From the NCBI GenBank assembly GCA_963422465.1, contig OY730172.1:4464001-4528000 (forward strand): DNA of 64,000 nucleotides. Direction: 5' to 3'. The notes beneath the pieces were generated by a model. It was not told the origin of the DNA and made no database searches. It saw nothing but the letters and a program-made list of their open reading frames with translations. Of this stretch, positions 1 through 64,000 are shown one piece after another; the stretch's first letter is position 1, and each line of letters starts with the position of its first letter. The translations under genes were made by a program, and so were the position numbers. Source of the DNA: Lichina pygmaea (taxonomy: Eukaryota; Ascomycota; Lichinomycetes; Lichinales; Lichinaceae).

Positions 1-2570
1 GTGGGGATGCAAGCTTGGCAAAATCTTTGATAAACCAGTGGTAGAAGTTTGCAAAGGCAATGAAGCTCTGCACTTTCTTGAGACTGGCAGGAGGCTTCCA
101 CTCCTTGATGGTGTCAGTCTTGGCTGGGTCTATACTCACAGATCTGGGTTGGCTGTCTTCAGTGGCAGACTGAATGATAAGGCCAAGGTACTTGACTTGA
201 TGCACTTCAAAGTTGCACTTGGAGATGTCAACTTGCAGGCTTGCATCTTGTAGTTGACTGAGAACAAGCTTGACGTGCTTCCGGTGTTTCTTGAGTGTCT
301 GACTGTAGACAAAGATGTTATCCACATAGGCAGTGCCAAAGACATCAAGGATGTCAGATCCCAAAACATCATTGATGTAGTTCTGGAATGTGCTTGAAGT
401 ATTGGCAAGACCAAAGGGCATGACAAGGTATTTGTAGAAGCCTGAGTGTGTGCAGAACACAGTCTTCCATTCTTCACCTTCCTTCATCCAGATACAGTTA
501 AAGGCACCAACAATGTCAAGCTTGGTGTACCACACAGCTTTGCAAAGCTGGTCCAACATCTCCCGGATCAGTGGCAGGGGGTAACAGTTCTTGATAGTCA
601 TGGTGTTGAGTGCTCTGTAGTCTACACAGAAACACAATCCACCTTCTGGCTTCTTGACAAAGAGGACTGGTGTAGCAGCAGGTGATGAAGATGCTTGAAT
701 GAAGCTCTTGTTCAGGTTCTCTGTCAGGTACTTCTTGAGAACTTCAAGTTCTTCTCTGCTTATACTGTACAGAGGTCCAGAGAGTGCCTGGGTTCCTGGT
801 TCCATCTTGATCTTGTGGTCAACTCCTGGGCGTAGAGGAGGAAGCTTGTCAGTGTCATCCTTGCTGAAGATGTCCAGGAACTTGTGGTACTGAGCAGGGA
901 GAAGTGTGGCAGGATCCACACACTTCTTTGGCTTCAACACCTGCTCAATGTCTCTCAGAGAAACACTGAACACCTGGTGATCTGGCTTGGCAGCAAGGAG
1001 AGAAAATACGGCAGCATTGATGGGGATTGGTGTGGCAGAAAGAGGCTTGGGATCCTGAGGTGTTCTAGCAGATGTCTTGGCTTCAAGATCCAAAGAGATT
1101 GGATAGCCATTGTTTGACTTGAGGCATGCAGATCAGCAGTGATCTGACTTGAACATGATTAAGGTGTTTGTCCAATCAATGTGTGGCCTGTGCTTCTGGA
1201 GCCATGGCATCCCCAGAATCACATTATAGTGAAGACCAGGAGACACAAAGAGAGAGACTTCCTCCTGGTGCACACTATATACTGTGGTCATGATTGTCTT
1301 GGCAAGATACATAGTTTGTGACATCTTGCCATCAAACAATCACAATGTACGTGGGTAGGGGAGAGGTTCTTGGTGAAGAGATTACGTAAAGAAAGCACTA
1401 ATGCAGCCAAATGCTGAACAGCCAGAGTCAATGAGAGTATTGCACTTGAATTTCCCATCTAGGATACAAGGAAGAAACAAGCACTTGCTATCCAACTGCT
1501 GGTCTGGAGACAGATAGCCAACATGGAGATTCTTTTCATGTCCTTGGGTGTGATGATGACCAAGGACTACTTGTTTTCTGACTCTGGAGTAGTCTCAACA
1601 GTGGCAGACTTAGTGGTGGTCATGGTGGTGGTAACAACAGGTATGCTTTTCACTGGACAGAAGGTTGAGACATGACCTTGGTTTCCACAGTAGAAGCAGA
1701 GGCCTTTGCTTCAGTGATGTTCTTGCTCTTCTGGTGTCAGCTTAGAGTGGCTGAGATCTATGGTAGGACTTGGTGGCTGTGGTGTGAAGACTGGCTTGAT
1801 GAACCCTGGACACAGAACTGAAGCTTCTGACTGTGGAACTGAGGCTTGGGTGGGAGGTGCTTGACATGGATGGCAAGAGTTGGCAGAAGTGGCACGCAAC
1901 TGGTTGTCCTGCAGCTGGCATTCCTCAACAAGCTTCTGATAGCTGATGTCCTTGAGGTTGATGCTGACAAGCTGCTTGGCAAGCTTTTCAGAGATAGTAT
2001 ATTGAAGATAGTACTTCAAGGCCTTGTTGTTGAAGTCTGTGTGTGGAGTATACTGATTGAACTCTGTGAAGAACTTGGCAAAGGAACAGTTGGCCTGACA
2101 CAAGTTGATGAGCTTCCTCTGAGCTAGGAACTCTGGGTCTGGGTCAGAGAAGGTGTTCCGGAGATCTTGGACAATGTTGTGCCAGTCAATGTACTGGCCA
2201 GCCGTGATCTTAGCTGAGATGTAGGACTGTGCAGTACCAGTTGTGCGTGAAAAGACGTACGCAATCTGCGATGTTTCCGTGGGGTACTGGTCAGTGTTGA
2301 GTGTTATCTTGAGTGACAGTGACATGATGAAGCTCTTAAGCTTCTCATGCGTGATTTCTGTGTTTCCACCATCACCATTGAAGATCTCTGGGTCAGCAGT
2401 GTGTTCGGACTTGGACTTGGGAGTGGTGTTGGTAGCTTGAATTCACATGAACTCTGCAAACATATTACAAAGGAACTTGTTATTTCCAGCAACTGGCATG
2501 GCTTGGTCTGGTTGTTGAGACATGACAAGGACGTGAACATAGCTTGGTGAAGTGTGTTATGGTTGGGTAG

Positions 2571-2579
2571 GTCTTTCGT
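2571..2579 (-). other. Presumed primer-binding site of element A (self-primer type)
   Basis: Read on the minus strand, the 9 bases next to the LTR are ACGAAAGAC. They are the exact complement of GTCTTTCGT inside the same LTR (plus-strand 2679-2687). This is the arrangement known for Tf1/sushi-type self-priming. No canonical tRNA-type TGG site was seen next to the LTR. Confidence 0.55.
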
Positions 2580-2581
2580 AA

Positions 2582-2858
2582 TGTGACAAGGCAATAGCAG
2601 AGCAGAACTCAAGCCTAACTGGTTCAGTAACCTTGACCTGACTTGGCTTGAGACTTGAGACTTGGATTGATGTACAAGACGAAAGACAAGGAAGGAAGAA
2701 AAAGAGAAAAGAAGAAGAGAAGAAGCTGGAGGAGCAGGAGAAGTTCTTATAGGCAGGGGATCAGGCAACAGCGGAGCAAGCAGGCAACAGTGCAGATAGG
2801 ACTTCCCAGCAAGGTGCGTGACTTGTGCCAGATATGCAACTGAGCCAGAACTGTGACA
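2582..2858 (-). repeat. 5' LTR of element A
   Basis: A 277-bp LTR with TGTCAC...GTCACA ends on the minus strand. It is clearly similar to the LTRs at 3547, 14014, 37014 and 48560. In element orientation it contains a TATA-like TATAAGAAC and a pyrimidine-rich tract. Confidence 0.9.
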
Positions 2859-4213
2859 CTTGGCATGTCTGGCTTTTCTGGACATTGTACTAGAGAAGGT
2901 TAAGTGTGGAGTAACTTATTAATCCTCTTGGCTAAAGTCTTCCAAGATCTCAATAGCTTTTTTTCTGAGTATGTTGATTTGGAACTCTAAGTTCTGTGCA
3001 AGAGGGAAAGTGGGGAGCTGGGTGTTCAGTCTTAAGCTTGAGTATACTTTTAGTACTTCCTCTTATTTTCTTTTCTTAGCCTCTTGTCTGTCTTGTAGAC
3101 TTGGCCTTTTTTCTTGTGTTGAGGGAGTCTGAGGTAGAGCTAGTCTGGGAGCTGTTGTGTACCTCCCTGGTCTTGCTAGCTATACCTCCCTTGCTTTCTG
3201 GATTGCTTCCTGTTTTTTCTGGCAGGACTTTGACTAGACTGGGTGGTTTCCCTTGCAGTTTGCATATTTTGGTGTTAGAGTTTCTGGAGAAGTCTGGCAA
3301 TCTCTTCTGGTATGCTTTCCTCCACAGACTGTGCACTGGACTTGGGCTTGGCAAGTGTGTGCTTGGTGTCTAAACCTAGTATATTTGTAGTACTGGGTGA
3401 CTGATATTACTAGCAGGGCTGGTTCTACCTTATATAGAGTGTATCCTAGAACTACTCCTTTCTCAATTAGGAGGTTTGCTTACTCTGGGGTGGCTAGATC
3501 CAGATGTAGAGATGTGACTGGCTTCTGGAGAAGTTTGGCTTTTCTGTGTCACAGTTCTGGCCCAGTTGTATATCTGGCACAAGTCACACACCTTGCCGGG
3601 AAGTTCCATCTGCACTGTTGCCTGTTTGCTCTGCTATTGCCTTGTTGCACTTCTGGCACAAGTCACACACTGTGCCGGGAAGTTCCATCTGCACTGTTGC
3701 CTGTTTGCTCTGCTGTATCCCCTGCCTATAAGAACTTCTCCTGCTCCCCCAGCTTCTTCTCTTCTTCTTTTCTCTTTTCCTTCCTTGTCTTTTGTCTTGT
3801 ACATCAATCCAAGTCTCAAGTCTCAAGCCAAGTCAGGTCAAGGTTACCGAATCAGTTAGGCTCGAGTTCTGCTCTGCTATTGCCTCGTCACATTCTGGAC
3901 CAGTAGGTTCTTAGGATGTTGACCTTACTTTCTATCCCAGAGTTTTGAGAGAAGATTGTCTTTTTGTTTTCTCCAGGTTCTCTGGCTTGAAGTCTTTTGT
4001 CTGCACTCTATAGACTAGCACTGGAAAGATTCTGGGTGATATCTTGACCTCTGCTGTAAAGACAGCTGGGATCCAGTCCTTATTTTCCTCTAGCTGAGTC
4101 TTGGCTTGAGAAGTTTCCAGAGAGATTATAATATCTTCTGAGAGTAGTTTTCTGGCTGCTCTTATTTCTTTTTGGCAGAAGAGTAGTGTTTTCTTCTTGA
4201 GAGCTTCTATAAG
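2859..4213 (-). pseudogene. LINE L1 piece: ORF1 3' half and start of ORF2
   Basis: This piece aligns in reverse with L3 positions about 7510-8500 and includes the ORF1 zinc-knuckle region. It is interrupted by a solo LTR at 3547-3892. The reading frame is degraded relative to L3, mostly by C-to-T type changes. A 92-codon open stretch opposite to the true strand (3101-3373) is a shadow. Confidence 0.85.
3547..3892 (+). mobile_element. Solo LTR, family A, with an internal duplication
   Basis: A family A LTR with no internal region, flanked by TTCTG at 3542-3546 and 3893-3897. This is a 5-bp target duplication inside LINE L1. It is 346 bp long instead of about 275 because a segment of about 70 bp near its start is repeated in tandem. 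Solo LTRs usually arise by recombination between the two LTRs of a full element. Confidence 0.9.
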
Positions 4214-4257
4214 TGTTATGATCCCTGGAAAGGGAAGCCACTCATTTATAGACATCA
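4214..4257 (+). repeat. Beginning of the 5' LTR of element C
   Basis: These 44 bp match the start of the 3' LTR at 20093 with only a few differences and begin with TGTTA. The join to later sequence at about 4254-4258 is not a simple insertion. A deletion seems to have fused this LTR to integrase sequence of element D before LINE L3 landed there. Confidence 0.75.
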
Positions 4258-4289
4258 CACACAAACTCTTCCCAGTACCACATCGTCAA

Positions 4290-6373
4290 GAAGAAACCTT
4301 TCACAGCAGGAGGGAGAGATAAGCTGCCAAATGGATTTCTGAGAGCTCTGGGGCCTAGGTTCTGCCAAGCTCTAGCTATTCTGACTTCAACATGCTGGAA
4401 ACTGGAGTACTTCCCTGAAAGATTTAAGAGTGCAAAAACAGTCTGCTTGAGGAAACCTGGCAAGGGAACCTACAATCAAGCTAAAGCCTGGTGCCCTATA
4501 GCTCTGCTAAACACAACAGGCAAGCTGATGGAAGCTATTGCTACAGCCAGACTAAGCAAGATAGCAGAAGAAGCTGGACTATTGCCAGATATCCAGATGG
4601 GCTTTAGGAAAGGAAGATCCACAGAAGCAGCACTTTTCCTTCTAACCTCCCAAGTGGAAAAAGTCTGGAAGGAAGGCATGGTTGCATCCCTACTCTCACT
4701 GGATATCTCAGGAGCCTATGACAGAGTTCTCCCCAAGATACTACAGCAAATTCTGAAAAGAAAAGGAATACCTGCCTGGCTAGCTTCCTGGATCTACTCC
4801 TTCTGTGATAAGTGCTCTACCACTCTTGTCTTTGATGATTCTGAGTCTTGTTCAATTCCTATTCATTGTGGAGTTCCTCAAGGTTCTCCATTATCCCCTA
4901 TTCTTTTTCTATTCTACATTTCTGAATTGCATGAGACTGTGCATACTCCCTCTTCTGGTGTATCTGCCCTGGGGTTTGCAGATGATACAAATCTGCTTGC
5001 TTTTGGTCACTCCTTGAAAAGTAACCTTCTGAAGTTAAAGAACACACACCTCAAATGTCTATCATGGGCTGCAAGACATGGAATGGTCTTCTCTCCTGAG
5101 AAATATGAAATACTTCATTTTTCCAGAAGAAGATCAGACAATCTTCAGCTCAAGCTCAGACTGGGGAATGTGATTCTCAAACCAAAAGAAGAAGTGTGAG
5201 TACTTGGAGTGTACCTAGATGCAAAGCTCCACTGGCACAAACACCAGAGGATTATTCTTCAAAAAGCACAGAAAGCACTCTCTTCTCTTTCTAGAACTTC
5301 CTATTCTACTTGGGGCTTTCCAGTTCACACATCATGTCTGGTGTACACTGCTATACTGAGATCTCTACTGAGCTATGCAGTGGGGATCTGGTTTAACCCT
5401 CTAAGAAAATCCTCCAATATCTCTTCTCTTGTTTCATTTCAAAACAGATGCCTAAGACTTATTGGGGGTGCCTTCAAAGCCACTCCTTCTTTTCTATTAG
5501 AGAGTGAGCTTTTTCTTCTACCTCTAGACCTATATTTTAAATTTCGCACTGCCTGTTTTCTTTCTTCTATTCAAAACTCCCCTCTCAAATACTTTCTTGA
5601 CAGTATCTTTTCCACTATTTCCAGCTATGCCTCTCTCTTGAAGAAACCTTTAAAGGAATCCTCAACTATCTCTCCTAAGTGGAAATTCACTTGGTTAAGT
5701 CAAATAACTACTAACCAGGCTAGTTCAAAGAAAGAACTACAAAAGCTCTTTACTAAAGAGTGGGAAGACCAATGGGAAGAGAAGAAAAGAAGAAGCTATC
5801 CAGGCTGGCAGACTTTCTATCAAAAGCCACACAAAAACAATCTGAAGCTTTACAAAGAGTTACAGAAAGCTGAGGCAAGTCTGCTACTGCAAATCAGGAC
5901 TGGAAGAATTGGTCTGGCAAGTTTTCTTTTCAGAGCTGGAGCTCCTGACTTCCCTACCCCACTATGTGTGTGTGGCCAAGCAGAAGAAACTGCAAAACAT
6001 ATCACCTCTTCATGCTCTCTTTATTCAAGACAAAGACAACAAGTCTCTTTTAATCCCCAAGACTTCACCACTATTATTTCAAACCCAGAGCTACTACAGA
6101 AGTTCTTGTACTGGTTTATGTCTTTGAAAAGACTAAACCAGTTTAATCTAGCTTTCAAACTCCACTATTCCCAATCCAATACCTAGATTCTCTTCTCTTA
6201 CCAGAAACTTCAAGATTCCTTTTGTTACATTCCCTAGTCACACCCTGCCTTCAGTTTTTATCCCTTCAAAGGTTTTCTGAAGGAGTTCACTATTAGCTAG
6301 AAGATCTGCATGGCTGTAAAGCTACTACCAGTGTAAGAATCAAATAAAAAAAAATAAAAAAAAATAAAAAAAA
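4290..6373 (+). mobile_element. LINE L2, 5'-truncated copy inside LINE L3
   Basis: A LINE copy starting in the reverse transcriptase and ending in an A-rich tail (AATAAAAAAAAATAAAAA...). The 13-bp duplications ACCACATCGTCAA at 4277-4289 and 6374-6386 show target-primed insertion into the L3 5' UTR. L1 has the same target sequence uninterrupted. 5' truncation is typical of LINE reverse transcription. It is nearly identical to LINE L4 (21744-24137) and less similar to L3, so two LINE subfamilies are present. Confidence 0.92.
4291..6186 (+). pseudogene. LINE L2 ORF2 remnant: reverse transcriptase and C-terminal domain
   Basis: Open from the truncation point to 6186 apart from one in-frame TGA at 5197-5199, where L3 has a CGC codon. 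Visible RT signatures are GVPQGSPLSPILF and the catalytic LGFADDTNLLAF. A C-terminal CVCGQAEETAKHITSSC motif of CxC...H...C type follows, as in many Tad/I-clade LINEs. The endonuclease is missing through 5' truncation. The same TGA is present in L4, so both probably descend from a source that already carried it, or were hit in parallel at a CpG. Confidence 0.85.
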
Positions 6374-6386
6374 ACCACATCGTCAA

Positions 6387-7043
6387 AGGACCATCACTTT
6401 TGACAATCAGCGGATTTGGTCATAAGTCCTGGAAACCAGTCGTGAAGCTTGCTGAAACCACCCACTTCCCAAGAGTGAAAACCCATCACTTTTCTGAATC
6501 AGGCCTATTGGTCAAAAGTTGTGATCCCAGAACTCACATCTTCTTGCTTCAACTACCAACCACCCAGCCACAACAAGAGTGAGAGGGACCAGAGGTATTC
6601 TGAAGGACTGGGCAAAGCCCTACCTACCTTGGAACAATCAGCCCTGAGACTAAAACTCAGGATTGAGCCAGCACTCCCAGTCTATCAGAGATAAAACACG
6701 AAACCTCTCCTAAAAGTGAGAAACACCCACCAACAAGGAGATCAGGGCTCCCAGGATAAGAGGAATAGTTTAGAGCTTGCCTCTAGTGCTGGTAGAGTTG
6801 AAAAACTCTAGGAAAGCTCAGGCAGGGGGTGTGGTCCCTAGCTTGAGTTAATACAACCAGATTTCCCTAGAGTCTAGTTGGAAAAGACTACCCAGGAAAG
6901 TACAGTCTTGGGGAGTGGTCCCAGGATTGTGCAACTACTGCTAGGAACCAGGTGACCCTTTGCGAACAACTGGAAGAAGCCTCCAAAAGAGCCTCACCAA
7001 TCCCAGCCAAAAAGAACTGCTGGAAGACACCCAAAATCACGTA
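6387..7043 (+). other. 5' UTR of LINE L3
   Basis: Non-coding leader of L3 after the L2 insertion. It matches L1 48831-49356 and 36816-37013 in reverse. It contains a short partial repeat of the phrase 'ccatcac...tttgac/tttctgaatca' but no longer structure that I can support. Confidence 0.6.
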
Positions 7044-8447
7044 ATGTCAAAGAAAAAACCAGAGAAAGAGAAAGAAAACCAGCCTTCTCCAAGCTTCCAG
7101 CAACCCCCAGTGGCTAACTCCCTGACAGACCAATCCCAGACTCAAGAAAAAGAAGAAGAGAAGGGGCTGACACCTCCCCAGCTAGTGGAAGAATAGCTTA
7201 TCCACACAAAAGCTCCCCAACACATCAAAAAAGCATAGGATAGTATTCTGTCCAAAGTGGCAGAAGCTCTGGACAAAGATGTCTCTACTCACTCACCTAA
7301 CTCCCAGAGTCTCCAGAAGATACTTGAGAGACTGGACAGCATTGAGAAACAAGTCCAAAAACAAAACACCAAGCCAACATATGCCCAGGCAGCCCAGAAA
7401 ACAGTAGGACAGGAAATCCCTGTTCCAACCAGAATCCACAGTGAAATCACTATCAGACCTGGAACTCAGACTGGCCAGTTAGCAAACAGAACACCAGCCC
7501 AGCTCATGGAAGCTCTCAAGAAGAAAACACTACTCTCCTACCAAAAAGAAATAAGAGCAGTCAGAAAACTACCCTCAGGAGATATTATAATCTCTCTGGA
7601 AACTCCTCAAGCCAAGACTCAGCTAGAGGAAAACAAGGACTGGATCCCAGCTGTCTTTACAGCAGAGGCCAAGATATCACCCAGAATCTTTCCAGTGCTA
7701 GTCCATGGGGTGCAGACAAAAGACTTCAAGCCAGAAAACCTGGAGGAAACAAAAAAGACAATCTTCTCCCAAAACCCTGGGATGGAAAGTAAGGTCAACA
7801 TCCTAAGAACCTACTGGTCCAGAAAAGCCAAACTCCTCCAGAAGCCAGTCACATCTCTACATCTGGATCTAGCCACCCCAGAGCAAGCAAACCTCCTAAT
7901 TGAGAAAGGAGTAGTTCTAGGATACACTCTACATGAAGTAGAACCAGCCCTGCTAGCAACATCAGTCACCCAGTCCTACAAATGTGCTAGGTTTGGACAC
8001 CAAGCACGCACTTGCCAAGCCCAAGCCCAGTGCACAGCCTGTGGAGGAAAGTATGCCAGAAGAGACTGCCAGACTTCTCCAGAAACTCTAACACCAAAAT
8101 GTGCAAACTGCAAGGGAAACCACCCAGCCTGGTCAAAGTCCTGCCAGAAAAAACAGGAAGCAATCCAGAAAGCAAGAGAGGTATGGCTAGCAAGACCAGG
8201 GAGGTACACAATAGCTCCCAGACTAGCTCTACCTCAGACTCCCTCAACACAAGAAAAAGGGCCAAGTCTACAAGACAGACAAGAAGCTAAGAAAAGAAAA
8301 CAAGGGGAAGTACTAAGAGCATGCTCAAGCTCAAGACTGAACACTCAGCTCCCCACTTTCCCACTTGCACAGAACTCAGAGTTCCAAATCAACATACCCA
8401 GAAAAAAAGCTACTGAGATCTTGGAAGACTCTAGCCAAGAGGATTAA
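7044..8447 (+). pseudogene. LINE L3 ORF1: nucleic-acid-binding protein with zinc knuckles
   Basis: ORF1 of the LINE, the Gag-like RNA-binding chaperone that packages the transcript. I start it at ATG 7044. The N-terminal part is lysine/glutamate rich, then comes a short coiled-coil-like stretch (around 7300-7360). The C-terminal third holds three CCHC-like knuckles (about 7975-8150), with CTACGGKYARRDC and CANCKGNHPAWSKSC well formed. The first knuckle (YKCARFGHQARTC) lacks its leading Cys. There are in-frame TAGs at 7194-7196 and 7236-7238; both also occur at the matching place in L1 (about 21360-21405). It ends TAATG, overlapping the ORF2 start. The longest uninterrupted part is 7239-8447. 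Confidence 0.8.
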
Positions 8448-11400
8448 TGAGTTACTCCACACTTAACCTTCTCCAGTACAATGTCCAGAAAAGCCAGACA
8501 TGCCAAGAACTTCTACTGGCAAACCCTAGACTACAGGAAGTGAACATCATCACTCTGCAAGAACCCTGGAAAAACTCCCACCAAGAATCAAGCATCTCTA
8601 CAACATTCTCAGCCTTCTACCCTTTACAAAGCCAGGAGCTAGGGAGAACACTTGTTCTTGTTAACAGAAGAATTTTGCGGTCATCTATAAGCCCAATTTT
8701 CTGGAGTAAAGATCTAGTCTCCTTGGAGATAAGAGTTCAAACAAAGTCATTCTGGATCCACAACCTCTATTTCACACCCACAAGCCAAAGGAACTATAGA
8801 GAGTCAGCTCAGACTCTTCTAGACCTACTGGAACAAGCTATCCAAAAAGAGGGTGAACATATTCTCCTGACAGACTCAAATCTCCACCACCCAAGTTGGT
8901 CAAAGTCAAGCCAGCTATACTCAGAACTGGCCTTATCCTTCAAGAACCTAACAGACAAATAGGGACTAGAGCTGGCAATAGCTCCCTACACACCAACAAG
9001 AGCAAGAACTCTTCTAGAACCACCTTCATCAGCAATTGATCTTTCTTTTATTTCAAGTTCTTTACTTAATTCTCTTATTTACTCACAAATTAACATGAGA
9101 TTCCACACAGGGTCAGACCACAGACCAGTGCACACAATTCTCAGTCTGGAGACTCCAAGAAAAACCAGAACAGACAAAAAGAACTGGAGAACTCTGGATG
9201 CTAGTCAAGCAAAACAAGAAGCTGATAACCTACCACCTATTCCATCTCTTACTAGCAAGAAAGAAGTGGATGATTACCTGGAAAGACTGGACAAAACTCT
9301 CCAAGAAATTGCAAACAAGACAACCCAACCTTGCAAAGAGTCCAGGTATGCAGTACCATGGTGGAACCAGGAAATCAAAGAAATAATCCAGGAGGAAAGA
9401 AAAGTAAGAAGAAAAGTACTCCAAGGCCAAGAGGAAACCACCAGACTAGAGGAGATAACTAAAAAGAAAAAGAGTCTGATCAGACAAGCTAAAAGAAAGA
9501 CATTCAGAACACATCTCCACCAGCTAGCAGAAACCCAGGACTACTGGAGAATTGCCAAATGGGGAAAAGAAAAAGCCGGCAAAGTTCCTGACCTACCAAT
9601 AGTCCCAGAACTTATAGGACAACAAGGACAGCTGGCAAAGTCTTTTGAAGAGAAAACAGAAGCTTTCAGGACTCAATTCTTCCCTCTTCCCCTACAGCCA
9701 GAGCCAGAGGAACAGGACCTGCCAGAAGAAACTCAGGAATGGCAACTATCCCAAGAAGTCTCCAAGGAAGAAGTACAAGAGGTTCTAAAGAAGAAAAAAC
9801 CTCTCTCAGCACCAGGCCAAGATACTCTACCAAATGGATTTCTAAGAGCACTGGGAGACTCTTTCAACAAAAGAATTGCTAAGGTTTTGGAGGCTTGCTG
9901 GAGACTGGAATACTTTCCAGACAGGTACAAGTCAGCCAAGACAATCTGCCTAAGAAAACCTGGCAAGAGATCCTACTGTCAAGCAAAAGCATGGCACCCT
10001 ATAGCTCTCCTGAATACAATTGGGAAGCTAATGGAAGCTATTGCAGCTGCAAGACTAAGTGAACTAGCTGAGAAAGAAAATCTCTTGCCAGAAATCCAGA
10101 TGGGATTCAGAAAAGGAAAATCAACAGAATCAGCACTTTTTCTTCTGACCTCCCAGGTAGAAAAGATCTGGAAAGAAGGAATAGTTGCTAGTCTTCTCTC
10201 TCTAGACATCTCTGGAGCCTATGACAGAGTCTTGCCAGAAGTTCTCAGAAAGATTCTGATTAAGAGAATGATTCCTAAGTGGTTTGTATTCTGGATCTTT
10301 TCCTTCACTACTTCACGTACTACCTCTCTGGTGTTTGATGACTCAGAATCCCCCCAGTTCCCTATATACTGTGGAGTCCCTCAAGGATCACCTTTCTCTC
10401 CTATTCTATTTCTTTTCTATATCTCAGAACTGCACAATACTGTACACACCCCTGAGAAAGGAGTTTCAGCACTTGGTTTTGCAGATGACACTAATCTTCT
10501 TGCATTCTCCTCCTCCTTGAAAAGCAACCTTCTCAAGTTGAAGTCTACACATTCCAAATGTCAGGACTGGGCAAGAAAACATGGTATGAAGTTTGCACCT
10601 GAAAAGTATAAACTTCTCTATTTTTCTAGAAGAAGAAGAGACAATCTTCAGCTCAGTCTAAGACTTGGAGAAGTGGTACTTCAACCAAAAGAAGAAGTGC
10701 GCATCTTGGGACTTTACTTTGACTCAAAACTTGTCTGGAAAAAACACCAAAAAATCATGTCACAGAAAGCCTCCAAATATTTCTCAGCTTTATCCAGAAC
10801 AACCTACTCTACTTGGGGACTACCAGTCCTAACAGCACATCATGTCTACACTGCTATACTAAGATCTCTTCTTAGTTATGCAGTAGGAGTCTGGTTCAAT
10901 CCCCAAAAGAAACTCTCTAATATTATTTCATTATCTACTTTCCAAAATAAATGTTTAAGAACTATAGGAGGTGTCTTTAAAGCCACTCCTATTTTCCTAC
11001 TTGAATCAGAACTATTTCTACCCCCTCTAGACTTATACTTCAAGCTGGGAACAGCATGTTTTCTTTCATCTTTCTATTCAAACACACTACCCAACTCTCC
11101 TTCTACACTTCTCCACAAACTACACAGTCAAATTTCTCTCTATGTTTCTTCTCTCAGAACTACACCAAAGTCTCTGACAACTATTTCTCTAAACTGGAGA
11201 ACAGTCTGGCTGGAACAACTAACTACTAACCAAGACTTCTCAAAGAAAAGTCTACAGGAGGTTTTCCACAAAGAATAGGAAGCCAGATGGCAGGTAAGCA
11301 GAGGAAATTGTTCTGCTATTTGGGACATGTTCACCAGAAGGCCACAGAAGAAAAACCTCAATATCTTCAAAGATTTGAGAAAAGCTGAGTCTAGTCTATT

Positions 11401-11686
11401 TCTTCAAATTCTGTCAGCAAGAATAGGACTGGCCAGTTTTCTTTTCAGAGCAAATGTTCCAGACTTTAACTCCCCTCTATGCACATGTGGTTTTGGAGAA
11501 GAAACAGCCCAACACATCACTTTTTTCTGTAACAAATTTTCAAACCAAAGACAACAAGTCCAATTCTCTCTACAAGATTTCCCATCTATCTTATTCTCCT
11601 CCAAGCTACTTCCTAAACTTCTTTTCTGGTTTATGTCTTTGAAAAGACTTGACCAGTTCAACCTAGCCCACCAACTCTCTTTCTAA
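8447..11686 (+). pseudogene. LINE L3 ORF2: APE endonuclease and reverse transcriptase
   Basis: ORF2, 1079 codons plus stop, starting at an ATG that shares one base with the ORF1 stop (TAATG at 8445-8449). The N-terminal APE-like endonuclease spans roughly codons 1-230, with LQEPW, TDSNLHHPSW and SDHRPV motifs. The reverse transcriptase (about 9830-10750) has FLRALGDSF, GVPQGSPFSPILF and the catalytic LGFADDTNLLAF. The C-terminus has the CTCGFGEETAQHITFFC zinc motif (about 11480-11530). In-frame TAGs at 8960-8962 (in the endonuclease) and 11276-11278 are the only interruptions. No RNase H signature is visible. Confidence 0.88.
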
Positions 11687-12767
11687 GCTCTACCAAGTCA
11701 ACTGTTTGTTTTAACAAATAGCTACATGCACAAATTTCCTTAGCTACTGCATATTCCACAAGATTTTCCCTAGTCTCTCCCAAGCTCCAGTTTTTATTCC
11801 TCCAAAGGTTTTCTGGAGAAACAAACATGTACCTAGAAGTTCTGCATGGCTCTACAGCTAAATCAGTGTAAGAATAAAATAAATAAATAAAATCACCCAC
11901 GAACTGACAGCCAGACAGAGTGAGCAAACTAAGTTCTGGAGACTTATTTGCGGCATTACATCAACCAGACCCACAGCAATTGGGTACAGTTATTACTGGT
12001 GGCACAGCTGGCAATCAACCAGCACAGATCAGACTCAACAAAGGAATCACTATTCTTTGCCAATTTTGGACAACATGCGAACATCGGAATACCAAGCAGA
12101 GCTTCACCAAACGCAGAGAAAGCACTCCAACATGACAAGCTCCTATAACAAACACACATGATGATGAGGCACTACCTTCAAGAGACCTTGAAAAAAATAC
12201 AGTGTCAAATAGACAAAAAATCAAAAATGGTACCTCAGCTAAAGAAGGGGGATAAAGTCTACCTCCTCACAAAAAATTGGAAAACAAAAAAGCCAAAGAC
12301 AAAGAAACTTGATAATATCAAGGTCAGACTATTTTCAGTCGAAGAGAAAACAGGACCAGTCAACATCAAGATACGACTACCAAGGGATGCCAGAGTCCAT
12401 CCAAACTTTCATATATTGATGATTGAACCAGCTGACCAGAGCACACCCTTGCAGGAAACATTTCATTATCAACCCAAAGAAGAACAAGAGTTTGAAATTA
12501 AACAGATCCTGGCTAGGAAAAGTCAGCAATACCTTGTCAAGTAGAAAGGATACCCAGACTCGGAGAATACCTGGGAACTACTCAAGAACCTCGCGAACTG
12601 CCAGCTTCTTCTGTGACAGTTTTGGCAGGAGCAGGACTGAACAGCTCAGCCTGCAGAAAGGATATGTCAATGACTGATCAAGTCAAATCCTCACCATCCA
12701 ACTCCATCTCTTTCACCAGACACTGAAGCTTCTGCCTTGCACAGACCTTGGCGTCTTCCAACACCTT

Positions 12768-13040
12768 TCACTTCTGAGACAGACAAACTTGCACCACAGC
12801 AAGTTGTTTGAAGACTGTGTCATGTGTTGCCTCTTCAGCAGCCACATCCTCATGAAGGTTGTCCTGGGATATGTTCAGAGATTCCCAGGACACAGAGACA
12901 CAAGACCTCCTACACTGAGTGCACACAGTACATTTCAACTTATCGTCTTCCCCCAGTATCTGGAAGCACGGACGACCACAGAGAACACAAAAGTCGCAGA
13001 GCTCGCACGTGACTTTGGAGACAGGACCAAGTTTCATCAA
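12768..13040 (-). CDS. Antisense Zn2Cys6-type protein frame of element D
   Basis: A 90-residue frame on the strand opposite to the element's own genes, lying between chromodomain and 3' LTR. Residues 15-47 carry C-x2-C-x6-C-x11-C-x2-C-x6-C (Cys 15, 18, 25, 37, 40, 47), which fits the fungal Zn2Cys6 binuclear cluster consensus. An acidic helical tail follows. The start region (GPVSKVTCELC) resembles the family G antisense frame (GKVSKVSCSAC). Elements C and E have related sequence at the same place. A role as a DNA-binding regulator is inferred from the motif alone. Confidence 0.6.
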   Translation of the reverse strand: MMKLGPVSKVTCELCDFCVLCGRPCFQILGEDDKLKCTVCTQCRRSCVSVSWESLNISQDNLHEDVAAEEATHDTVFKQLAVVQVCLSQK

Positions 13041-13067
13041 GATGATGAAAGATGGAGAGGAGGATAG

Positions 13068-13492
13068 TGTTACAACCCAGGAGGAACACAGTCTTTATAC
13101 TCACAGAAAGCAGCAGACAGGATACTGGACAGAAGTACCAGGCTGCATAACACGGGAAGCAGTCACGTGACTGGCGAGACCAACCAGGGGTTGCTCACCG
13201 CAGTATGCATATGTGTGAGCAAAGTGAGCAGAGCTCACAGACTGGGCACTATATAGTCTGGTGATAGTTCCCTTATGGAACAATTGTCTTCAACTTATGT
13301 TGTGATCCAGACAACTAGATCTACTTCAATACAATCCTTTTGTACGAAGCCATTGATCAGGTGTCATCATCACCATGTTCCACCAAACCCCTTCACACTT
13401 CTTGACACTCCTCTCCTGCAAGAACCAACCTGCCTTCCACATCTTGCCCTAATCCTATACTCGGATAGGACAGTACGGTACAGACCGCAACA
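13068..13492 (+). repeat. 3' LTR of element D
   Basis: A 425-bp LTR with TGTTAC...GCAACA ends. Its 3' half is close to the C and E LTRs, and includes ACTATATAG and TTGTCTTCAAC. Its 5' half (U3) is different and lacks the 42-bp tandem units seen in E. Confidence 0.85.
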
Positions 13493-14289
13493 TCCTGTCA
13501 CTGTCCTATCAAACTGGAGATCTTGTTTGGCTGAATACCAAGAACATCAGGACACACCACCTATGCAAAAAGCTTGACAACAAGTGGATTGGACTATTCA
13601 AGGTGTTGAAGACAGTCGGAAGCTGTGCCTGCTATCTGGAGCTTCCACACACTCTCAAGATCCACCCTGTCTTTCACGTTTCCCTTCTACGTCTGACACC
13701 TGCTAATCCTATCCCTGGCCAATCAAATAAACACCCTGGCCCTGTCATTGGTCAAGACACAGATGAAGAGTTCCAGGTTGAAGAAATCCTTGACTCCAAG
13801 CCAGCAACATCTTGACAGAAGTTCAAGTACCTGGTCAAATAGTCTGGATGGCCAATTGAAGATGCCACTGAAGAGTCTATTGAGCATCTTGACAACACCA
13901 AAGACACCATCTACAACTTCCATGAGAAATACTCAAGGAAACCACAGCCACGGAACTACGCTCACAAGCAGCCTGAGGCTCACAGGAGTTTGCCATGTGA
14001 AGGAGGGGGGTAATGTCACAGTTCTGGCCTTGTTGCATATCTGGCACAAGTCACGCACCTTGCTGGGAAGTTCCATCTGCACTGTTGCCTGTTTGCTCTG
14101 CTATTGCCTGATCCCCTGCCTATAAGAACTTCTCCTGCTCCCCCAGCTTCTTCTCTTCTTTTCTTTTTTTTTCTTCCTTCCTTGTCTTTTGTCTTGTACA
14201 TCAATCCAAGTCTCAAGTCTCAAGCCAAGTCAGGTCAAGGTTACTGAATCAGTTAGGCTTGAGTTCTGCTCTGCTATTGCCTTGTCACA
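13493..14289 (+). mobile_element. Ty3/Gypsy element A' (family A), 3' end only
   Basis: End of integrase (LSYQTGDLVWLNTKN-like), chromodomain (about 13740-13930) and 3' LTR (14014-14289). This element is inserted in the 5' LTR of element C: the bases right after it (GAAAG at 14290) continue that LTR at the position equivalent to 20150. Its left part is missing, lost in the same rearrangement that removed the left part of element D. There is no room for an antisense frame between chromodomain and LTR, unlike families B and G. Confidence 0.85.
14014..14289 (+). repeat. 3' LTR of element A'
   Basis: A 276-bp family A LTR, TGTCAC...GTCACA, very similar to those of A and F. Confidence 0.9.
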
Positions 14290-14752
14290 GAAAGAGACCA
14301 CTGTGGAGTCAAGTGACCAACCAACAGGGAGTCACGTGACTGTTGAGACAAACACAGGTGGCTTGACACAGCATGCATGAAGCATCAAGACAATCTCACC
14401 AGTCTTGATGCAGGATGCATGAAATATCAAGACAATCTCACCTGTCTTGATGCAGTGTGCATAACATGGCGAGACTGTCAAGACAATCTTGATTGTCTTG
14501 ACAGACCAGCACTATATAGTCTGGTGATAGTTCTCTTATAGAACAATCATCTTCAACTCATGTTGTGATCCAGACAACTAGATCTACTTTAATACAATCT
14601 TGTACAAAGCCACTGATCAGGTGTCATCACCACCACATTCCACCAAACCCCTTCACACTCCTTGACACTCCTCTCCTGTGAGAACCAACCTGCTTTCCAT
14701 ATCTTGCCCTAATCCTATACTCAGATAGGACAGTACAGTACAGACCACAACA
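14290..14752 (+). repeat. Remainder of the 5' LTR of element C
   Basis: Matches the 3' LTR from 20150 on without the SINE. It carries TATA-like ACTATATAG, about two 'agacaatctcacc' repeat units and the GCAACA-type end (here CACAACA). Gag starts shortly after, at 14771. Confidence 0.88.
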
Positions 14753-14754
14753 CT

Positions 14755-14762
14755 TTGAAGAC
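14755..14762 (+). other. Presumed self-primer site of element C
   Basis: TTGAAGAC, three bases after the 5' LTR, is the complement of GTCTTCAA at 20863-20870 in the 3' LTR. That LTR site lies about 35 bp downstream of its TATA-like box, once the SINE is discounted. Confidence 0.5.
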
Positions 14763-14770
14763 CCTCAAGG

Positions 14771-16270
14771 ATGAGTACCTCAGGAGTAACCAATCCCAGA
14801 TTCCCAGATGGAAAAATTAGTGTTGCCAAGCCAGACCTGTTCTACAGCGAAAGAAACAAGGTTGATGACTGGCTCATGCAACTCCAAGTCTACTTTCAAT
14901 TCCAACCAGAGATGAAGCTGCCTAAGGAAAAGTGGCCCCTCTTCACAACCACTTACATGAGAGGTAATGCTCATCAATGGATCAAGCCCTACGTCAACAG
15001 ACATCTCTCAGGAAACAGAGACCACAACAGCAGAACAGAATAGATGATGAAATAGACGTGATTCAAGGACAAAATAAAAAGAATTCTTGGACTATCTAAC
15101 AAAGACAAAGTGGCTATACAAATGATCCAGCACATCAAACAATAACACTCAGCTGCAGAGTACACCACGTAGTTCAAACAATACTCAGTACTGACTGACT
15201 GGGATGATAACACCCTGATGGTCATGTACTGACGTGGACTCAAGGAAAATGTGAAGGATGAAATCACCTTTGACAGATGAGTGGTTGACACACTGGACAA
15301 GCTCATCACACAAGCAATCAACATTGACAACAAGCTATTCAAGCGAGTGATGGAGAAACACCACAACAGAGGATACAGCCACCCCACATAGCATATGAGT
15401 AACCACTACAAGCCACCTAACAAGACACCACCACATAACCCATATGGCTATACACCCATGGAACTGGATGCAGTCCACCACAGGGGAAGGTTCACAAAGG
15501 GAAAGAACACCAAAAAGAGGAAAGCACTGAAGTGCTATGCCTGTGGCAAGCTAGACCACATGGTGAAAGACTGTTGTTCAAAGAACAAGGTGCACTGACA
15601 GCAACTTAATACACTTGACGGAGACTGGAATGTCATCAAGCTGGAGAACCCACCAGGAGAGGCTTAGCTATCTCTTGAACAATAGGACAACTATGATCAG
15701 ACATTGGAAGCAGCCCACCAACTGGCAACATCAGAAGGCAAGAACCTACCAGAACAGACAGGTCAGGACAAGGGACAGGAGCTCTTAACCACCTCTGATG
15801 GGGACTGAGACAAACCTGTGTCTATCAAAGAAGAAATACCACAAGAAAGCTATGCTTACAGTATAGACCCACAAAACCTACAGTATGGTGAACTACAGTG
15901 GAGGTTTTGCACAAAGCACTACTACACCTACCACGAACAACTACGAAGGTACAGAGAACATTCACCCTACCACACCACCTGCCACAAGTATTGGGTCAAT
16001 TGCAAGAAGGATGTGTGTGAGATCCATCTTTGGGACAAACACCAACACACTGTATTCCCCGGGCACACACATGATTGGCACGAACACCTCATGTTCCTAC
16101 AGCAAGACAATAACCACAACTGCTACATCAACAATTGGCAGTACTGCCTCAAACCCAGATGCAACAAGCATCAGCAAGACAAATTCATGAACAGATTCCT
16201 CAGAACTGATGGGAATAGCTGGACCCATTATCCAGTCAGTGGAAAAACACTTCAATCAGGAAAAGACTGA
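14771..16270 (+). pseudogene. Element C Gag region with zinc knuckle and W-C-C-H module
   Basis: Retrotransposon capsid region. The N-terminal Gag (MSTSGVTNPRFPDGK start) is followed by a CCHC knuckle (CYACGKLDHMVKDC, about 15535-15580). After a spacer (about 15970-16190) comes a Cys/His-rich module with two W-x2-C-x4-C-x2-H repeats (WVNCKKDVCEIH and WQYCLKPRCNKH), also present in elements E, G and G'. It is broken. Confidence 0.8.
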
Positions 16271-16369
16271 ACTCCCTTGTCAAGGGGTGATATCAGGAGC
16301 CCAACAACATGACCCCTAGCAACACAAAGCACCTGTGATTGCCTGTGTCACTACACGCCAACACGCCAG

Positions 16370-19300
16370 TACAGATATACATGCTTGTTGACTCTGGAGC
16401 CAGTGGAAACTATATTTCAAGATAACTTTACAACACCCTCAGCACTGGAAGAAGACGCAAGTGGCAGCTCTATCAGCTTGTGATAGCAAATAGACAGACA
16501 GAGCTAGTCTGCCATAAGACACAGCCAATGGAAATAGTTACTGGACACTATGCTGAAAGGATCCACCTTGATATTGTCAAGTTGGCCACTCAGAATATCT
16601 ATTTAGGGATGCCTTGGCTAAAGAAGCACAACCCAGTTGTTAACTGGAGGATAGGAGTACTCATGTTTAGAAACTGCACTAATAACACAGCTCAGACCTG
16701 TTACCAGCCGCAGAAGGTGTGGACAGATGAGGGAAGAAGTCCTCAGTGGAACCTCACCAACAGAAAGGACAACTCTCAAGAGAAGAGGTCTGTCTTGACA
16801 GGCACACCCCAGAACCAGGTGGCCAAACAGTCAGAGATGAAGAGAGAAGAAGTTGTTAACCTTCTGGAGATCTCTGAAGAGTACTGACCTGGGTATGATA
16901 ACTTCTTTCAGGAAGAGACAACAACAGCAGTGTTGCCTAAGCACCAATCTTGGGATCATAAGATCAAGTTGCAACCAGGGACAGAGCCAGGATTTGGACC
17001 AATTTACCAGTTATCAGAGAAAGAGCTCCAAGTACTTCACGAGTACCTGGAGGAAAACCTGAAAAAGGGTTTCATTCAAGAATCTCAATCGCCAGCAGAA
17101 TACCCAATACTATTTACACCAAAGAAAGACAGAAGTCTTCGACTTTGTGTGGATTACAGAAAACTCAACAACATTACCATCAAAAACTGATATCTGTTGC
17201 CAAATGTGAACAAATTGTGAGACAGGATTAGCTAAGCTATAATCTTTACTAAGCTGGACTTGAAAGGAGTATACAACCTGATACGTATGAAAAAGGGAGA
17301 AGAATGGAAGACAGCCTTCAGAACCTGATATAGACACTACAAGTATCTGGTTATGCTATTCAGACTCACGAACACACCAGCAATATGTCAAGCATTGATC
17401 AACAACATCATCAGAGCACACCTGGACCAAACAGCTATTGCCTACTTGGACAACATTCTTGTCTACTCAAACATGCAACAGGAACATACCAAACATGTGA
17501 AGGATGTTCTACGATGTCTACAAGAGGTAGGGCTCAAGCTCAACCTAAAGAAATACAAGTTCAATAAACCGGAAGTTAAATTCCTTAGATACATCATAGG
17601 AATTGAAGGAATCAAGATCAACCCTGAGAAAATCAAAGTGATTCAACAATAGCCAACACTGACATCAGTTAAGAAAGTACAAGCCTTCCTAGGATTTGCC
17701 AACTTCAACCAACAGTTTATTAAGAACTACTCACAGATAGCAACACCACTGACAGAACTCACAAAGAAGAACATGGAGTACTGGTGGACAGAGAGATAAC
17801 AAAAAGTATTCCAACAGCTCAAGAACACTTGTGCCAAGGAACTAGTTCTCCTCAACTTCAAGGTAGGCCAACCAACACAAATCAAAACAGACACTTCAGA
17901 CCAAGCAGTGGGAGCATGTTTATGCCAACAGGCAGATGACAAGTGGCACCCAGTTGCCTACTACTCACGCAAAATGACACAAGCAGAACAGAACTATGAT
18001 ATCCACGACAAAGAGCTACTGGCAGTTGTCAACACACTCGAACACTGGAGAGTGTAGGTGGAAAGCAGTTCTGAACTCACCATTCTCACAGACCACAAGA
18101 ATCTGACAATATTCACAACAACCAAGAAGCTGAACAGACAACAAGTCAGATAGACTGAACTCCTAGGGCAACACAAGTTCAAGATCTTGTACACCCCCGG
18201 ACAGGACAATAGGAGAGTAGATGCACTAAGCCAACAAAAAGACCACATGGAAGATGATGAACACCAAGGAACAATCTTACAGCAGGACCAGTGAGGAAAC
18301 CTGGTACCTTGACCACAGATCAACAAGCTCACAGCAGAAGACACTGAAGAATTAATAAGGAACTACCACAACAACCCAGCACATAGTCACCCAGGAATCA
18401 CCAAAACCACAGACCTTATCCAACAGGCAGAGAACAATGTTATCAATCTCTGACAACATGTCACAAGCTACATCAACAAATGTCTACTATGCCAGAAAAA
18501 CAAGCATGGAAGACACAAGCTATATGGAGAAGGACACCTGAACACAATACCGAGAGGCCTGTGGGAAGATGTGTTAATAGACTTCATCACTAAACTACTC
18601 AAGTCCAAAGACCTGATCACAGGAATCACCTACAACTTGATTATGGTGATAGTGGACAGATTCACAAAATATCTAATAACAGTACTATTCAAGGAGACCC
18701 ACACAGCAGAACAATTAGGACACCTCCTACTGGACAGATTGGTCAGAGACCACGGAGTTCCACTCACAATTATTACAGACTGAGACAAACTCTTCACGTC
18801 CAACTACTGGAAGACAATTAGTGCAGCCATAGGAACAAAACCCAAAATGTCTACAGCCTATCACCCACAAACTGATGGCCAGACAGAGCAAGCAAACCAA
18901 GTCCTGGAGACTTATTTGCGGCATTACATCAACCAGACCCACAGCAATTAGGTACAGTTATTACCAGTGGCACAGCTGGCAATTAACCAGCACAGATCAG
19001 ACTCAACAAAGGAATCACTATTCTTTGCCAATTTTGAACAACATGCGAACATCAGAATACCAAGCAGAGCTTCACCAAACATGGAGAAAGCACTCCAACA
19101 TGACAAGCTCCTACAACAAACACACATGATAATGAGGCACTACCTTCAAGAGACCTCAGAAAAAATAGTGTCAAATAGACAAAAAATTGAAAATAGTACC
19201 TCAGCTAAAGAAGGGGGATAAAGTCTACCTTGTCACAAAAAATTGGAAGGTCAAGAGACCAAGAACAAAGAAACTGGACTATGTTAAGGTCAGACTATTT

Positions 19301-19600
19301 TCAGTCAAAGAGAGAACTAGACCAGTCAACATCAGACTACAACTACTGAGAGATGCTCAGATACACCCAAACTTTCATACCTCAATGATTGAACTGGTAG
19401 ACCCAGAGACACTCTTACAGGAAGTATTTTATTATCAACCAGAGGAAGAACAGGAATTCAAGGTTGAACAAATCCTGAAGAAGAAAGGTCAGTGATACCT
19501 TGTCAAGTGGAAAGATTACCCAGACTTGAAAAATACCTGGGAACTACTCAAGAACCTCGCAAACTGCCAGCTTCTTCTGCGACAGTTCCAACAGGAGCAG
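16370..19600 (+). pseudogene. Element C Pol region: protease, RT, RNase H, integrase, chromodomain
   Basis: In order: aspartic protease (VDSGASGNY, about 16380), reverse transcriptase (about 16930-17640), RNase H (about 17860-18230), integrase (about 18350-19100) and C-terminal chromodomain (about 19430-19590, VEQIL...YLVKWKDYP). Domain order RT-RH-IN with a chromodomain identifies a chromovirus-type Ty3/Gypsy. It has many breaks and is an old copy. Confidence 0.85.
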
Positions 19601-20085
19601 GACTGAAAAGCTCAGCCTGCAGTGTGGACGTATCAATGACTGTCACCGACAAGTTCTCACCATCCACCTCTATCTCAGCAACAAGGCATTGGAGCTTCTT
19701 CTTCGCCTGACCCTTGGCCCCTTCAAGAACCTTCCACTTCTGGGATACACAAGCCTGCAGCTTGGTAAGCTACTCAACAAGAGCATCCTGCTTGGCTTCA
19801 TCAGCAGCCAGATCATCATGAAGGTTATCCCAGGTCATGTTCAGCAACTCCCAAGAAAGCAACACACAGGACTTCCCATGACAAGTGCATTCAGCACACT
19901 TCAATTTATCGTTGTTGTCAGACATTTGGAAACAGGGCTTGTGATTCAAAGCACAGAAGTCACACAGAGCAAGTGACAGGAAGTTACAATCACAAATCTG
20001 GACTGCCAGCTGCTTTCAGTAAACAGAGGCATGTGATTTTGCAGACATACTCAAGAATTCATCAAGACAATGAATGAAAGGGAGG
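19590..20085 (-). pseudogene. Antisense Zn2Cys6-type frame region of element C
   Basis: On the strand opposite to Pol, this stretch encodes sequence clearly homologous to the antisense frames of D and E (CDFC...KCAEC...SC pattern). It sits at the same place, between chromodomain and 3' LTR. It is broken. Confidence 0.5.
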
Positions 20086-20092
20086 AAGGTAG

Positions 20093-21066
20093 TGTTACAA
20101 TCCCTGGAAAGGGAAGCCACTCATTTATAGGCATCAGGCCTTGGGCCAGGAAAGAGACCACTGTGGAGTCAAGTGACCAACCAACAGGGAGTCACGTGAC
20201 TGTTGAGACAAACACAGGTGGCTTGACGCAGCATGCATGAAGCATCAAGACAATCTCACCAGTCTTGATGCAGAATACATGAAGCATCAAGACAATCTCA
20301 CCTGTCTTGATGCAGCGTGCATGACATGGCGAGACTGTCAAGACAATCTTGATTGTCTTGACAGACCAGCACTATATAGTCTGGTGATTTTTGATTTTTT
20401 TTTTGATTTGATTCTTACACTGATTTGGCTGTTAAGCTATGCAGAACTTCTTGAAGAATTTTTGTCTCTGGTAGACTTGACTCGGGGACCTCACACATTT
20501 ACTGTACACCCTGTAGTTTGTAGTGTACGTACTGTGGGAAAACCCCAAACTCTGTAGGGGAAATAGGAAAACCACAGTAATGAGAGTTTTGTGGATCTTG
20601 ACAGATATTGAGTGAGCTATTTCTTGGGGGTTTTCATACATCTTGCGAGGAGTACATCTTAGACAAGTTCTATAAATCTTGGGGGTTTTTGTGGCAGAAT
20701 GTGGGGTGGGTCAGATTTGAACTGACGACTAGTTTAGTCAGGTTCTCCAGACCTGACACCACTAGTTCCAGGTCATGGGTGCCATGTAGTGGGAAACTCT
20801 CACCAGCTTCCTGCTACACTATGCCGCCTCTAGTCCAGCGATAGTTCCCTTATAGAACAATCGTCTTCAACTCATGTTGTGATCCAGACAACTAGATCTA
20901 CTTCAATACAATCTTGTACAAAGCCACTGATCAGGTGTCATCACCACCACGTTCCACCAAACCCCTTCACACTCCTTGACACTCCTCTCCTGCGAGAACC
21001 AACCCGCCTTCCGCATCTCACCCTAATCCTATACTCGGATAGGACAGTACGGTACAGACCGCAACA
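20093..21066 (+). repeat. 3' LTR of element C, split by a SINE
   Basis: TGTTAC...GCAACA. About 520 bp of LTR sequence surrounds the SINE at 20388-20831. The right end abuts LINE L1 through the ATGAG target duplication. Confidence 0.88.
20388..20831 (-). mobile_element. SINE copy 1, tRNA-headed with LINE-derived tail
   Basis: About 440 bp inserted in the 3' LTR of element C, flanked by AGTCTGGTGA / AGTCCAGCGA (20378 / 20832). In its own orientation it starts with a tRNA-like A-box region (GCATAGTGTAGCAGGAAGC) and has a B-box-like GTTCAAATC about 100 bp on. It ends in GTTCTGCATAGC...AATCAGTGTAAGAATC and an A-rich tail. The last 50 bp or so match the 3' end of LINE L3. Copy 2 is at 21908-22342. 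Confidence 0.85.
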
Positions 21067-21500
21067 ATGAGCTGGGCTGGTGTTCTGTTTGCTAGCTGGC
21101 CAGTCTGAGTTCCAGGTCTGATAGTGATTTCACTGTGGATTCTGGTTGGAACAGGGATTTCCTGTCCTACTATTTTCTGAACTGCCTGGGCATATATTGG
21201 CTTGGTGCTTTGTTTTTGGACTTGTTTCTTAATACTGTCTAGTCTCTCAAGTATCTTCTGGAGACTCTGGGAGTTAGATGAGTGAGTGGGAATATCTTTG
21301 TCCAGAGCTTCTACTACTTTGGACAGAATACTATCCTATGCTTTTTTGATGTGTTGGGGAGCTTTTGTGTGGATAAGCTATTCTTCCACTAGCTGTGGAG
21401 GTGTCAGCTCTTTCTCTTCTTCTTTTTCTTGAGTCTGGGATTAGTCTGTCAGGGAGCTGGCCACTGGGGGTTACTGGAAGCTTGGAGAAGACTGGTTTTC
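21067..21500 (-). pseudogene. LINE L1 piece: N-terminal half of ORF1
   Basis: Reverse match to L3 about 7090-7510, between elements C and E. It carries both in-frame TAGs also seen in L3 (7194 and 7236). The left edge duplicates ATGAG with 4209, the right edge TTTTC with 36816. Confidence 0.88.
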
Positions 21501-21907
21501 TGTTGCAGTCTGTACTGTGCTGTCCTAACCAAGTATAGGATTAAGGGTGAGATGTGGAAGGCAGGTTGGTTCTCGCAGGAGAGGAGTGTCAAGGAGTGCG
21601 AAGGGGTTTGGTGGAATGTGGTGGTGGTGACACCTGATCAATGGCTTCATACAAAAGGATTGTATTGAAGTAGATCTAGTTGTCTGGATCACAACATGAG
21701 TTGAAGACAATTGTTCTATAAGGGAACTATCACTGGACTATATTTTATTTATTTTTTTATTTATTTGATTCTTACACTGGTAGTAGCTTTACAGCCATGC
21801 AGATCTTCTAGCTAATAGTGAACTCCTTCAGAAAACCTTTGAAGAGATAAAAACTGAAGGCAGGGTGTGACTAGGGAATGTAACAAAAGGAATCTTGAAG
21901 TTTCTGG

Positions 21908-22342
21908 TTTTTTTTTGATTTGATTCTTACACTGATTTGGCTGTTAAGCTATGCAGAACTTCTTGAAGGATTTTTGTCTCTGGTAGACTTGACTCGGGGA
22001 CCTCACGCATTTACTGTACACCCTGTAGTTTGTAGTGTATGTACTGTGGGAAAACCCCAAACCCCGTAGGGGAAATAGGAAAACCACAGTAATGAGGGTT
22101 TTGTGGATCTTGACGGATATTGGGTGAGCTATTTCTTGGGGGTTTTCATACATCTTGCGAGGAGTACATCTTAGACAAGTTCTATGAATCTTGGGGGTTT
22201 TTGTGGCAGAATGTGGGGTGGGTCAGATTCAAACTGACAACTAGTTTAGTCAGGTTCTCCAGGCCTGACACCACTAGTTCCGGGTCATGGGTGCCACGTA
22301 GTGGGAAACTCTCACCAGCTTCCCGCTACACCATGCCGCCCC
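21908..22342 (-). mobile_element. SINE copy 2, tRNA-headed with LINE-derived tail
   Basis: 435 bp inserted in the L4 3' UTR with 12-bp duplications TGAAGTTTCTGG (21896-21907 / 22343-22354). In its own orientation it begins GGCGGCATGGTGTAGCGGGA (22321-22340, A-box-like) and has a B-box-like GTTTGAATC (about 22224-22232). The A-to-B distance, about 100 nt, is longer than in a tRNA gene. The tail (21908-21964) is the LINE 3' end. It is close to copy 1. Confidence 0.88.
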
Positions 22343-22368
22343 TGAAGTTTCTGGTAAGAGAAGAGAAT

Positions 22369-24137
22369 CTAGGTATTGGATTGGGAATAGTGGAGTTTGA
22401 AAGCTAGATTAAACTGGTTTAGTCTTTTCAAAGACATAAACCAGTACAAGAACTTCTGTAGTAGCTCTGGGTTTGAAATAATAGTGGTGAAGTCTTGGGG
22501 ATTAAAGGAGACTTGTTGTCTTTGTCTTGAATAAAGAGAGCATGAAGAGGTGATATGTTTTGCAGTTTCTTCTGCTTGGCCACACACACATAGTGGGGTA
22601 GGGAAGTCAGGAGCTCCAGCTCTGAAAAGAAAACTTGCCAGACCAATTCTTCCAGTCCTGATTTGCAGTAGCAGACTTGCCTCAGCTTTCTGTAACTCTT
22701 TGTAGAGCTTCAGATTGTTTTTGTGTGGCTTTTGACAGAAAGTCTGCCAGCCTGGATAGCTTCTTCTTTTCTTCTCTTCCCATTGGTCTTCCCACTCTTT
22801 AGTAAAGAGCTTTTGTAGTTCTTTCTTTGAACTAGCCTGGTTAGTAGTTATTTGACTTAACCAAGTGAATTTCCACTTAGGAGAGATAGTTGAGGATTCC
22901 TTTAAAGGTTTCTTCAAGAGAGAGGTATAGCTGGAAATAGTGGAAAAGATACTGTCAAGAAAGTATTTGAGAGGGGAGTTTTGAATAGAAGAAAGAAAAC
23001 AGGCAGTGCGAAATTTAAAGTATAGGTCTAGAGGTAGAAGAAAAAGCTCACTCTCTAATAGAAAAGAAGGAGTGGCTTTGAAGGCACCCCCAATAAGTCT
23101 TAGGCATCTGTTTTGAAATAAAACAAGAGAAGAGATATTGGAGGATTTTCTTAGAGAGTTAAACCAGATCCCCACTGCATAGCTCAGTAGAGATCTCAGT
23201 ATAGCAGTGTACACCAGACATGATGTGTGAACTGGAAAGTCCCAAGTAGAATAGGAAGTTCTAGAAAGAGAAGAGAGTGCTTTCTGTGCTTTTTGAAGAA
23301 TAATCCTCTGGTGTTTGTGCCAGTGGAGCTTTGCATCTAGTTACACTCCAAGTACTCACACTTCTTCTTTTGGTTTGAGAATCACATTCCCCAGTCTGAG
23401 CTTGAGCTGAAGATTGTCTGATCTTCTTCTGGAAAAATGAAGTATTTCATATTTCTCAGGTGAGAAGACCATTCCATGTCTTGCAGCCCAGGATAGACAT
23501 TTGTGGTGTGTGTTCTTTAACTTCAGAAGGTTACTTTTCAAGGAGTGACCAAAAGCAAGCAGATTTGTATCATCTGCAAACCCCAGGGCAGATACACCAG
23601 AAGAGGGAGTATGCACAGTCTTATGCAATTCAGAAATGTAGAATAGAAAAAGAATAGGGGATAATGGAGAACCTTGAGGAACTCCACAATGAATAGGAAT
23701 AGAATAAGACTCAGAATCATCAAAGACAAAAGTGGTAGAGTGCTTATCACAGAAGGAGTAGATCCAGGAAGCTAGCCAGGCAGGTATTCTTTTTCTTTTC
23801 AGAATTTGCTGTAGTATCTTGGGGAGAACTCTGTCATAGGCTCCTGAGATATCCAGTGAGAGTAGGGATGCAACCATGCCTTCCTTCCAGACTTTTTCCA
23901 CTTGGGAGGTTAGAAGGAAAAGTGCTGCTTCTGTGGATCTTCCTTTCCTAAAGCCCATCTGGATATCTGGCAATAGTCCAGCTTCTTCTGCTATCTTGCT
24001 TAGTCTGGCTGTAGCAATAGCTTCCATCAGCTTGCCTGTTGTGTTTAGCAGAGCTATAGGGCGCCAGGCTTTAGCTTGATTGTAGGTTCCCTTGCCAGGT
24101 TTCCTCAAGCAGACTGTTTTTGCACTCTTAAATCTTT
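22369..24137 (-). pseudogene. LINE L4 ORF2 remnant: reverse transcriptase and C-terminal domain
   Basis: RT (23356-24137) with GVPQGSPLSPILF and LGFADDTNLLAF, then the C-terminal half with the CVCGQAEETAKHITSSC motif. Two in-frame stops lie near the middle, about 23330-23355. The TGA is shared with L2 (5197) and a TAA four codons later is private to L4. The endonuclease is absent because of truncation. Confidence 0.85.
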
Positions 24138-24519
24138 TCACTGGACTATATAGTGCTGGCCTGTCAAGACAATCAAGATGGTCTTGACAGTCTCAACATC
24201 AAGACAGGTGAGATTGTCTTGACAGTCCCACCATGTTATGCACCCTGCGTTGAGACTGGTGAGATTGTCTTGATGCTTCATGCATCCTGCGTCAAGACTG
24301 GTGAGATTGTCTTGATACTTCATGCATCCTGCGTCAAGACTGGTGAGATTGTCTTGATGTTTCATGTATGCTGTGTCAAGACTCCCGTGTGTCTTGACAG
24401 TCACATGACCCCTTGTTGGTTGGTCACTTGACTTCCATAGTGTCCTCTTGTCTGGCCCGCGGCCTGATTGCCTATAAATAAGTGGCTCCCATCCCATAGG
24501 TTGTAACACTACCCTCCTC

Positions 24520-25060
24520 TCCTTCATTCATTGTCCTGATGAATTCTTGAGTATGTCTGCAAAATCACGTGCCTCTGCTTACTGAAAACAACTGGCAGCC
24601 CAGATCTGTGATCATAACTTTGTGTCACTTGCTCTGTGTGACTTCTGTGTTTTGAACCACAAGCCCTGCTTCCAAATGTCTGACATCAACAATAAGTTGA
24701 AGTGCGCTGAATGCACTTGTCATAGGAAGTCCTGTGTGTCGCTTTCTTGGGAGTCGCTGAACATGACCCAAAATAACCTTCGCAAGGATTTGGCTGTTGA
24801 TGAGGCCAAGCAGGATGCTCTTGTTGAGTAGCTTGCCAAGCTGCAGGCTTGTGTGTCCTGAAAGTGAAAGGTTCTTGAAGGTGCTGAAGGTCAAGCAAAG
24901 AAGAAGCTCCAGTGCCTTGTTGCTGAGATGGAGGTGGATGGTGAAGACTTGTCAGCAACAGTTATTGACATGTCCACACTGCAGGCTGAGCTGTTCAGTC
25001 CTGCTGCTGCTGGAACTGCTGCAGAAGGAGCTGGCAGTTCGCAAGGTTCCTGAGTGGTTC
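24520..25060 (+). pseudogene. Antisense Zn2Cys6-type frame region of element E
   Basis: Opposite strand to Pol, between chromodomain and 3' LTR. The cluster CDFC...C...KCAEC...SC (about 24637-24737) keeps C-x2-C-x6-C-x11-C-x2-C-x6-C. It is homologous to the D and C antisense frames. It is broken, and is listed because position, strand and cysteine spacing are conserved. Confidence 0.55.
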
Positions 25061-26135
25061 CCAGGTATTTTCTGAGTCTGGGTAGTTTTTCCACTTGACA
25101 AGGTATCACTGACTTTTTCTCTTCAGGATCTGTTCAACCTCAAATTCCTGTTCTTCCTCTGGTTGGTAATGAAATGTTTCCTGCAAGGGTGTGCTCTGGT
25201 CAGCTAATTCAATCATTAAGATGTGAAAGTTTGAGTGTACCCAAGCATCTCTCAGTAGTCGCAGTCTGATGTTGACTGGTCTGGTTCTTTCTTCAACTGA
25301 AAATAGTCTGACCTTGACATAGTCCAGTTTCTTTGTTCTTGGTTTCTTGACTTTCCAATTTTTTGTGAGGAGGTAGACTTTATCCCCCTTCTTCAGCTGA
25401 GGTGCTATTTTCAATTTTTTGTCTATTTGGCATTGCATCTTTTCTGAGGTCTCTTGAAGGTAATGTCTTATCATCATGTGTGTTTGTTGTAGGAGCTTGT
25501 CATGTTGGAGTGCTTTCTCTGTGTTTGGTGAAGCTCTGCTTGGTATTCTGATGTTTGCGTGTTGTCCAAAATTGGCAAAGAATAGTGATTCCTTTGTTGA
25601 GTCTGATCTGTGCTGGTTGATTGCCAGCTGTGCCACCGGTAATAACTGTACCCAATTGCTGTGGGTCTGGTTGATGTAATACTGTAAGTAAGTCTCCAGG
25701 ACTTGGTTTGCTTGCTCTGTCTGGCTGTCAGTTTGTGGGTGATAGGCTGTAGACATTTTGGGTTTTGTTCCTATGGCTGCACTGATTGTTTTCCAGTAGT
25801 TGGATGTGAAGAGTTTGTCTCTGTCAGTAATGACTGTGATTGGAACTCTGTGGTCCCTGACCAATCTGTCCAGTAGGAGGTGTCCCAACTGCTCTGCTGT
25901 GTGGGTTTTCTTGAATGGTACTGCTATTATGTATTTTGTGAATCTGTTCACAATCACCATAATTGAGTTGTAGGTGATTCCTGTGACTGGGTCTTTGGAC
26001 TTGGGTAGCTTTGTGATGAAGTCTATTGACACATCTTCCCAAGGACCTCTTGGTATTGTGTTCAGGTGTCTCTCTCTGTATGGCTTATGTCTTCCATGTT
26101 TGTTTTTCTGGCATAGTAGACACTTGCTGATGTAG
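25050..26135 (-). pseudogene. Element E integrase core and chromodomain
   Basis: Integrase catalytic core and C-terminal part, then chromodomain, left of the G' insertion. The integrase N-terminal part lies on the other side at about 32504-32700. The CTTGT duplication at 26136 and 32499 marks where element G' entered. Confidence 0.85.
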
Positions 26136-26140
26136 CTTGT

Positions 26141-26553
26141 TGTTAAAGGCCAGTCCACGTTCACACAGAATGTGGGTGGTCCTGTCTTCGACCGAGGAGG
26201 GCAGGGACTCAATAGATGAATAGCAAGTGGGGTAACTCTCTTGCTATTGTCGCTCGTAATGTGCGTTCAGCCTGGAGAGCTATTCTCTCCGGCTATCTGG
26301 GTTCTTATATACAGGAGCCTGAGGGGGGGGGGTCCTCCCGAGGGGTATCAGCTTTCTGCGTGGACGAGCTGGACGAGCTGGTTACACATCGTCCACCTCG
26401 TCCACCGGGTCGGGTGAACATTGTTCCTGTGGACGAGCTGGACAAGCTGGTTACACATCGTCCACCTTGTCCACCGGGTCGGGTGAACATTGTTCCGTGT
26501 ACCTCTGTACACTCGCTTCGGTCAGCTCAGCCGTTCCGGCCTGGGCCTTAACA
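26141..26553 (-). repeat. 3' LTR of element G'
   Basis: 413 bp with TGTTAA...TTAACA ends. It contains two near-identical blocks built on GTGGACGAG...CTCGTCCAC inverted repeats (about 26362-26498). The copy at 32086 differs by six C/T or G/A changes, mostly at CpG. Confidence 0.93.
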
Positions 26554-26662
26554 CCATCCCCTCCCTCCAAAGGTTCTGTCCCCAGATCCTCTCGCTTCTC
26601 TTACCATGACCCGGACATCTTGTTGTAATCATCGTGGAGTCCTCGGTTCTCGTGTTGGCAAG

Positions 26663-27136
26663 ATGGGCAAGGTATCCAAAGTTTCATGCAGCGCATGTCG
26701 TCGTGACCGTGCCAAGTGTGTCGTCAGTTCAGAGTCCACATTTTGCGGTCAGTGCCTTGAGAAGGGTCGCCGTTGCGATCTCCATCTCGCGGAGTCGGAG
26801 TGGGAGAAGATAGAGCTTGAGCGCACTCAGCTCAAGGCTCAACTGAAGGAGATCAAGGAGCAGGAGTCTGTTCTCCTTCCTCGCAAACTTCGTCTCCGTC
26901 GTCAGTTGGGTGTGTTGTCCAAGAAGGAGGGTGAGGCCATCAAGTGTGAGCTTGCTGTGATCGAGGATCAAGAGGATCTCGAGCAGGAGGCTACGCGTGT
27001 GGAGTCCCCGCCGCCTTTGGAGGACTTCTTCTCTTCGGAGGCTTTGGCTTCTCTTGAGCCTTTGTCTCCATCGATCCTGGCTTCTGCGGGTTTTGTCGGT
27101 GGAAACTCCGCAGTTTCTTGTTCGTCTCAGGGCTGA
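26663..27136 (+). CDS. Antisense Zn2Cys6 coiled-coil protein of element G'
   Basis: A 157-residue open frame on the strand opposite to Gag-Pol, starting 109 bp from the 3' LTR. Cys 9, 12, 19, 28, 31 and 38 form C-x2-C-x6-C-x8-C-x2-C-x6-C with basic residues between, the exact fungal Zn2Cys6 DNA-binding signature. Residues about 43-100 are charged and leucine-rich with heptad spacing, so a dimerising coiled coil is likely. The tail is acidic/serine-rich (PPLEDFFSSEAL). I start at the Met matching the G copy (47676); an in-frame upstream ATG exists at 26606. The known Gal4 family binds DNA as dimers; a role in element or host transcription is inference. No homologue can be confirmed without a search. 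Confidence 0.75.
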   Translation: MGKVSKVSCSACRRDRAKCVVSSESTFCGQCLEKGRRCDLHLAESEWEKIELERTQLKAQLKEIKEQESVLLPRKLRLRRQLGVLSKKEGEAIKCELAVIEDQEDLEQEATRVESPPPLEDFFSSEALASLEPLSPSILASAGFVGGNSAVSCSSQG

Positions 27137-27249
27137 AGTTCTTGGTGGGTTCCCACAAGTTCTCCTCATTGTCATACCCTAACCACTTGACCAGGTATTT
27201 GATTTTCCGTCCGCTTCTCCGGCTGTCTAGGATCCTTTCGACATCGTAC

Positions 27250-30200
27250 TCTTCTTCATTGTCCTCGAAGTGCCATTCTGTTTCGATTGCTGCGTCGCTG
27301 GGTGCTGGCTCGAGCAGCGAGACATGGAATACTCGGTGTATCCGTGCCTTTTTTGGCAGTCTCAGTCGGTAGTTGACTTCTCCAGTGCGCTTCTCAATCT
27401 CAAACAGTCCGATTCGTACATGATCCAGCTTTTTGCTTGGTCACTTCGAGCGCAGGTTTTTTGTTGACAAATAGACCTTATCCCCCCTCTCCAGGGTTGG
27501 TCCCTTCAACCTTTTGCTGTTTAGGTGGTGGCTTGTTGTCTTTTGTGCAGATTCAATTGCAGTCTTCATTTCCTCATGCATAGCAGTGAGTTTTTCGATG
27601 TTTGTTGAAGTGCCACTTCCAGCCACCATCGCTTCCCAGCGGGGGTTTCTGCCGTAGTTCGCAAAGAACGGCGTCATGCCCGTCACGCTGTGTTGCTGAT
27701 CGTTGTACGCAAACTGAGCCATTGGTAGCAGTTCTACCCAATTGTCCTGTCGGTGGTTGACGTAGTGGCGTAGGTACTGTTCCATCGTCTGGTTTGTTCT
27801 CTCAGTTTGTCTGTCTGTTTGTGGATGGTAGGCAGTAGACATCCTCGTGTCTATCCCTAGCTGTCTTGTCCACGTGTTCCAGAATTTCAAGGTGAAGAGT
27901 TTGTCTCGATCTGAGATAATCTTCGTGGGTAGCCCTCGCTGGCTAACCAATTCTTTGAGTAGGACATTGGCGAGTTTGCTCGCTGTTCCTGTCTCTCGCC
28001 ACGGGATCAGGTGAGCGTATTTGGTGAGTTTGTCAACAACCACCAAGATACTGTCATATTTCACCTTTGTTACCGGGTCCTCTGACCTCGGCAGCTTCAC
28101 CACAAAATCCATTGTGATAGTATCCCAAGCCGCTTCTGGGAGGTCTATTTGTTGACTCTCTCCATAGGGTTTGTGGCGTGACGGTTTGTTTTTCGCACAC
28201 TCTTCGCAGTTGCGAATAAATTCCGTCACTTTCCGCTTCATTCTGTTGAAGTGGTAACATCTCCGGATCTTTTCCAGGGTCTTGTCTCGCCCAGGATGTC
28301 TGTGTAGAGGTCTATCGTGATGTTGTCGAATCACGTCCTCTTGTGCGCTCTCTGGCACTTCTTCCTTGTTCGTGGCCGCAACGTTGTGGCCTAGGGTCAG
28401 GAGTGCACCCATTTCTTCAGTTCTCGCTAACTGAGGTTGAGCATAGACCAGAGTTTGTCCTTTTGTCACTAGGATTGGGCGCTCTTCTGTCGTGTCGTCT
28501 GTCGTCATATCAGGCCGTCTGCTAAGCGCGTCCGCTCGTGCGTTTTCTGATCCTTTTCGATAGAAGATCTGGAAGTCGTATGAAGCTAAAAGCTCCGCCC
28601 ATCGGACTTGTCGTCTGTTTAGCTTCTTCGTTGTTGTGAAGTAAGCCAAATTCTTGTGGTCTGAGTACACGTCCACTGTGTACTTTGCTCCTTCCAGGTA
28701 AGGTCTCCACTCCTGGAATGCGTCGACAATCGCTAACAACTCCTTGTCGTGAACATCGTACCTGAGTTCTGGGCCAGAGAACTTTCTCGATCGGTATGCG
28801 ACAGGGTGTAGGCGGTTTTCGGTGTCTGGTTGACACAAGCAAGATCCAAGTGCTTGGTCTGAGGCATCTGTCTCCATGATGATCCGCTGTCCGGGATCAA
28901 ATGATGCCAGTATGGGTGCGGAGGTGAACTTCTCTTTCAGCTCCTGGAACACTCTCTCTTGGCTGTTCCCCCATGTGAAGGTTTCTTCCTTCTTTGTTAG
29001 TTCAGTCAAGGGTGCTGCTGTCCTTGAGTACTCCTTGATGAATCGTCAGTAGAAGTTCGCAAATCCTAGGAAGGATTGGACTTCTTTGAGGTTTTTGGGT
29101 GTTGGCCAGTCTTGTACTGCTGTGATCTTTGTATCGTCCATACGGATTCCTTCCGTCGTCAGGATCGATCCCAAATATTCCACTTCTTTCACGTGGAAGA
29201 CGCTCTTATCAAGGTGTAACCTCATTCCTGCTTCTTGGAGCGCATGTAGGATCTTCTTGACATGCTGTCTGTGCTCCTCCAGGGTTCCATTGGTGTAAAC
29301 CAAGATATCGTCGATATAAGCGGTAACAAATATATCCAGGTATTGTCAGAGGATGGCGTTAATAAGTGATTGGAATGTCGCCGGTGCATTCGTAAGGCCG
29401 AATGGCATAACAGTATACTCGTAATGCCCGTACCTCGTACGAAAGGCTGTCTTCCATTCTTCGCCATCTTTCATCCTAACCAGGTTGAAAGTGCCTCGGA
29501 TGTCGAACTTGGTAAACTACTTGGCTCCTTGGATTCGGTCCTGGATTTCCGATATTAACGGTAGCGGGTAGCAATTCTTAATCGTGATCGCATTAAGCTG
29601 CCGGTAGTCGACACACAGTCGTAATTTGCCGTCTTTCTTTGGCACAAACAATATCGGGTATCCGGCCGGTGATGTTGAAGGTCTTATGAACTCTTTCGCT
29701 AGGTTCTCGTCCAGGTAATCTCTTAGGGCCTCAAGCTCCTTTGCTGATAGAGCGTAAATAGGGCCATGTGTGGGTTTCTTTCTGTCTTCCAGCAGAATTT
29801 CGTGATCCCACTCTTGGTGTTCCGGTAGCGTCGCGACCGCTTCCTCACCAAACATCTCCTGGTAGTCTTTATACTCACTTGGCAGCTGCGGTGCCTGAGT
29901 CTCGCCCACGGCGTCATGCGTGGTGCAAAGTTGATGGTTTCAGGGCTTCATCCAAGCCACATAGGCTTGCCCTCGCCGGTGGTGCTTCTTCCACCCTGCA
30001 TATGAGATCTCTTTGATTCTCACTTTCTCTGGCTCTGCTCGAGTTGCCAGACTCCTTTTCGGAAAGACTAGGTGCCTTCTTTTCCAGTCGATCCTTGGGT
30101 TTTGACTTTCCAACCACGGAAGACCCAATATAACTTCATGTGGTATCTGGACCAAGTCGAATTCTTCTGATCTGATTGTCGTACTGTCGACACACAGTCG

Positions 30201-30760
30201 TAGGTTCTTGGTCTCCTTCGTCACTCGTCCTTGGTCGTTGGAGAGTGGTGTCCCGTCCACTACCGTTAGTTGGTATGGATTCCTCTTTTCCTGAGTCGGG
30301 ATGCTGTGCTTCCTGGCGAAACTTTCTGACATGAAGTTGCCAGTAGCTCCAGAGTCGATCATGGTGTTTGTCAGATGCCTGTTGACTCTCATCTTGATGC
30401 GAAAATGCGGACTGCAGGCTGTCGCGTCAAGGCTCTGCTTGACCCCTTCTCTCCGGAGTGTTGTCTTGCCTGCTCTTCCGACTCCGGATTTGAAGAGCAC
30501 TGCTAGTTTTTTGAACAACCAAGGCCCTGAGCCTGGTGTTCTGCCGCGTGTCTTTCGCATTTTTCGGTGAAGCATAGCTCCCATGCGTCTTCTCCGCAAT
30601 CATCGTGTTCTTTCCCTTGCTGGCTTAGCTGGTGCTTGATGCTCCAGGCTTTCTTGTGGTATTCTGGGCCAGGGAAGTAGTGCCTTCTCCTTTTCTCTAG
30701 GAGATGTTCCTTGCAGTGGTGGTCCTCACATCCTTTCCAATAAGGATGTCCGCAGGCTGG
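27250..30760 (-). pseudogene. Element G' Pol region
   Basis: Protease (IDSGATGNFMSESF), RT (AYIDDILVYTNG), RNase H (DASDQALGSCLCQPD and DVYSDHKNLAYF), integrase (YHPQTDRQTERTNQ, HHx2C-type zinc N-terminus) and chromodomain in the usual chromovirus order. It has few breaks and long stretches remain open. Confidence 0.88.
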
Positions 30761-32047
30761 TGTCGTAGCCTGGTGAAGGTCCACTTGCGTTGCGATGTCT
30801 CGGGGCTGTGAGATGCTGATGGTGTCGTCCACCCATCGCGTCACTCTTGCTTCGCCGTCCTCCGACAAGGTCGCATCCTGTCGTCGGAGTAGTGGTGTCT
30901 CGGGAACTGGTGGCATGCTGGTTATGTCAATCTCGTAGTCTGTTGTGTTGAATTCGGAGATCAGGTCATCCTCCCAATGAACTTTATCGATCTGGTCTTG
31001 GATTGTGTGCAGGTCCTCCAGTGACCTCTGCAGATCGTTCTCCAGTCTTTCGATGTGCTGTCTGAGATTGTCCTCCTGTCTGAGGAGTGTTGCTTCTGAC
31101 CGGTTCATGGGTAGCGTGCCTCTGGGAGCCCTCGGTGGCTCCTGAATACCCTTGCCTTTCCAGGCACCGGTGGCATTCAACTGCTTACCCTTGCCTTCCT
31201 TCTTCTTCTTGCTTTGGCAGTTGGCTGCGAGGTGTCCTACCTTCTGGCAATTGTAACACTTCCGTGTTTCTTTCTTCTTTGTTGCCTGTGGTGTTGTTGC
31301 ATCGATCTCCATGGGTGTCAAGCTGTACTTGTCTTGTGCTGGCACTGTCTTTTTGCCCCATGGCCTTGCATGCTTGCCTCGCTTCTCGAGTTCTCGTTCG
31401 AACTGTCAGTCGTCGATGCGTACCGCTGTGTCGATCATATCCTCGAGGTCGGTGGGTCGGTCTCCTCGTGCGATGTCATCCTTGACTTGTTCCTTGAGAG
31501 CTTGGTAGAATAGTGCCGTCAAGGCACTGTCTCCCCATTGTGTCCTCACTGACAGCTGTTGGAACTTCGCCGCAAAGTCTGATGCTGACCCTGTCTGCCG
31601 TAGTGCTTGGAGCTTTCGTTCCGCGTCTCGTTCTTCATCAATGACCCCGAAGGTCTTCTTCATCTGGGTCTTGAAGGTAGAGAATCTCCCAATGATCTGC
31701 CGTGTCATGGTCTCCATGCTAGAGGGGTCTTCCTTGTTGTCGAGGAAGTCTTGTAGGTAGACATTGAACCAGGCAAATGTCGGTCCGTCCAGGTAGGAAG
31801 CTGCGAACAGCACCTTCTCCTGTTCCGTAGGGAATTGTGCGGCGTTGAATCTGTAGTAAAGCTCAAGCTGAGAGAAGAATAATTCCAATCCCCCTCGTGA
31901 TCTATCGTACCTCTTCGGCGTACCTACCTTCAACGGCTTTGGAGGTAAGGTGAGGGTGGTAGGGACAGGTGGTTCCTGGGCTTGCGCCTGAGGCGCAGCC
32001 CAGGCTTGGCCTGCCTGCGAAGGGGTAGGGCTGCGTGGATCTGCCAT
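30760..32047 (-). pseudogene. Element G' Gag region
   Basis: Starts MADPRSPTPSQAGQAW. Capsid-like helical domain, CCHC knuckle CYNCQKVGHLAANC, then a long linker leading to the W-C-C-H module (WKGCEDHHCKEH, WELCFTEKCERH). Confidence 0.85.
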
Positions 32048-32085
32048 CGTATTGAGCCGGTGTCCTATGTGTTAGAGGCTGAAAC

Positions 32086-32498
32086 TGTTAAAGGCCAGTC
32101 CATGTTCACACAGAATGTGGGTGGTTCTGTCTTCGACTGAGGAGGGCAGGGACTCAATAGATGAATAGCAAGTGGGGTAACTCTCTTGCTATTGTCGCTC
32201 GTAATGTGTGTTCAGCCTGGAGAGCTATTCTCTCCGGCTATCTGGGTTCTTATATACAGGAGCCTGAGGGGGGGGGGTCCTCCCGAGGGGTATCAGCTTT
32301 CTGCGTGGACGAGCTGGACGAGCTGGTTACACATCGTCCACCTCGTCCACCGGGTCGGGTGAACATTGTTCCTGTGGACGAGCTGGACGAGCTGGTTACA
32401 CATCGTCCACCTCGTCCACCGGGTCGGGTGAACATTGTTCCGTGTACCTCTGTACACTCGCTTCGGTCAGCTCAGCCGTTCCGGCCTGGGCCTTAACA
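32086..32498 (-). repeat. 5' LTR of element G'
   Basis: 413-bp twin of 26141-26553. The bases beside it (rc GTTTCAGCCTC) pair with AGGCTGAA inside the LTR, the self-primer layout. Confidence 0.93.
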
Positions 32499-32503
32499 CT
32501 TGT

Positions 32504-35500
32504 GACATGTTGTCAGAGGTTGATGACATTGTTCCCTGTCTGTTGGATAAGGTCTGTGGTTTTGGTGATTCCTGGGTGACTATGTGCTGGATTATCGTGG
32601 TAGTTCCTTATTAGTTCTTCAGTGTCTTCTGCTGTGAGCTTGTTGATCTGTGGTTAAGGTACCAGGTTCCCTTGCTAGTCCTACTGTAAGATTGTTCCTT
32701 GGTGTTCATCATCTTCCATGTGGTCTTTTCATCAGCTTAGTGTGTCTGCTCTCCTGTTGTCTTGTCCGGGGGTGTACAAGATCTTAAACTTGTGTTGCCC
32801 TAGGAGTTCAGCCTATCTGACTTGCTGTCTGTTCAGCTTCTTGGTTGTTGTGAATGTTGTCAGATTCTTGTGGTCTGTGAGAACAGTGAGTTCAGAACTG
32901 CTTTCCACGTACACTCTCCAGTGTTTGATTGTGTTGACGACTGCCAGTAGCTCTTTGTTATAGATATCATAGTTCTGTTCCACTTGTGTTATTTTTCGTG
33001 AGTAGTAGGCAACTGGGTGCCACTTACTGTCTGCCTGTTGGCATAAACATGCTCCCACTGCCTGATCTGAAGTGTCTGTCTTGATTTGTGTTGGTTGGCC
33101 TGTCTTGAAGTTGAGGAGAACTGGTTCCTTGGCACAAGTATCCTTGAGCTGCTGGAATGCTTTTTGTTATCTCTCTGTCCACCAGTACTCCGCGTTCTTC
33201 TTTGTGAGTTCTGTCAGTGGTGTTGCTGTCTGGGAGTAGTTCTTAATAAACTGTCAGTTGAAGTTGGCAAATCTTAGGAAGGCTTGTACTTCCTTGACTG
33301 ATGTCAGTGTTGGCTATTGTTGAATCACTTTGATTTTCTCAGAGTTGATCTTGATCTCTTCAATTCCTATGATGTATCTGAGGAATTCAACTTCCAGTTT
33401 GTTGAACTTGTATTTCTTCAGGTTGAGCTTGAGCCCTGCCTTTTGTAGGTATCATAGAACATCCTTCACATGTTTGGTATGTTCCTGTTGCGTGTTCGAG
33501 TAGACAAGAATGTTGTCTAGGTAGGTGATAGCTGTTTGGTCCAGGTGTGCTCTGATGACATTGTTGATCAATGCTTGACATGTTGCTGGTGTGTTCATGA
33601 GTCCGAATAGCATAACCAGATACTCATAGTGTCTGTATTGGGTTCTGAAGGCTGTCTTCTATTCTTCTCCTTCTTTCATGTGTATCAGGTTGTATGCTCC
33701 TTTCAAGTCCAGCTTGGTAAAGATTGTAGCTTGGCTGATCCTGTCTCACAATTTGTTCGCATTTGGCAACAGATATCAGTTTTTGATGGTAATGTTGTTG
33801 AGTTTCCTGTAATCCACACAAAGTTGAAGACTTCTGTCTTTCTTTGGTGCAAATAGTATTGGGTATCCTGCTGGTGATTAAGATTCTTGAATGAAACTCT
33901 TTTTCAGGTTTTCCTCCAGGTACTCGCAAAGTACTTGGAGCTCTTTCTCTGATAACTGGTAAATTAGTCCAAATCCTGGCTCTGTCCCTGGTTGCAACTT
34001 GATCTCATGATCCCAAGGTTGGTGCTTAGGCAACACTGCTGTTGTTGTCTCTTCCTAAAAGAGGTTATCATACCCAGGTCAGTACTCTTCAGAGATCTCC
34101 AGAGAGTTAACAACTTCCTCTCTCTTCATCTCTGACTGTTTGGCCACCTGGTTCCAGGGTGTGCCTGTCAAGGTAGACCTCTTCTCTTGAGAGTTGTCCT
34201 TTCTGTCAGTGAGGTTCCACTGAGGACTTCTTCCCTTATCTGTCTATGCCTTCTGTGGCTGGTAACAGGTCTGAGCTGTGTTGTTAGTGCAGTTCCTAAA
34301 CATGAGTACTTCTATCCTCCAGTTAACAACTGGGTTGTGCTTCTTTAGCCAAGGCATCCCCAAATAGATATCCTGAGTGGCCAACTTGACAATATCAAGG
34401 TGGATTCTTTCAGCATAGTGTCCAGTAACTATTTCTATTGGCTGTGTCTTATGGCAGACTAGCTCTGTCTGTCTATTTGCTATCGCAAGCTGATAGGGCT
34501 ACTGCTTGCATCTCCTTCCAGTGCTGAGGGTATTGTAAAGTTATCTTGAAATGTAGTTCCCACTGGCTCCAGAGTCAACAAGTGTGTATGTCTGTACTGG
34601 CGTGTTGGCATGTAGTGACACAGGCAATCACAGGTGCTTTGTGTTGCTAGGGGTCATGTTGTTGAGCTCCTGATGTCACCCCTTGATAAGAGAGTTCAGT
34701 CTTTTCCTGATTGAAGTGTCTTTCTACTGACTGGGCAATGGGTCCAGCCATTCCTATCAGTTCTGAGGAATCTGTTCATGAATTTGTCTTGCTGATGCTT
34801 GTCACATCCAGGCTTGAGGCAGTACTGCTAATTGTTGATGTAGCAGTTGTGGTTGTTGCCTTGCTGTAGGAACATGAGGTGTTCGTGCCAATCATGTGTG
34901 TGCCCAGGGAATACAGTGTGTTGGTGTTTGTCCCAAAGATAGATCTCACACACATCCTTCTTGCAATTGACCTAATACTTGTGGCAGGTGGTGTGGTAGG
35001 GTGAATGTCCTCCATACCTTTGTAGTTGTTTGTGGTAGGTGTAGTAGTGTTTTGTGCAAAATCTCCACTGTAGTTCACTGTGCTGTAGGTTTCATGGGTC
35101 CATGCTGTAAGTATAGCTTCCTTGTGGTATTTCTTCTTTGATAGACACGGGTTTGTCTCAGTCCCCATCAGAGGTGGTTAAGGGCTCCTGTCCCTTGTCC
35201 TGACCTGTCTGTTCTGGTAGGTCCTTGCCTCCTGATGTTACCAGTTGGTGGGCTGCTTCCAATATCTGATTGTAGTTGTCCTATTGTTTGAGGGATAGCT
35301 GAGCCTCTCCTGGTGGGTCCTCCAGCTTGATGACATTCCAGTCTCTGTCAAGTGTATTAAGTTGCTGTCAGTGCACTTTGTTCTTTGAACGACAGTCTCT
35401 TGCCATGTGGCCTAGCTTGCCACAGGCATAGCACTTCAGTGCTTTCCTCTTTTTGTTGTTCCTTCCCTTTGTGAACCTTTCTTTGTGGTGGACTGCATCC

Positions 35501-36190
35501 AGTTCCATGGGTGCATAGCTATATGGGTTATGTGGTGGTGTCTTGTTAGGCGGCTTGTAGTGGTTGCTCACATGCCATGCAGGGCAGCTGTATCCTCTGT
35601 CATGGCACTTCTCCATCACTTGCTTGAATAGCTTGTCATCAATGTTGATTGCTTGTGTGATGAGCTTGTCCAGTGTGTTGACCACTTGTCTGTCGAAGGT
35701 GATTTTGTCCTTCATGTTTTCTTTGAGTCCACGTCAGTACATGACTATCAGAGTGTTGTTGTCCCAGTCAGTCAGTACTGAGTATTACTTGAACTGTGTG
35801 GTGTACTCTGTGGTGGAGTGTTGTTATTTGATGTGCTGGATCATTCGTATAGCCACTTTGTCTTTGTTAGATAGTCCAAGAATCTTTTTGATCTTGTCCT
35901 TGAATCACATCTATTTTGTCATCCATTCTGTCATGCTGTCATGGTCTCTGTTTCCTGAGAGATGTTTGTTGACGTAGAGCTTGATCTATTGATAAGTATT
36001 ACCTCTTATGTAAGTGGTTGCAAAGAGGGGCCACTTCTCCTTAGGCAGCTTCGTCTCTGGTTGGAATTGAAAGTAGACTTGGAGTTACATAAGCCAGTTG
36101 TTGACCTTGTTTCTTTCACTGTAGAACAGGTCTGGCTTGGCGATGCTAACTTTTCCATCTGGGAATCTGGGGTTGGTTACTCCTGAGGTA
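32504..36190 (-). pseudogene. Element E: Gag, protease, RT, RNase H and integrase N-terminus
   Basis: Same gene order as element C. The best-kept blocks are Gag with knuckle CYACGKLGHMARDC (about 35390-35440), the W-C-C-H module (about 34770-35010), RT and RNase H. Heavily broken. Confidence 0.82.
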
Positions 36191-36213
36191 CTTATTCTTG
36201 AGGGTCTTCAAAG

Positions 36214-36815
36214 TGTTGCAGTCTGTACTGTGCTGTCCTAACTGAGTATAGGATTAAGGGTGAGATGTGGAAGGCAGGTTGGTTCTCGCAGGAGAGGAGT
36301 GTCAAGGAGTGTGAAGGGGTTTGGTGGAACATGGTGGTGGTGACACCTGATCAATGGCTTTGTACAAAAGGATTATATTGAAGTAGATCTAGTTGTCTGG
36401 ATCACAACATAAGTTGAAGATGATCATTCCATAAGGGAACTATCACCAGACTATATAGTGCTGGCCTGTCAAGATAATCAAGATTGTCTCAACAGTCTTG
36501 ACATCAAGACAGGTGAGATTGTCTTGACAGTCCCACTATGTTATGCACCCTGCGTCAAGACTAGTGAGATTGTCTTGATGCTTCATGCATCCTGTGTCAA
36601 GACTGGTGAGATTGTCTTGATACTTCATGTATTCTGCGTCAAGACTGGTGAGATTGTCTTGATGCTTCATGCATGCTGTGTCAAGACTCCTGTGTGTGTC
36701 TCGACAGTCACGTGACTTCTTGTTGGTTGGTCACTTGACTTCCATGGTGTCCTCTTGCCTGGCCCACAGCCTGATTGCCTATAAATAAGTGGCTCCTATC
36801 CCATGGGTTGTAACA
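36214..36815 (-). repeat. 5' LTR of element E, with 42-bp tandem units
   Basis: 602 bp with TGTTAC...GCAACA ends (minus strand). Plus-strand 36551-36676 holds three 42-bp units (TGCGTCAAGACTAGTGAGAT type) plus a partial fourth. Each contains short GTCAAGAC / GTCTTGA inverted repeats. Confidence 0.92.
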
Positions 36816-37013
36816 TTTTCTTTCTTTTTCTCTGGGTTTTTTTTAGATATTATATAATTTTAGGTGTCTTCCAGTAGTTCTTTTTGGCTGGGATTGGTGA
36901 GGCTCTTTTGGAGACTTCTTCCAGTTGTTTGTAAAGAGTCACCTGGTTCCTAGCAGTAGTTGCACAATCCTGGGACCACTCCCCAAGACTGTACTTTCCT
37001 GGGCAGTCTTTTC
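36816..37013 (-). other. LINE L1 piece: ORF1 start and 5' UTR
   Basis: Reverse match to L3 about 6895-7090, between elements E and F. The flanking TTTTC repeats on both sides belong to two independent insertions. Confidence 0.85.
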
Positions 37014-37284
37014 TGTCACGGTTCTGGCCCAGTTGCATATCTGGCACAAGCCACGCACCTTGCCGGGAAGTCCCATCTGCACTGTTTGCCTGTTTGCTCC
37101 GCTGTTGCCTGATCCCCTGCCTATAAGAACTTCTCCTGCTCCCCCAGCTTCTTCTCTTCTTTTCTCTTTTCCTTCCTCGTCTTTCACCTTGTACATCAAT
37201 CCAAGTCTCAAGTCTCAAGCCAAGTCAGGTCAAGGTTACCAAATCAGTTAGGCTTGAGTTCTGCTCTGCTATTGCCTTGTCACA
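37014..37284 (+). repeat. 5' LTR of element F
   Basis: 271 bp, TGTCAC...GTCACA, with TATA-like TATAAGAAC and a long pyrimidine tract downstream of it. Confidence 0.93.
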
Positions 37285-37286
37285 CT

Positions 37287-37295
37287 GCGAAAGAC
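37287..37295 (+). other. Presumed self-primer site of element F
   Basis: GCGAAAGAC is complementary to GTCTTTCGC in the 3' LTR (48725-48733). Element A has ACGAAAGAC opposite GTCTTTCGT, so both halves of the pair changed together between copies. Confidence 0.6.
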
Positions 37296-37366
37296 CTACC
37301 CAACCATAACACACTTCACCAAGCCATGTTCACGTCCTTGTCATATCTCAACAACCAGACCAAGCC

Positions 37367-38230
37367 ATGCCAGTTGCTGGAAATGACAAGTTCCTTCGCA
37401 ACATGTTTGCAGAGTTCATGCAAATTCAAGCTACTAACACTACTCCCAAGTCCAAGTCTGAACGCACTGCTGACTCAGAGATCTTCAGTGGTGATGGTGG
37501 AAACACGGAAATCACACATGAGAAGCTTGAGAGCTTCATCACATCACTGTCACTCAAGATGACACTCAACACTGACTGGTACCCCATGGAAACATTGTGG
37601 ATTGCGTACATCTTTTCACGCACGACTGGCACTGCGCAGTCCTACATCTCAGCTAAGATCACGGCTGGCCAGTACATTGACTGGCACAACATTGTCCAAG
37701 ATCTCTGGAACGCCTTCTCCAACCCAGACCCAGAGTTCCTAGCTCAGAGGAAGCTTATCACCTTACGTCAGGCCAACTGTTCCTTTGCCGAGTTCTTCAC
37801 AGAGTTCAATCAGTATGCTCCACGCACAGACTTCAACAACAAGACCTTGAAGTGCTATCTTTGATGCGCTGTCTCTGAAGAGCTTGCCAAGCAGCTTGTC
37901 AGCATCAACCTCAAGGACATCAGCTATCAGAAGCTTGTTGAGGAATGCCAGCTGCAGGACAACCAGTTGTGTGCCACTTCTGCCAACTCTCACTGTCCAC
38001 GTCAAGCACCTCCCACCCAAGCCTCAGTTCCACAGTCAGGAGCTTCAGTTCTGTGTCCAGGGTTCATCAAGCCAGTCTTCACGCCACAGCCACCAAGTCC
38101 TACTATGGATCTCAGCCACTCTAAGCTGACACCAGAAGAGTGAGAACATCACCAAAGCAAAGGCCTCTGCTTCTACTGTGGGAACCAAGGTCATGTCTCA
38201 ACCTTCTGTCTAGTGAAAAGCATGCCTGTT
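37367..38230 (+). pseudogene. Element F Gag region
   Basis: Starts MPVAGNDKFLRNMF. It has a retrotransposon capsid-like domain (YISAKITAGQYIDWHN) and ends in one CCHC knuckle, CFYCGNQGHVSTFC (about 38168-38209). The W-C-C-H module of families B and G is absent. Confidence 0.85.
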
Positions 38231-38399
38231 GTTGCCACCACCACAACCACCACCAAGTCTGCCACTGTTGAGACTACTCCAGAGTCGGAAAACAAGTAGT
38301 CCTTGGTTATCGTCACACCCAAGGACATGAAAAGAATCTCCATGTTGGCTATCTGTCTCCAGACCAGCAATTGGACAGCAAGTGCTTGTTTCTTCCTTG

Positions 38400-41300
38400 T
38401 ATCCTAGATGGGAAATTCAAGTGCAATGCTCTTATTGACTCTGGCTGTTCAGTATTTGGCTGCATTGGTGCTTCCTTTGCGCAATCTCTTCACCAAGAAC
38501 CTCTCCCCTACCCACGCACATTGTGATTGTTTGATGGCAAGACATCACAAACCACGCATCTCACCAAGACAATCATGACCACAGCACATGGTGTGCACCA
38601 GGAAGAAGTCTCTCTCTTTGTGTCTCCTGGTCTTCACTATGATGTGATTCTGGGGATGCCATAGCTCCAGAAGCACAGGCCACACATTGATTGGGCAAAC
38701 ACCTCAATCATGTTCAAGTCAGATCACTGCCAATCCACATGCCTCAAGTCAAACAATAGCTATCCAATCTCTTTGGATCTTGAAGCCAAGATGTCTGCTG
38801 GAAAGCCTCAGGATCCCAAGCCTCTTTCTGCCACGCCAATCCCCATCAATGCTGCCGCATTTTCTCTCCTTGCTGCCAAGCCAGATCACCAGGTGTTCAG
38901 TGTTTCTCTGAGAGACATTGAGCAGGTGTTGAAGCCAAAGAAGTGTGTGGACCCTGCCACACTTCTCCCTGCTCAGTACCACAAGTTCCTGGACGTCTTC
39001 AGCAAGGATGACGCTGACAAGCTTCCTCCTCTACGCCCAGGAGTTGACCACAAGATCAAGATGGAACCAGGAACCCAGGCACTCTCTGGACCTCTGTACA
39101 GCATGAGCAGAGAAGAACTTGAAGTTCTCAAGAAATACCTGACAGAGAACCTGAACAAGGGCTTTATTCAAGCATCTTCATCACCTGCTGCTGCACCAGT
39201 CCTCTTTGTCAAGAAGCCAGAAGGTGGATTGCATTTCTGTGTAGACTACAGAGCACTCAACACTATCACCATCAAGAACTGTTACCCCCTACCACTGATC
39301 CGGGAGATGTTGGACCAGCTTTGCAAAGCTGTGTGGTACACCAAGCTTGACATTGTTGGTGCCTTCAACTGTATCTGGATGAAGGAAGGTGAAGAATGGA
39401 AGACTGCGTTCCGCACACGCTCAGGCCTCTACGAATACCTTGTCATGCCCTTTGGTCTTGCCAATACTCCAAGCACATTCCAGAACTACATCAATGATGT
39501 TTTGGGACCTGACATCCTTGACGTCTTTGGCACTGCCTATGTGGATGACATCCTTATCTACAGTCAGACACTCAAGGAACACTAGAAGCATGTCAAGCTT
39601 GTTCTCAGTCGACTACAAGATACAAGCCTGCAAGTTGACATCTCCAAGTATGACTTTGAATTCCATCAAGTCAAGTACCTTAGCCTCATCATTCAGTCTG
39701 CCACTGAAGACAGCTGACCTGGATCTGTGAGTATGGACCCAGCCAAGACTGACACCATCAAGGAGTGGAAGCCTCCTGCCAGTCTCAAGGAAGTGCAGAG
39801 CTTTATTGCCTTTGCAAACTTCTACCGCCAGTTCATCAAAGACTTTGCCAAGCTTGCATCCCTGCTCACAGCTCTGACCAAGAAGAATGTTGCCTTCAAG
39901 TGGGAAACCCCAGAGCAGCGCTTGTTTGAAAGCATCAAGAAGGTGTTCAGCACTGCACCCATCCTGCAGCACTTTGATCTGGAGAAGGAGTGTGTTGTTG
40001 AGACTGACACTTCTGACTACATCTCTGGTGCTGTCCTGTCACAGCCAGACCATGAAGGAGTTCTACACCCTGTTGCCTTCTTGTCACGCCACCACCTGCC
40101 AGCAGAATGCAACTACGAAATCTACAACAAAGAGTTGCTGGCAATTGTCCGTGCCTTTGAAGAATAGTGAGCAGAGCTTGAAGGATCTCTAGAACCTGTC
40201 AAAGTGATCTCTGATCACAAGAACTTGGAGTACTTCATGTTGTCAAAGTGCCTTTCCCGCCGTCAAGCCTGTTGGAGCAAGTTCTTGTCACACTTCAATT
40301 TCAAGATCAGCTACCGTCCAGGCAGTCAGTGCAAGGCCGACGCCCTCACTCGACATTCCCAAGACCTCCTGTCAGACAGTGATCCCTGTCAAGACTTCAT
40401 GGAGCAAGTCATCCTCAAGCCCAAGAATCTTGCACATTCAGAGGTTCAAGTCAAGCCCATCCAGATCCTGAGACGTTCAGAAGCTGCACTAGTTGACACT
40501 GAACCTGATGCTACACCTCTTTCAGACGTTATCCAAGCTGCCTATAACAACCTTGCTGAAGGTGATCCAGTGGCAACAGTGTCACAGATGCTAAGGGATG
40601 GTGTCAGGCACAGTCGAGAAGTGTCTCTCTCAGACTGCAGCTTGGAAAATGACTGTCTCTTCTACAAGAACTGACTCTGGATCCCTGAGAACAATAAGCT
40701 ACGCCTACACCTGTTCCAAGAAGCCCATGACCAAGCAATGGCTGGCCACACTGGGATTGCCAAGACCCACAATCTTCTGTCTTGTTGGTACTATTGGCCA
40801 AAGATAGTGAACATCATACAGCAGTACATCAGGAATTGTCATGTCTGCTCTCAAGCAAAGCCTGCCCGTGATTGCCAAGGAGAGCTGCTGTCTCTTCCTG
40901 TGCCTCAGCAATGTTGGCAGGATCTGGCTATGGATTTCATTACTAACTTGCCCAAGTCAAGAGATGCCTGCTTCCCTGGTGCCAAGCACATCTGGGTCAT
41001 CACTGACTGTCTCACCAAAGAACACCACTTTGTGCCATGTGCTGAGATGACAACCTCACATCTTGTCCGGATGTTCATCCAGTTTGTTGTCTGTACCCAT
41101 GGCTTGCCCAGGAGCATTGTCTCAGACAGAGGAGGTCAGTTTGTCAGCTTATTCTGGAAAGTACTCTGTGCCCATCTTGACGTCATGCTATGACTATCCT
41201 CAGGACACCACCCAGAGACAGATAGTCAGACAGAACAAGAGAATCAGGAGCTTGAACGCTACCTGAGATCCTATGTCAACTATCTCCAAGATGACTGGGT

Positions 41301-41675
41301 CCAATGGCTTCCTCTGGCAGAGTTCACGCAGAACAACTCCCAGTCTGATTGCTCTGGCATGTCACTGTTCTTTGCCAACAAAGGGTTCCATCCACAGCTC
41401 AGCATCACACCCATGGGTGAAGCCTGCAACCAAGATGCTATGGAAATCTCTGGAGAAATGACGCAGATTCTGGAACAGTTGCAAGCTGAACTCCGACTAT
41501 CCCAGGAAGCTCAAGCTCACACCGCCAATTTACATCAAGTCCTGTCACTATCCTATCAAACTGGAGATCTTGTTTGGCTGAATACCAAGAACATCAGAAC
41601 ACGCCGCCTATGCAAAAAGCTTGACGACAAGTGGATTGGACTATTCAGGGTGTTGAAGACAGTCAGAAGCTGTGC
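38400..41675 (+). pseudogene. Element F Pol region up to the element G insertion
   Basis: Protease (DSGCS), RT with AYVDDILIY (about 39535), RNase H ([24 protein letters not shown]) and integrase with a HHCC-like zinc N-terminus and SDRGGQF core. Domain order is that of chromoviruses. Broken in several places. Confidence 0.87.
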
Positions 41676-41750
41676 TGTTAAGGCCTAGGCCGGAACAGCC
41701 CAGGTAAGCGAGGGAGAGGTGTTAGTCATGCAGAACAACATCCGACCGAT

Positions 41751-41995
41751 CCGGTGGACGAGCAAGAGCTAAGCGAGGAGCTCGTCCGGTGGACGAGCAG
41801 GAGCTAAGCGAGGAGCTCGTCCGGTGGACGAGCAGGAGCTAAGCGAGGAGCTCGTCCGGTGGACGAGCAGGAGCTAAGCGAGGAGCTCGTCCGGTGGACG
41901 AGCAGGAGCTAAGCGAGGAGCTCGTCCGGTGGACGAGCAGGAGCTAAGCGAGGAGCTCGTCCGGTGGACAAGCAGGAGCTAAGCGAGGAGCTTGT
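41751..41995 (+). repeat. Seven 35-bp tandem units in the 5' LTR of element G
   Basis: Seven exact-length 35-bp units (CCGGTGGACGAGCAGGAGCT...). At each unit boundary the inverted repeat CTCGTCC-GGT-GGACGAG forms (7-bp arms, 3-bp spacer). The 3' LTR has only two units (47876-47945). The array lies about 50 bp upstream of the TATA box, in U3. Confidence 0.95.
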
Positions 41996-42047
41996 CCACG
42001 CAAAAGGATGATACCCCTCGAGGAGACCCCCCCCCTTGGGGCATCTG

Positions 42048-42053
42048 TATAAA
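42048..42053 (+). promoter_or_regulatory. TATA box of the element G LTR
   Basis: TATAAA. About 39 bp downstream is AGGCTGAA, the self-complement of the primer site, which would put the transcript 5' end a usual distance (about 30 bp) from the box. Confidence 0.55.
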
Positions 42054-42221
42054 GACCCCCAAAGAGCCCGGAGGGATTAGCTCTCCAGGCTGAACGCACA
42101 TTACGAGCGACAATAGCAAGAGAGTTACCCCACTTGCTATTCATCTATTGAGTCCCTGCCCTCCTCGGTCGAAGACAGGACCACCCACATTCTGTGTGAA
42201 TGTGGACTGGCCTTTAACAGT

Positions 42222-42229
42222 TTCAGCCT
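42222..42229 (+). other. Presumed self-primer site of element G
   Basis: TTCAGCCT, two bases after the 5' LTR, complements AGGCTGAA at 42087-42094. The same pair is present in element G'. Confidence 0.55.
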
Positions 42230-42257
42230 CTAACACATAGGACACCAGCTCAATACG

Positions 42258-43800
42258 ATGGCAGATCCACGCAGCCCTACCCCTTCGCAGGCAGGCCAAG
42301 CTCGGGCTGCGCCTCAGGCGCAAGCCCAGGAACCACCTGTCCCTACCACCCTCACCTTACCTCCAAAGCTGTTGAAGGTAGGTACGCCGAAGAGGTACAA
42401 TGGATCACGAGGGGGATTGGAATTATTCTTCTCTCAGCTTGAGCTTTACTACGGATTCAACGCCGCACAATTCCCTACGGAACAGGAGAAGGTGCTGTTC
42501 GCAGCTTCCTACCTGGACAGACTGACATTTGCCTGGTTCAACGTCTACCTACGAGACTTCCTCGACAACAAGGAAGATCCCTCTAGTATGGAGACCACGA
42601 CACGGCAGATCATTGGGAGATTCTCTACCTTCAAGACCCAGATGAAGAAGACCTTCGGGGTCATTGATGAAGAACAAGATGTGGAACGAAAGCTCCAAGC
42701 ACTACGGCAGACAGGGTCAGCATCAGACTTTGCGGCAAAGTTCCAACAGTTGTCAGTGAGGACACAATAGGGAGACAGTGCCTTGACAGCACTATTCTAC
42801 CAAGCTCTCAAGGAACAAGTCAAGGATGACATTGCACGAGGAGACCGACCCACCGACCTCGAGGATATGATTGACACAGCGGTACGCATCGACGACCGAC
42901 AGTTCGAACAAGAACTCGAGAAGCGAGGCAAGCATGCAAGGCCATGGGGCAAAAAGACAGCGCCAGCACAAGACAAGTACGGCTTGACACCCATGGAGAT
43001 CGATGCAACAACACCACAGGCAACAAAGAAGAAAGAAACACGGAAGTGTTACAATTGCCAGAAGGTAGGACACCTCGCAGCCAACTGCCAAAGCAAGAAG
43101 AAGAAAGAAGGCAAGGGTAAGCAGTTGAATGCCACTGGTGCCTGGAAAGGCAAGGGTATTCAGGAGCCACCGAGGGCTCCCAGAGGCACGCTACCCATGA
43201 ACCGGTCAGAAGCAACACTCCTCGGACAGGAGGACAATCTCAGACAGCACATCGAAAGACTGGAGAACGATCTGCAGAGGTCACTGGAGGACCTGCACGC
43301 AATTCAAGACCAGATCGACAAGGTTCATTGGGAGGATGACCTGATCTCCGAATTCAACACAACAGACTACGAGATTGACATAACCGGCATGCCACCAGTT
43401 CCCGAGACACCACTACTCCGACAACAGGATGTGACCTTGTCGGAGGACGGCGAAGCAAGAGTGACGCGATGGGTGGATGACACCATCAGAATCTCACAGC
43501 CCAGACATCGCAGCGCAAGTGGACCTTCACCAGGCTACGACACCAGCCTGCGGACGTCCTTATTGGAAAGGATGTGAGGACCACCACTGCAAGGAACATC
43601 TCCTAGAGAAAAGGAGAAGGCACTACTTCCCTGGCCCAGAAAACCACAAGAAAGCCTGGAGCATCAAGCACCAGCTAAGCCAGCAAGGGAAAGAACATGA
43701 TGACTGCGGAGAAGACGCATGGGAGCTATGCTTCACCGAAAAGTGCGAAAGACATGTGGCAGAACACCAGGCTCAGGGCCTTGGTTGTTCAAAAAACTAG
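42258..43800 (+). pseudogene. Element G Gag region with W-C-C-H module
   Basis: MADPRSPTPSQAGQAR start, capsid-like domain, knuckle CYNCQKVGHLAANC (about 43048-43090), and at about 43550-43790 the repeats WKGCEDHHCKEH and WELCFTEKCERH joined by a KRRRHYFPGPE block. Closely related to G'. Confidence 0.87.
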
Positions 43801-46800
43801 CAGTGCTCTTCAAATCCGGAGTCGGAAGAGCAGGCAAGACAACACTCCGGAGAGAAGGGGTCAAGCAGAATCTTGACACGACAGCCTGCAGTCTGCATTT
43901 TCGCATCAGGATGAGAGTCAACGGGCATCTGACAAACACCATGATCGACTCTGGAGCTACTGGCAACTTCATGTCAGAAAGTTTCGCCAGGAAGCACAAG
44001 ATCCCGACTCAGGAAAAGAGGAATCCATACCAACTAACAGTAGTGGACGGGACACCACTCTCCAACAACCAAGGACAAGTGACGAAGGAGACCAAGAACC
44101 TACGACTGTGTGTTGACAGTACAACAATCAGATCAGAAGAATTCGACTTGGTCCAGATACCACATGAAGTTATATTGGGTCTTCCGTGGTTGGAAAGTCA
44201 AAACCCAAGGATCGACTGGAAAAGAAGGCACCTAGTCTTTCTGAAGAGGAGTCTGGCAACTCGAGCAGAGCCAGAGAAAGTGAGAATCAAAGAGATCTTA
44301 TATGCAGGGTGGAAGAAGCACCACCGGTGAGGGCGAGCCTATGTGGCTTGGATGAAGCCCCAAAACTATCAACTTTGCACCACGCATGACGCCGTGGGCG
44401 AGACTCAGGCACCGCAGCTGCCAAGTGAGTATAAAGACTACCAGGAGATGTTTGGTGAGGAAGCAGTCGCGACGCTACCAGAACACCAAGAGTGGGATCA
44501 CGAAATTCCGCTGGAAGACAGAAAGAAACCCACACATGGCCCTATTTACGCTCTATCAGCAAAGGAGCTTGAGGCCTTAAGAGATTACCTGGACGAGAAC
44601 CTAGCGAAAGGGTTCATAAGACCTTCAACATCACCGGCCAGATACCCGATATTGTTTGTGCCAAAGAAGGACAGCAAATTACGACTGTGCATCAACTACC
44701 GGCAGCTTAATGCGATCACGATTAAGAATCGCTACCCGCTACTGTTAATATCAGAAATCCAGGACTGAATCCAAGGAGCCAAGTGGTTTACCAAGTTCGA
44801 CATCCAAGGCACTTTCAACCTGGTTAGGATGAAAGATGGCGAAGAATGGAAGACAGCCTTTCGTACGAGGTACGGGCATTACGAGTATACTGTTATGCCA
44901 TTCGGCCTTACGAATGCACCGGCGATGTTCCAATCACTTATTAACGCCATCCTCCGACAATACCTGGATATATTTGTTACCGCTTATATTGACGATGTCT
45001 TGGTTTACACCAATGGAACCCTGGAGGAGCACAGACAGCATGTCAAGAAGATCCTACATGCGCTCCAAGAAGCAGGAATGAGATTATGCCTTGATAAGAG
45101 TGTCTTCCACGTGAAAGAAGTGGAATATTTGGGATCGATCCTGACGACGGAAGGAATCTGTATGGATGATACAAAGATCACGGCAGTACAAGACTGGCCA
45201 ACACCCAAAAACCTCAAAGAAGTCCAATCCTTCCTGGGATTTGCGAACTTCTACTGACGATTCATCAAGGAGTACTCAAGGACAGCAGCACCCTTGACTG
45301 AACTAACAAAGAAGGAAGAAACCTTCACATGGGGGAACAGCCAAGAGAGAGCGTTCCAGGAGCTGAAAGAGAAGTTCACCTCTGCACCCATACTGGCATC
45401 ATTTGATCCTGGACGGCGGATCATCATAGAGACAGATGCCTCAGACCAAGCACTTGGATCTTGCTTGTGTCAACCAGACACCGAAAACCGCCTACACCCT
45501 GTCGCATACTGATCGAGAAAGTTCTCTGGCCCAGAACTCAGGTACGATGTCCACGACAAGGAGTTGTTAGCGATTGTCGACGCATTCCAGGAGTGGAGAC
45601 CTTACCTGGAAGGAGCAAAGTACACAGTGGACGTGTACTCAGACCACAAGAATTTGGCTTACTTCACGACGACGAAGAAGCTAAACAGACGACAAGTCCG
45701 ATGGGCGGAGCTTTTAGCTTCATACGACTTCCAGATCTTCTATCGAAAAGGATCAGAAAACGCACGAGCGGACGTGCTTAGCAGGCGGCCTGATATGACG
45801 ACAGACGACACGACAGAAGAGCGCCCAATCCTTGCGACAAAAGGACAAACTCTGGTCTATGCTCAACCTCAGTTAGCGAAAACTGAAGAAATGGGTGCAC
45901 TCCTGACCCTAGGCCACAACGTTGCGGCCACGAACAAGGAAGAAGTGCCAGAAAGCGCACAAGAGGACATGATTCGACAACATCATGATAGACCTCTACA
46001 CAGACATCCTGGGCAAGACAAGACTCTGGAAAAGATCCGGAGACGTTACCACTTCAACGGAATGAAGCGGAAAGTGACAGAATTTATTCGCAACTGCGAA
46101 GAGTGTGCGAAAAACAAACTGTCACGCCACAAACTCTATGGAGAGAGTCAACAAATAGACCTCCCAGAAGTGGCTTGGGATACCATCACAATGGATTTTG
46201 TGGTGACACTGCTGAGGTCAGAGGACCCAGTAACAAAAGTGAAATATGACAGTATCTTGGTGGTTGTCGACAAACTCACCAAATACACTCACCTGATCCT
46301 GTGGCGAGAGACAGGAACAGCGAGCAAACTCGCCAATATCCTGCTCAAAGAATTGGTTAGCCAGCGAGGGCTACCCACGAAGATTATCTCGGATCGAGAC
46401 AAACTCTTCACCTCGAAATTCTGGAACACGTGGACAAGACAGCTAGGGATAGACACGAGGATGTCTACCGCCTACCATCCACAAACAGACAGACAAACTG
46501 AGAGAACAAACCAGACGATGGAACAGTACCTACGCCACTACGTCAACCACCGACAGGACGATTGGGTAGAACTGCTACCAATGGCTCAGTTTGCGTACAA
46601 CGATCAGCAACACAGCGTGACAGGCATGACACTGTTCTTTGCGAACTACGGCAGAAACCCCCACTGGGAAGCGATGGCGGCTGGAAGTGGCACTTCAACA
46701 AACATCGAAAAACTCACTGCTATGCATGAGGAAATAAAGACTGCAATTGAATCCGCACAAAAGACAACAAGCCACCACCTAAACAGCAAAAGGTTGAAGA

Positions 46801-47249
46801 GACCAACCCTGGAGAGGGGGGATAAGGTCTATTTGTCAACAAAAAACCTGCGCTCGAAGCGACCGAGCAAAAAGCTGGATCATGTACGAATCAGACTGTT
46901 TGAGATTGAGAAGCGCACTGGAGAAGTCAACTACCGACTGAGACTGCCGAAAAAGGCACGGATACACCGAGTATTCCATGTCTCACTGCTCAAGCCAGCA
47001 CCCAGCGACGTGGCAATCAAAACAGAATAGCACTTTGAGGACGACAAAGAAGAGTACGATGTCGAAAGGATCCTAGACAGTCGGAGAAACAGACGGAAAA
47101 CTGAGTACCTGGTGAAGTGGTTAGGATTTGACGAAGAGGAGAATTTGTGGGAACCAACCGAGAACTTCAGCTCTGCGATGAACCAGAAATTGGTAGATTA
47201 CCACCGAGCAAATCCGCAGCGACCAGGTCTGACGGAGACAACAGCTTGA
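43800..47249 (+). pseudogene. Element G Pol region
   Basis: Protease (IDSGATGNFMSESF), RT (AYIDDVLVYTNG), RNase H, integrase (long open stretch about 45560-47030; YHPQTDRQTERTNQ) and chromodomain (YDVERIL...EYLVKWLGF). The end, near 47249, overlaps the 3' end of the antisense frame by about 80 bp tail to tail. Confidence 0.88.
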
Positions 47250-47676
47250 GAGAAGCCAAAGCCTCCGAAGAGAAGACGTCCTCAAAGGACGGTGGAGCAG
47301 CAGCTTGACAGGCCTCCCGTTCGCGGATAACACGGAGGGCCTCTTGTTCCTGAGCATCGAGGGACTCTTGATCCTCGATGGCTGACAGCTCACGACGGAT
47401 GGCATCAGCCTCCTTCTGTGAGAGACGACCCAGCTGCCGGCGGAGGTGGATCTGCCGGGGAAGCAGCTTTGACAGTTGGTCATCAGTCTCCCGCAGCTGA
47501 GCCTCGAGCTGCTCACGCTCAAGCTCCATCTTCTTCCATTCTGATTCCGAGAGATGAAGGTCGCAGCGACGACCCTTCTCGATGCACCGACGACAAAAAG
47601 ACGATGCGGAACTCACGACACACTTGGCGTGGTCGCGACAACAAGCACTGCATGCGATCTTTGATTCCTTGCCCAT
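47167..47676 (-). CDS. Antisense Zn2Cys6 coiled-coil protein of element G
   Basis: A 169-residue uninterrupted frame on the strand opposite to Gag-Pol. Cys 9, 12, 19, 28, 31 and 38 give C-x2-C-x6-C-x8-C-x2-C-x6-C, the Zn2Cys6 cluster. It is followed by about 70 residues rich in E, L, R and Q with coiled-coil periodicity, then SFEDVFSSEAL near the C-terminus. The G' protein aligns along its whole length. It starts (ATG 47676) 124 bp inside the 3' LTR and would need a promoter in or near that LTR, firing towards pol. Its conservation next to broken pol genes suggests that it was under selection of its own. Function is inferred from the cluster only. Confidence 0.77.
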   Translation of the reverse strand: MGKESKIACSACCRDHAKCVVSSASSFCRRCIEKGRRCDLHLSESEWKKMELEREQLEAQLRETDDQLSKLLPRQIHLRRQLGRLSQKEADAIRRELSAIEDQESLDAQEQEALRVIREREACQAAAPPSFEDVFSSEALASLKLLSPSDLVAADLLGGNLPISGSSQS

Positions 47677-47800
47677 TTTGCCAACACGACAAGAGAGAAA
47701 ACCACGGCGACAAGTTCAAGTTGTCTGGCTTTGGTTCATGGCAAAAGAGGAGTAGGAACAAAAAGGATCTGGGGACAGAACCCTTGGAGGGAGGGGATAG

Positions 47801-48169
47801 TGTTAAGGCCTAGGCCGGAATGGCCCAGGTAAGCGAGGGAGAGGTGTTAGTCATGCGGAACAACATCCGACTGATCCGGTGGACGAGCAAGAGCTAAGCG
47901 AGGAGCTCGTCCGGTGGACGAGCAGGAGCTAAGCGAGGAGCTCGTCCACGCAAAAGGATGATACCCCTCGAGGAGACCCCCCCCCTTGGGGCATCTGTAT
48001 AAAAACCCCCAAAGAGCCCGGAGGGATTAGCTCTCCAGGCTGAACGCACATTACGAGCGACAATAGCAAGAGAGTTACCCCACTTGCTATTCATCTATTG
48101 AGTCCCTGCCCTCCTCGGTCGAAGACAGGACCACCCACATTCTGTGTGAATGTGGACTGGCCTTTAACA
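47801..48169 (+). repeat. 3' LTR of element G
   Basis: 369 bp. Identical in layout to the 5' LTR but with two 35-bp units instead of seven, which accounts exactly for the 175-bp length difference. A purine-rich tract (GGAGGGAGGGGATAG) precedes it, as expected of a polypurine tract. Confidence 0.94.
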
Positions 48170-48174
48170 TGTGC

Positions 48175-48559
48175 CTGCTATCTGGAGCTTCCACACACTC
48201 TCAAGATCCACCCTGTCTTTCACGTTTCCCTTCTACGTCTGACACCTGCTAATCCTATCCCTGGCCAATCAAATGAACACCCTGGCCCTGTCATTGGTCA
48301 AGACACAGATGAAGAGTTCCAGGTTGAAGAAATCCTTGACTCCAAGCCAGCAACATCTTGACAGAAGTTCAAGTACCTGGTCAAATAGTCTGGATGGCCA
48401 ATTGAAGATACCACTGAAGAGCCTATTGAGCATCTTGACAACGCCAAAGACGCCATCTACAACTTCCATGAGAAATACCCAAGGAAACCACGGCTACGGA
48501 ACTACACCCACGAGCGGCCTGAGGCTCACAGGAGTTCACCATGTGAAGGAGGGGGGTAA
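48175..48559 (+). pseudogene. Element F: end of integrase and chromodomain
   Basis: Continuation of element F after element G. FHVSLLRL-like integrase tail and chromodomain (FQVEEIL...KFKYLVK.SGWP), then about 100 bp to the LTR. No antisense frame. Confidence 0.82.
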
Positions 48560-48830
48560 TGTCACGGTTCTGGCCCAGTTGCATATCTGGCACAAGCCAC
48601 ACACCTTGCCGGGAAGTCCCATCTGCACTGTTTGCCTGTTTGCTCCGCCGTTGCCTGATCCCCTGCCTATAAGAACTTCTCCTGCTCCCCCAGCTTCTTC
48701 TCTTCTTTTCTCTTTTCCTTCCTCGTCTTTCGCCTTGTACATCAATCCAAGTCTCAAGTCTCAAGCCAAGTCAGGTCAAGGTTACCAAATCAGTTAGGCT
48801 TGAGTTCTGCTCTGCTATTGCCTCGTCACA
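48560..48830 (+). repeat. 3' LTR of element F
   Basis: 271 bp, TGTCAC...GTCACA, twin of 37014-37284. Followed by the TTTTC target duplication and LINE L1. Confidence 0.93.
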
Positions 48831-49356
48831 TTTTCCAACTAGACTCTAGGGAAATCTGGTTGTATTAACTCAAGCTAGAGACCACACCCTCTGCCTGAGC
48901 TTTCCTAGAGTTTTTCAACTCTACCAGCACTAGAGGCAAGCTCTAAACTATTCCTCTTATCCTGGGAGCTCTGATCTCCTTGTTAGTGGATGTTTCTCAC
49001 TTTTGGGAGAAGTTTGGTGTTTTATCTCTGATAGACTGGGAGTACTGGCTTAATCCTGAGTTTTGGTCTCAGGGCTGATTGTTCCAAGGTAGGTAGGGCT
49101 TTGCCCAGTCCTTCAGGATACCTCTGGTCCCTCTCACTCTTGTTGTGGCTGGGTGGTTGGTAGTTGAAGTAAGAAGACATGAGTTCTGGGATCACGACTT
49201 TTGACCAATAGGCCTGATTCAGAAAAGTGATGGGTTTTCACCCTTGGGAAGTGGGTGGTTTCAGCAAGCTTCACGACTGGTTTCCAGGACTTATGACAAA
49301 ATCCGCTGATTGTCAAAAGTGATGGTCTTTTGACGATGTGGTACTGGGAAGAGTTT
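48831..49356 (-). other. LINE L1 piece: 5' UTR and 5' end
   Basis: Reverse match to L3 6376-6895 plus the short leader at 4263-4289. The L1 and L3 starts agree at AAACTCTTCCCAG, so 49356 marks the LINE 5' end and the edge of the transposon island. Confidence 0.85.
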
Positions 49357-49933
49357 TTGTGGCCAGATCATTAGATGTTCGCCCCTGCTGGTAGAGGTCA
49401 GTGATCTGACCCTGGTACAGATCAAGATCCACTCTTGGTCGAGGCATTGGTATGTTAAGAGACTGATAGATTCTCTACTGGGGTCCTCTGAAGCCTACAG
49501 TGGCCGGTAAAAATTTTTGCTCGGAGTTTTGTCGGAGTGTCAGCTATCGTCCGCCGTACAACAGCTCCCGCGGCAGGCAGATGCAGACGTCAAACGTCAT
49601 CCTCTCGATCCTTCCATAACGTCCGGCCGTCGTGCCGCCGCCTTTGGGACCATCACGTCGTAGGATTGTGGCTGAAACACTGACGCCTGAACTCAGCTTA
49701 GAGTGGCTGCGGCTGCGAATGTCGGCGAGCGGGGATTGACTGCGCGCTCTTCCCCGTACGAACGAACGTATATACGGCACAGTACCGTAAGGCTGGAGGA
49801 GGTGTCATCCTTTCGGGTATCGAAGTCAACTTGTCAAGACCAAATCTGTCAACGGTTCTGCCCAGAGCTGCTCCTTTCGGACTTCAGCTTTCTGTCACCC
49901 AAGGACCTGCGTGGGACCAGCAACTCGCCGGCG
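49357..49933. other. Intergenic: island edge to TMEM19-like gene
   Basis: No gene supported. The first 150 bp are still AT-rich, then the sequence becomes GC-rich host DNA. An open frame joins the TMEM19-like start from 49703, but I see no reason to extend the protein. Confidence 0.5.
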
Positions 49934-51360
49934 ATGAAGGCGGCCGTGGCAGTGCCGATCACGGCCCTGCTCATCATCCGGGCCTTACGCCGCAACTCGC
50001 TGACGCCTGCCGGTATCGTGGCCGCCACGGCTACGGCCCTCGTCCACGCCGCGCATCCGTACGCCGTCTTCTTCGGTTGTCTCGTCGTGTTCTTCCTCGC
50101 CGGAACGGCCGCCACCAGAGTAAGTTTCATGGCACGGTGCAACGCGCCGAGCTGGTGAGCTTCCGACTGCCGAAGTCGTCTCCCTATCGCCTCCTGCTCC
50201 CCCGTACATTGCCCCCATCGCAACCTGTCCGTCTAAGTATTGCCTCAGGGCTCGCCTGACCTGGTGTTGGTGTTGAGATCAGACACGACGTCAAGAGACG
50301 CCTGACACTGTCGGCCTCGGGCGACTCTGGAGGAGAAGGGCCTCGCACGCACATCCAGGTGCTCGCAAACTCCGCGGCAGCGTCCATCTTGATCCTCTTG
50401 CATGTCCGACAGATCAGACGACGCGATGCACGGTCGTGCTGGGACCCGCGTGCAGATATCCTTGTACCAGGGATCATAGCGTAAGTGAGAAATGACTCAC
50501 GCCGGCCAGCTTCGTCGACGTACAGCACGTAGGGGTAGGCCAAGATACGGCCTTCTCTTGTGCTGCACTGTGGCTCGAGTCTGACCTAAGAAATCCTCCA
50601 GGAACTATGCCGCCGTTGCCGCCGACACGTTCTCGTCGGAGCTGGGCATCTTGTCCAAAGGCCGTCCTAGGCTCATCACGTCGCCGACACTCCGGGAGGT
50701 GCCTCCCGGCACGAACGGCGGCGTGACGCTCTTCGGCTGTGCGGCAGGCTTGTTGGGATCGTTCACGATCGCGGCCACGTCGGTCCTTTTGCTTCCATTC
50801 TGCCCGGGTGCCACGTCGACGCAGGAAAGAATGCTGTGGACACTGGTCATCACCGTCTGGGGCGGCCTCGGTAGTCTCTTGGACAGCTTTCTGGGTGGCT
50901 GGCTTCAGGCTAGCGTCGTCGACGTGCGCAGCGGAAAGGTCGTGGAGGGGTCCGGTGGAGCCCGGGTATGTTCTACGTCTCTCGAGTCCTGTATTCGTCT
51001 CGCTCGATCTGGTTCTTGTGCGGGGTTGACGAAGGACAGGTCCTGATCACGACTTCTCGGTCTCCGTCCTTCGGAAAGAAGGCCGGTGAGACCTCAGACG
51101 AATCACGATGCATGACAGACGAGAGCGGTTTCGGAACGAGCAGCGCGTTGGACGCCGGGGATCGGGCAGGACATGGCCTACCGCTTTCCGACACGGCGGC
51201 TGCGAGCAAGATCGGCGCCGGGGCAAGTCGAAGGCGCGAAAGTGGCCTGGGCGTCCTTGACAACAACGCCGTCAACTTCCTCATGGCGGTCATCATGAGC
51301 GTCAGCGCTGTCTTCACGAGTAGCTGGTACTGGGAGGTCCCTCTTAGCAGCATCTGGTAG
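49934..51360 (+). CDS. TMEM19 / DUF92 family integral membrane protein
   Basis: Four exons: 49934-50119, 50278-50480, 50602-50965 and 51040-51360, giving 357 residues with all phases consistent. Family signatures are the N-terminal ALRRNSLTPAGIVAA with following hydrophobic helix, DTFSSELGILSK, PPGTNGGVTLFG and, in the last exon, LDNNAVNFLMAVIMS. Several hydrophobic segments indicate a polytopic membrane protein. DUF92 members include plant phytyl-phosphate kinase VTE6; the fungal role is unknown. Donors are GTAAGT, GTAAGT and GTATGT. The first acceptor (TTGAG) is chosen for reading phase and is the least certain join. The gene is the first intact host gene beside the transposon island. Confidence 0.85.
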
Positions 51361-51708
51361 GCAGACGGTAGACGCCAGATGAATGAAGAAAGTGAGCGAT
51401 CCTGGCAACACCTTTTGGCGCTAGATGGCATCGGGGTCGAAGCCGTACTTTCCCCGTCCTACGAGGTCTACACGTGCAGGGCCTTCTGGTTGTGAGTGCA
51501 AGGTGAGGTGATCGGTCTGGTCAACTGTCTTTCGATTGCCGGGTGTCTCTCCTACCAGCGCCGAGACGGATACCCTCGTCCAGTCCTGACCCCTTTGCAG
51601 ACAGATAGACAAACCCCGTTTCCCGTCGTCGTCCGTGGCCCTCATCTGCAACGAACACCCAGAAAGTGACGGGAATGCTGAGCTGCCGCATGGCCAGAAC
51701 TGTTGCCC
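51361..51708. other. Intergenic between two converging genes
   Basis: 3' ends of the TMEM19-like gene (+) and the TPR-like gene (-) face each other here. Nothing else supported. Confidence 0.5.
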
Positions 51709-52823
51709 TCAGAAAGCGGCCGAAGAGCATCGATCCAACATCAGCTTCGCCTCAATCTTTTCGGAGTACTCTTCGATCCAGCGACGTTCGGTGTACTGGT
51801 GACGGCATCTCTCGGCCCGGAAGATCGAGCGCGAGGCCTCCTGGTAGTCCGCCAGGTTGTACATGGCCACGGCTCTCCAGAAGAAGCACTTGCCGTCGAG
51901 CGCCTCTAGCCCTGCTTCCCTCGCTTCCGACTGCGCGTTGAGGACCATGTGAAGCGCTTCGACGCACCGTCCGTCTTGGAGGGCCGTCACCGCCCGGGCT
52001 ATTCTGCGTGCTAAGAGCCTTTCGTAACCCCGCAGGCACGTGTCTTCCATCGACCACAAGGTATCTGCTGGCATGTCGACCTCTCCTTTTCCAGGCGGGT
52101 AGGTGTCGTGCGCGTTGACCAAGCGACGATAGGAGTCGTCGATCGCCCAGGGGTTCAGGCCATCGACGGACAGCACAACCGTTCCCGCGGCTGCCTCCTC
52201 TGGCGCTCGATTGAGGTCCGAGGCAGGAGCTGCGGCGTTGCCCCGCCATGAACTCGAAAATCCACTTCCAAGGTCCGTCGGAGAGCTGGCGCCCCCCGGG
52301 CCGTTCTCGTTGATGTTGTGGTACCGGCAGTAGGCCTCGATTGAATCGAGATATTCGGACTATCCAAAGGTTAAAATCAGAAGCATAGTCCCCGCGGAGA
52401 CAGATTTACAACCTCGGGTTCAGTCGATTCCGCCTCATCTTCCAAGGCATTCTCATCGCCGCGGTTTCCGGTGCGGTCTTCAGAGCTGATGTCCTGGGTA
52501 GCCTGATCTTCGACTGGAATTGACGGTGGAGCGGTGGTCGGAGAGATCTGGATGGCTTGTTAGCGAATAACGGAGTAAGTCTAAGCAGGCTTCCATGTAA
52601 ACGAGGCCGAATTGTTCGTGGATGATTCTGACGTTTGGATGGCGAAAGCTGCACATACCACGCTGCTTGCGGTAGATCGAGGCTGTTCCGAGCATGTTGC
52701 TTGCGATGTCACATCGTCACCCCGCAAGGACGTCCCCTCGCAGGCTTCAGTTACAGAAGCCTGGTCCTCCTGCGGCCCACGCCGTTGGAGGCGAGAGGAA
52801 ATGAGGTTCAGCACAGATCTCAT
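51709..52823 (-). CDS. Hypothetical protein with TPR-like C-terminus
   Basis: Three-exon model on the minus strand: 52823-52659, 52547-52410 and 52359-51709, 317 residues. Intron 1 has GTATGT, a GCTAAC branch site and CAG; intron 2 is 50 nt with GTAAAT, TTTAAC and TAG. All phases are zero. The N-terminal third is polar and acidic and probably disordered. The C-terminal region (about residues 200-300) is helical, with ALQDGRCVEALHMVLNAQSE and FFWRAVAMYNLADYQEA, which resemble a pair of tetratricopeptide repeats and so suggest a protein-protein contact role. I do not recognise the family. The first exon start is uncertain; the last exon is the most secure part. Confidence 0.6.
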
Positions 52824-54299
52824 CGTCGCTACCGAACGGCTGGAGAGACATTGACAGACATTCCAGGATCAAGAGATGCTCCCAGCGGCAGATGATGAGA
52901 AAGGGAGTCAACGTGCTTCTCTGCAGCTCAACCTCAAATTTCGACGAGCGGGGAAGAAGACCACAGGTTGTTCCGGCGCACCGGATCCATAGGCTACACG
53001 TGGGCTATGCTAGTCCGTTGTGCCGTGACCGCAATTTTCGATTCACTGGATGGAACAGACGTATGATACCCCACGAGCTGCTGACGATGCGACAAGACAC
53101 GAAGGTACGAAAACTCCTTCCAGACGAGGGACGTGCAGCGGAAAGCCCTGCAGCGGAAAGCCCTGGAAGTCATCGACGGTATGACAGAAACCACAACACG
53201 CATAGGCGCCATGTGAACCAGAGAAATCTGGCGGCTTTGACAACGGGTTCCAACGAAAACAGTCCTCGTTCACGCTGCGTTGTGAATTTGCTCTGCTCTT
53301 GGTGACGTGGGATAGCTGTAGGGCCAGGTCAAACCGTGCACGCCCTACGGTACCAATATCTCTGAGTGAGCGTTCGTGCTCGACGATGACCAGCCCGAGG
53401 TAGCACAACAGCTTCATCATGCCTACTTTGAGCTTTCATATCAACCAAAGTATACGACCAGGTATGTACGGAGATACTCGTAAGGACAGTAGCAGCTCAC
53501 TCGCTCAACGCTATATCGGGACTGTCCTGCAGCAACAACACAGGTCAGGATGACGTTATCGATAAGGAGACTGTACCGGTAGTCATGTGACGTCAGTCCG
53601 AGCTACATACAAGCCACGTGATATTGAAATGAAGCTCAACGTCAGATCCACCTTGACACTCCGTTTCTGAAGCCAGTAATCTTCGGTCCCACTACTCCCG
53701 TACAGTCTTCCTCGACGGTCTGATTGTTCCTCACCTCCTTCTTTCAATCACATGCCCTCGGCCGTTTGTCGAGCTGAGGCTAGATCCACCCCGCCCGCAC
53801 CTGGCCGTTCTACCGCCGTAACCGTGGATTTCCGACACGCTAAACTCAACCACAACAAGCTTCCGCTCAAACCTCCATCCTAGACAATCCCATCATCATA
53901 GAGTCTCCTGAGCCGGCTTCGGTGGCGTACGTATACTTCTCTGCAGCTGATGGCCCTCCGAACCCGGAGCTAGGCCTCAAGGCTACCGCATGGAAGGCAG
54001 CTTCGTTTGCCAGAAGTCATTCGCATGCAGGAAGTTCCGCTGAGCGGGCGCCAATCAACCGTCGCCATCGAAGCTCGGATCCTAGTCTGGACGCGCCTTT
54101 CCGACGGATCAGTGACAGTGGAGGATACCATGGATCGGCGCTCTGTGTGACCTAGGACGCGGACTTAAGAGCTCAAGTCCCCCCCAACAAGACTTACGCC
54201 ACGTCTTGTTGCAGAGCTGTTTTTTGTGATCTACAGCGAGCTGCTTTGAGGGCTGCTGGATTTGCCAGGTTCCTCTTCTCGCGAGTCGGACATACTAGG
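52824..54299. other. Divergent intergenic region upstream of EGT1
   Basis: About 1.5 kb between the minus-strand TPR-like gene and EGT1, so it should hold both promoters. Small open frames occur on both strands (for example 52892-53305, 53043-53420, 53922-54155) but none has recognisable domains or convincing splice structure. A 15-bp unit (GCAGCGGAAAGCCCT) is repeated at about 53136-53165. Confidence 0.45.
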
Positions 54300-57200
54300 A
54301 TGGTGCCACCTCCGGGCTTTGCGATCGTGCCTGCCGATCCTTACGGTGCAAAGACACGAGATGGAGAAGTTGCAGAAACCCGTCTGCCTCCGTCAAATCC
54401 AACGTTGGAGATACTGGATATCCGGAGGGACCAGATCGAGCATTCTCTCAAGGCCGAGATCTTCAGGCAGCTGCAGCCGGTCGACGGTCAGGAGAAGCAA
54501 CTGCCGACACTGCTGCTCTACGACGAGGTTGGCCTGAGGCTGTTTGAAGAGATTACCTACCTCGACGAGTACTACCTCACGAACGCGGAGCTGGAAATCC
54601 TCCGGGAACACGCTGGTGACATGGCGCATAGAATCCGTCCGGGCTCGGTGGTGATGGAGTTGGGAAGCGGGTAGGAGCAGGCCTCTTTCCTGTCCATGCG
54701 ACGAGCGATGGCCTTGGGGCTCGCCCTTCAAGCCACGGGGCTGAGCGACAGGCTCGTGCCAGCGATTCCCCCCTTGCCCATCTGGAACGTCACCGGTCAC
54801 GGTCTGCAATGCCATTCGTTCCTGCTGGCTCATCACGCCGCTGTCCGCCGTCGTATTGGCTGTGTGGTTTGGCCTGCTCACTGATCTCCGTATAGTAACT
54901 TACGCAAGGTGAAGCTGTTGTTGGACGCCTTGGAGCACCTTGGCAGGGACGTCGAATACTACGCCCTGGACCTCTCTCTGCCGGAGCTGAGCCGCACCTT
55001 GTCCCAGATTCCATCCGGCGCTTACAAGCACGTGAAGTGCTCTGGACTCCACGGCACGTACCAGGACGGTCTGGCGTGGATCAAGTCACCCAAACGCCAG
55101 TCCTCGCCCAAGTGCGTCCTCTTCTTGGGCTCTAGCCTTGGGAACTTCCCTCGGCACGAGGCTGCTGCGTTCCTGCGGCAGTATGCGGAGGTGCTGCAGC
55201 CAGAGGACGCGATTCTCCTCGGCCTGGATGCATGCAAGGACAAGGACAAGGTGTATCCGGCCTACAACGATCAGCTCGGCGTGACGCACGAGTTCATCCG
55301 CAACGGCCTCTCCCACGCGAACAAGATATTGGGGAAGGAGGCCTTTGACAAAGACGAGTGGAGAGTCGTCGGCAGATACAACGAGACGGCCGGCCGCCAT
55401 GAGGCGTACTATTCGCCTGTGAAAGACCTGTCGTTCGAGAGCATCGATTTCACGGCGGGCGAGATGGTCCGCGTCGAGCAGAGCAACAAGTTCTCGGCCG
55501 AGGACCGTTCACGGTTGTGGTCGTCTGCCGAGCTGGCCGAGGGCGCTGCATGGGGCGATCGAACCGGTGAATATCGTGCGTCAGAACCTTTGACGATCTC
55601 CCGCCCCTTGTCGAGATCGAGCTGACTCGACCACCGAGGCACCAGACCTGCATATGCTCTACAGGCCCCGTTTCTCCTTCTCGTTGGACCCCGCCGAGTA
55701 CGCTGCCCGTGCCGTTCCCAGCCTCGACGACTGGACCCAGCTCTGGAAGGCCTGGGATACGGTGACGAGGCACATGCTGCCACAGGACGAGCTCCTCTCG
55801 AGGCCGATCTCTCTTCGAAACCCATGTATCTTCTACCTCGGCCACGTCCCTACGTTTCTGGATATGCACCTGGCCCGCGCTACCGAAGAGCCGCTCGTCG
55901 TCCCTGCGTCCTATCCGCGTCACTTCGAGCGCGGCATAGACCCCGACATGGAGGATCCAGAGCGTTGTAACCCTCACAGCGAGATCCCCGACGTGTGGCC
56001 GGCGGCTGCGGAGCTCGGCGCGGTGCAGGATGCCGTCCGGGGCCGCGTCGCGCGTCTATACCAGACGCGGAGCCCCGAGAGGAGCCGCAAGCTCTCGCGT
56101 GCTCTGTGGCTTGCGTTCGAGCACGAGGCAATGCATCTCGAAACCACATTGTATCTTCTGCTGCAGAGCGAGAGCACGCTTCCACCGCCGGGCAGCATCC
56201 GGCCCGACTTTGAAGCCTTGGCTCTGGAGGCGCAGAAAGAGGCGGTCGAGAATCAGTGGTTCACGATACCGACGGCGACCATCGAGATCGGTCTGCAGGA
56301 CCATGACGACGAGTCGGCCGGGCACCACCACTTTGGCTGGGACAACGAGAGCCCTGCTCGCGAGGTGACGGTTCGCTCGTTCCAGGCCAAGGCGAGGCCC
56401 ATCAGCGTTGGCGAGTACGCGCACTATCTCGAAGAGACAGGCAACGGCGGCGTCCCGGCGTCGTGGGCGCTGGAACCTGCTCGGGAGGTGTCGCACGATA
56501 CGCGCGACGGTACGCACAACGGCGCTCCGCCGAGGGAGGGGGGCGCGTCCAGCCACTTCGCCAGCGAGGTCTACTCGCGAGGAAAATCGGTCAAGACGAT
56601 CTTCGGCCCGGTCCCGCTGGCGCAAGCGCTACATTGGCCGGTGAGCGCCTCGTACGACGAGCTGCAGGCCTGTGCGAGCTGGATGGGCGGCAGGCTTCCC
56701 ACCTACGACGAGGTCCGCAGCATCTACCACTATGTAGACGAGCAGAAGGCGCCAAAGGTTCTCTCGGGGACCATCGCCGCTGTGAACGGGTACGAATGAC
56801 GCACCGCCGACGGTACATGTACCCTCCCGCTGACCTGAGACAGACATCTCTTGAACGACGGCGTCGAGGAGACGCCCCCATCCGGCTCCTGTCGCCGACC
56901 AGCTTCCCATACCGAGCCGGGTCCGGATCTCCAGAAACTCTTTACGGACCTGCAAGGCTGCAACACCGGCTTCGCCCACTGGCATCCTGTCCCCGTCACG
57001 CAACACGGCGGTCGATTATGCGGCCAAGGCGACATGGGTGGAGTCTGGGAGTGGACCAGCACGGTATTGGAACAGCATGAAGGCTTCAAGTCGATGGAGC
57101 TGTACCCCGGTTACACGGGTCAGTCGAGGGCGCCGGGTGCAGCGCGAAGCTTGCAATGGCATCTGCTGATGGTGTGGTAGCCGACTTTTTCGACTCCAAG

Positions 57201-57395
57201 CACAACATCATGCAAGGCGGCTCTTGGGCCACCCATCCAAGGATTGCCGGACGACGCACATTGTAAGTGTCATCTGGGTACGGGGGCTCGTCGACGTACT
57301 CTACTGATATAAGGGTCGTGGTTCCCAGTGTGAACTGGTACCAGCGGGCCTACCCCTTTGCTTGGGCCGGTGGTCGGCTCGTCCGTGACGTTTGA
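54300..57395 (+). CDS. EGT1: Ergothioneine biosynthesis protein 1 (Egt1)
   Basis: Six exons (54300-54670, 54896-55575, 55646-56789, 56844-57118, 57181-57262, 57329-57395), 872 residues, close to Neurospora Egt1. The N-terminal half is the EgtD-like SAM methyltransferase that trimethylates histidine to hercynine (MELGSG, ALDLSLPEL, LFLGSSLGNFPR). Next is a DinB-like iron-binding segment with HEAMHLE (H-x3-H-x-E), then the formylglycine-enzyme-like sulfoxide synthase domain (GFAHWHPVPV, GGVWEWTS, GGSWATHPRIAGRR). It joins hercynine to cysteine with oxygen, making hercynylcysteine sulfoxide; a separate lyase finishes ergothioneine. Introns are 225, 70, 54, 62 and 66 nt and every join preserves the family alignment. 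One donor is GTGCGT and one is GTACGA, mildly unusual. Confidence 0.95.
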
Positions 57396-57819
57396 GGTCA
57401 GGGGAGCAATATGGTGGTGCAACGGTCGGCAATCTGGCACGACGCGACCGGTGCAGTCGAAAGATGAGACATGAGGCGTGCATTGGCCATCGTGAGAGGC
57501 CTTGTGCAGTTCAACACTGTCGGGCGGTAGTTTTGAGTGCAGCTCTGTTGTGAGCTTGAAGTTTAGTGCTTTGATGTCCATGCCTCGTACCAAGAGCCTC
57601 GACGCAAAAGAGCTGTGCACTCTCGTTCATTCAGACCGGAACACCGGCTGCCTGCCTGCTTGATCGGTCGAACACGTAGACGGCCATGATGCGGCAGTAT
57701 CATTAAGCTCTTGTTGATGACGACGTCGTGTTGGGCCGAGTAAACAAGTTGCCAGGCGACGGTCGTTCCTTGACAGCATACGTCTACGAGGCACACGTCT
57801 ACCACGCCGCATCAACCCG
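57396..57819. other. Intergenic between EGT1 and the hypothetical gene
   Basis: 424 bp, no gene supported. Presumably the EGT1 3' UTR and the promoter of the next gene. Confidence 0.5.
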
Positions 57820-59153
57820 ATGCCTAGACAACTACCATGGTTAAGCAACAAGGGCACTGGCTCTTCGAGGGCAGCACAGGGTCGAAGCCCAGGCGAGCGG
57901 CTCCGCGCGTCGGGCTCGCATGACGGCAATGCGCCGCCACGAAGCAAGAAGAGCGCCGGTGGCAGGTCGCGAGCACGTACGAGCATGCATTGATCGATCA
58001 CATGGGTATGTCACTGAACTATATCCTCAGATCACACGCCTTCGACGTCGCCACCGCCTGAGCCGCCGAAGGAAGAGTGCGTTGTCCCCCCGACCGACTC
58101 TGGCCCGACCACTGAAGGGCCGGCGTTAACGAGGGCCGTAGGTACATCCGCGACGGCTTCGACGCGGACGACATGTACATCATGGTCGAGGACGAGCTCC
58201 TCGCGATAGCGAAAGAGTTCACGCAACATCTACATCACGCGGAGTACGTGCGCCTCAAGGAGGAAGCTCTGGCTCGAGAAGGGTCTGGCATCGACCGGCC
58301 GTCTCGGCCGACGGACGTGCGCGCCATCATGAGCGAAGAGCTACGAAGGCGAAAGGACGCGCAAGCCAGAGCCAAGGCGCAGAAGGGAAAGGTCGACGCC
58401 TTGACGAAAGGGCTACGGGACGGGCCCGATGCGGTGCAGGTGCCTGGCATGGACGAGGAGGAGGAGGATCGTGATGACGACCCGTGGGTCGGCACGAGCC
58501 TTCAGGGGCTCATGTCCGACGTGCGCGATCCGAGGCCGTCGCTCACGGAGCTCGCTGACCTGAAGTCCGCCTCACGAGCGGCGGCTGGCCTATCGAGGGC
58601 GGACTCGACACTGTCGAGATCTACACAGCCGACAGTACCTAAAACGGCTCCAGCGCGTCCGATGCGGGCGTGCTCTATACACGACGAAGGAGCATCGACG
58701 ACAGAGAGCGATGACGACTTGGGCCGCCCGCCAAGGACAACCCATGAGGGATCGAGGGCAGAAAGATCGACGCTGAGTTCTCACAAGGGCCGATGCACCT
58801 TGAAAGAGACGGCGCTACACGGGCGGATCACAGGCGATACTGGGACGTCTCCCGACGGCGCGCCTGTGGCCGCAAGGAGAGGTCCGCCGAGACCAGAGAA
58901 CGAGAGAATCATCGCAGAACCACCAGCGTGCGCCTTGCGCTCGGCGTCGAAGCCGACTGGCGTCAAGGGAGCGATGCCAGACCTCGACTCGGCCTTTCCA
59001 GACTACAAAATCCAGCCGACGGCGCTGTCTCAAAGGAGGAGCAGGTACAGACCGAAGGCGGCCGCTGCCCACGGGCCCAACGACGTCGGGGAAGAAGGAC
59101 GTGCCAAGAAACCAGTCAGGAGCCTGAACGAGATCCCTACGTTCTTGGTGTAA
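57820..59153 (+). CDS. Hypothetical protein, N-terminal MPRQLPWL, conserved-looking helical core
   Basis: Three exons, 57820-57976, 58031-58076 and 58142-59153, 404 residues. The introns are 54 and 65 nt; the second has GTGCGT, a GTTAACG branch site and TAG. The N-terminus is basic and serine-rich, then PPEPPKEE leads to a compact segment around residues 70-100, DDMYIMVEDELLAIAKEFTQ followed by HLHHAEYVRLK, the only part that looks structured. The remainder is disordered and rich in charged residues, with an acidic run (DEEEEDRDDD). I recognise the pattern as typical of a fungal protein of unknown function and assign none. It might act in the nucleus given its charge, but that is only a guess. 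Confidence 0.72.
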
Positions 59154-59707
59154 GGCACACGGAAGAGGGGGGCGTGGGGGGCGTCGTGAGATGGACTTTG
59201 TTTGCATGGGCTATCGTTGGCGCTATAGTTTGCGGACCTGGGATTCCAGTGCTGGGATGCTGCTTGGGGGTTGGGATGCGTGGCGCAACGATACCCTGTT
59301 CGACCCTTAAATGTTCATCCATTGCTGATATACGTATGTACAGTTTGCTCTTACTTGTTCCACTGCCTTTGATCATGTCATGCCTAGGTTGTACGTCATC
59401 GGGCTTTGGATGTGATGATGCTGATTGATGGCAACAAAGCTTCAGCCACAGGATACCACGTCCGGTACGAAGGTACCTCCGCATAGGCTTCACATTCACG
59501 TTACGTAGGTCTACGAGTAGGTGCATACGTCTTGGGCTAGACATACGAGTATACCATTACTAAGAGTTATGTGCTATCATAGCTGACAAATCCTTCTGTT
59601 ATCGATAAGCCCACAGTCCCCTCCAGTACTGACTCTTCAAAGCATCCTGGAATCATCGTCATCAGTTCCATTCGAATTTCTCTGCTGGTACGACGCGAAG
59701 TGCGATC
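59154..59707. other. Intergenic upstream of NMD3
   Basis: 554 bp, no gene supported. Should contain the NMD3 promoter. Confidence 0.5.
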
Positions 59708-61428
59708 ATGGATATCGACAGTCCAGTCGCAATAGCTCCAGCCTCTTTGTCCTCCGCGACCAACGCGACGTAAGGCCTAAGGATCTCACACGCAAAACAC
59801 CACTAACCTGCAACGGCACCAGGATCCTCTGCTACAACTGTGGCGCCGCCATCGATGGCACCACGTCGGCCGGCGCTCTCTGCTACGACTGCATCAAGCT
59901 TACGGTAGACATCTCGGTCGGCGTCCAGAGAGAGGCGACTCTTCAGCAATGCAAGGATTGCAGCCGATGGCTCCAGCCGCCGAACCAGTGGATCGTCGCC
60001 GCTCCGGAGTCCAGGGAACTGCTGGCGCTCTGTCTGCGCAGACTCCGCGGGCTGTCGAAGGTCAGAGTCATCGACGCCAGCTTCATATGGACCGAGCCGC
60101 ATTCGAAGAGGGTCAAGGTCAAGATCACGGTGCAGCAAGAGGCGTTCCAAGGCACGATACTGCAGCAGGTTTTCGAGGTCGAATACGTCGTCGCGTCGCT
60201 GCAGTGCCACGACTGCGCCAAGTCCTTCACGCCGAACACGTGGAGGGCGGTGGTGCAGGTCCGGCAGAAGGTGCCGCACAAGAGGACCTTCCTCTACCTC
60301 GAGCAGCTCATCCTCAAGCACGGCGCTCATCGAGACGCGACGAACATGAAAGAAGTCAAGGACGGGCTGGACTTTTACTTTGCCCAGCGGAACCAGGCCG
60401 AGAAGTTTGTAGACTTTCTCGGCTGCGTCGCCCCGGTCAAGTCGAAGAAGTCCCAGGAGCTGATATCCATGGACGTCCACACCTCGACGAGATCGTACAA
60501 ATTCACCTTCTCGGTCGAGCTCGTGCCGGTCTGCAAGGACGATCTCGTCGCTCTCCCCGTCAAGATGGCGCAGTCGATCGGCAACATCTCCCCTCTGACG
60601 CTCTGCTACCGCGTCGGGACGTCGCTCAGCGTGCTGGACCCCGCGACGCTGCAGACGGCGGACATCTCGACGCCGGTGTATTGGCGGACCCCGTTCCGGT
60701 CGCTGGCCGACGTGCAGGAGCTCGTCGAGTTCATCGTCATGGACATTGACCCGGTCGGGCCGTCCAAGGGTCGGTACCTGCTCGCCGAGGCCACCGTCGC
60801 GCGCGCGTCGGATCTCGGGTCGAACAACACGACGTACTTTGTGCGAACCCACCTCGGAGGCATCCTGCACACGGGCGACTCGGTGCTGGGTTACCACCTG
60901 AGCGGGACGAACTTCAACAACCCGCACTTTGAGGCGCTGGAGAAGAGCAACCTGCACGCGTCGCGGATCCCGGACGTCGTTCTGGTGAAGAAGCACTACG
61001 CGCGGAAGAAGAAGAGCAACAGCAAGTCGGCGCGTAACTGGCGTCTCAAGCGACTCGGCGGGCGGCACGACGGAGAGGAGGACGCGCAACAGCGGCAACA
61101 GCAGGCGCGGAGACAGCAGGAACAAGACCGCGTCGAGCGCGACTACGAGCTGTTCCTGCGCGACATTGAAGAAGACGCCGATCTGCGCAGCACCCTCGCC
61201 CTGTACAAGGCCCCGAAGAGGGATACCGGCCGCCGAAGAACGGAGAAGATGGACGGCGTCGAGGCCACGACCGTCGCCACCGGAGAGGCAGAGGCAGGGG
61301 AAGACGAAACTCGCGACGACGACGACGACGACGACGACGGAGACGACGGGGATGACATACCGCCAATCAACGTGGACGACTTGCTCGACGAGTTTGATGA
61401 GATGCACATGGACGATCGCGTCAATTGA
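59708..61428 (+). CDS. NMD3: Nmd3, 60S ribosomal subunit nuclear export adaptor
   Basis: Two exons, 59708-59769 and 59823-61428, 555 residues. The 53-nt intron has GTAAGG, a CACTAAC branch site and CAG. Nmd3 binds pre-60S subunits and links them to the exportin Crm1. Its N-terminal zinc-binding region shows paired CxxC motifs (CYNCG, CYDC, CKDC, CHDC within the first 140 residues). Conserved blocks include IDASFIWTEPHSKR, QEAFQGTILQQ, QVRQKVPHKRTFLYLEQLIL and the RSIGNISPL-type segment. The C-terminus is acidic with a DDDDDDDD run and a leucine-rich DDLLDEFDEM, as expected of an export signal region. It converges with ESF2. Confidence 0.96.
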
Positions 61429-61731
61429 TTGTAGCTATCGACCGACATATCAAGATACTGTACATGTCCTTTGTTGCATCTCCACCGTCGTAGCATCTCT
61501 TCTTGGCCTCTCTTTCTGTTGCATCCCTTGTTCTTTGCATCCCTTGGGTTTTTTTTTGGAGGGGGGGGGGGGGGGGGGGTTGCATCTCTTTTCTTGGGCA
61601 GCTCCTTTCTTCCTTACCATCTCTTTCCTCTGCATCCCTTGTTTCTTTCACTCCTCGTTTCTCTGCATCCCTTGATCTCTCTTCCTGCCTGCATCTCTTC
61701 TTCTTCTTCTTCTTCTTCTTCTTCTTCTTCT

Positions 61732-61763
<32 letters not shown>

Positions 61764-62627
61764 TGGTAGCCATGCCACATGGGCACAACCTCCGTACTGT
61801 AAAACACACTGTATCTGCATCGTCCCCACGACCGCTAGACGTGGATCATCGTACCTAGCACAACAATCTGTCCATCGATCAAACAATCAGATCTCTAAAG
61901 AGCCAGCCAGTGAGCCAGTGAGCCAGTGAGCCAGCCAGCCAGCTAGCCAGCCAAGCACGTGAACGCATGTGAGCTCTCGTCGCACATTACGTGTCGTCAG
62001 CTCTCTGGCAAGAGGAGAGACGGTGAGGTAAGCTCTCCAGTCCGGCAAGGCAAGGCCAGGAAAGATATGCTCTCCCATAAGGCAAGAGAAGGAAAGGTTC
62101 GCAGCTCTCACCGAGCTCCATACCACGACACTGTACGTTTGCATCGACAGGACCTTGCGCGCAGATATTCAGAACCTGTGTACAGTAACGTAGATACGTG
62201 TAGCAACGGTGTTCTCACGCCACAACCGAACTACAGATGCCGGAGCAAATCCTGCGGGGACATTCCGTCACAGCGACTTGGGGGGCCCCCGGCTGATTAG
62301 CGTCTTACGCTCGACAGACGGCCGTCTCTAGGCGGCGCCCAGCCCAGTCTACGGATCCAAGGCCGCTGTGTCGGTGATGAAGCACAGTACGTAGTCCTCG
62401 TGCTTGTTTCGGTCTCTCCCCTTTTTGTACCAGAGATGTTGAAGTGACGTCTCCCCCGCAGAGGACAACGACAAGGGCTTGTTCTTTCTTTCTTTTCAAG
62501 GATGGTCAATGGTTGCGGTAAGTGGATCGATGGTGTGAATGCTTCTGTGCTGGTGTGATGTTTACGTTTGATCCTTGGTCTTGCGTGATCTGCGTTGCGG
62601 CTTTCCGCGACGGGGAGGGCAAGTCGA
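61429..62627. repeat. Low-complexity spacer between NMD3 and ESF2
   Basis: About 1.2 kb without a supported gene. It has a run of about 20 G (about 61561-61579), a (TTC)n stretch (about 61698-61733), a (TTTC)n stretch (about 61733-61763), and GCCAGTGA / GCCA repeats (about 61900-61950). 'CATCTCTT/GCATCCCTT' words recur through 61490-61690. The many open frames here follow from the simple sequence. Confidence 0.8.
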
Positions 62628-63782
62628 TCAGAAGATCTTGCCCAATACTCGCTCGAGTACGTCGGGCGGCTGCGAGAGGCCATCCGGATCGTGTCTGCGT
62701 CGAGGCAACTGCTTCTGCTTGGGCACGACTTCCCTCTGGGCGATGCTGTATCTCGGTCGAGGGTGGGCCTCGGTCCCGCCGGCCTCGCCCCTGGTATCCG
62801 CTGGGGCGGTGCGATGCGGGGCGGGAGCCGGAGCGGCTGCCTCGTCACGATCCCCCTCGTCGCCGTCGCCGCCGCCGCCGCCTCTTCGCTTCTTCGTCGC
62901 CCGTTTCTTCCGCATCCCCTCGATGCGTTTCGCAATCTCGACGTTCCGCACAAACTCCCTGTCCTGCTTGCGCGCCTTGGAGATCTCGGCGCGTAGTCTG
63001 GCGGCGCGTTCGGCGTTCTCGTTGGCGATCTGGTCCGTCAGGTGGTGCCACTTGAAGCCCCGCAGGTATTTGATGTTCCAGACGTCGTCGTGGTAGTAGT
63101 TGCCCTTCTTGCCGCCGATGATCTGCGTGTTGAGCGACTCGGCCACCAGCTTGGCGTCGCGCTTCGACTCGAACTCGACCCAGCCGTCGATGAACAGCCG
63201 CTTCTTGTTGCCGCCCCCTTTGACGCGCGACGTCCGCGCCGATGCGTCCTCGGGCGTGAGGAAGATCCGGTTGATCGGCCCGTACGGCGAGAGCAGAGAT
63301 CGCACTTTGGCCGGCTTCATGAACGGTGGGATCCGTGAGATGTAGATGACACCGCTTCTGCGGCTCTTCTCTCGCGCCTCCTCCACATCCTTGGCCGTCA
63401 GGGGCTGGACCGTCCTCCTCTTGCGGCCTTGCTCGTCTCGTCGCTCTCGCGCAGTCGACGACCCGTCGCGGTGTCGTAAGCCCAGGTCCGGATCCTGCTC
63501 CGCGTCTGCGGCAGCATCATCCGCTTCTCCGTCCTGGAGAGGTCTGTCGCCGTCCGACTCTCTGTCATCCCGATGAGCGTCGTCGCCGTCGTCGTCGTCA
63601 TCTGTTTCCTCTCTGCCCCGCACTCCATCGGCCAACCGTCTCATCTTGGAAGGTCGAGCGGCGGGACCCCCGAGTCGACCACCGCCTTTTCTCTTCTGGC
63701 CGGCCTCCGAATCATATCCGACATCTTGATCGTCGTCGTCGTCGTCGCCGGCGCCGAACCAGGCACTTGGATCTTGACCCAT
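62628..63782 (-). CDS. ESF2: Esf2/Abt1-type RRM protein, 18S rRNA processing factor
   Basis: A single exon of 384 residues starting at ATG 63782. Esf2 (human ABT1) is a nucleolar small-subunit processome component that binds U3-containing complexes and stimulates the helicase Dbp8. The family core is SRRSGVIYISRIPPFMKP, AKVRSLLSPYGPINRIFL, then WVEFESKRDAKLVAESLN and YYHDDVWNIKYLRGFKWHHL, a degenerate RRM. The N-terminus is a long acidic, disordered arm and the C-terminus is basic with an arginine/glycine stretch (KKRATKKRRGGGGG). The frame is open upstream to 63905, but the added residues do not look like the family, so I use the inner Met. Confidence 0.93.
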   Translation of the reverse strand: MGQDPSAWFGAGDDDDDDQDVGYDSEAGQKRKGGGRLGGPAARPSKMRRLADGVRGREETDDDDDGDDAHRDDRESDGDRPLQDGEADDAAADAEQDPDLGLRHRDGSSTARERRDEQGRKRRTVQPLTAKDVEEAREKSRRSGVIYISRIPPFMKPAKVRSLLSPYGPINRIFLTPEDASARTSRVKGGGNKKRLFIDGWVEFESKRDAKLVAESLNTQIIGGKKGNYYHDDVWNIKYLRGFKWHHLTDQIANENAERAARLRAEISKARKQDREFVRNVEIAKRIEGMRKKRATKKRRGGGGGDGDEGDRDEAAAPAPAPHRTAPADTRGEAGGTEAHPRPRYSIAQREVVPKQKQLPRRRHDPDGLSQPPDVLERVLGKIF

Positions 63783-64000
63783 TTTCTCCTGGTCTTGGCC
63801 TGAATGTGGCTTGAACGGTGTTGTACGTAGCTCCACTACGGTACGGAAGTACTCCATACAGTACTGTACGGTACCCCTCATACCCGTCGCAGTACTTACG
63901 TACATACTTTGCGTACCTCGTTGTCAGAGGGGCAGTCATGCGTCATATAAGTCTCTCTCATAAGTATCCAGACCGCTCGCTGGAGAGGGGCGCGGAAGAT
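63783..64000. other. Upstream region of ESF2 to window end
   Basis: Contains several GTAC/CGTAC words and the presumed ESF2 promoter. No gene supported. Confidence 0.4.

Follow-up and report, generated by a model that had tools for sequence, protein, structure and literature searches.

The DNA analysed in this study (the window) is a stretch of 64,000 nucleotides and contains a Ty3/Gypsy retrotransposon, element G, which is assigned to the chromoviruses by its domain order, its flanking LTRs and its polypurine tract (Table 1). Pfam profiles recognised in its frames, in this order, gag, a zinc knuckle, protease, reverse transcriptase, RNase H, integrase and a chromodomain; in the window copy an in-frame stop divides the chromodomain end from the preceding pol frame. 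The element is bordered by 5-base target repeats (TGTGC, at 41671-41675 and 48170-48174) and is nested in another Gypsy element on the + strand (family H, 37014-48830). Its two LTRs are 99% alike over a stretch of 295 bases, yet the tandem array of the 5' LTR has 7.1 units and that of the 3' LTR 2.1.

Between the chromodomain and the 3' LTR, on the strand opposite to gag-pol, an earlier note on this DNA had reported an intact gene of 169 codons for a Zn2Cys6 coiled-coil protein. We found the frame as described, running from an ATG to a stop at window:47167-47676 (minus) and overlapping the final 83 bases of pol, whose stop codon is at 47247-47249. The spacing of the six cysteines was borne out (C9-x2-C12-x6-C19-x8-C28-x2-C31-x6-C38), and the charged, leucine-rich stretch downstream of them is present. 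The word intact holds from the ATG at 47676, but many relatives have an in-frame ATG further upstream that opens a frame of 190 codons, and this longer frame is closed by a stop in the window copy. We dropped the upstream ATG as the true start because its extra codons are unconstrained between the two types of the gene described below (pN 0.37, pS 0.29). This choice is tentative, because the ATG of the 169-codon frame is ATA in 25 of 68 copies of type 1, 18 of these 25 having an upstream stop as well.

A search of all six frames of the window for the cysteine spacing gave 5 matches, compared to a mean of 0.0 in 40 windows resampled by a Markov-1 model. Each of the five is antisense and located in the interval from pol to a 3' LTR: one is in G, one in a second element of the same group and three are in copies of another family (M).

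Table 1. Features of element G and of the related elements in the window.
Feature	Position	Strand	Remarks
Element G	41676-48169	+	Ty3/Gypsy chromovirus; LTRs 544 + 369 bp
5' LTR of G	41676..42219	+	
35-bp array, 5' LTR of G	41750..41997	+	7.1 units
gag-pol of G	42258..47030	+	split into several frames by stops
Chromodomain end of pol	47031..47249	+	PF00385, E=1.1e-14
3' module	47060..48030	+	most of chromodomain, antisense gene, polypurine tract, U3 with array and TATA; borders from identity jumps, resolution about 60 bases
Antisense gene (type 1)	47167..47676	-	169 codons; Zn2Cys6-type cluster at residues 9-38, then charged coiled-coil-like stretch
Upstream in-frame stretch	47677..47739	-	part of 190-codon frame in some relatives; stop in window copy
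Polypurine tract ahead of 3' LTR of G	47786..47800	+	from sequence
3' LTR of G	47801..48169	+	TGTTAAGG...CCTTTAACA
35-bp array, 3' LTR of G	47875..47947	+	2.1 units; inverted half-sites GGACGAGC / GCTCGTCC
Sense TATA-like box of G LTR	47998..48005	+	from sequence; putative function
M1 antisense Cys6 frame	12768..13094	-	108-codon open frame; adjoining LTR with single unit, GTGAGC half-sites
M2 antisense Cys6 frame (fragment)	19770..20015	-	42-bp arrays in LTRs (at least 14290-14528 and 20150-20388)
M2 antisense Cys6 frame (fragment)	24586..24831	+	minus-strand element; 42-bp array 24238-24383 within 3' LTR (at least 24138-24508)
Second element, 3' LTR	26141..26553	-	69-bp array 26360-26496
Type 2 antisense gene	26606..27136	+	176 codons; in second element, on minus strand
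Second element, 5' LTR	32086..32498	-	69-bp array 32305-32441
GTCACGTGAC palindrome sites	13162-13171, 14331-14340, 20191-20200, 36707-36716		

We call the antisense gene of G type 1 and that of the second element type 2; relatives of the window type 2 protein (P0043, P0054) are 60-64% identical to the window type 1 protein. The genome holds at least 150 full-length copies of type 1 and at least 61 of type 2. With the type 1 query, the best 150 of 277 candidates were scored, with identities down to 74%; all 150 cover residues 1-168 or more (one begins at residue 2), and 113 of them, as counted from the table of results, have no stop. With the type 2 query, the best 150 of 291 candidates were scored, 61 of which are at least 85% identical to it (53 of these without a stop), and the other scored matches, at 56-66% identity, are type 1 copies mixed with an apparent older third type. 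The copy sets favour intact copies because the ranking was by protein score. For the analysis of variants, 70 type 1 loci gave 68 copies (L042 and L048 were left out for indels, and secondary partial copies in L004 and L052 were not used) and 32 type 2 loci gave 30 (L087 and L099, which are cut, were left out).

The earlier note had named a dN/dS near 1 among related copies as the sign of a frame without coding constraint. Between types 1 and 2 we found a dN/dS of 0.27 in the antisense gene frame (2040 pairs, i.e. 68 x 30 copies), compared to 1.01, 1.77, 1.04 and 1.50 in four of the other five frames and 0.42 in the one whose third positions coincide with those of the gene, as calculated for a subset of the pairs. 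In all 98 copies, each of these five frames is interrupted over the length of the gene. The zinc-cluster region shows some of the strongest conservation (pN 0.13-0.14, pS 0.56-0.79). Taken one by one, the six cysteines are kept in 67, 68, 67, 67, 67 and 68 of the 68 type 1 copies and in 29, 30, 30, 30, 28 and 29 of the 30 type 2 copies; all six together are present in 64/68 and 26/30.

Within type 1, the variants outside CpG differ between those seen once (31 nonsynonymous, 6 synonymous, 6 stops) and those shared by at least two copies (24, 40 and 1; Fisher p=8.6e-6), a pattern as expected of decay after insertion on top of selection among replicating elements. Transitions at CpG were kept out of this test because they are recurrent; they gave no selection signal (singletons N7 S8; shared N72 S33 with 2 stops), and neither did the variants within type 2 (singletons N20 S8; shared N14 S5). 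Such transitions at CpG columns make up 122 of the 230 variants in the 68 copies of the type 1 gene, as methylation and deamination would give, and they change many arginines to cysteine, histidine or glutamine. In family M, the dN/dS of the antisense frame is 0.14 over 62 codons (two M1 and four M2 copies, all decayed; the sample is small and dS saturated), compared to 0.81-1.04 in four of the other frames and 0.21 in the one that shares third positions. The antisense frame of G is therefore a real, protein-coding gene of the retrotransposon, and it is under purifying selection. Non-coding antisense transcripts exist in other elements (PMC7264820), and a chance frame, or an antisense RNA without protein function, could be imagined here as well. 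The constraint tests contradict this, with dN/dS values of 0.27 and 0.14 in two families, the difference between singleton and shared variants and the lack of any other open frame, and we consider such an explanation extremely improbable.

The nature of the encoded protein is less certain. It had been taken for a Gal4-type binuclear zinc cluster, which the cysteine spacing supports, but Pfam Zn_clus (PF00172) lends weak support, with all matches below the cut-off of the profile. The check suggested for the 169-residue frame of the window gave no Zn_clus match even at E<=10. Among 15 G-type proteins, 7 matched at this level over the right residues, all below the Pfam gathering cut-off of 21 bits; the best scores were 20.0 bits (P0009, E=7.6e-4), 15.8 (P0003), 14.9 (P0054) and 11.4, followed by lower ones, and the other 8 of the 15, the window copy included, gave nothing at E<=10. 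A genome-wide search with PF00172 gave 40 matches at E<=10, 34 of them above the cut-off, none of which, compared by eye, is one of the listed type 1 or type 2 copies. The PROSITE pattern for Zn2Cys6 proteins (PS00463) is C-x2-C-x6-C-x5-12-C-x2-C-x6-8-C with flanking residues, and it fits 64/68 type 1 and 20/30 type 2 copies. A histidine three residues past the last cysteine is conserved like the cysteines themselves (68/68 type 1, 29/30 type 2); a Gal4-type cluster needs no such residue, which could be a seventh ligand in the G-type protein. Because Zn_clus is below threshold and the histidine is conserved, we label the protein Zn2Cys6-type by spacing and not as a confirmed member of the family.

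It is possible that the Cys6 domain binds zinc in another fold, such as a RING-like fold or another one for protein interaction, and not as a Gal4-type DNA-binding cluster. The Zn_clus scores, subthreshold or absent, and the histidine beside the six cysteines would agree with this, as would a profile search against PDB, in which nothing was significant and RING finger 141 came on top (E=0.3), RING with a coiled coil standing ahead of Leu3 (E=1.3). However, the PROSITE pattern fits most type 1 copies and two thirds of the type 2 copies, and Zn_clus covers the right residues in the seven matching relatives. We regard another fold as improbable. The stretch after the cluster is, judged by eye, probably a coiled coil, and to this extent the coiled-coil protein of the earlier note is supported; dimers themselves would be a putative property of the protein. 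Like the fungal Zn2Cys6 factors Gal4 and Leu3 (PF00172), the G-type protein has the cysteine spacing and a coiled-coil-like stretch, but it falls below the Pfam cut-off, has no middle or activation domain that was recognised and is borne by a retrotransposon.

In a second chromovirus family, M, an antisense Cys6 gene occupies the same site and strand, and this family has U3 arrays of its own and hundreds of candidate copies (679 and 492 candidates with the two M-type queries, the best 150 of each being scored). In four database proteins and three window frames of this family there was no Zn_clus match; the nearest Pfam match was DUF3716 (E=0.055) for P0090, the longest M-type protein found, which has the spacing C-x2-C-x6-C-x11-C-x2-C-x6-C followed by a coiled-coil-like stretch. 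A comparison of the G-type and M-type profiles aligned the cysteines weakly (probability 4.7, E=0.0084), and common descent of the two is not claimed because of this weak alignment.

We found that the gene of G belongs to a block that moves between element lineages. In 150-base steps from 42126 to 47075, the identity of G to the second window element never leaves the range of 92.7-98.7%, and transversions stay at 0-0.7%; from 47075 to about 47975, the identity falls to 63-80% and transversions rise to 8-19%. In the average of 10 type 2 loci out of 12, the similarity to G is low between about 47060 and about 48030, with 58-88% identity and transversions of up to 25%, and R/U5 beyond about 48030 is alike again. 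The opposite mosaic was found, too: in 37 type 1 copies the pol belongs to a lineage (polB) that is only 77-80% identical to that of G, and yet the 10 of them that were profiled share the block with G, transversions being no more than 0.5% between about 47060 and the array and below 1% up to about 48020, after which the sequences diverge again. The borders are thus the same in both directions of the mosaic. Among 80 copies (of 82 long loci, two of type 1 being dropped for lack of enough pol), polA with cassette 1 occurs 31 times, polB with cassette 1 37 times and polA with cassette 2 12 times. The best 40 DNA matches of polA in the genome, compared by eye, lie beside listed type 1 genes in 19 cases and beside listed type 2 genes in 21; for polB, with a query taken from a type 1 locus, the best 40 include 39 next to type 1 genes and 1 that adjoins no listed copy. 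The block from the chromodomain through the antisense gene to the U3/R border has therefore been exchanged between element lineages, perhaps in one or two independent events. Under standard reverse transcription, borders of this kind would result from an inter-molecular first-strand transfer at R together with one template switch in the chromodomain.

The exchanged U3 contains the tandem arrays. Type 1 LTRs have a 35-bp array of 2-7 units, and type 2 LTRs have arrays of 69 bp (8 loci) or 47 bp (3 loci). An array was detected in 63/70 type 1 and 11/12 type 2 loci (none in 8/82), and the nearest array fits the type of the gene in all 74 loci where one was detected, these being related copies and hence not independent. 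In family M, a 50-bp array is present in the three M1 loci in which the LTR side is covered (L059, L033, L061), the window copy having a single unit, and a 42-bp array in both M2 copies of the window; the M2 LTR is interrupted by a type 1 element in L063, with no unit left, and in L069, with one. Family H, whose LTRs in the window are at 37014-37284 and 48560-48830, has neither an antisense gene nor an array.

The window's type 1 and type 2 U3 have three 12-base words in common, two of which are the half-site CCGGTGGACGAG and its one-base CpG-decay variant CCGGTGGACAAG, the third being near the core promoter. The half-sites are arranged in inverted arms. Those of type 2 (17 bases, one mismatch) and of type 3, a single copy in L103 with the half-site GTGGCAGAG (18 bases, one mismatch), were reached by 0/300 shuffles each, and the exact arms of type 1, M2 and M1 by 11, 3 and 67 of 300. 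Four half-sites per unit, as found in M1, type 2 and type 3, occurred in 12, 8 and 8 of 2000 shuffles; the two per unit of type 1 and M2 are no more than shuffling often gives (613 and 1078 of 2000). In L103 all four half-sites have changed alike, from GTGGACGAG to GTGGCAGAG, with the inverted symmetry kept, and compared to type 2 this is not a change of the CpG decay kind. In all six family M copies viewed, a TATA box about 35 bases inside the LTR faces the antisense gene; none was seen on the antisense side in types 1 and 2.

The earlier note held that the element encodes its own, separately transcribed regulator. Both the separate transcription and the regulatory role are inferred, and the U3 arrays, the module exchange and the TATA boxes of family M fit both. 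We suggest that the antisense gene specifies a self-encoded regulator that binds the LTR of its own element, which we hold to be the best explanation of the whole and moderately probable. The gene product would be small, with a Zn2Cys6-type cluster and a coiled coil, and its dimers would bind the inverted half-sites in the U3 of the same element. The array would lie between two divergent promoters: from the 5' LTR, a sense promoter would give the gag-pol RNA, and from the 3' LTR, an antisense one at the edge of the LTR would give the regulator, so that the same array might act on gag-pol when in the 5' LTR and on the regulator when in the 3' LTR. Because of this position, the protein would control transcription of the element and probably its own, too. 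Activation, or escape from silencing, seems likelier than repression. Gene and array would travel as one 3' module through template switching between co-packaged RNAs. It should be noted that their joint exchange can be explained by physical linkage alone.

The protein could also be selected for an action elsewhere, such as targeting of integration together with the chromodomain, nuclear import or an effect on host genes, with the arrays serving as enhancers for host factors. Tandem repeats are present in many LTRs, most of the chromodomain is inside the exchanged block, and the GTCACGTGAC palindrome common to the U3 of M1 and M2 resembles a host-factor site. However, the array type tracks the gene type at the loci that cover both, and family H, which is without the gene, is also without the array, and we consider an action elsewhere possible but unlikely.

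VANDAL elements are DNA transposons of Arabidopsis, and their VANC proteins suggest another way in which a protein could act on an array. The G-type protein would then be an anti-silencing factor and not a conventional transcription factor: bound to the tandem motifs in U3, it would keep DNA methylation or heterochromatin away or remove it. In VANC targets, the tandem repeats that the protein recognises are variable and differ from one related element to the next (PMC5735166). The arrays here have 2 to 7 units and differ by type, 122/230 type 1 variants are CpG transitions, and the G/B half-sites contain CpG. The Cys6 motif points instead to a fungal zinc cluster, and we find the anti-silencing explanation rather unlikely.

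The exchanged block might be the retrotransposon counterpart of a phage immunity region, with regulator and operator array diverging together and being swapped as a single cassette. This analogy is speculative and we give it a low probability. If it were true, a new cassette would allow an element to escape the control of the resident copies, possibly with a burst, and the pairings of polA with either cassette, and of cassette 1 with either pol, would represent heteroimmune variants.

Antisense genes have long been known in LTR retrotransposons, to our knowledge without a function. The earlier note regarded such a gene as undescribed in Ty3/Gypsy chromoviruses. For the antisense gene as such this does not hold, because brtn, reported in 2011, is an antisense gene of the chromodomain-bearing Boty elements of Botrytis, according to later papers (PMC7264820, PMC8365987, PMC4227169); the Zn2Cys6-type motif, as far as these sources go, appears to be new. 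In the same descriptions, the Boty-like chromoviruses of Botrytis cinerea and Sclerotinia are, like G, fungal Ty3/Gypsy elements with a chromodomain and an additional gene that runs antisense in the interval from pol to the 3' LTR, and these descriptions mention no array or module exchange. Antisense frames in plant Gypsy elements, to which the earlier note referred, are established (PMC7264820, PMC11963269). The plant antisense ORFs (Grande gene23, RIRE2 and Retand TRP28) are likewise conserved antisense genes in the interval between pol and the 3' LTR, and Retand TRP28 is said probably to bind DNA, with tandem repeats found in about half of those elements (PMC11963269). They differ from G in the TRP28 domain, in having the repeats between pol and the LTR instead of in U3, and in their lineage.

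HBZ of HTLV-1 is also an antisense gene that reads from the 3' LTR, and it encodes a bZIP regulator that lowers LTR activity (PMC6950816, PMC3736048). It differs in being a bZIP protein of an animal retrovirus that works via CREB factors. VANC resembles the present case in being encoded by the element and in having tandem target motifs that diverge along with the protein (PMC5735166), but it has other domains, DUF1985 and DUF287. We would regard HBZ and VANC as the nearest working analogues and claim membership of neither. Among the titles and abstract openings listed in our literature search, there was no LTR retrotransposon with an antisense Zn2Cys6 gene, with a matched U3 array or with gene and array exchanged as a module. 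An antisense gene at this site of the element is known, and the Zn2Cys6-type motif and the matched array appear to be new.

If the reading as a self-encoded regulator is right, the antisense gene of G would be a fungal analogue of HBZ or VANC, and the exchange of modules would be a mechanism by which retrotransposon lineages change the specificity of their control. Because the motif, the constraint, an adjacent candidate target and natural swaps are found in one genome, self-regulation of an LTR retrotransposon becomes directly testable.

Some further features of the window were observed. The GTCACGTGAC palindrome in the M1 and M2 LTRs lies outside the arrays and occurs 4 times in the window, compared to 0.08 expected; it is perhaps a site for a host factor. 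The type 2 element is nested in an M2 element on the minus strand (24138-36815). Frames like those of non-LTR retrotransposons (reverse transcriptase, CCHC) were seen by eye in two orientations, at 4447-11278 and 22369-24141.
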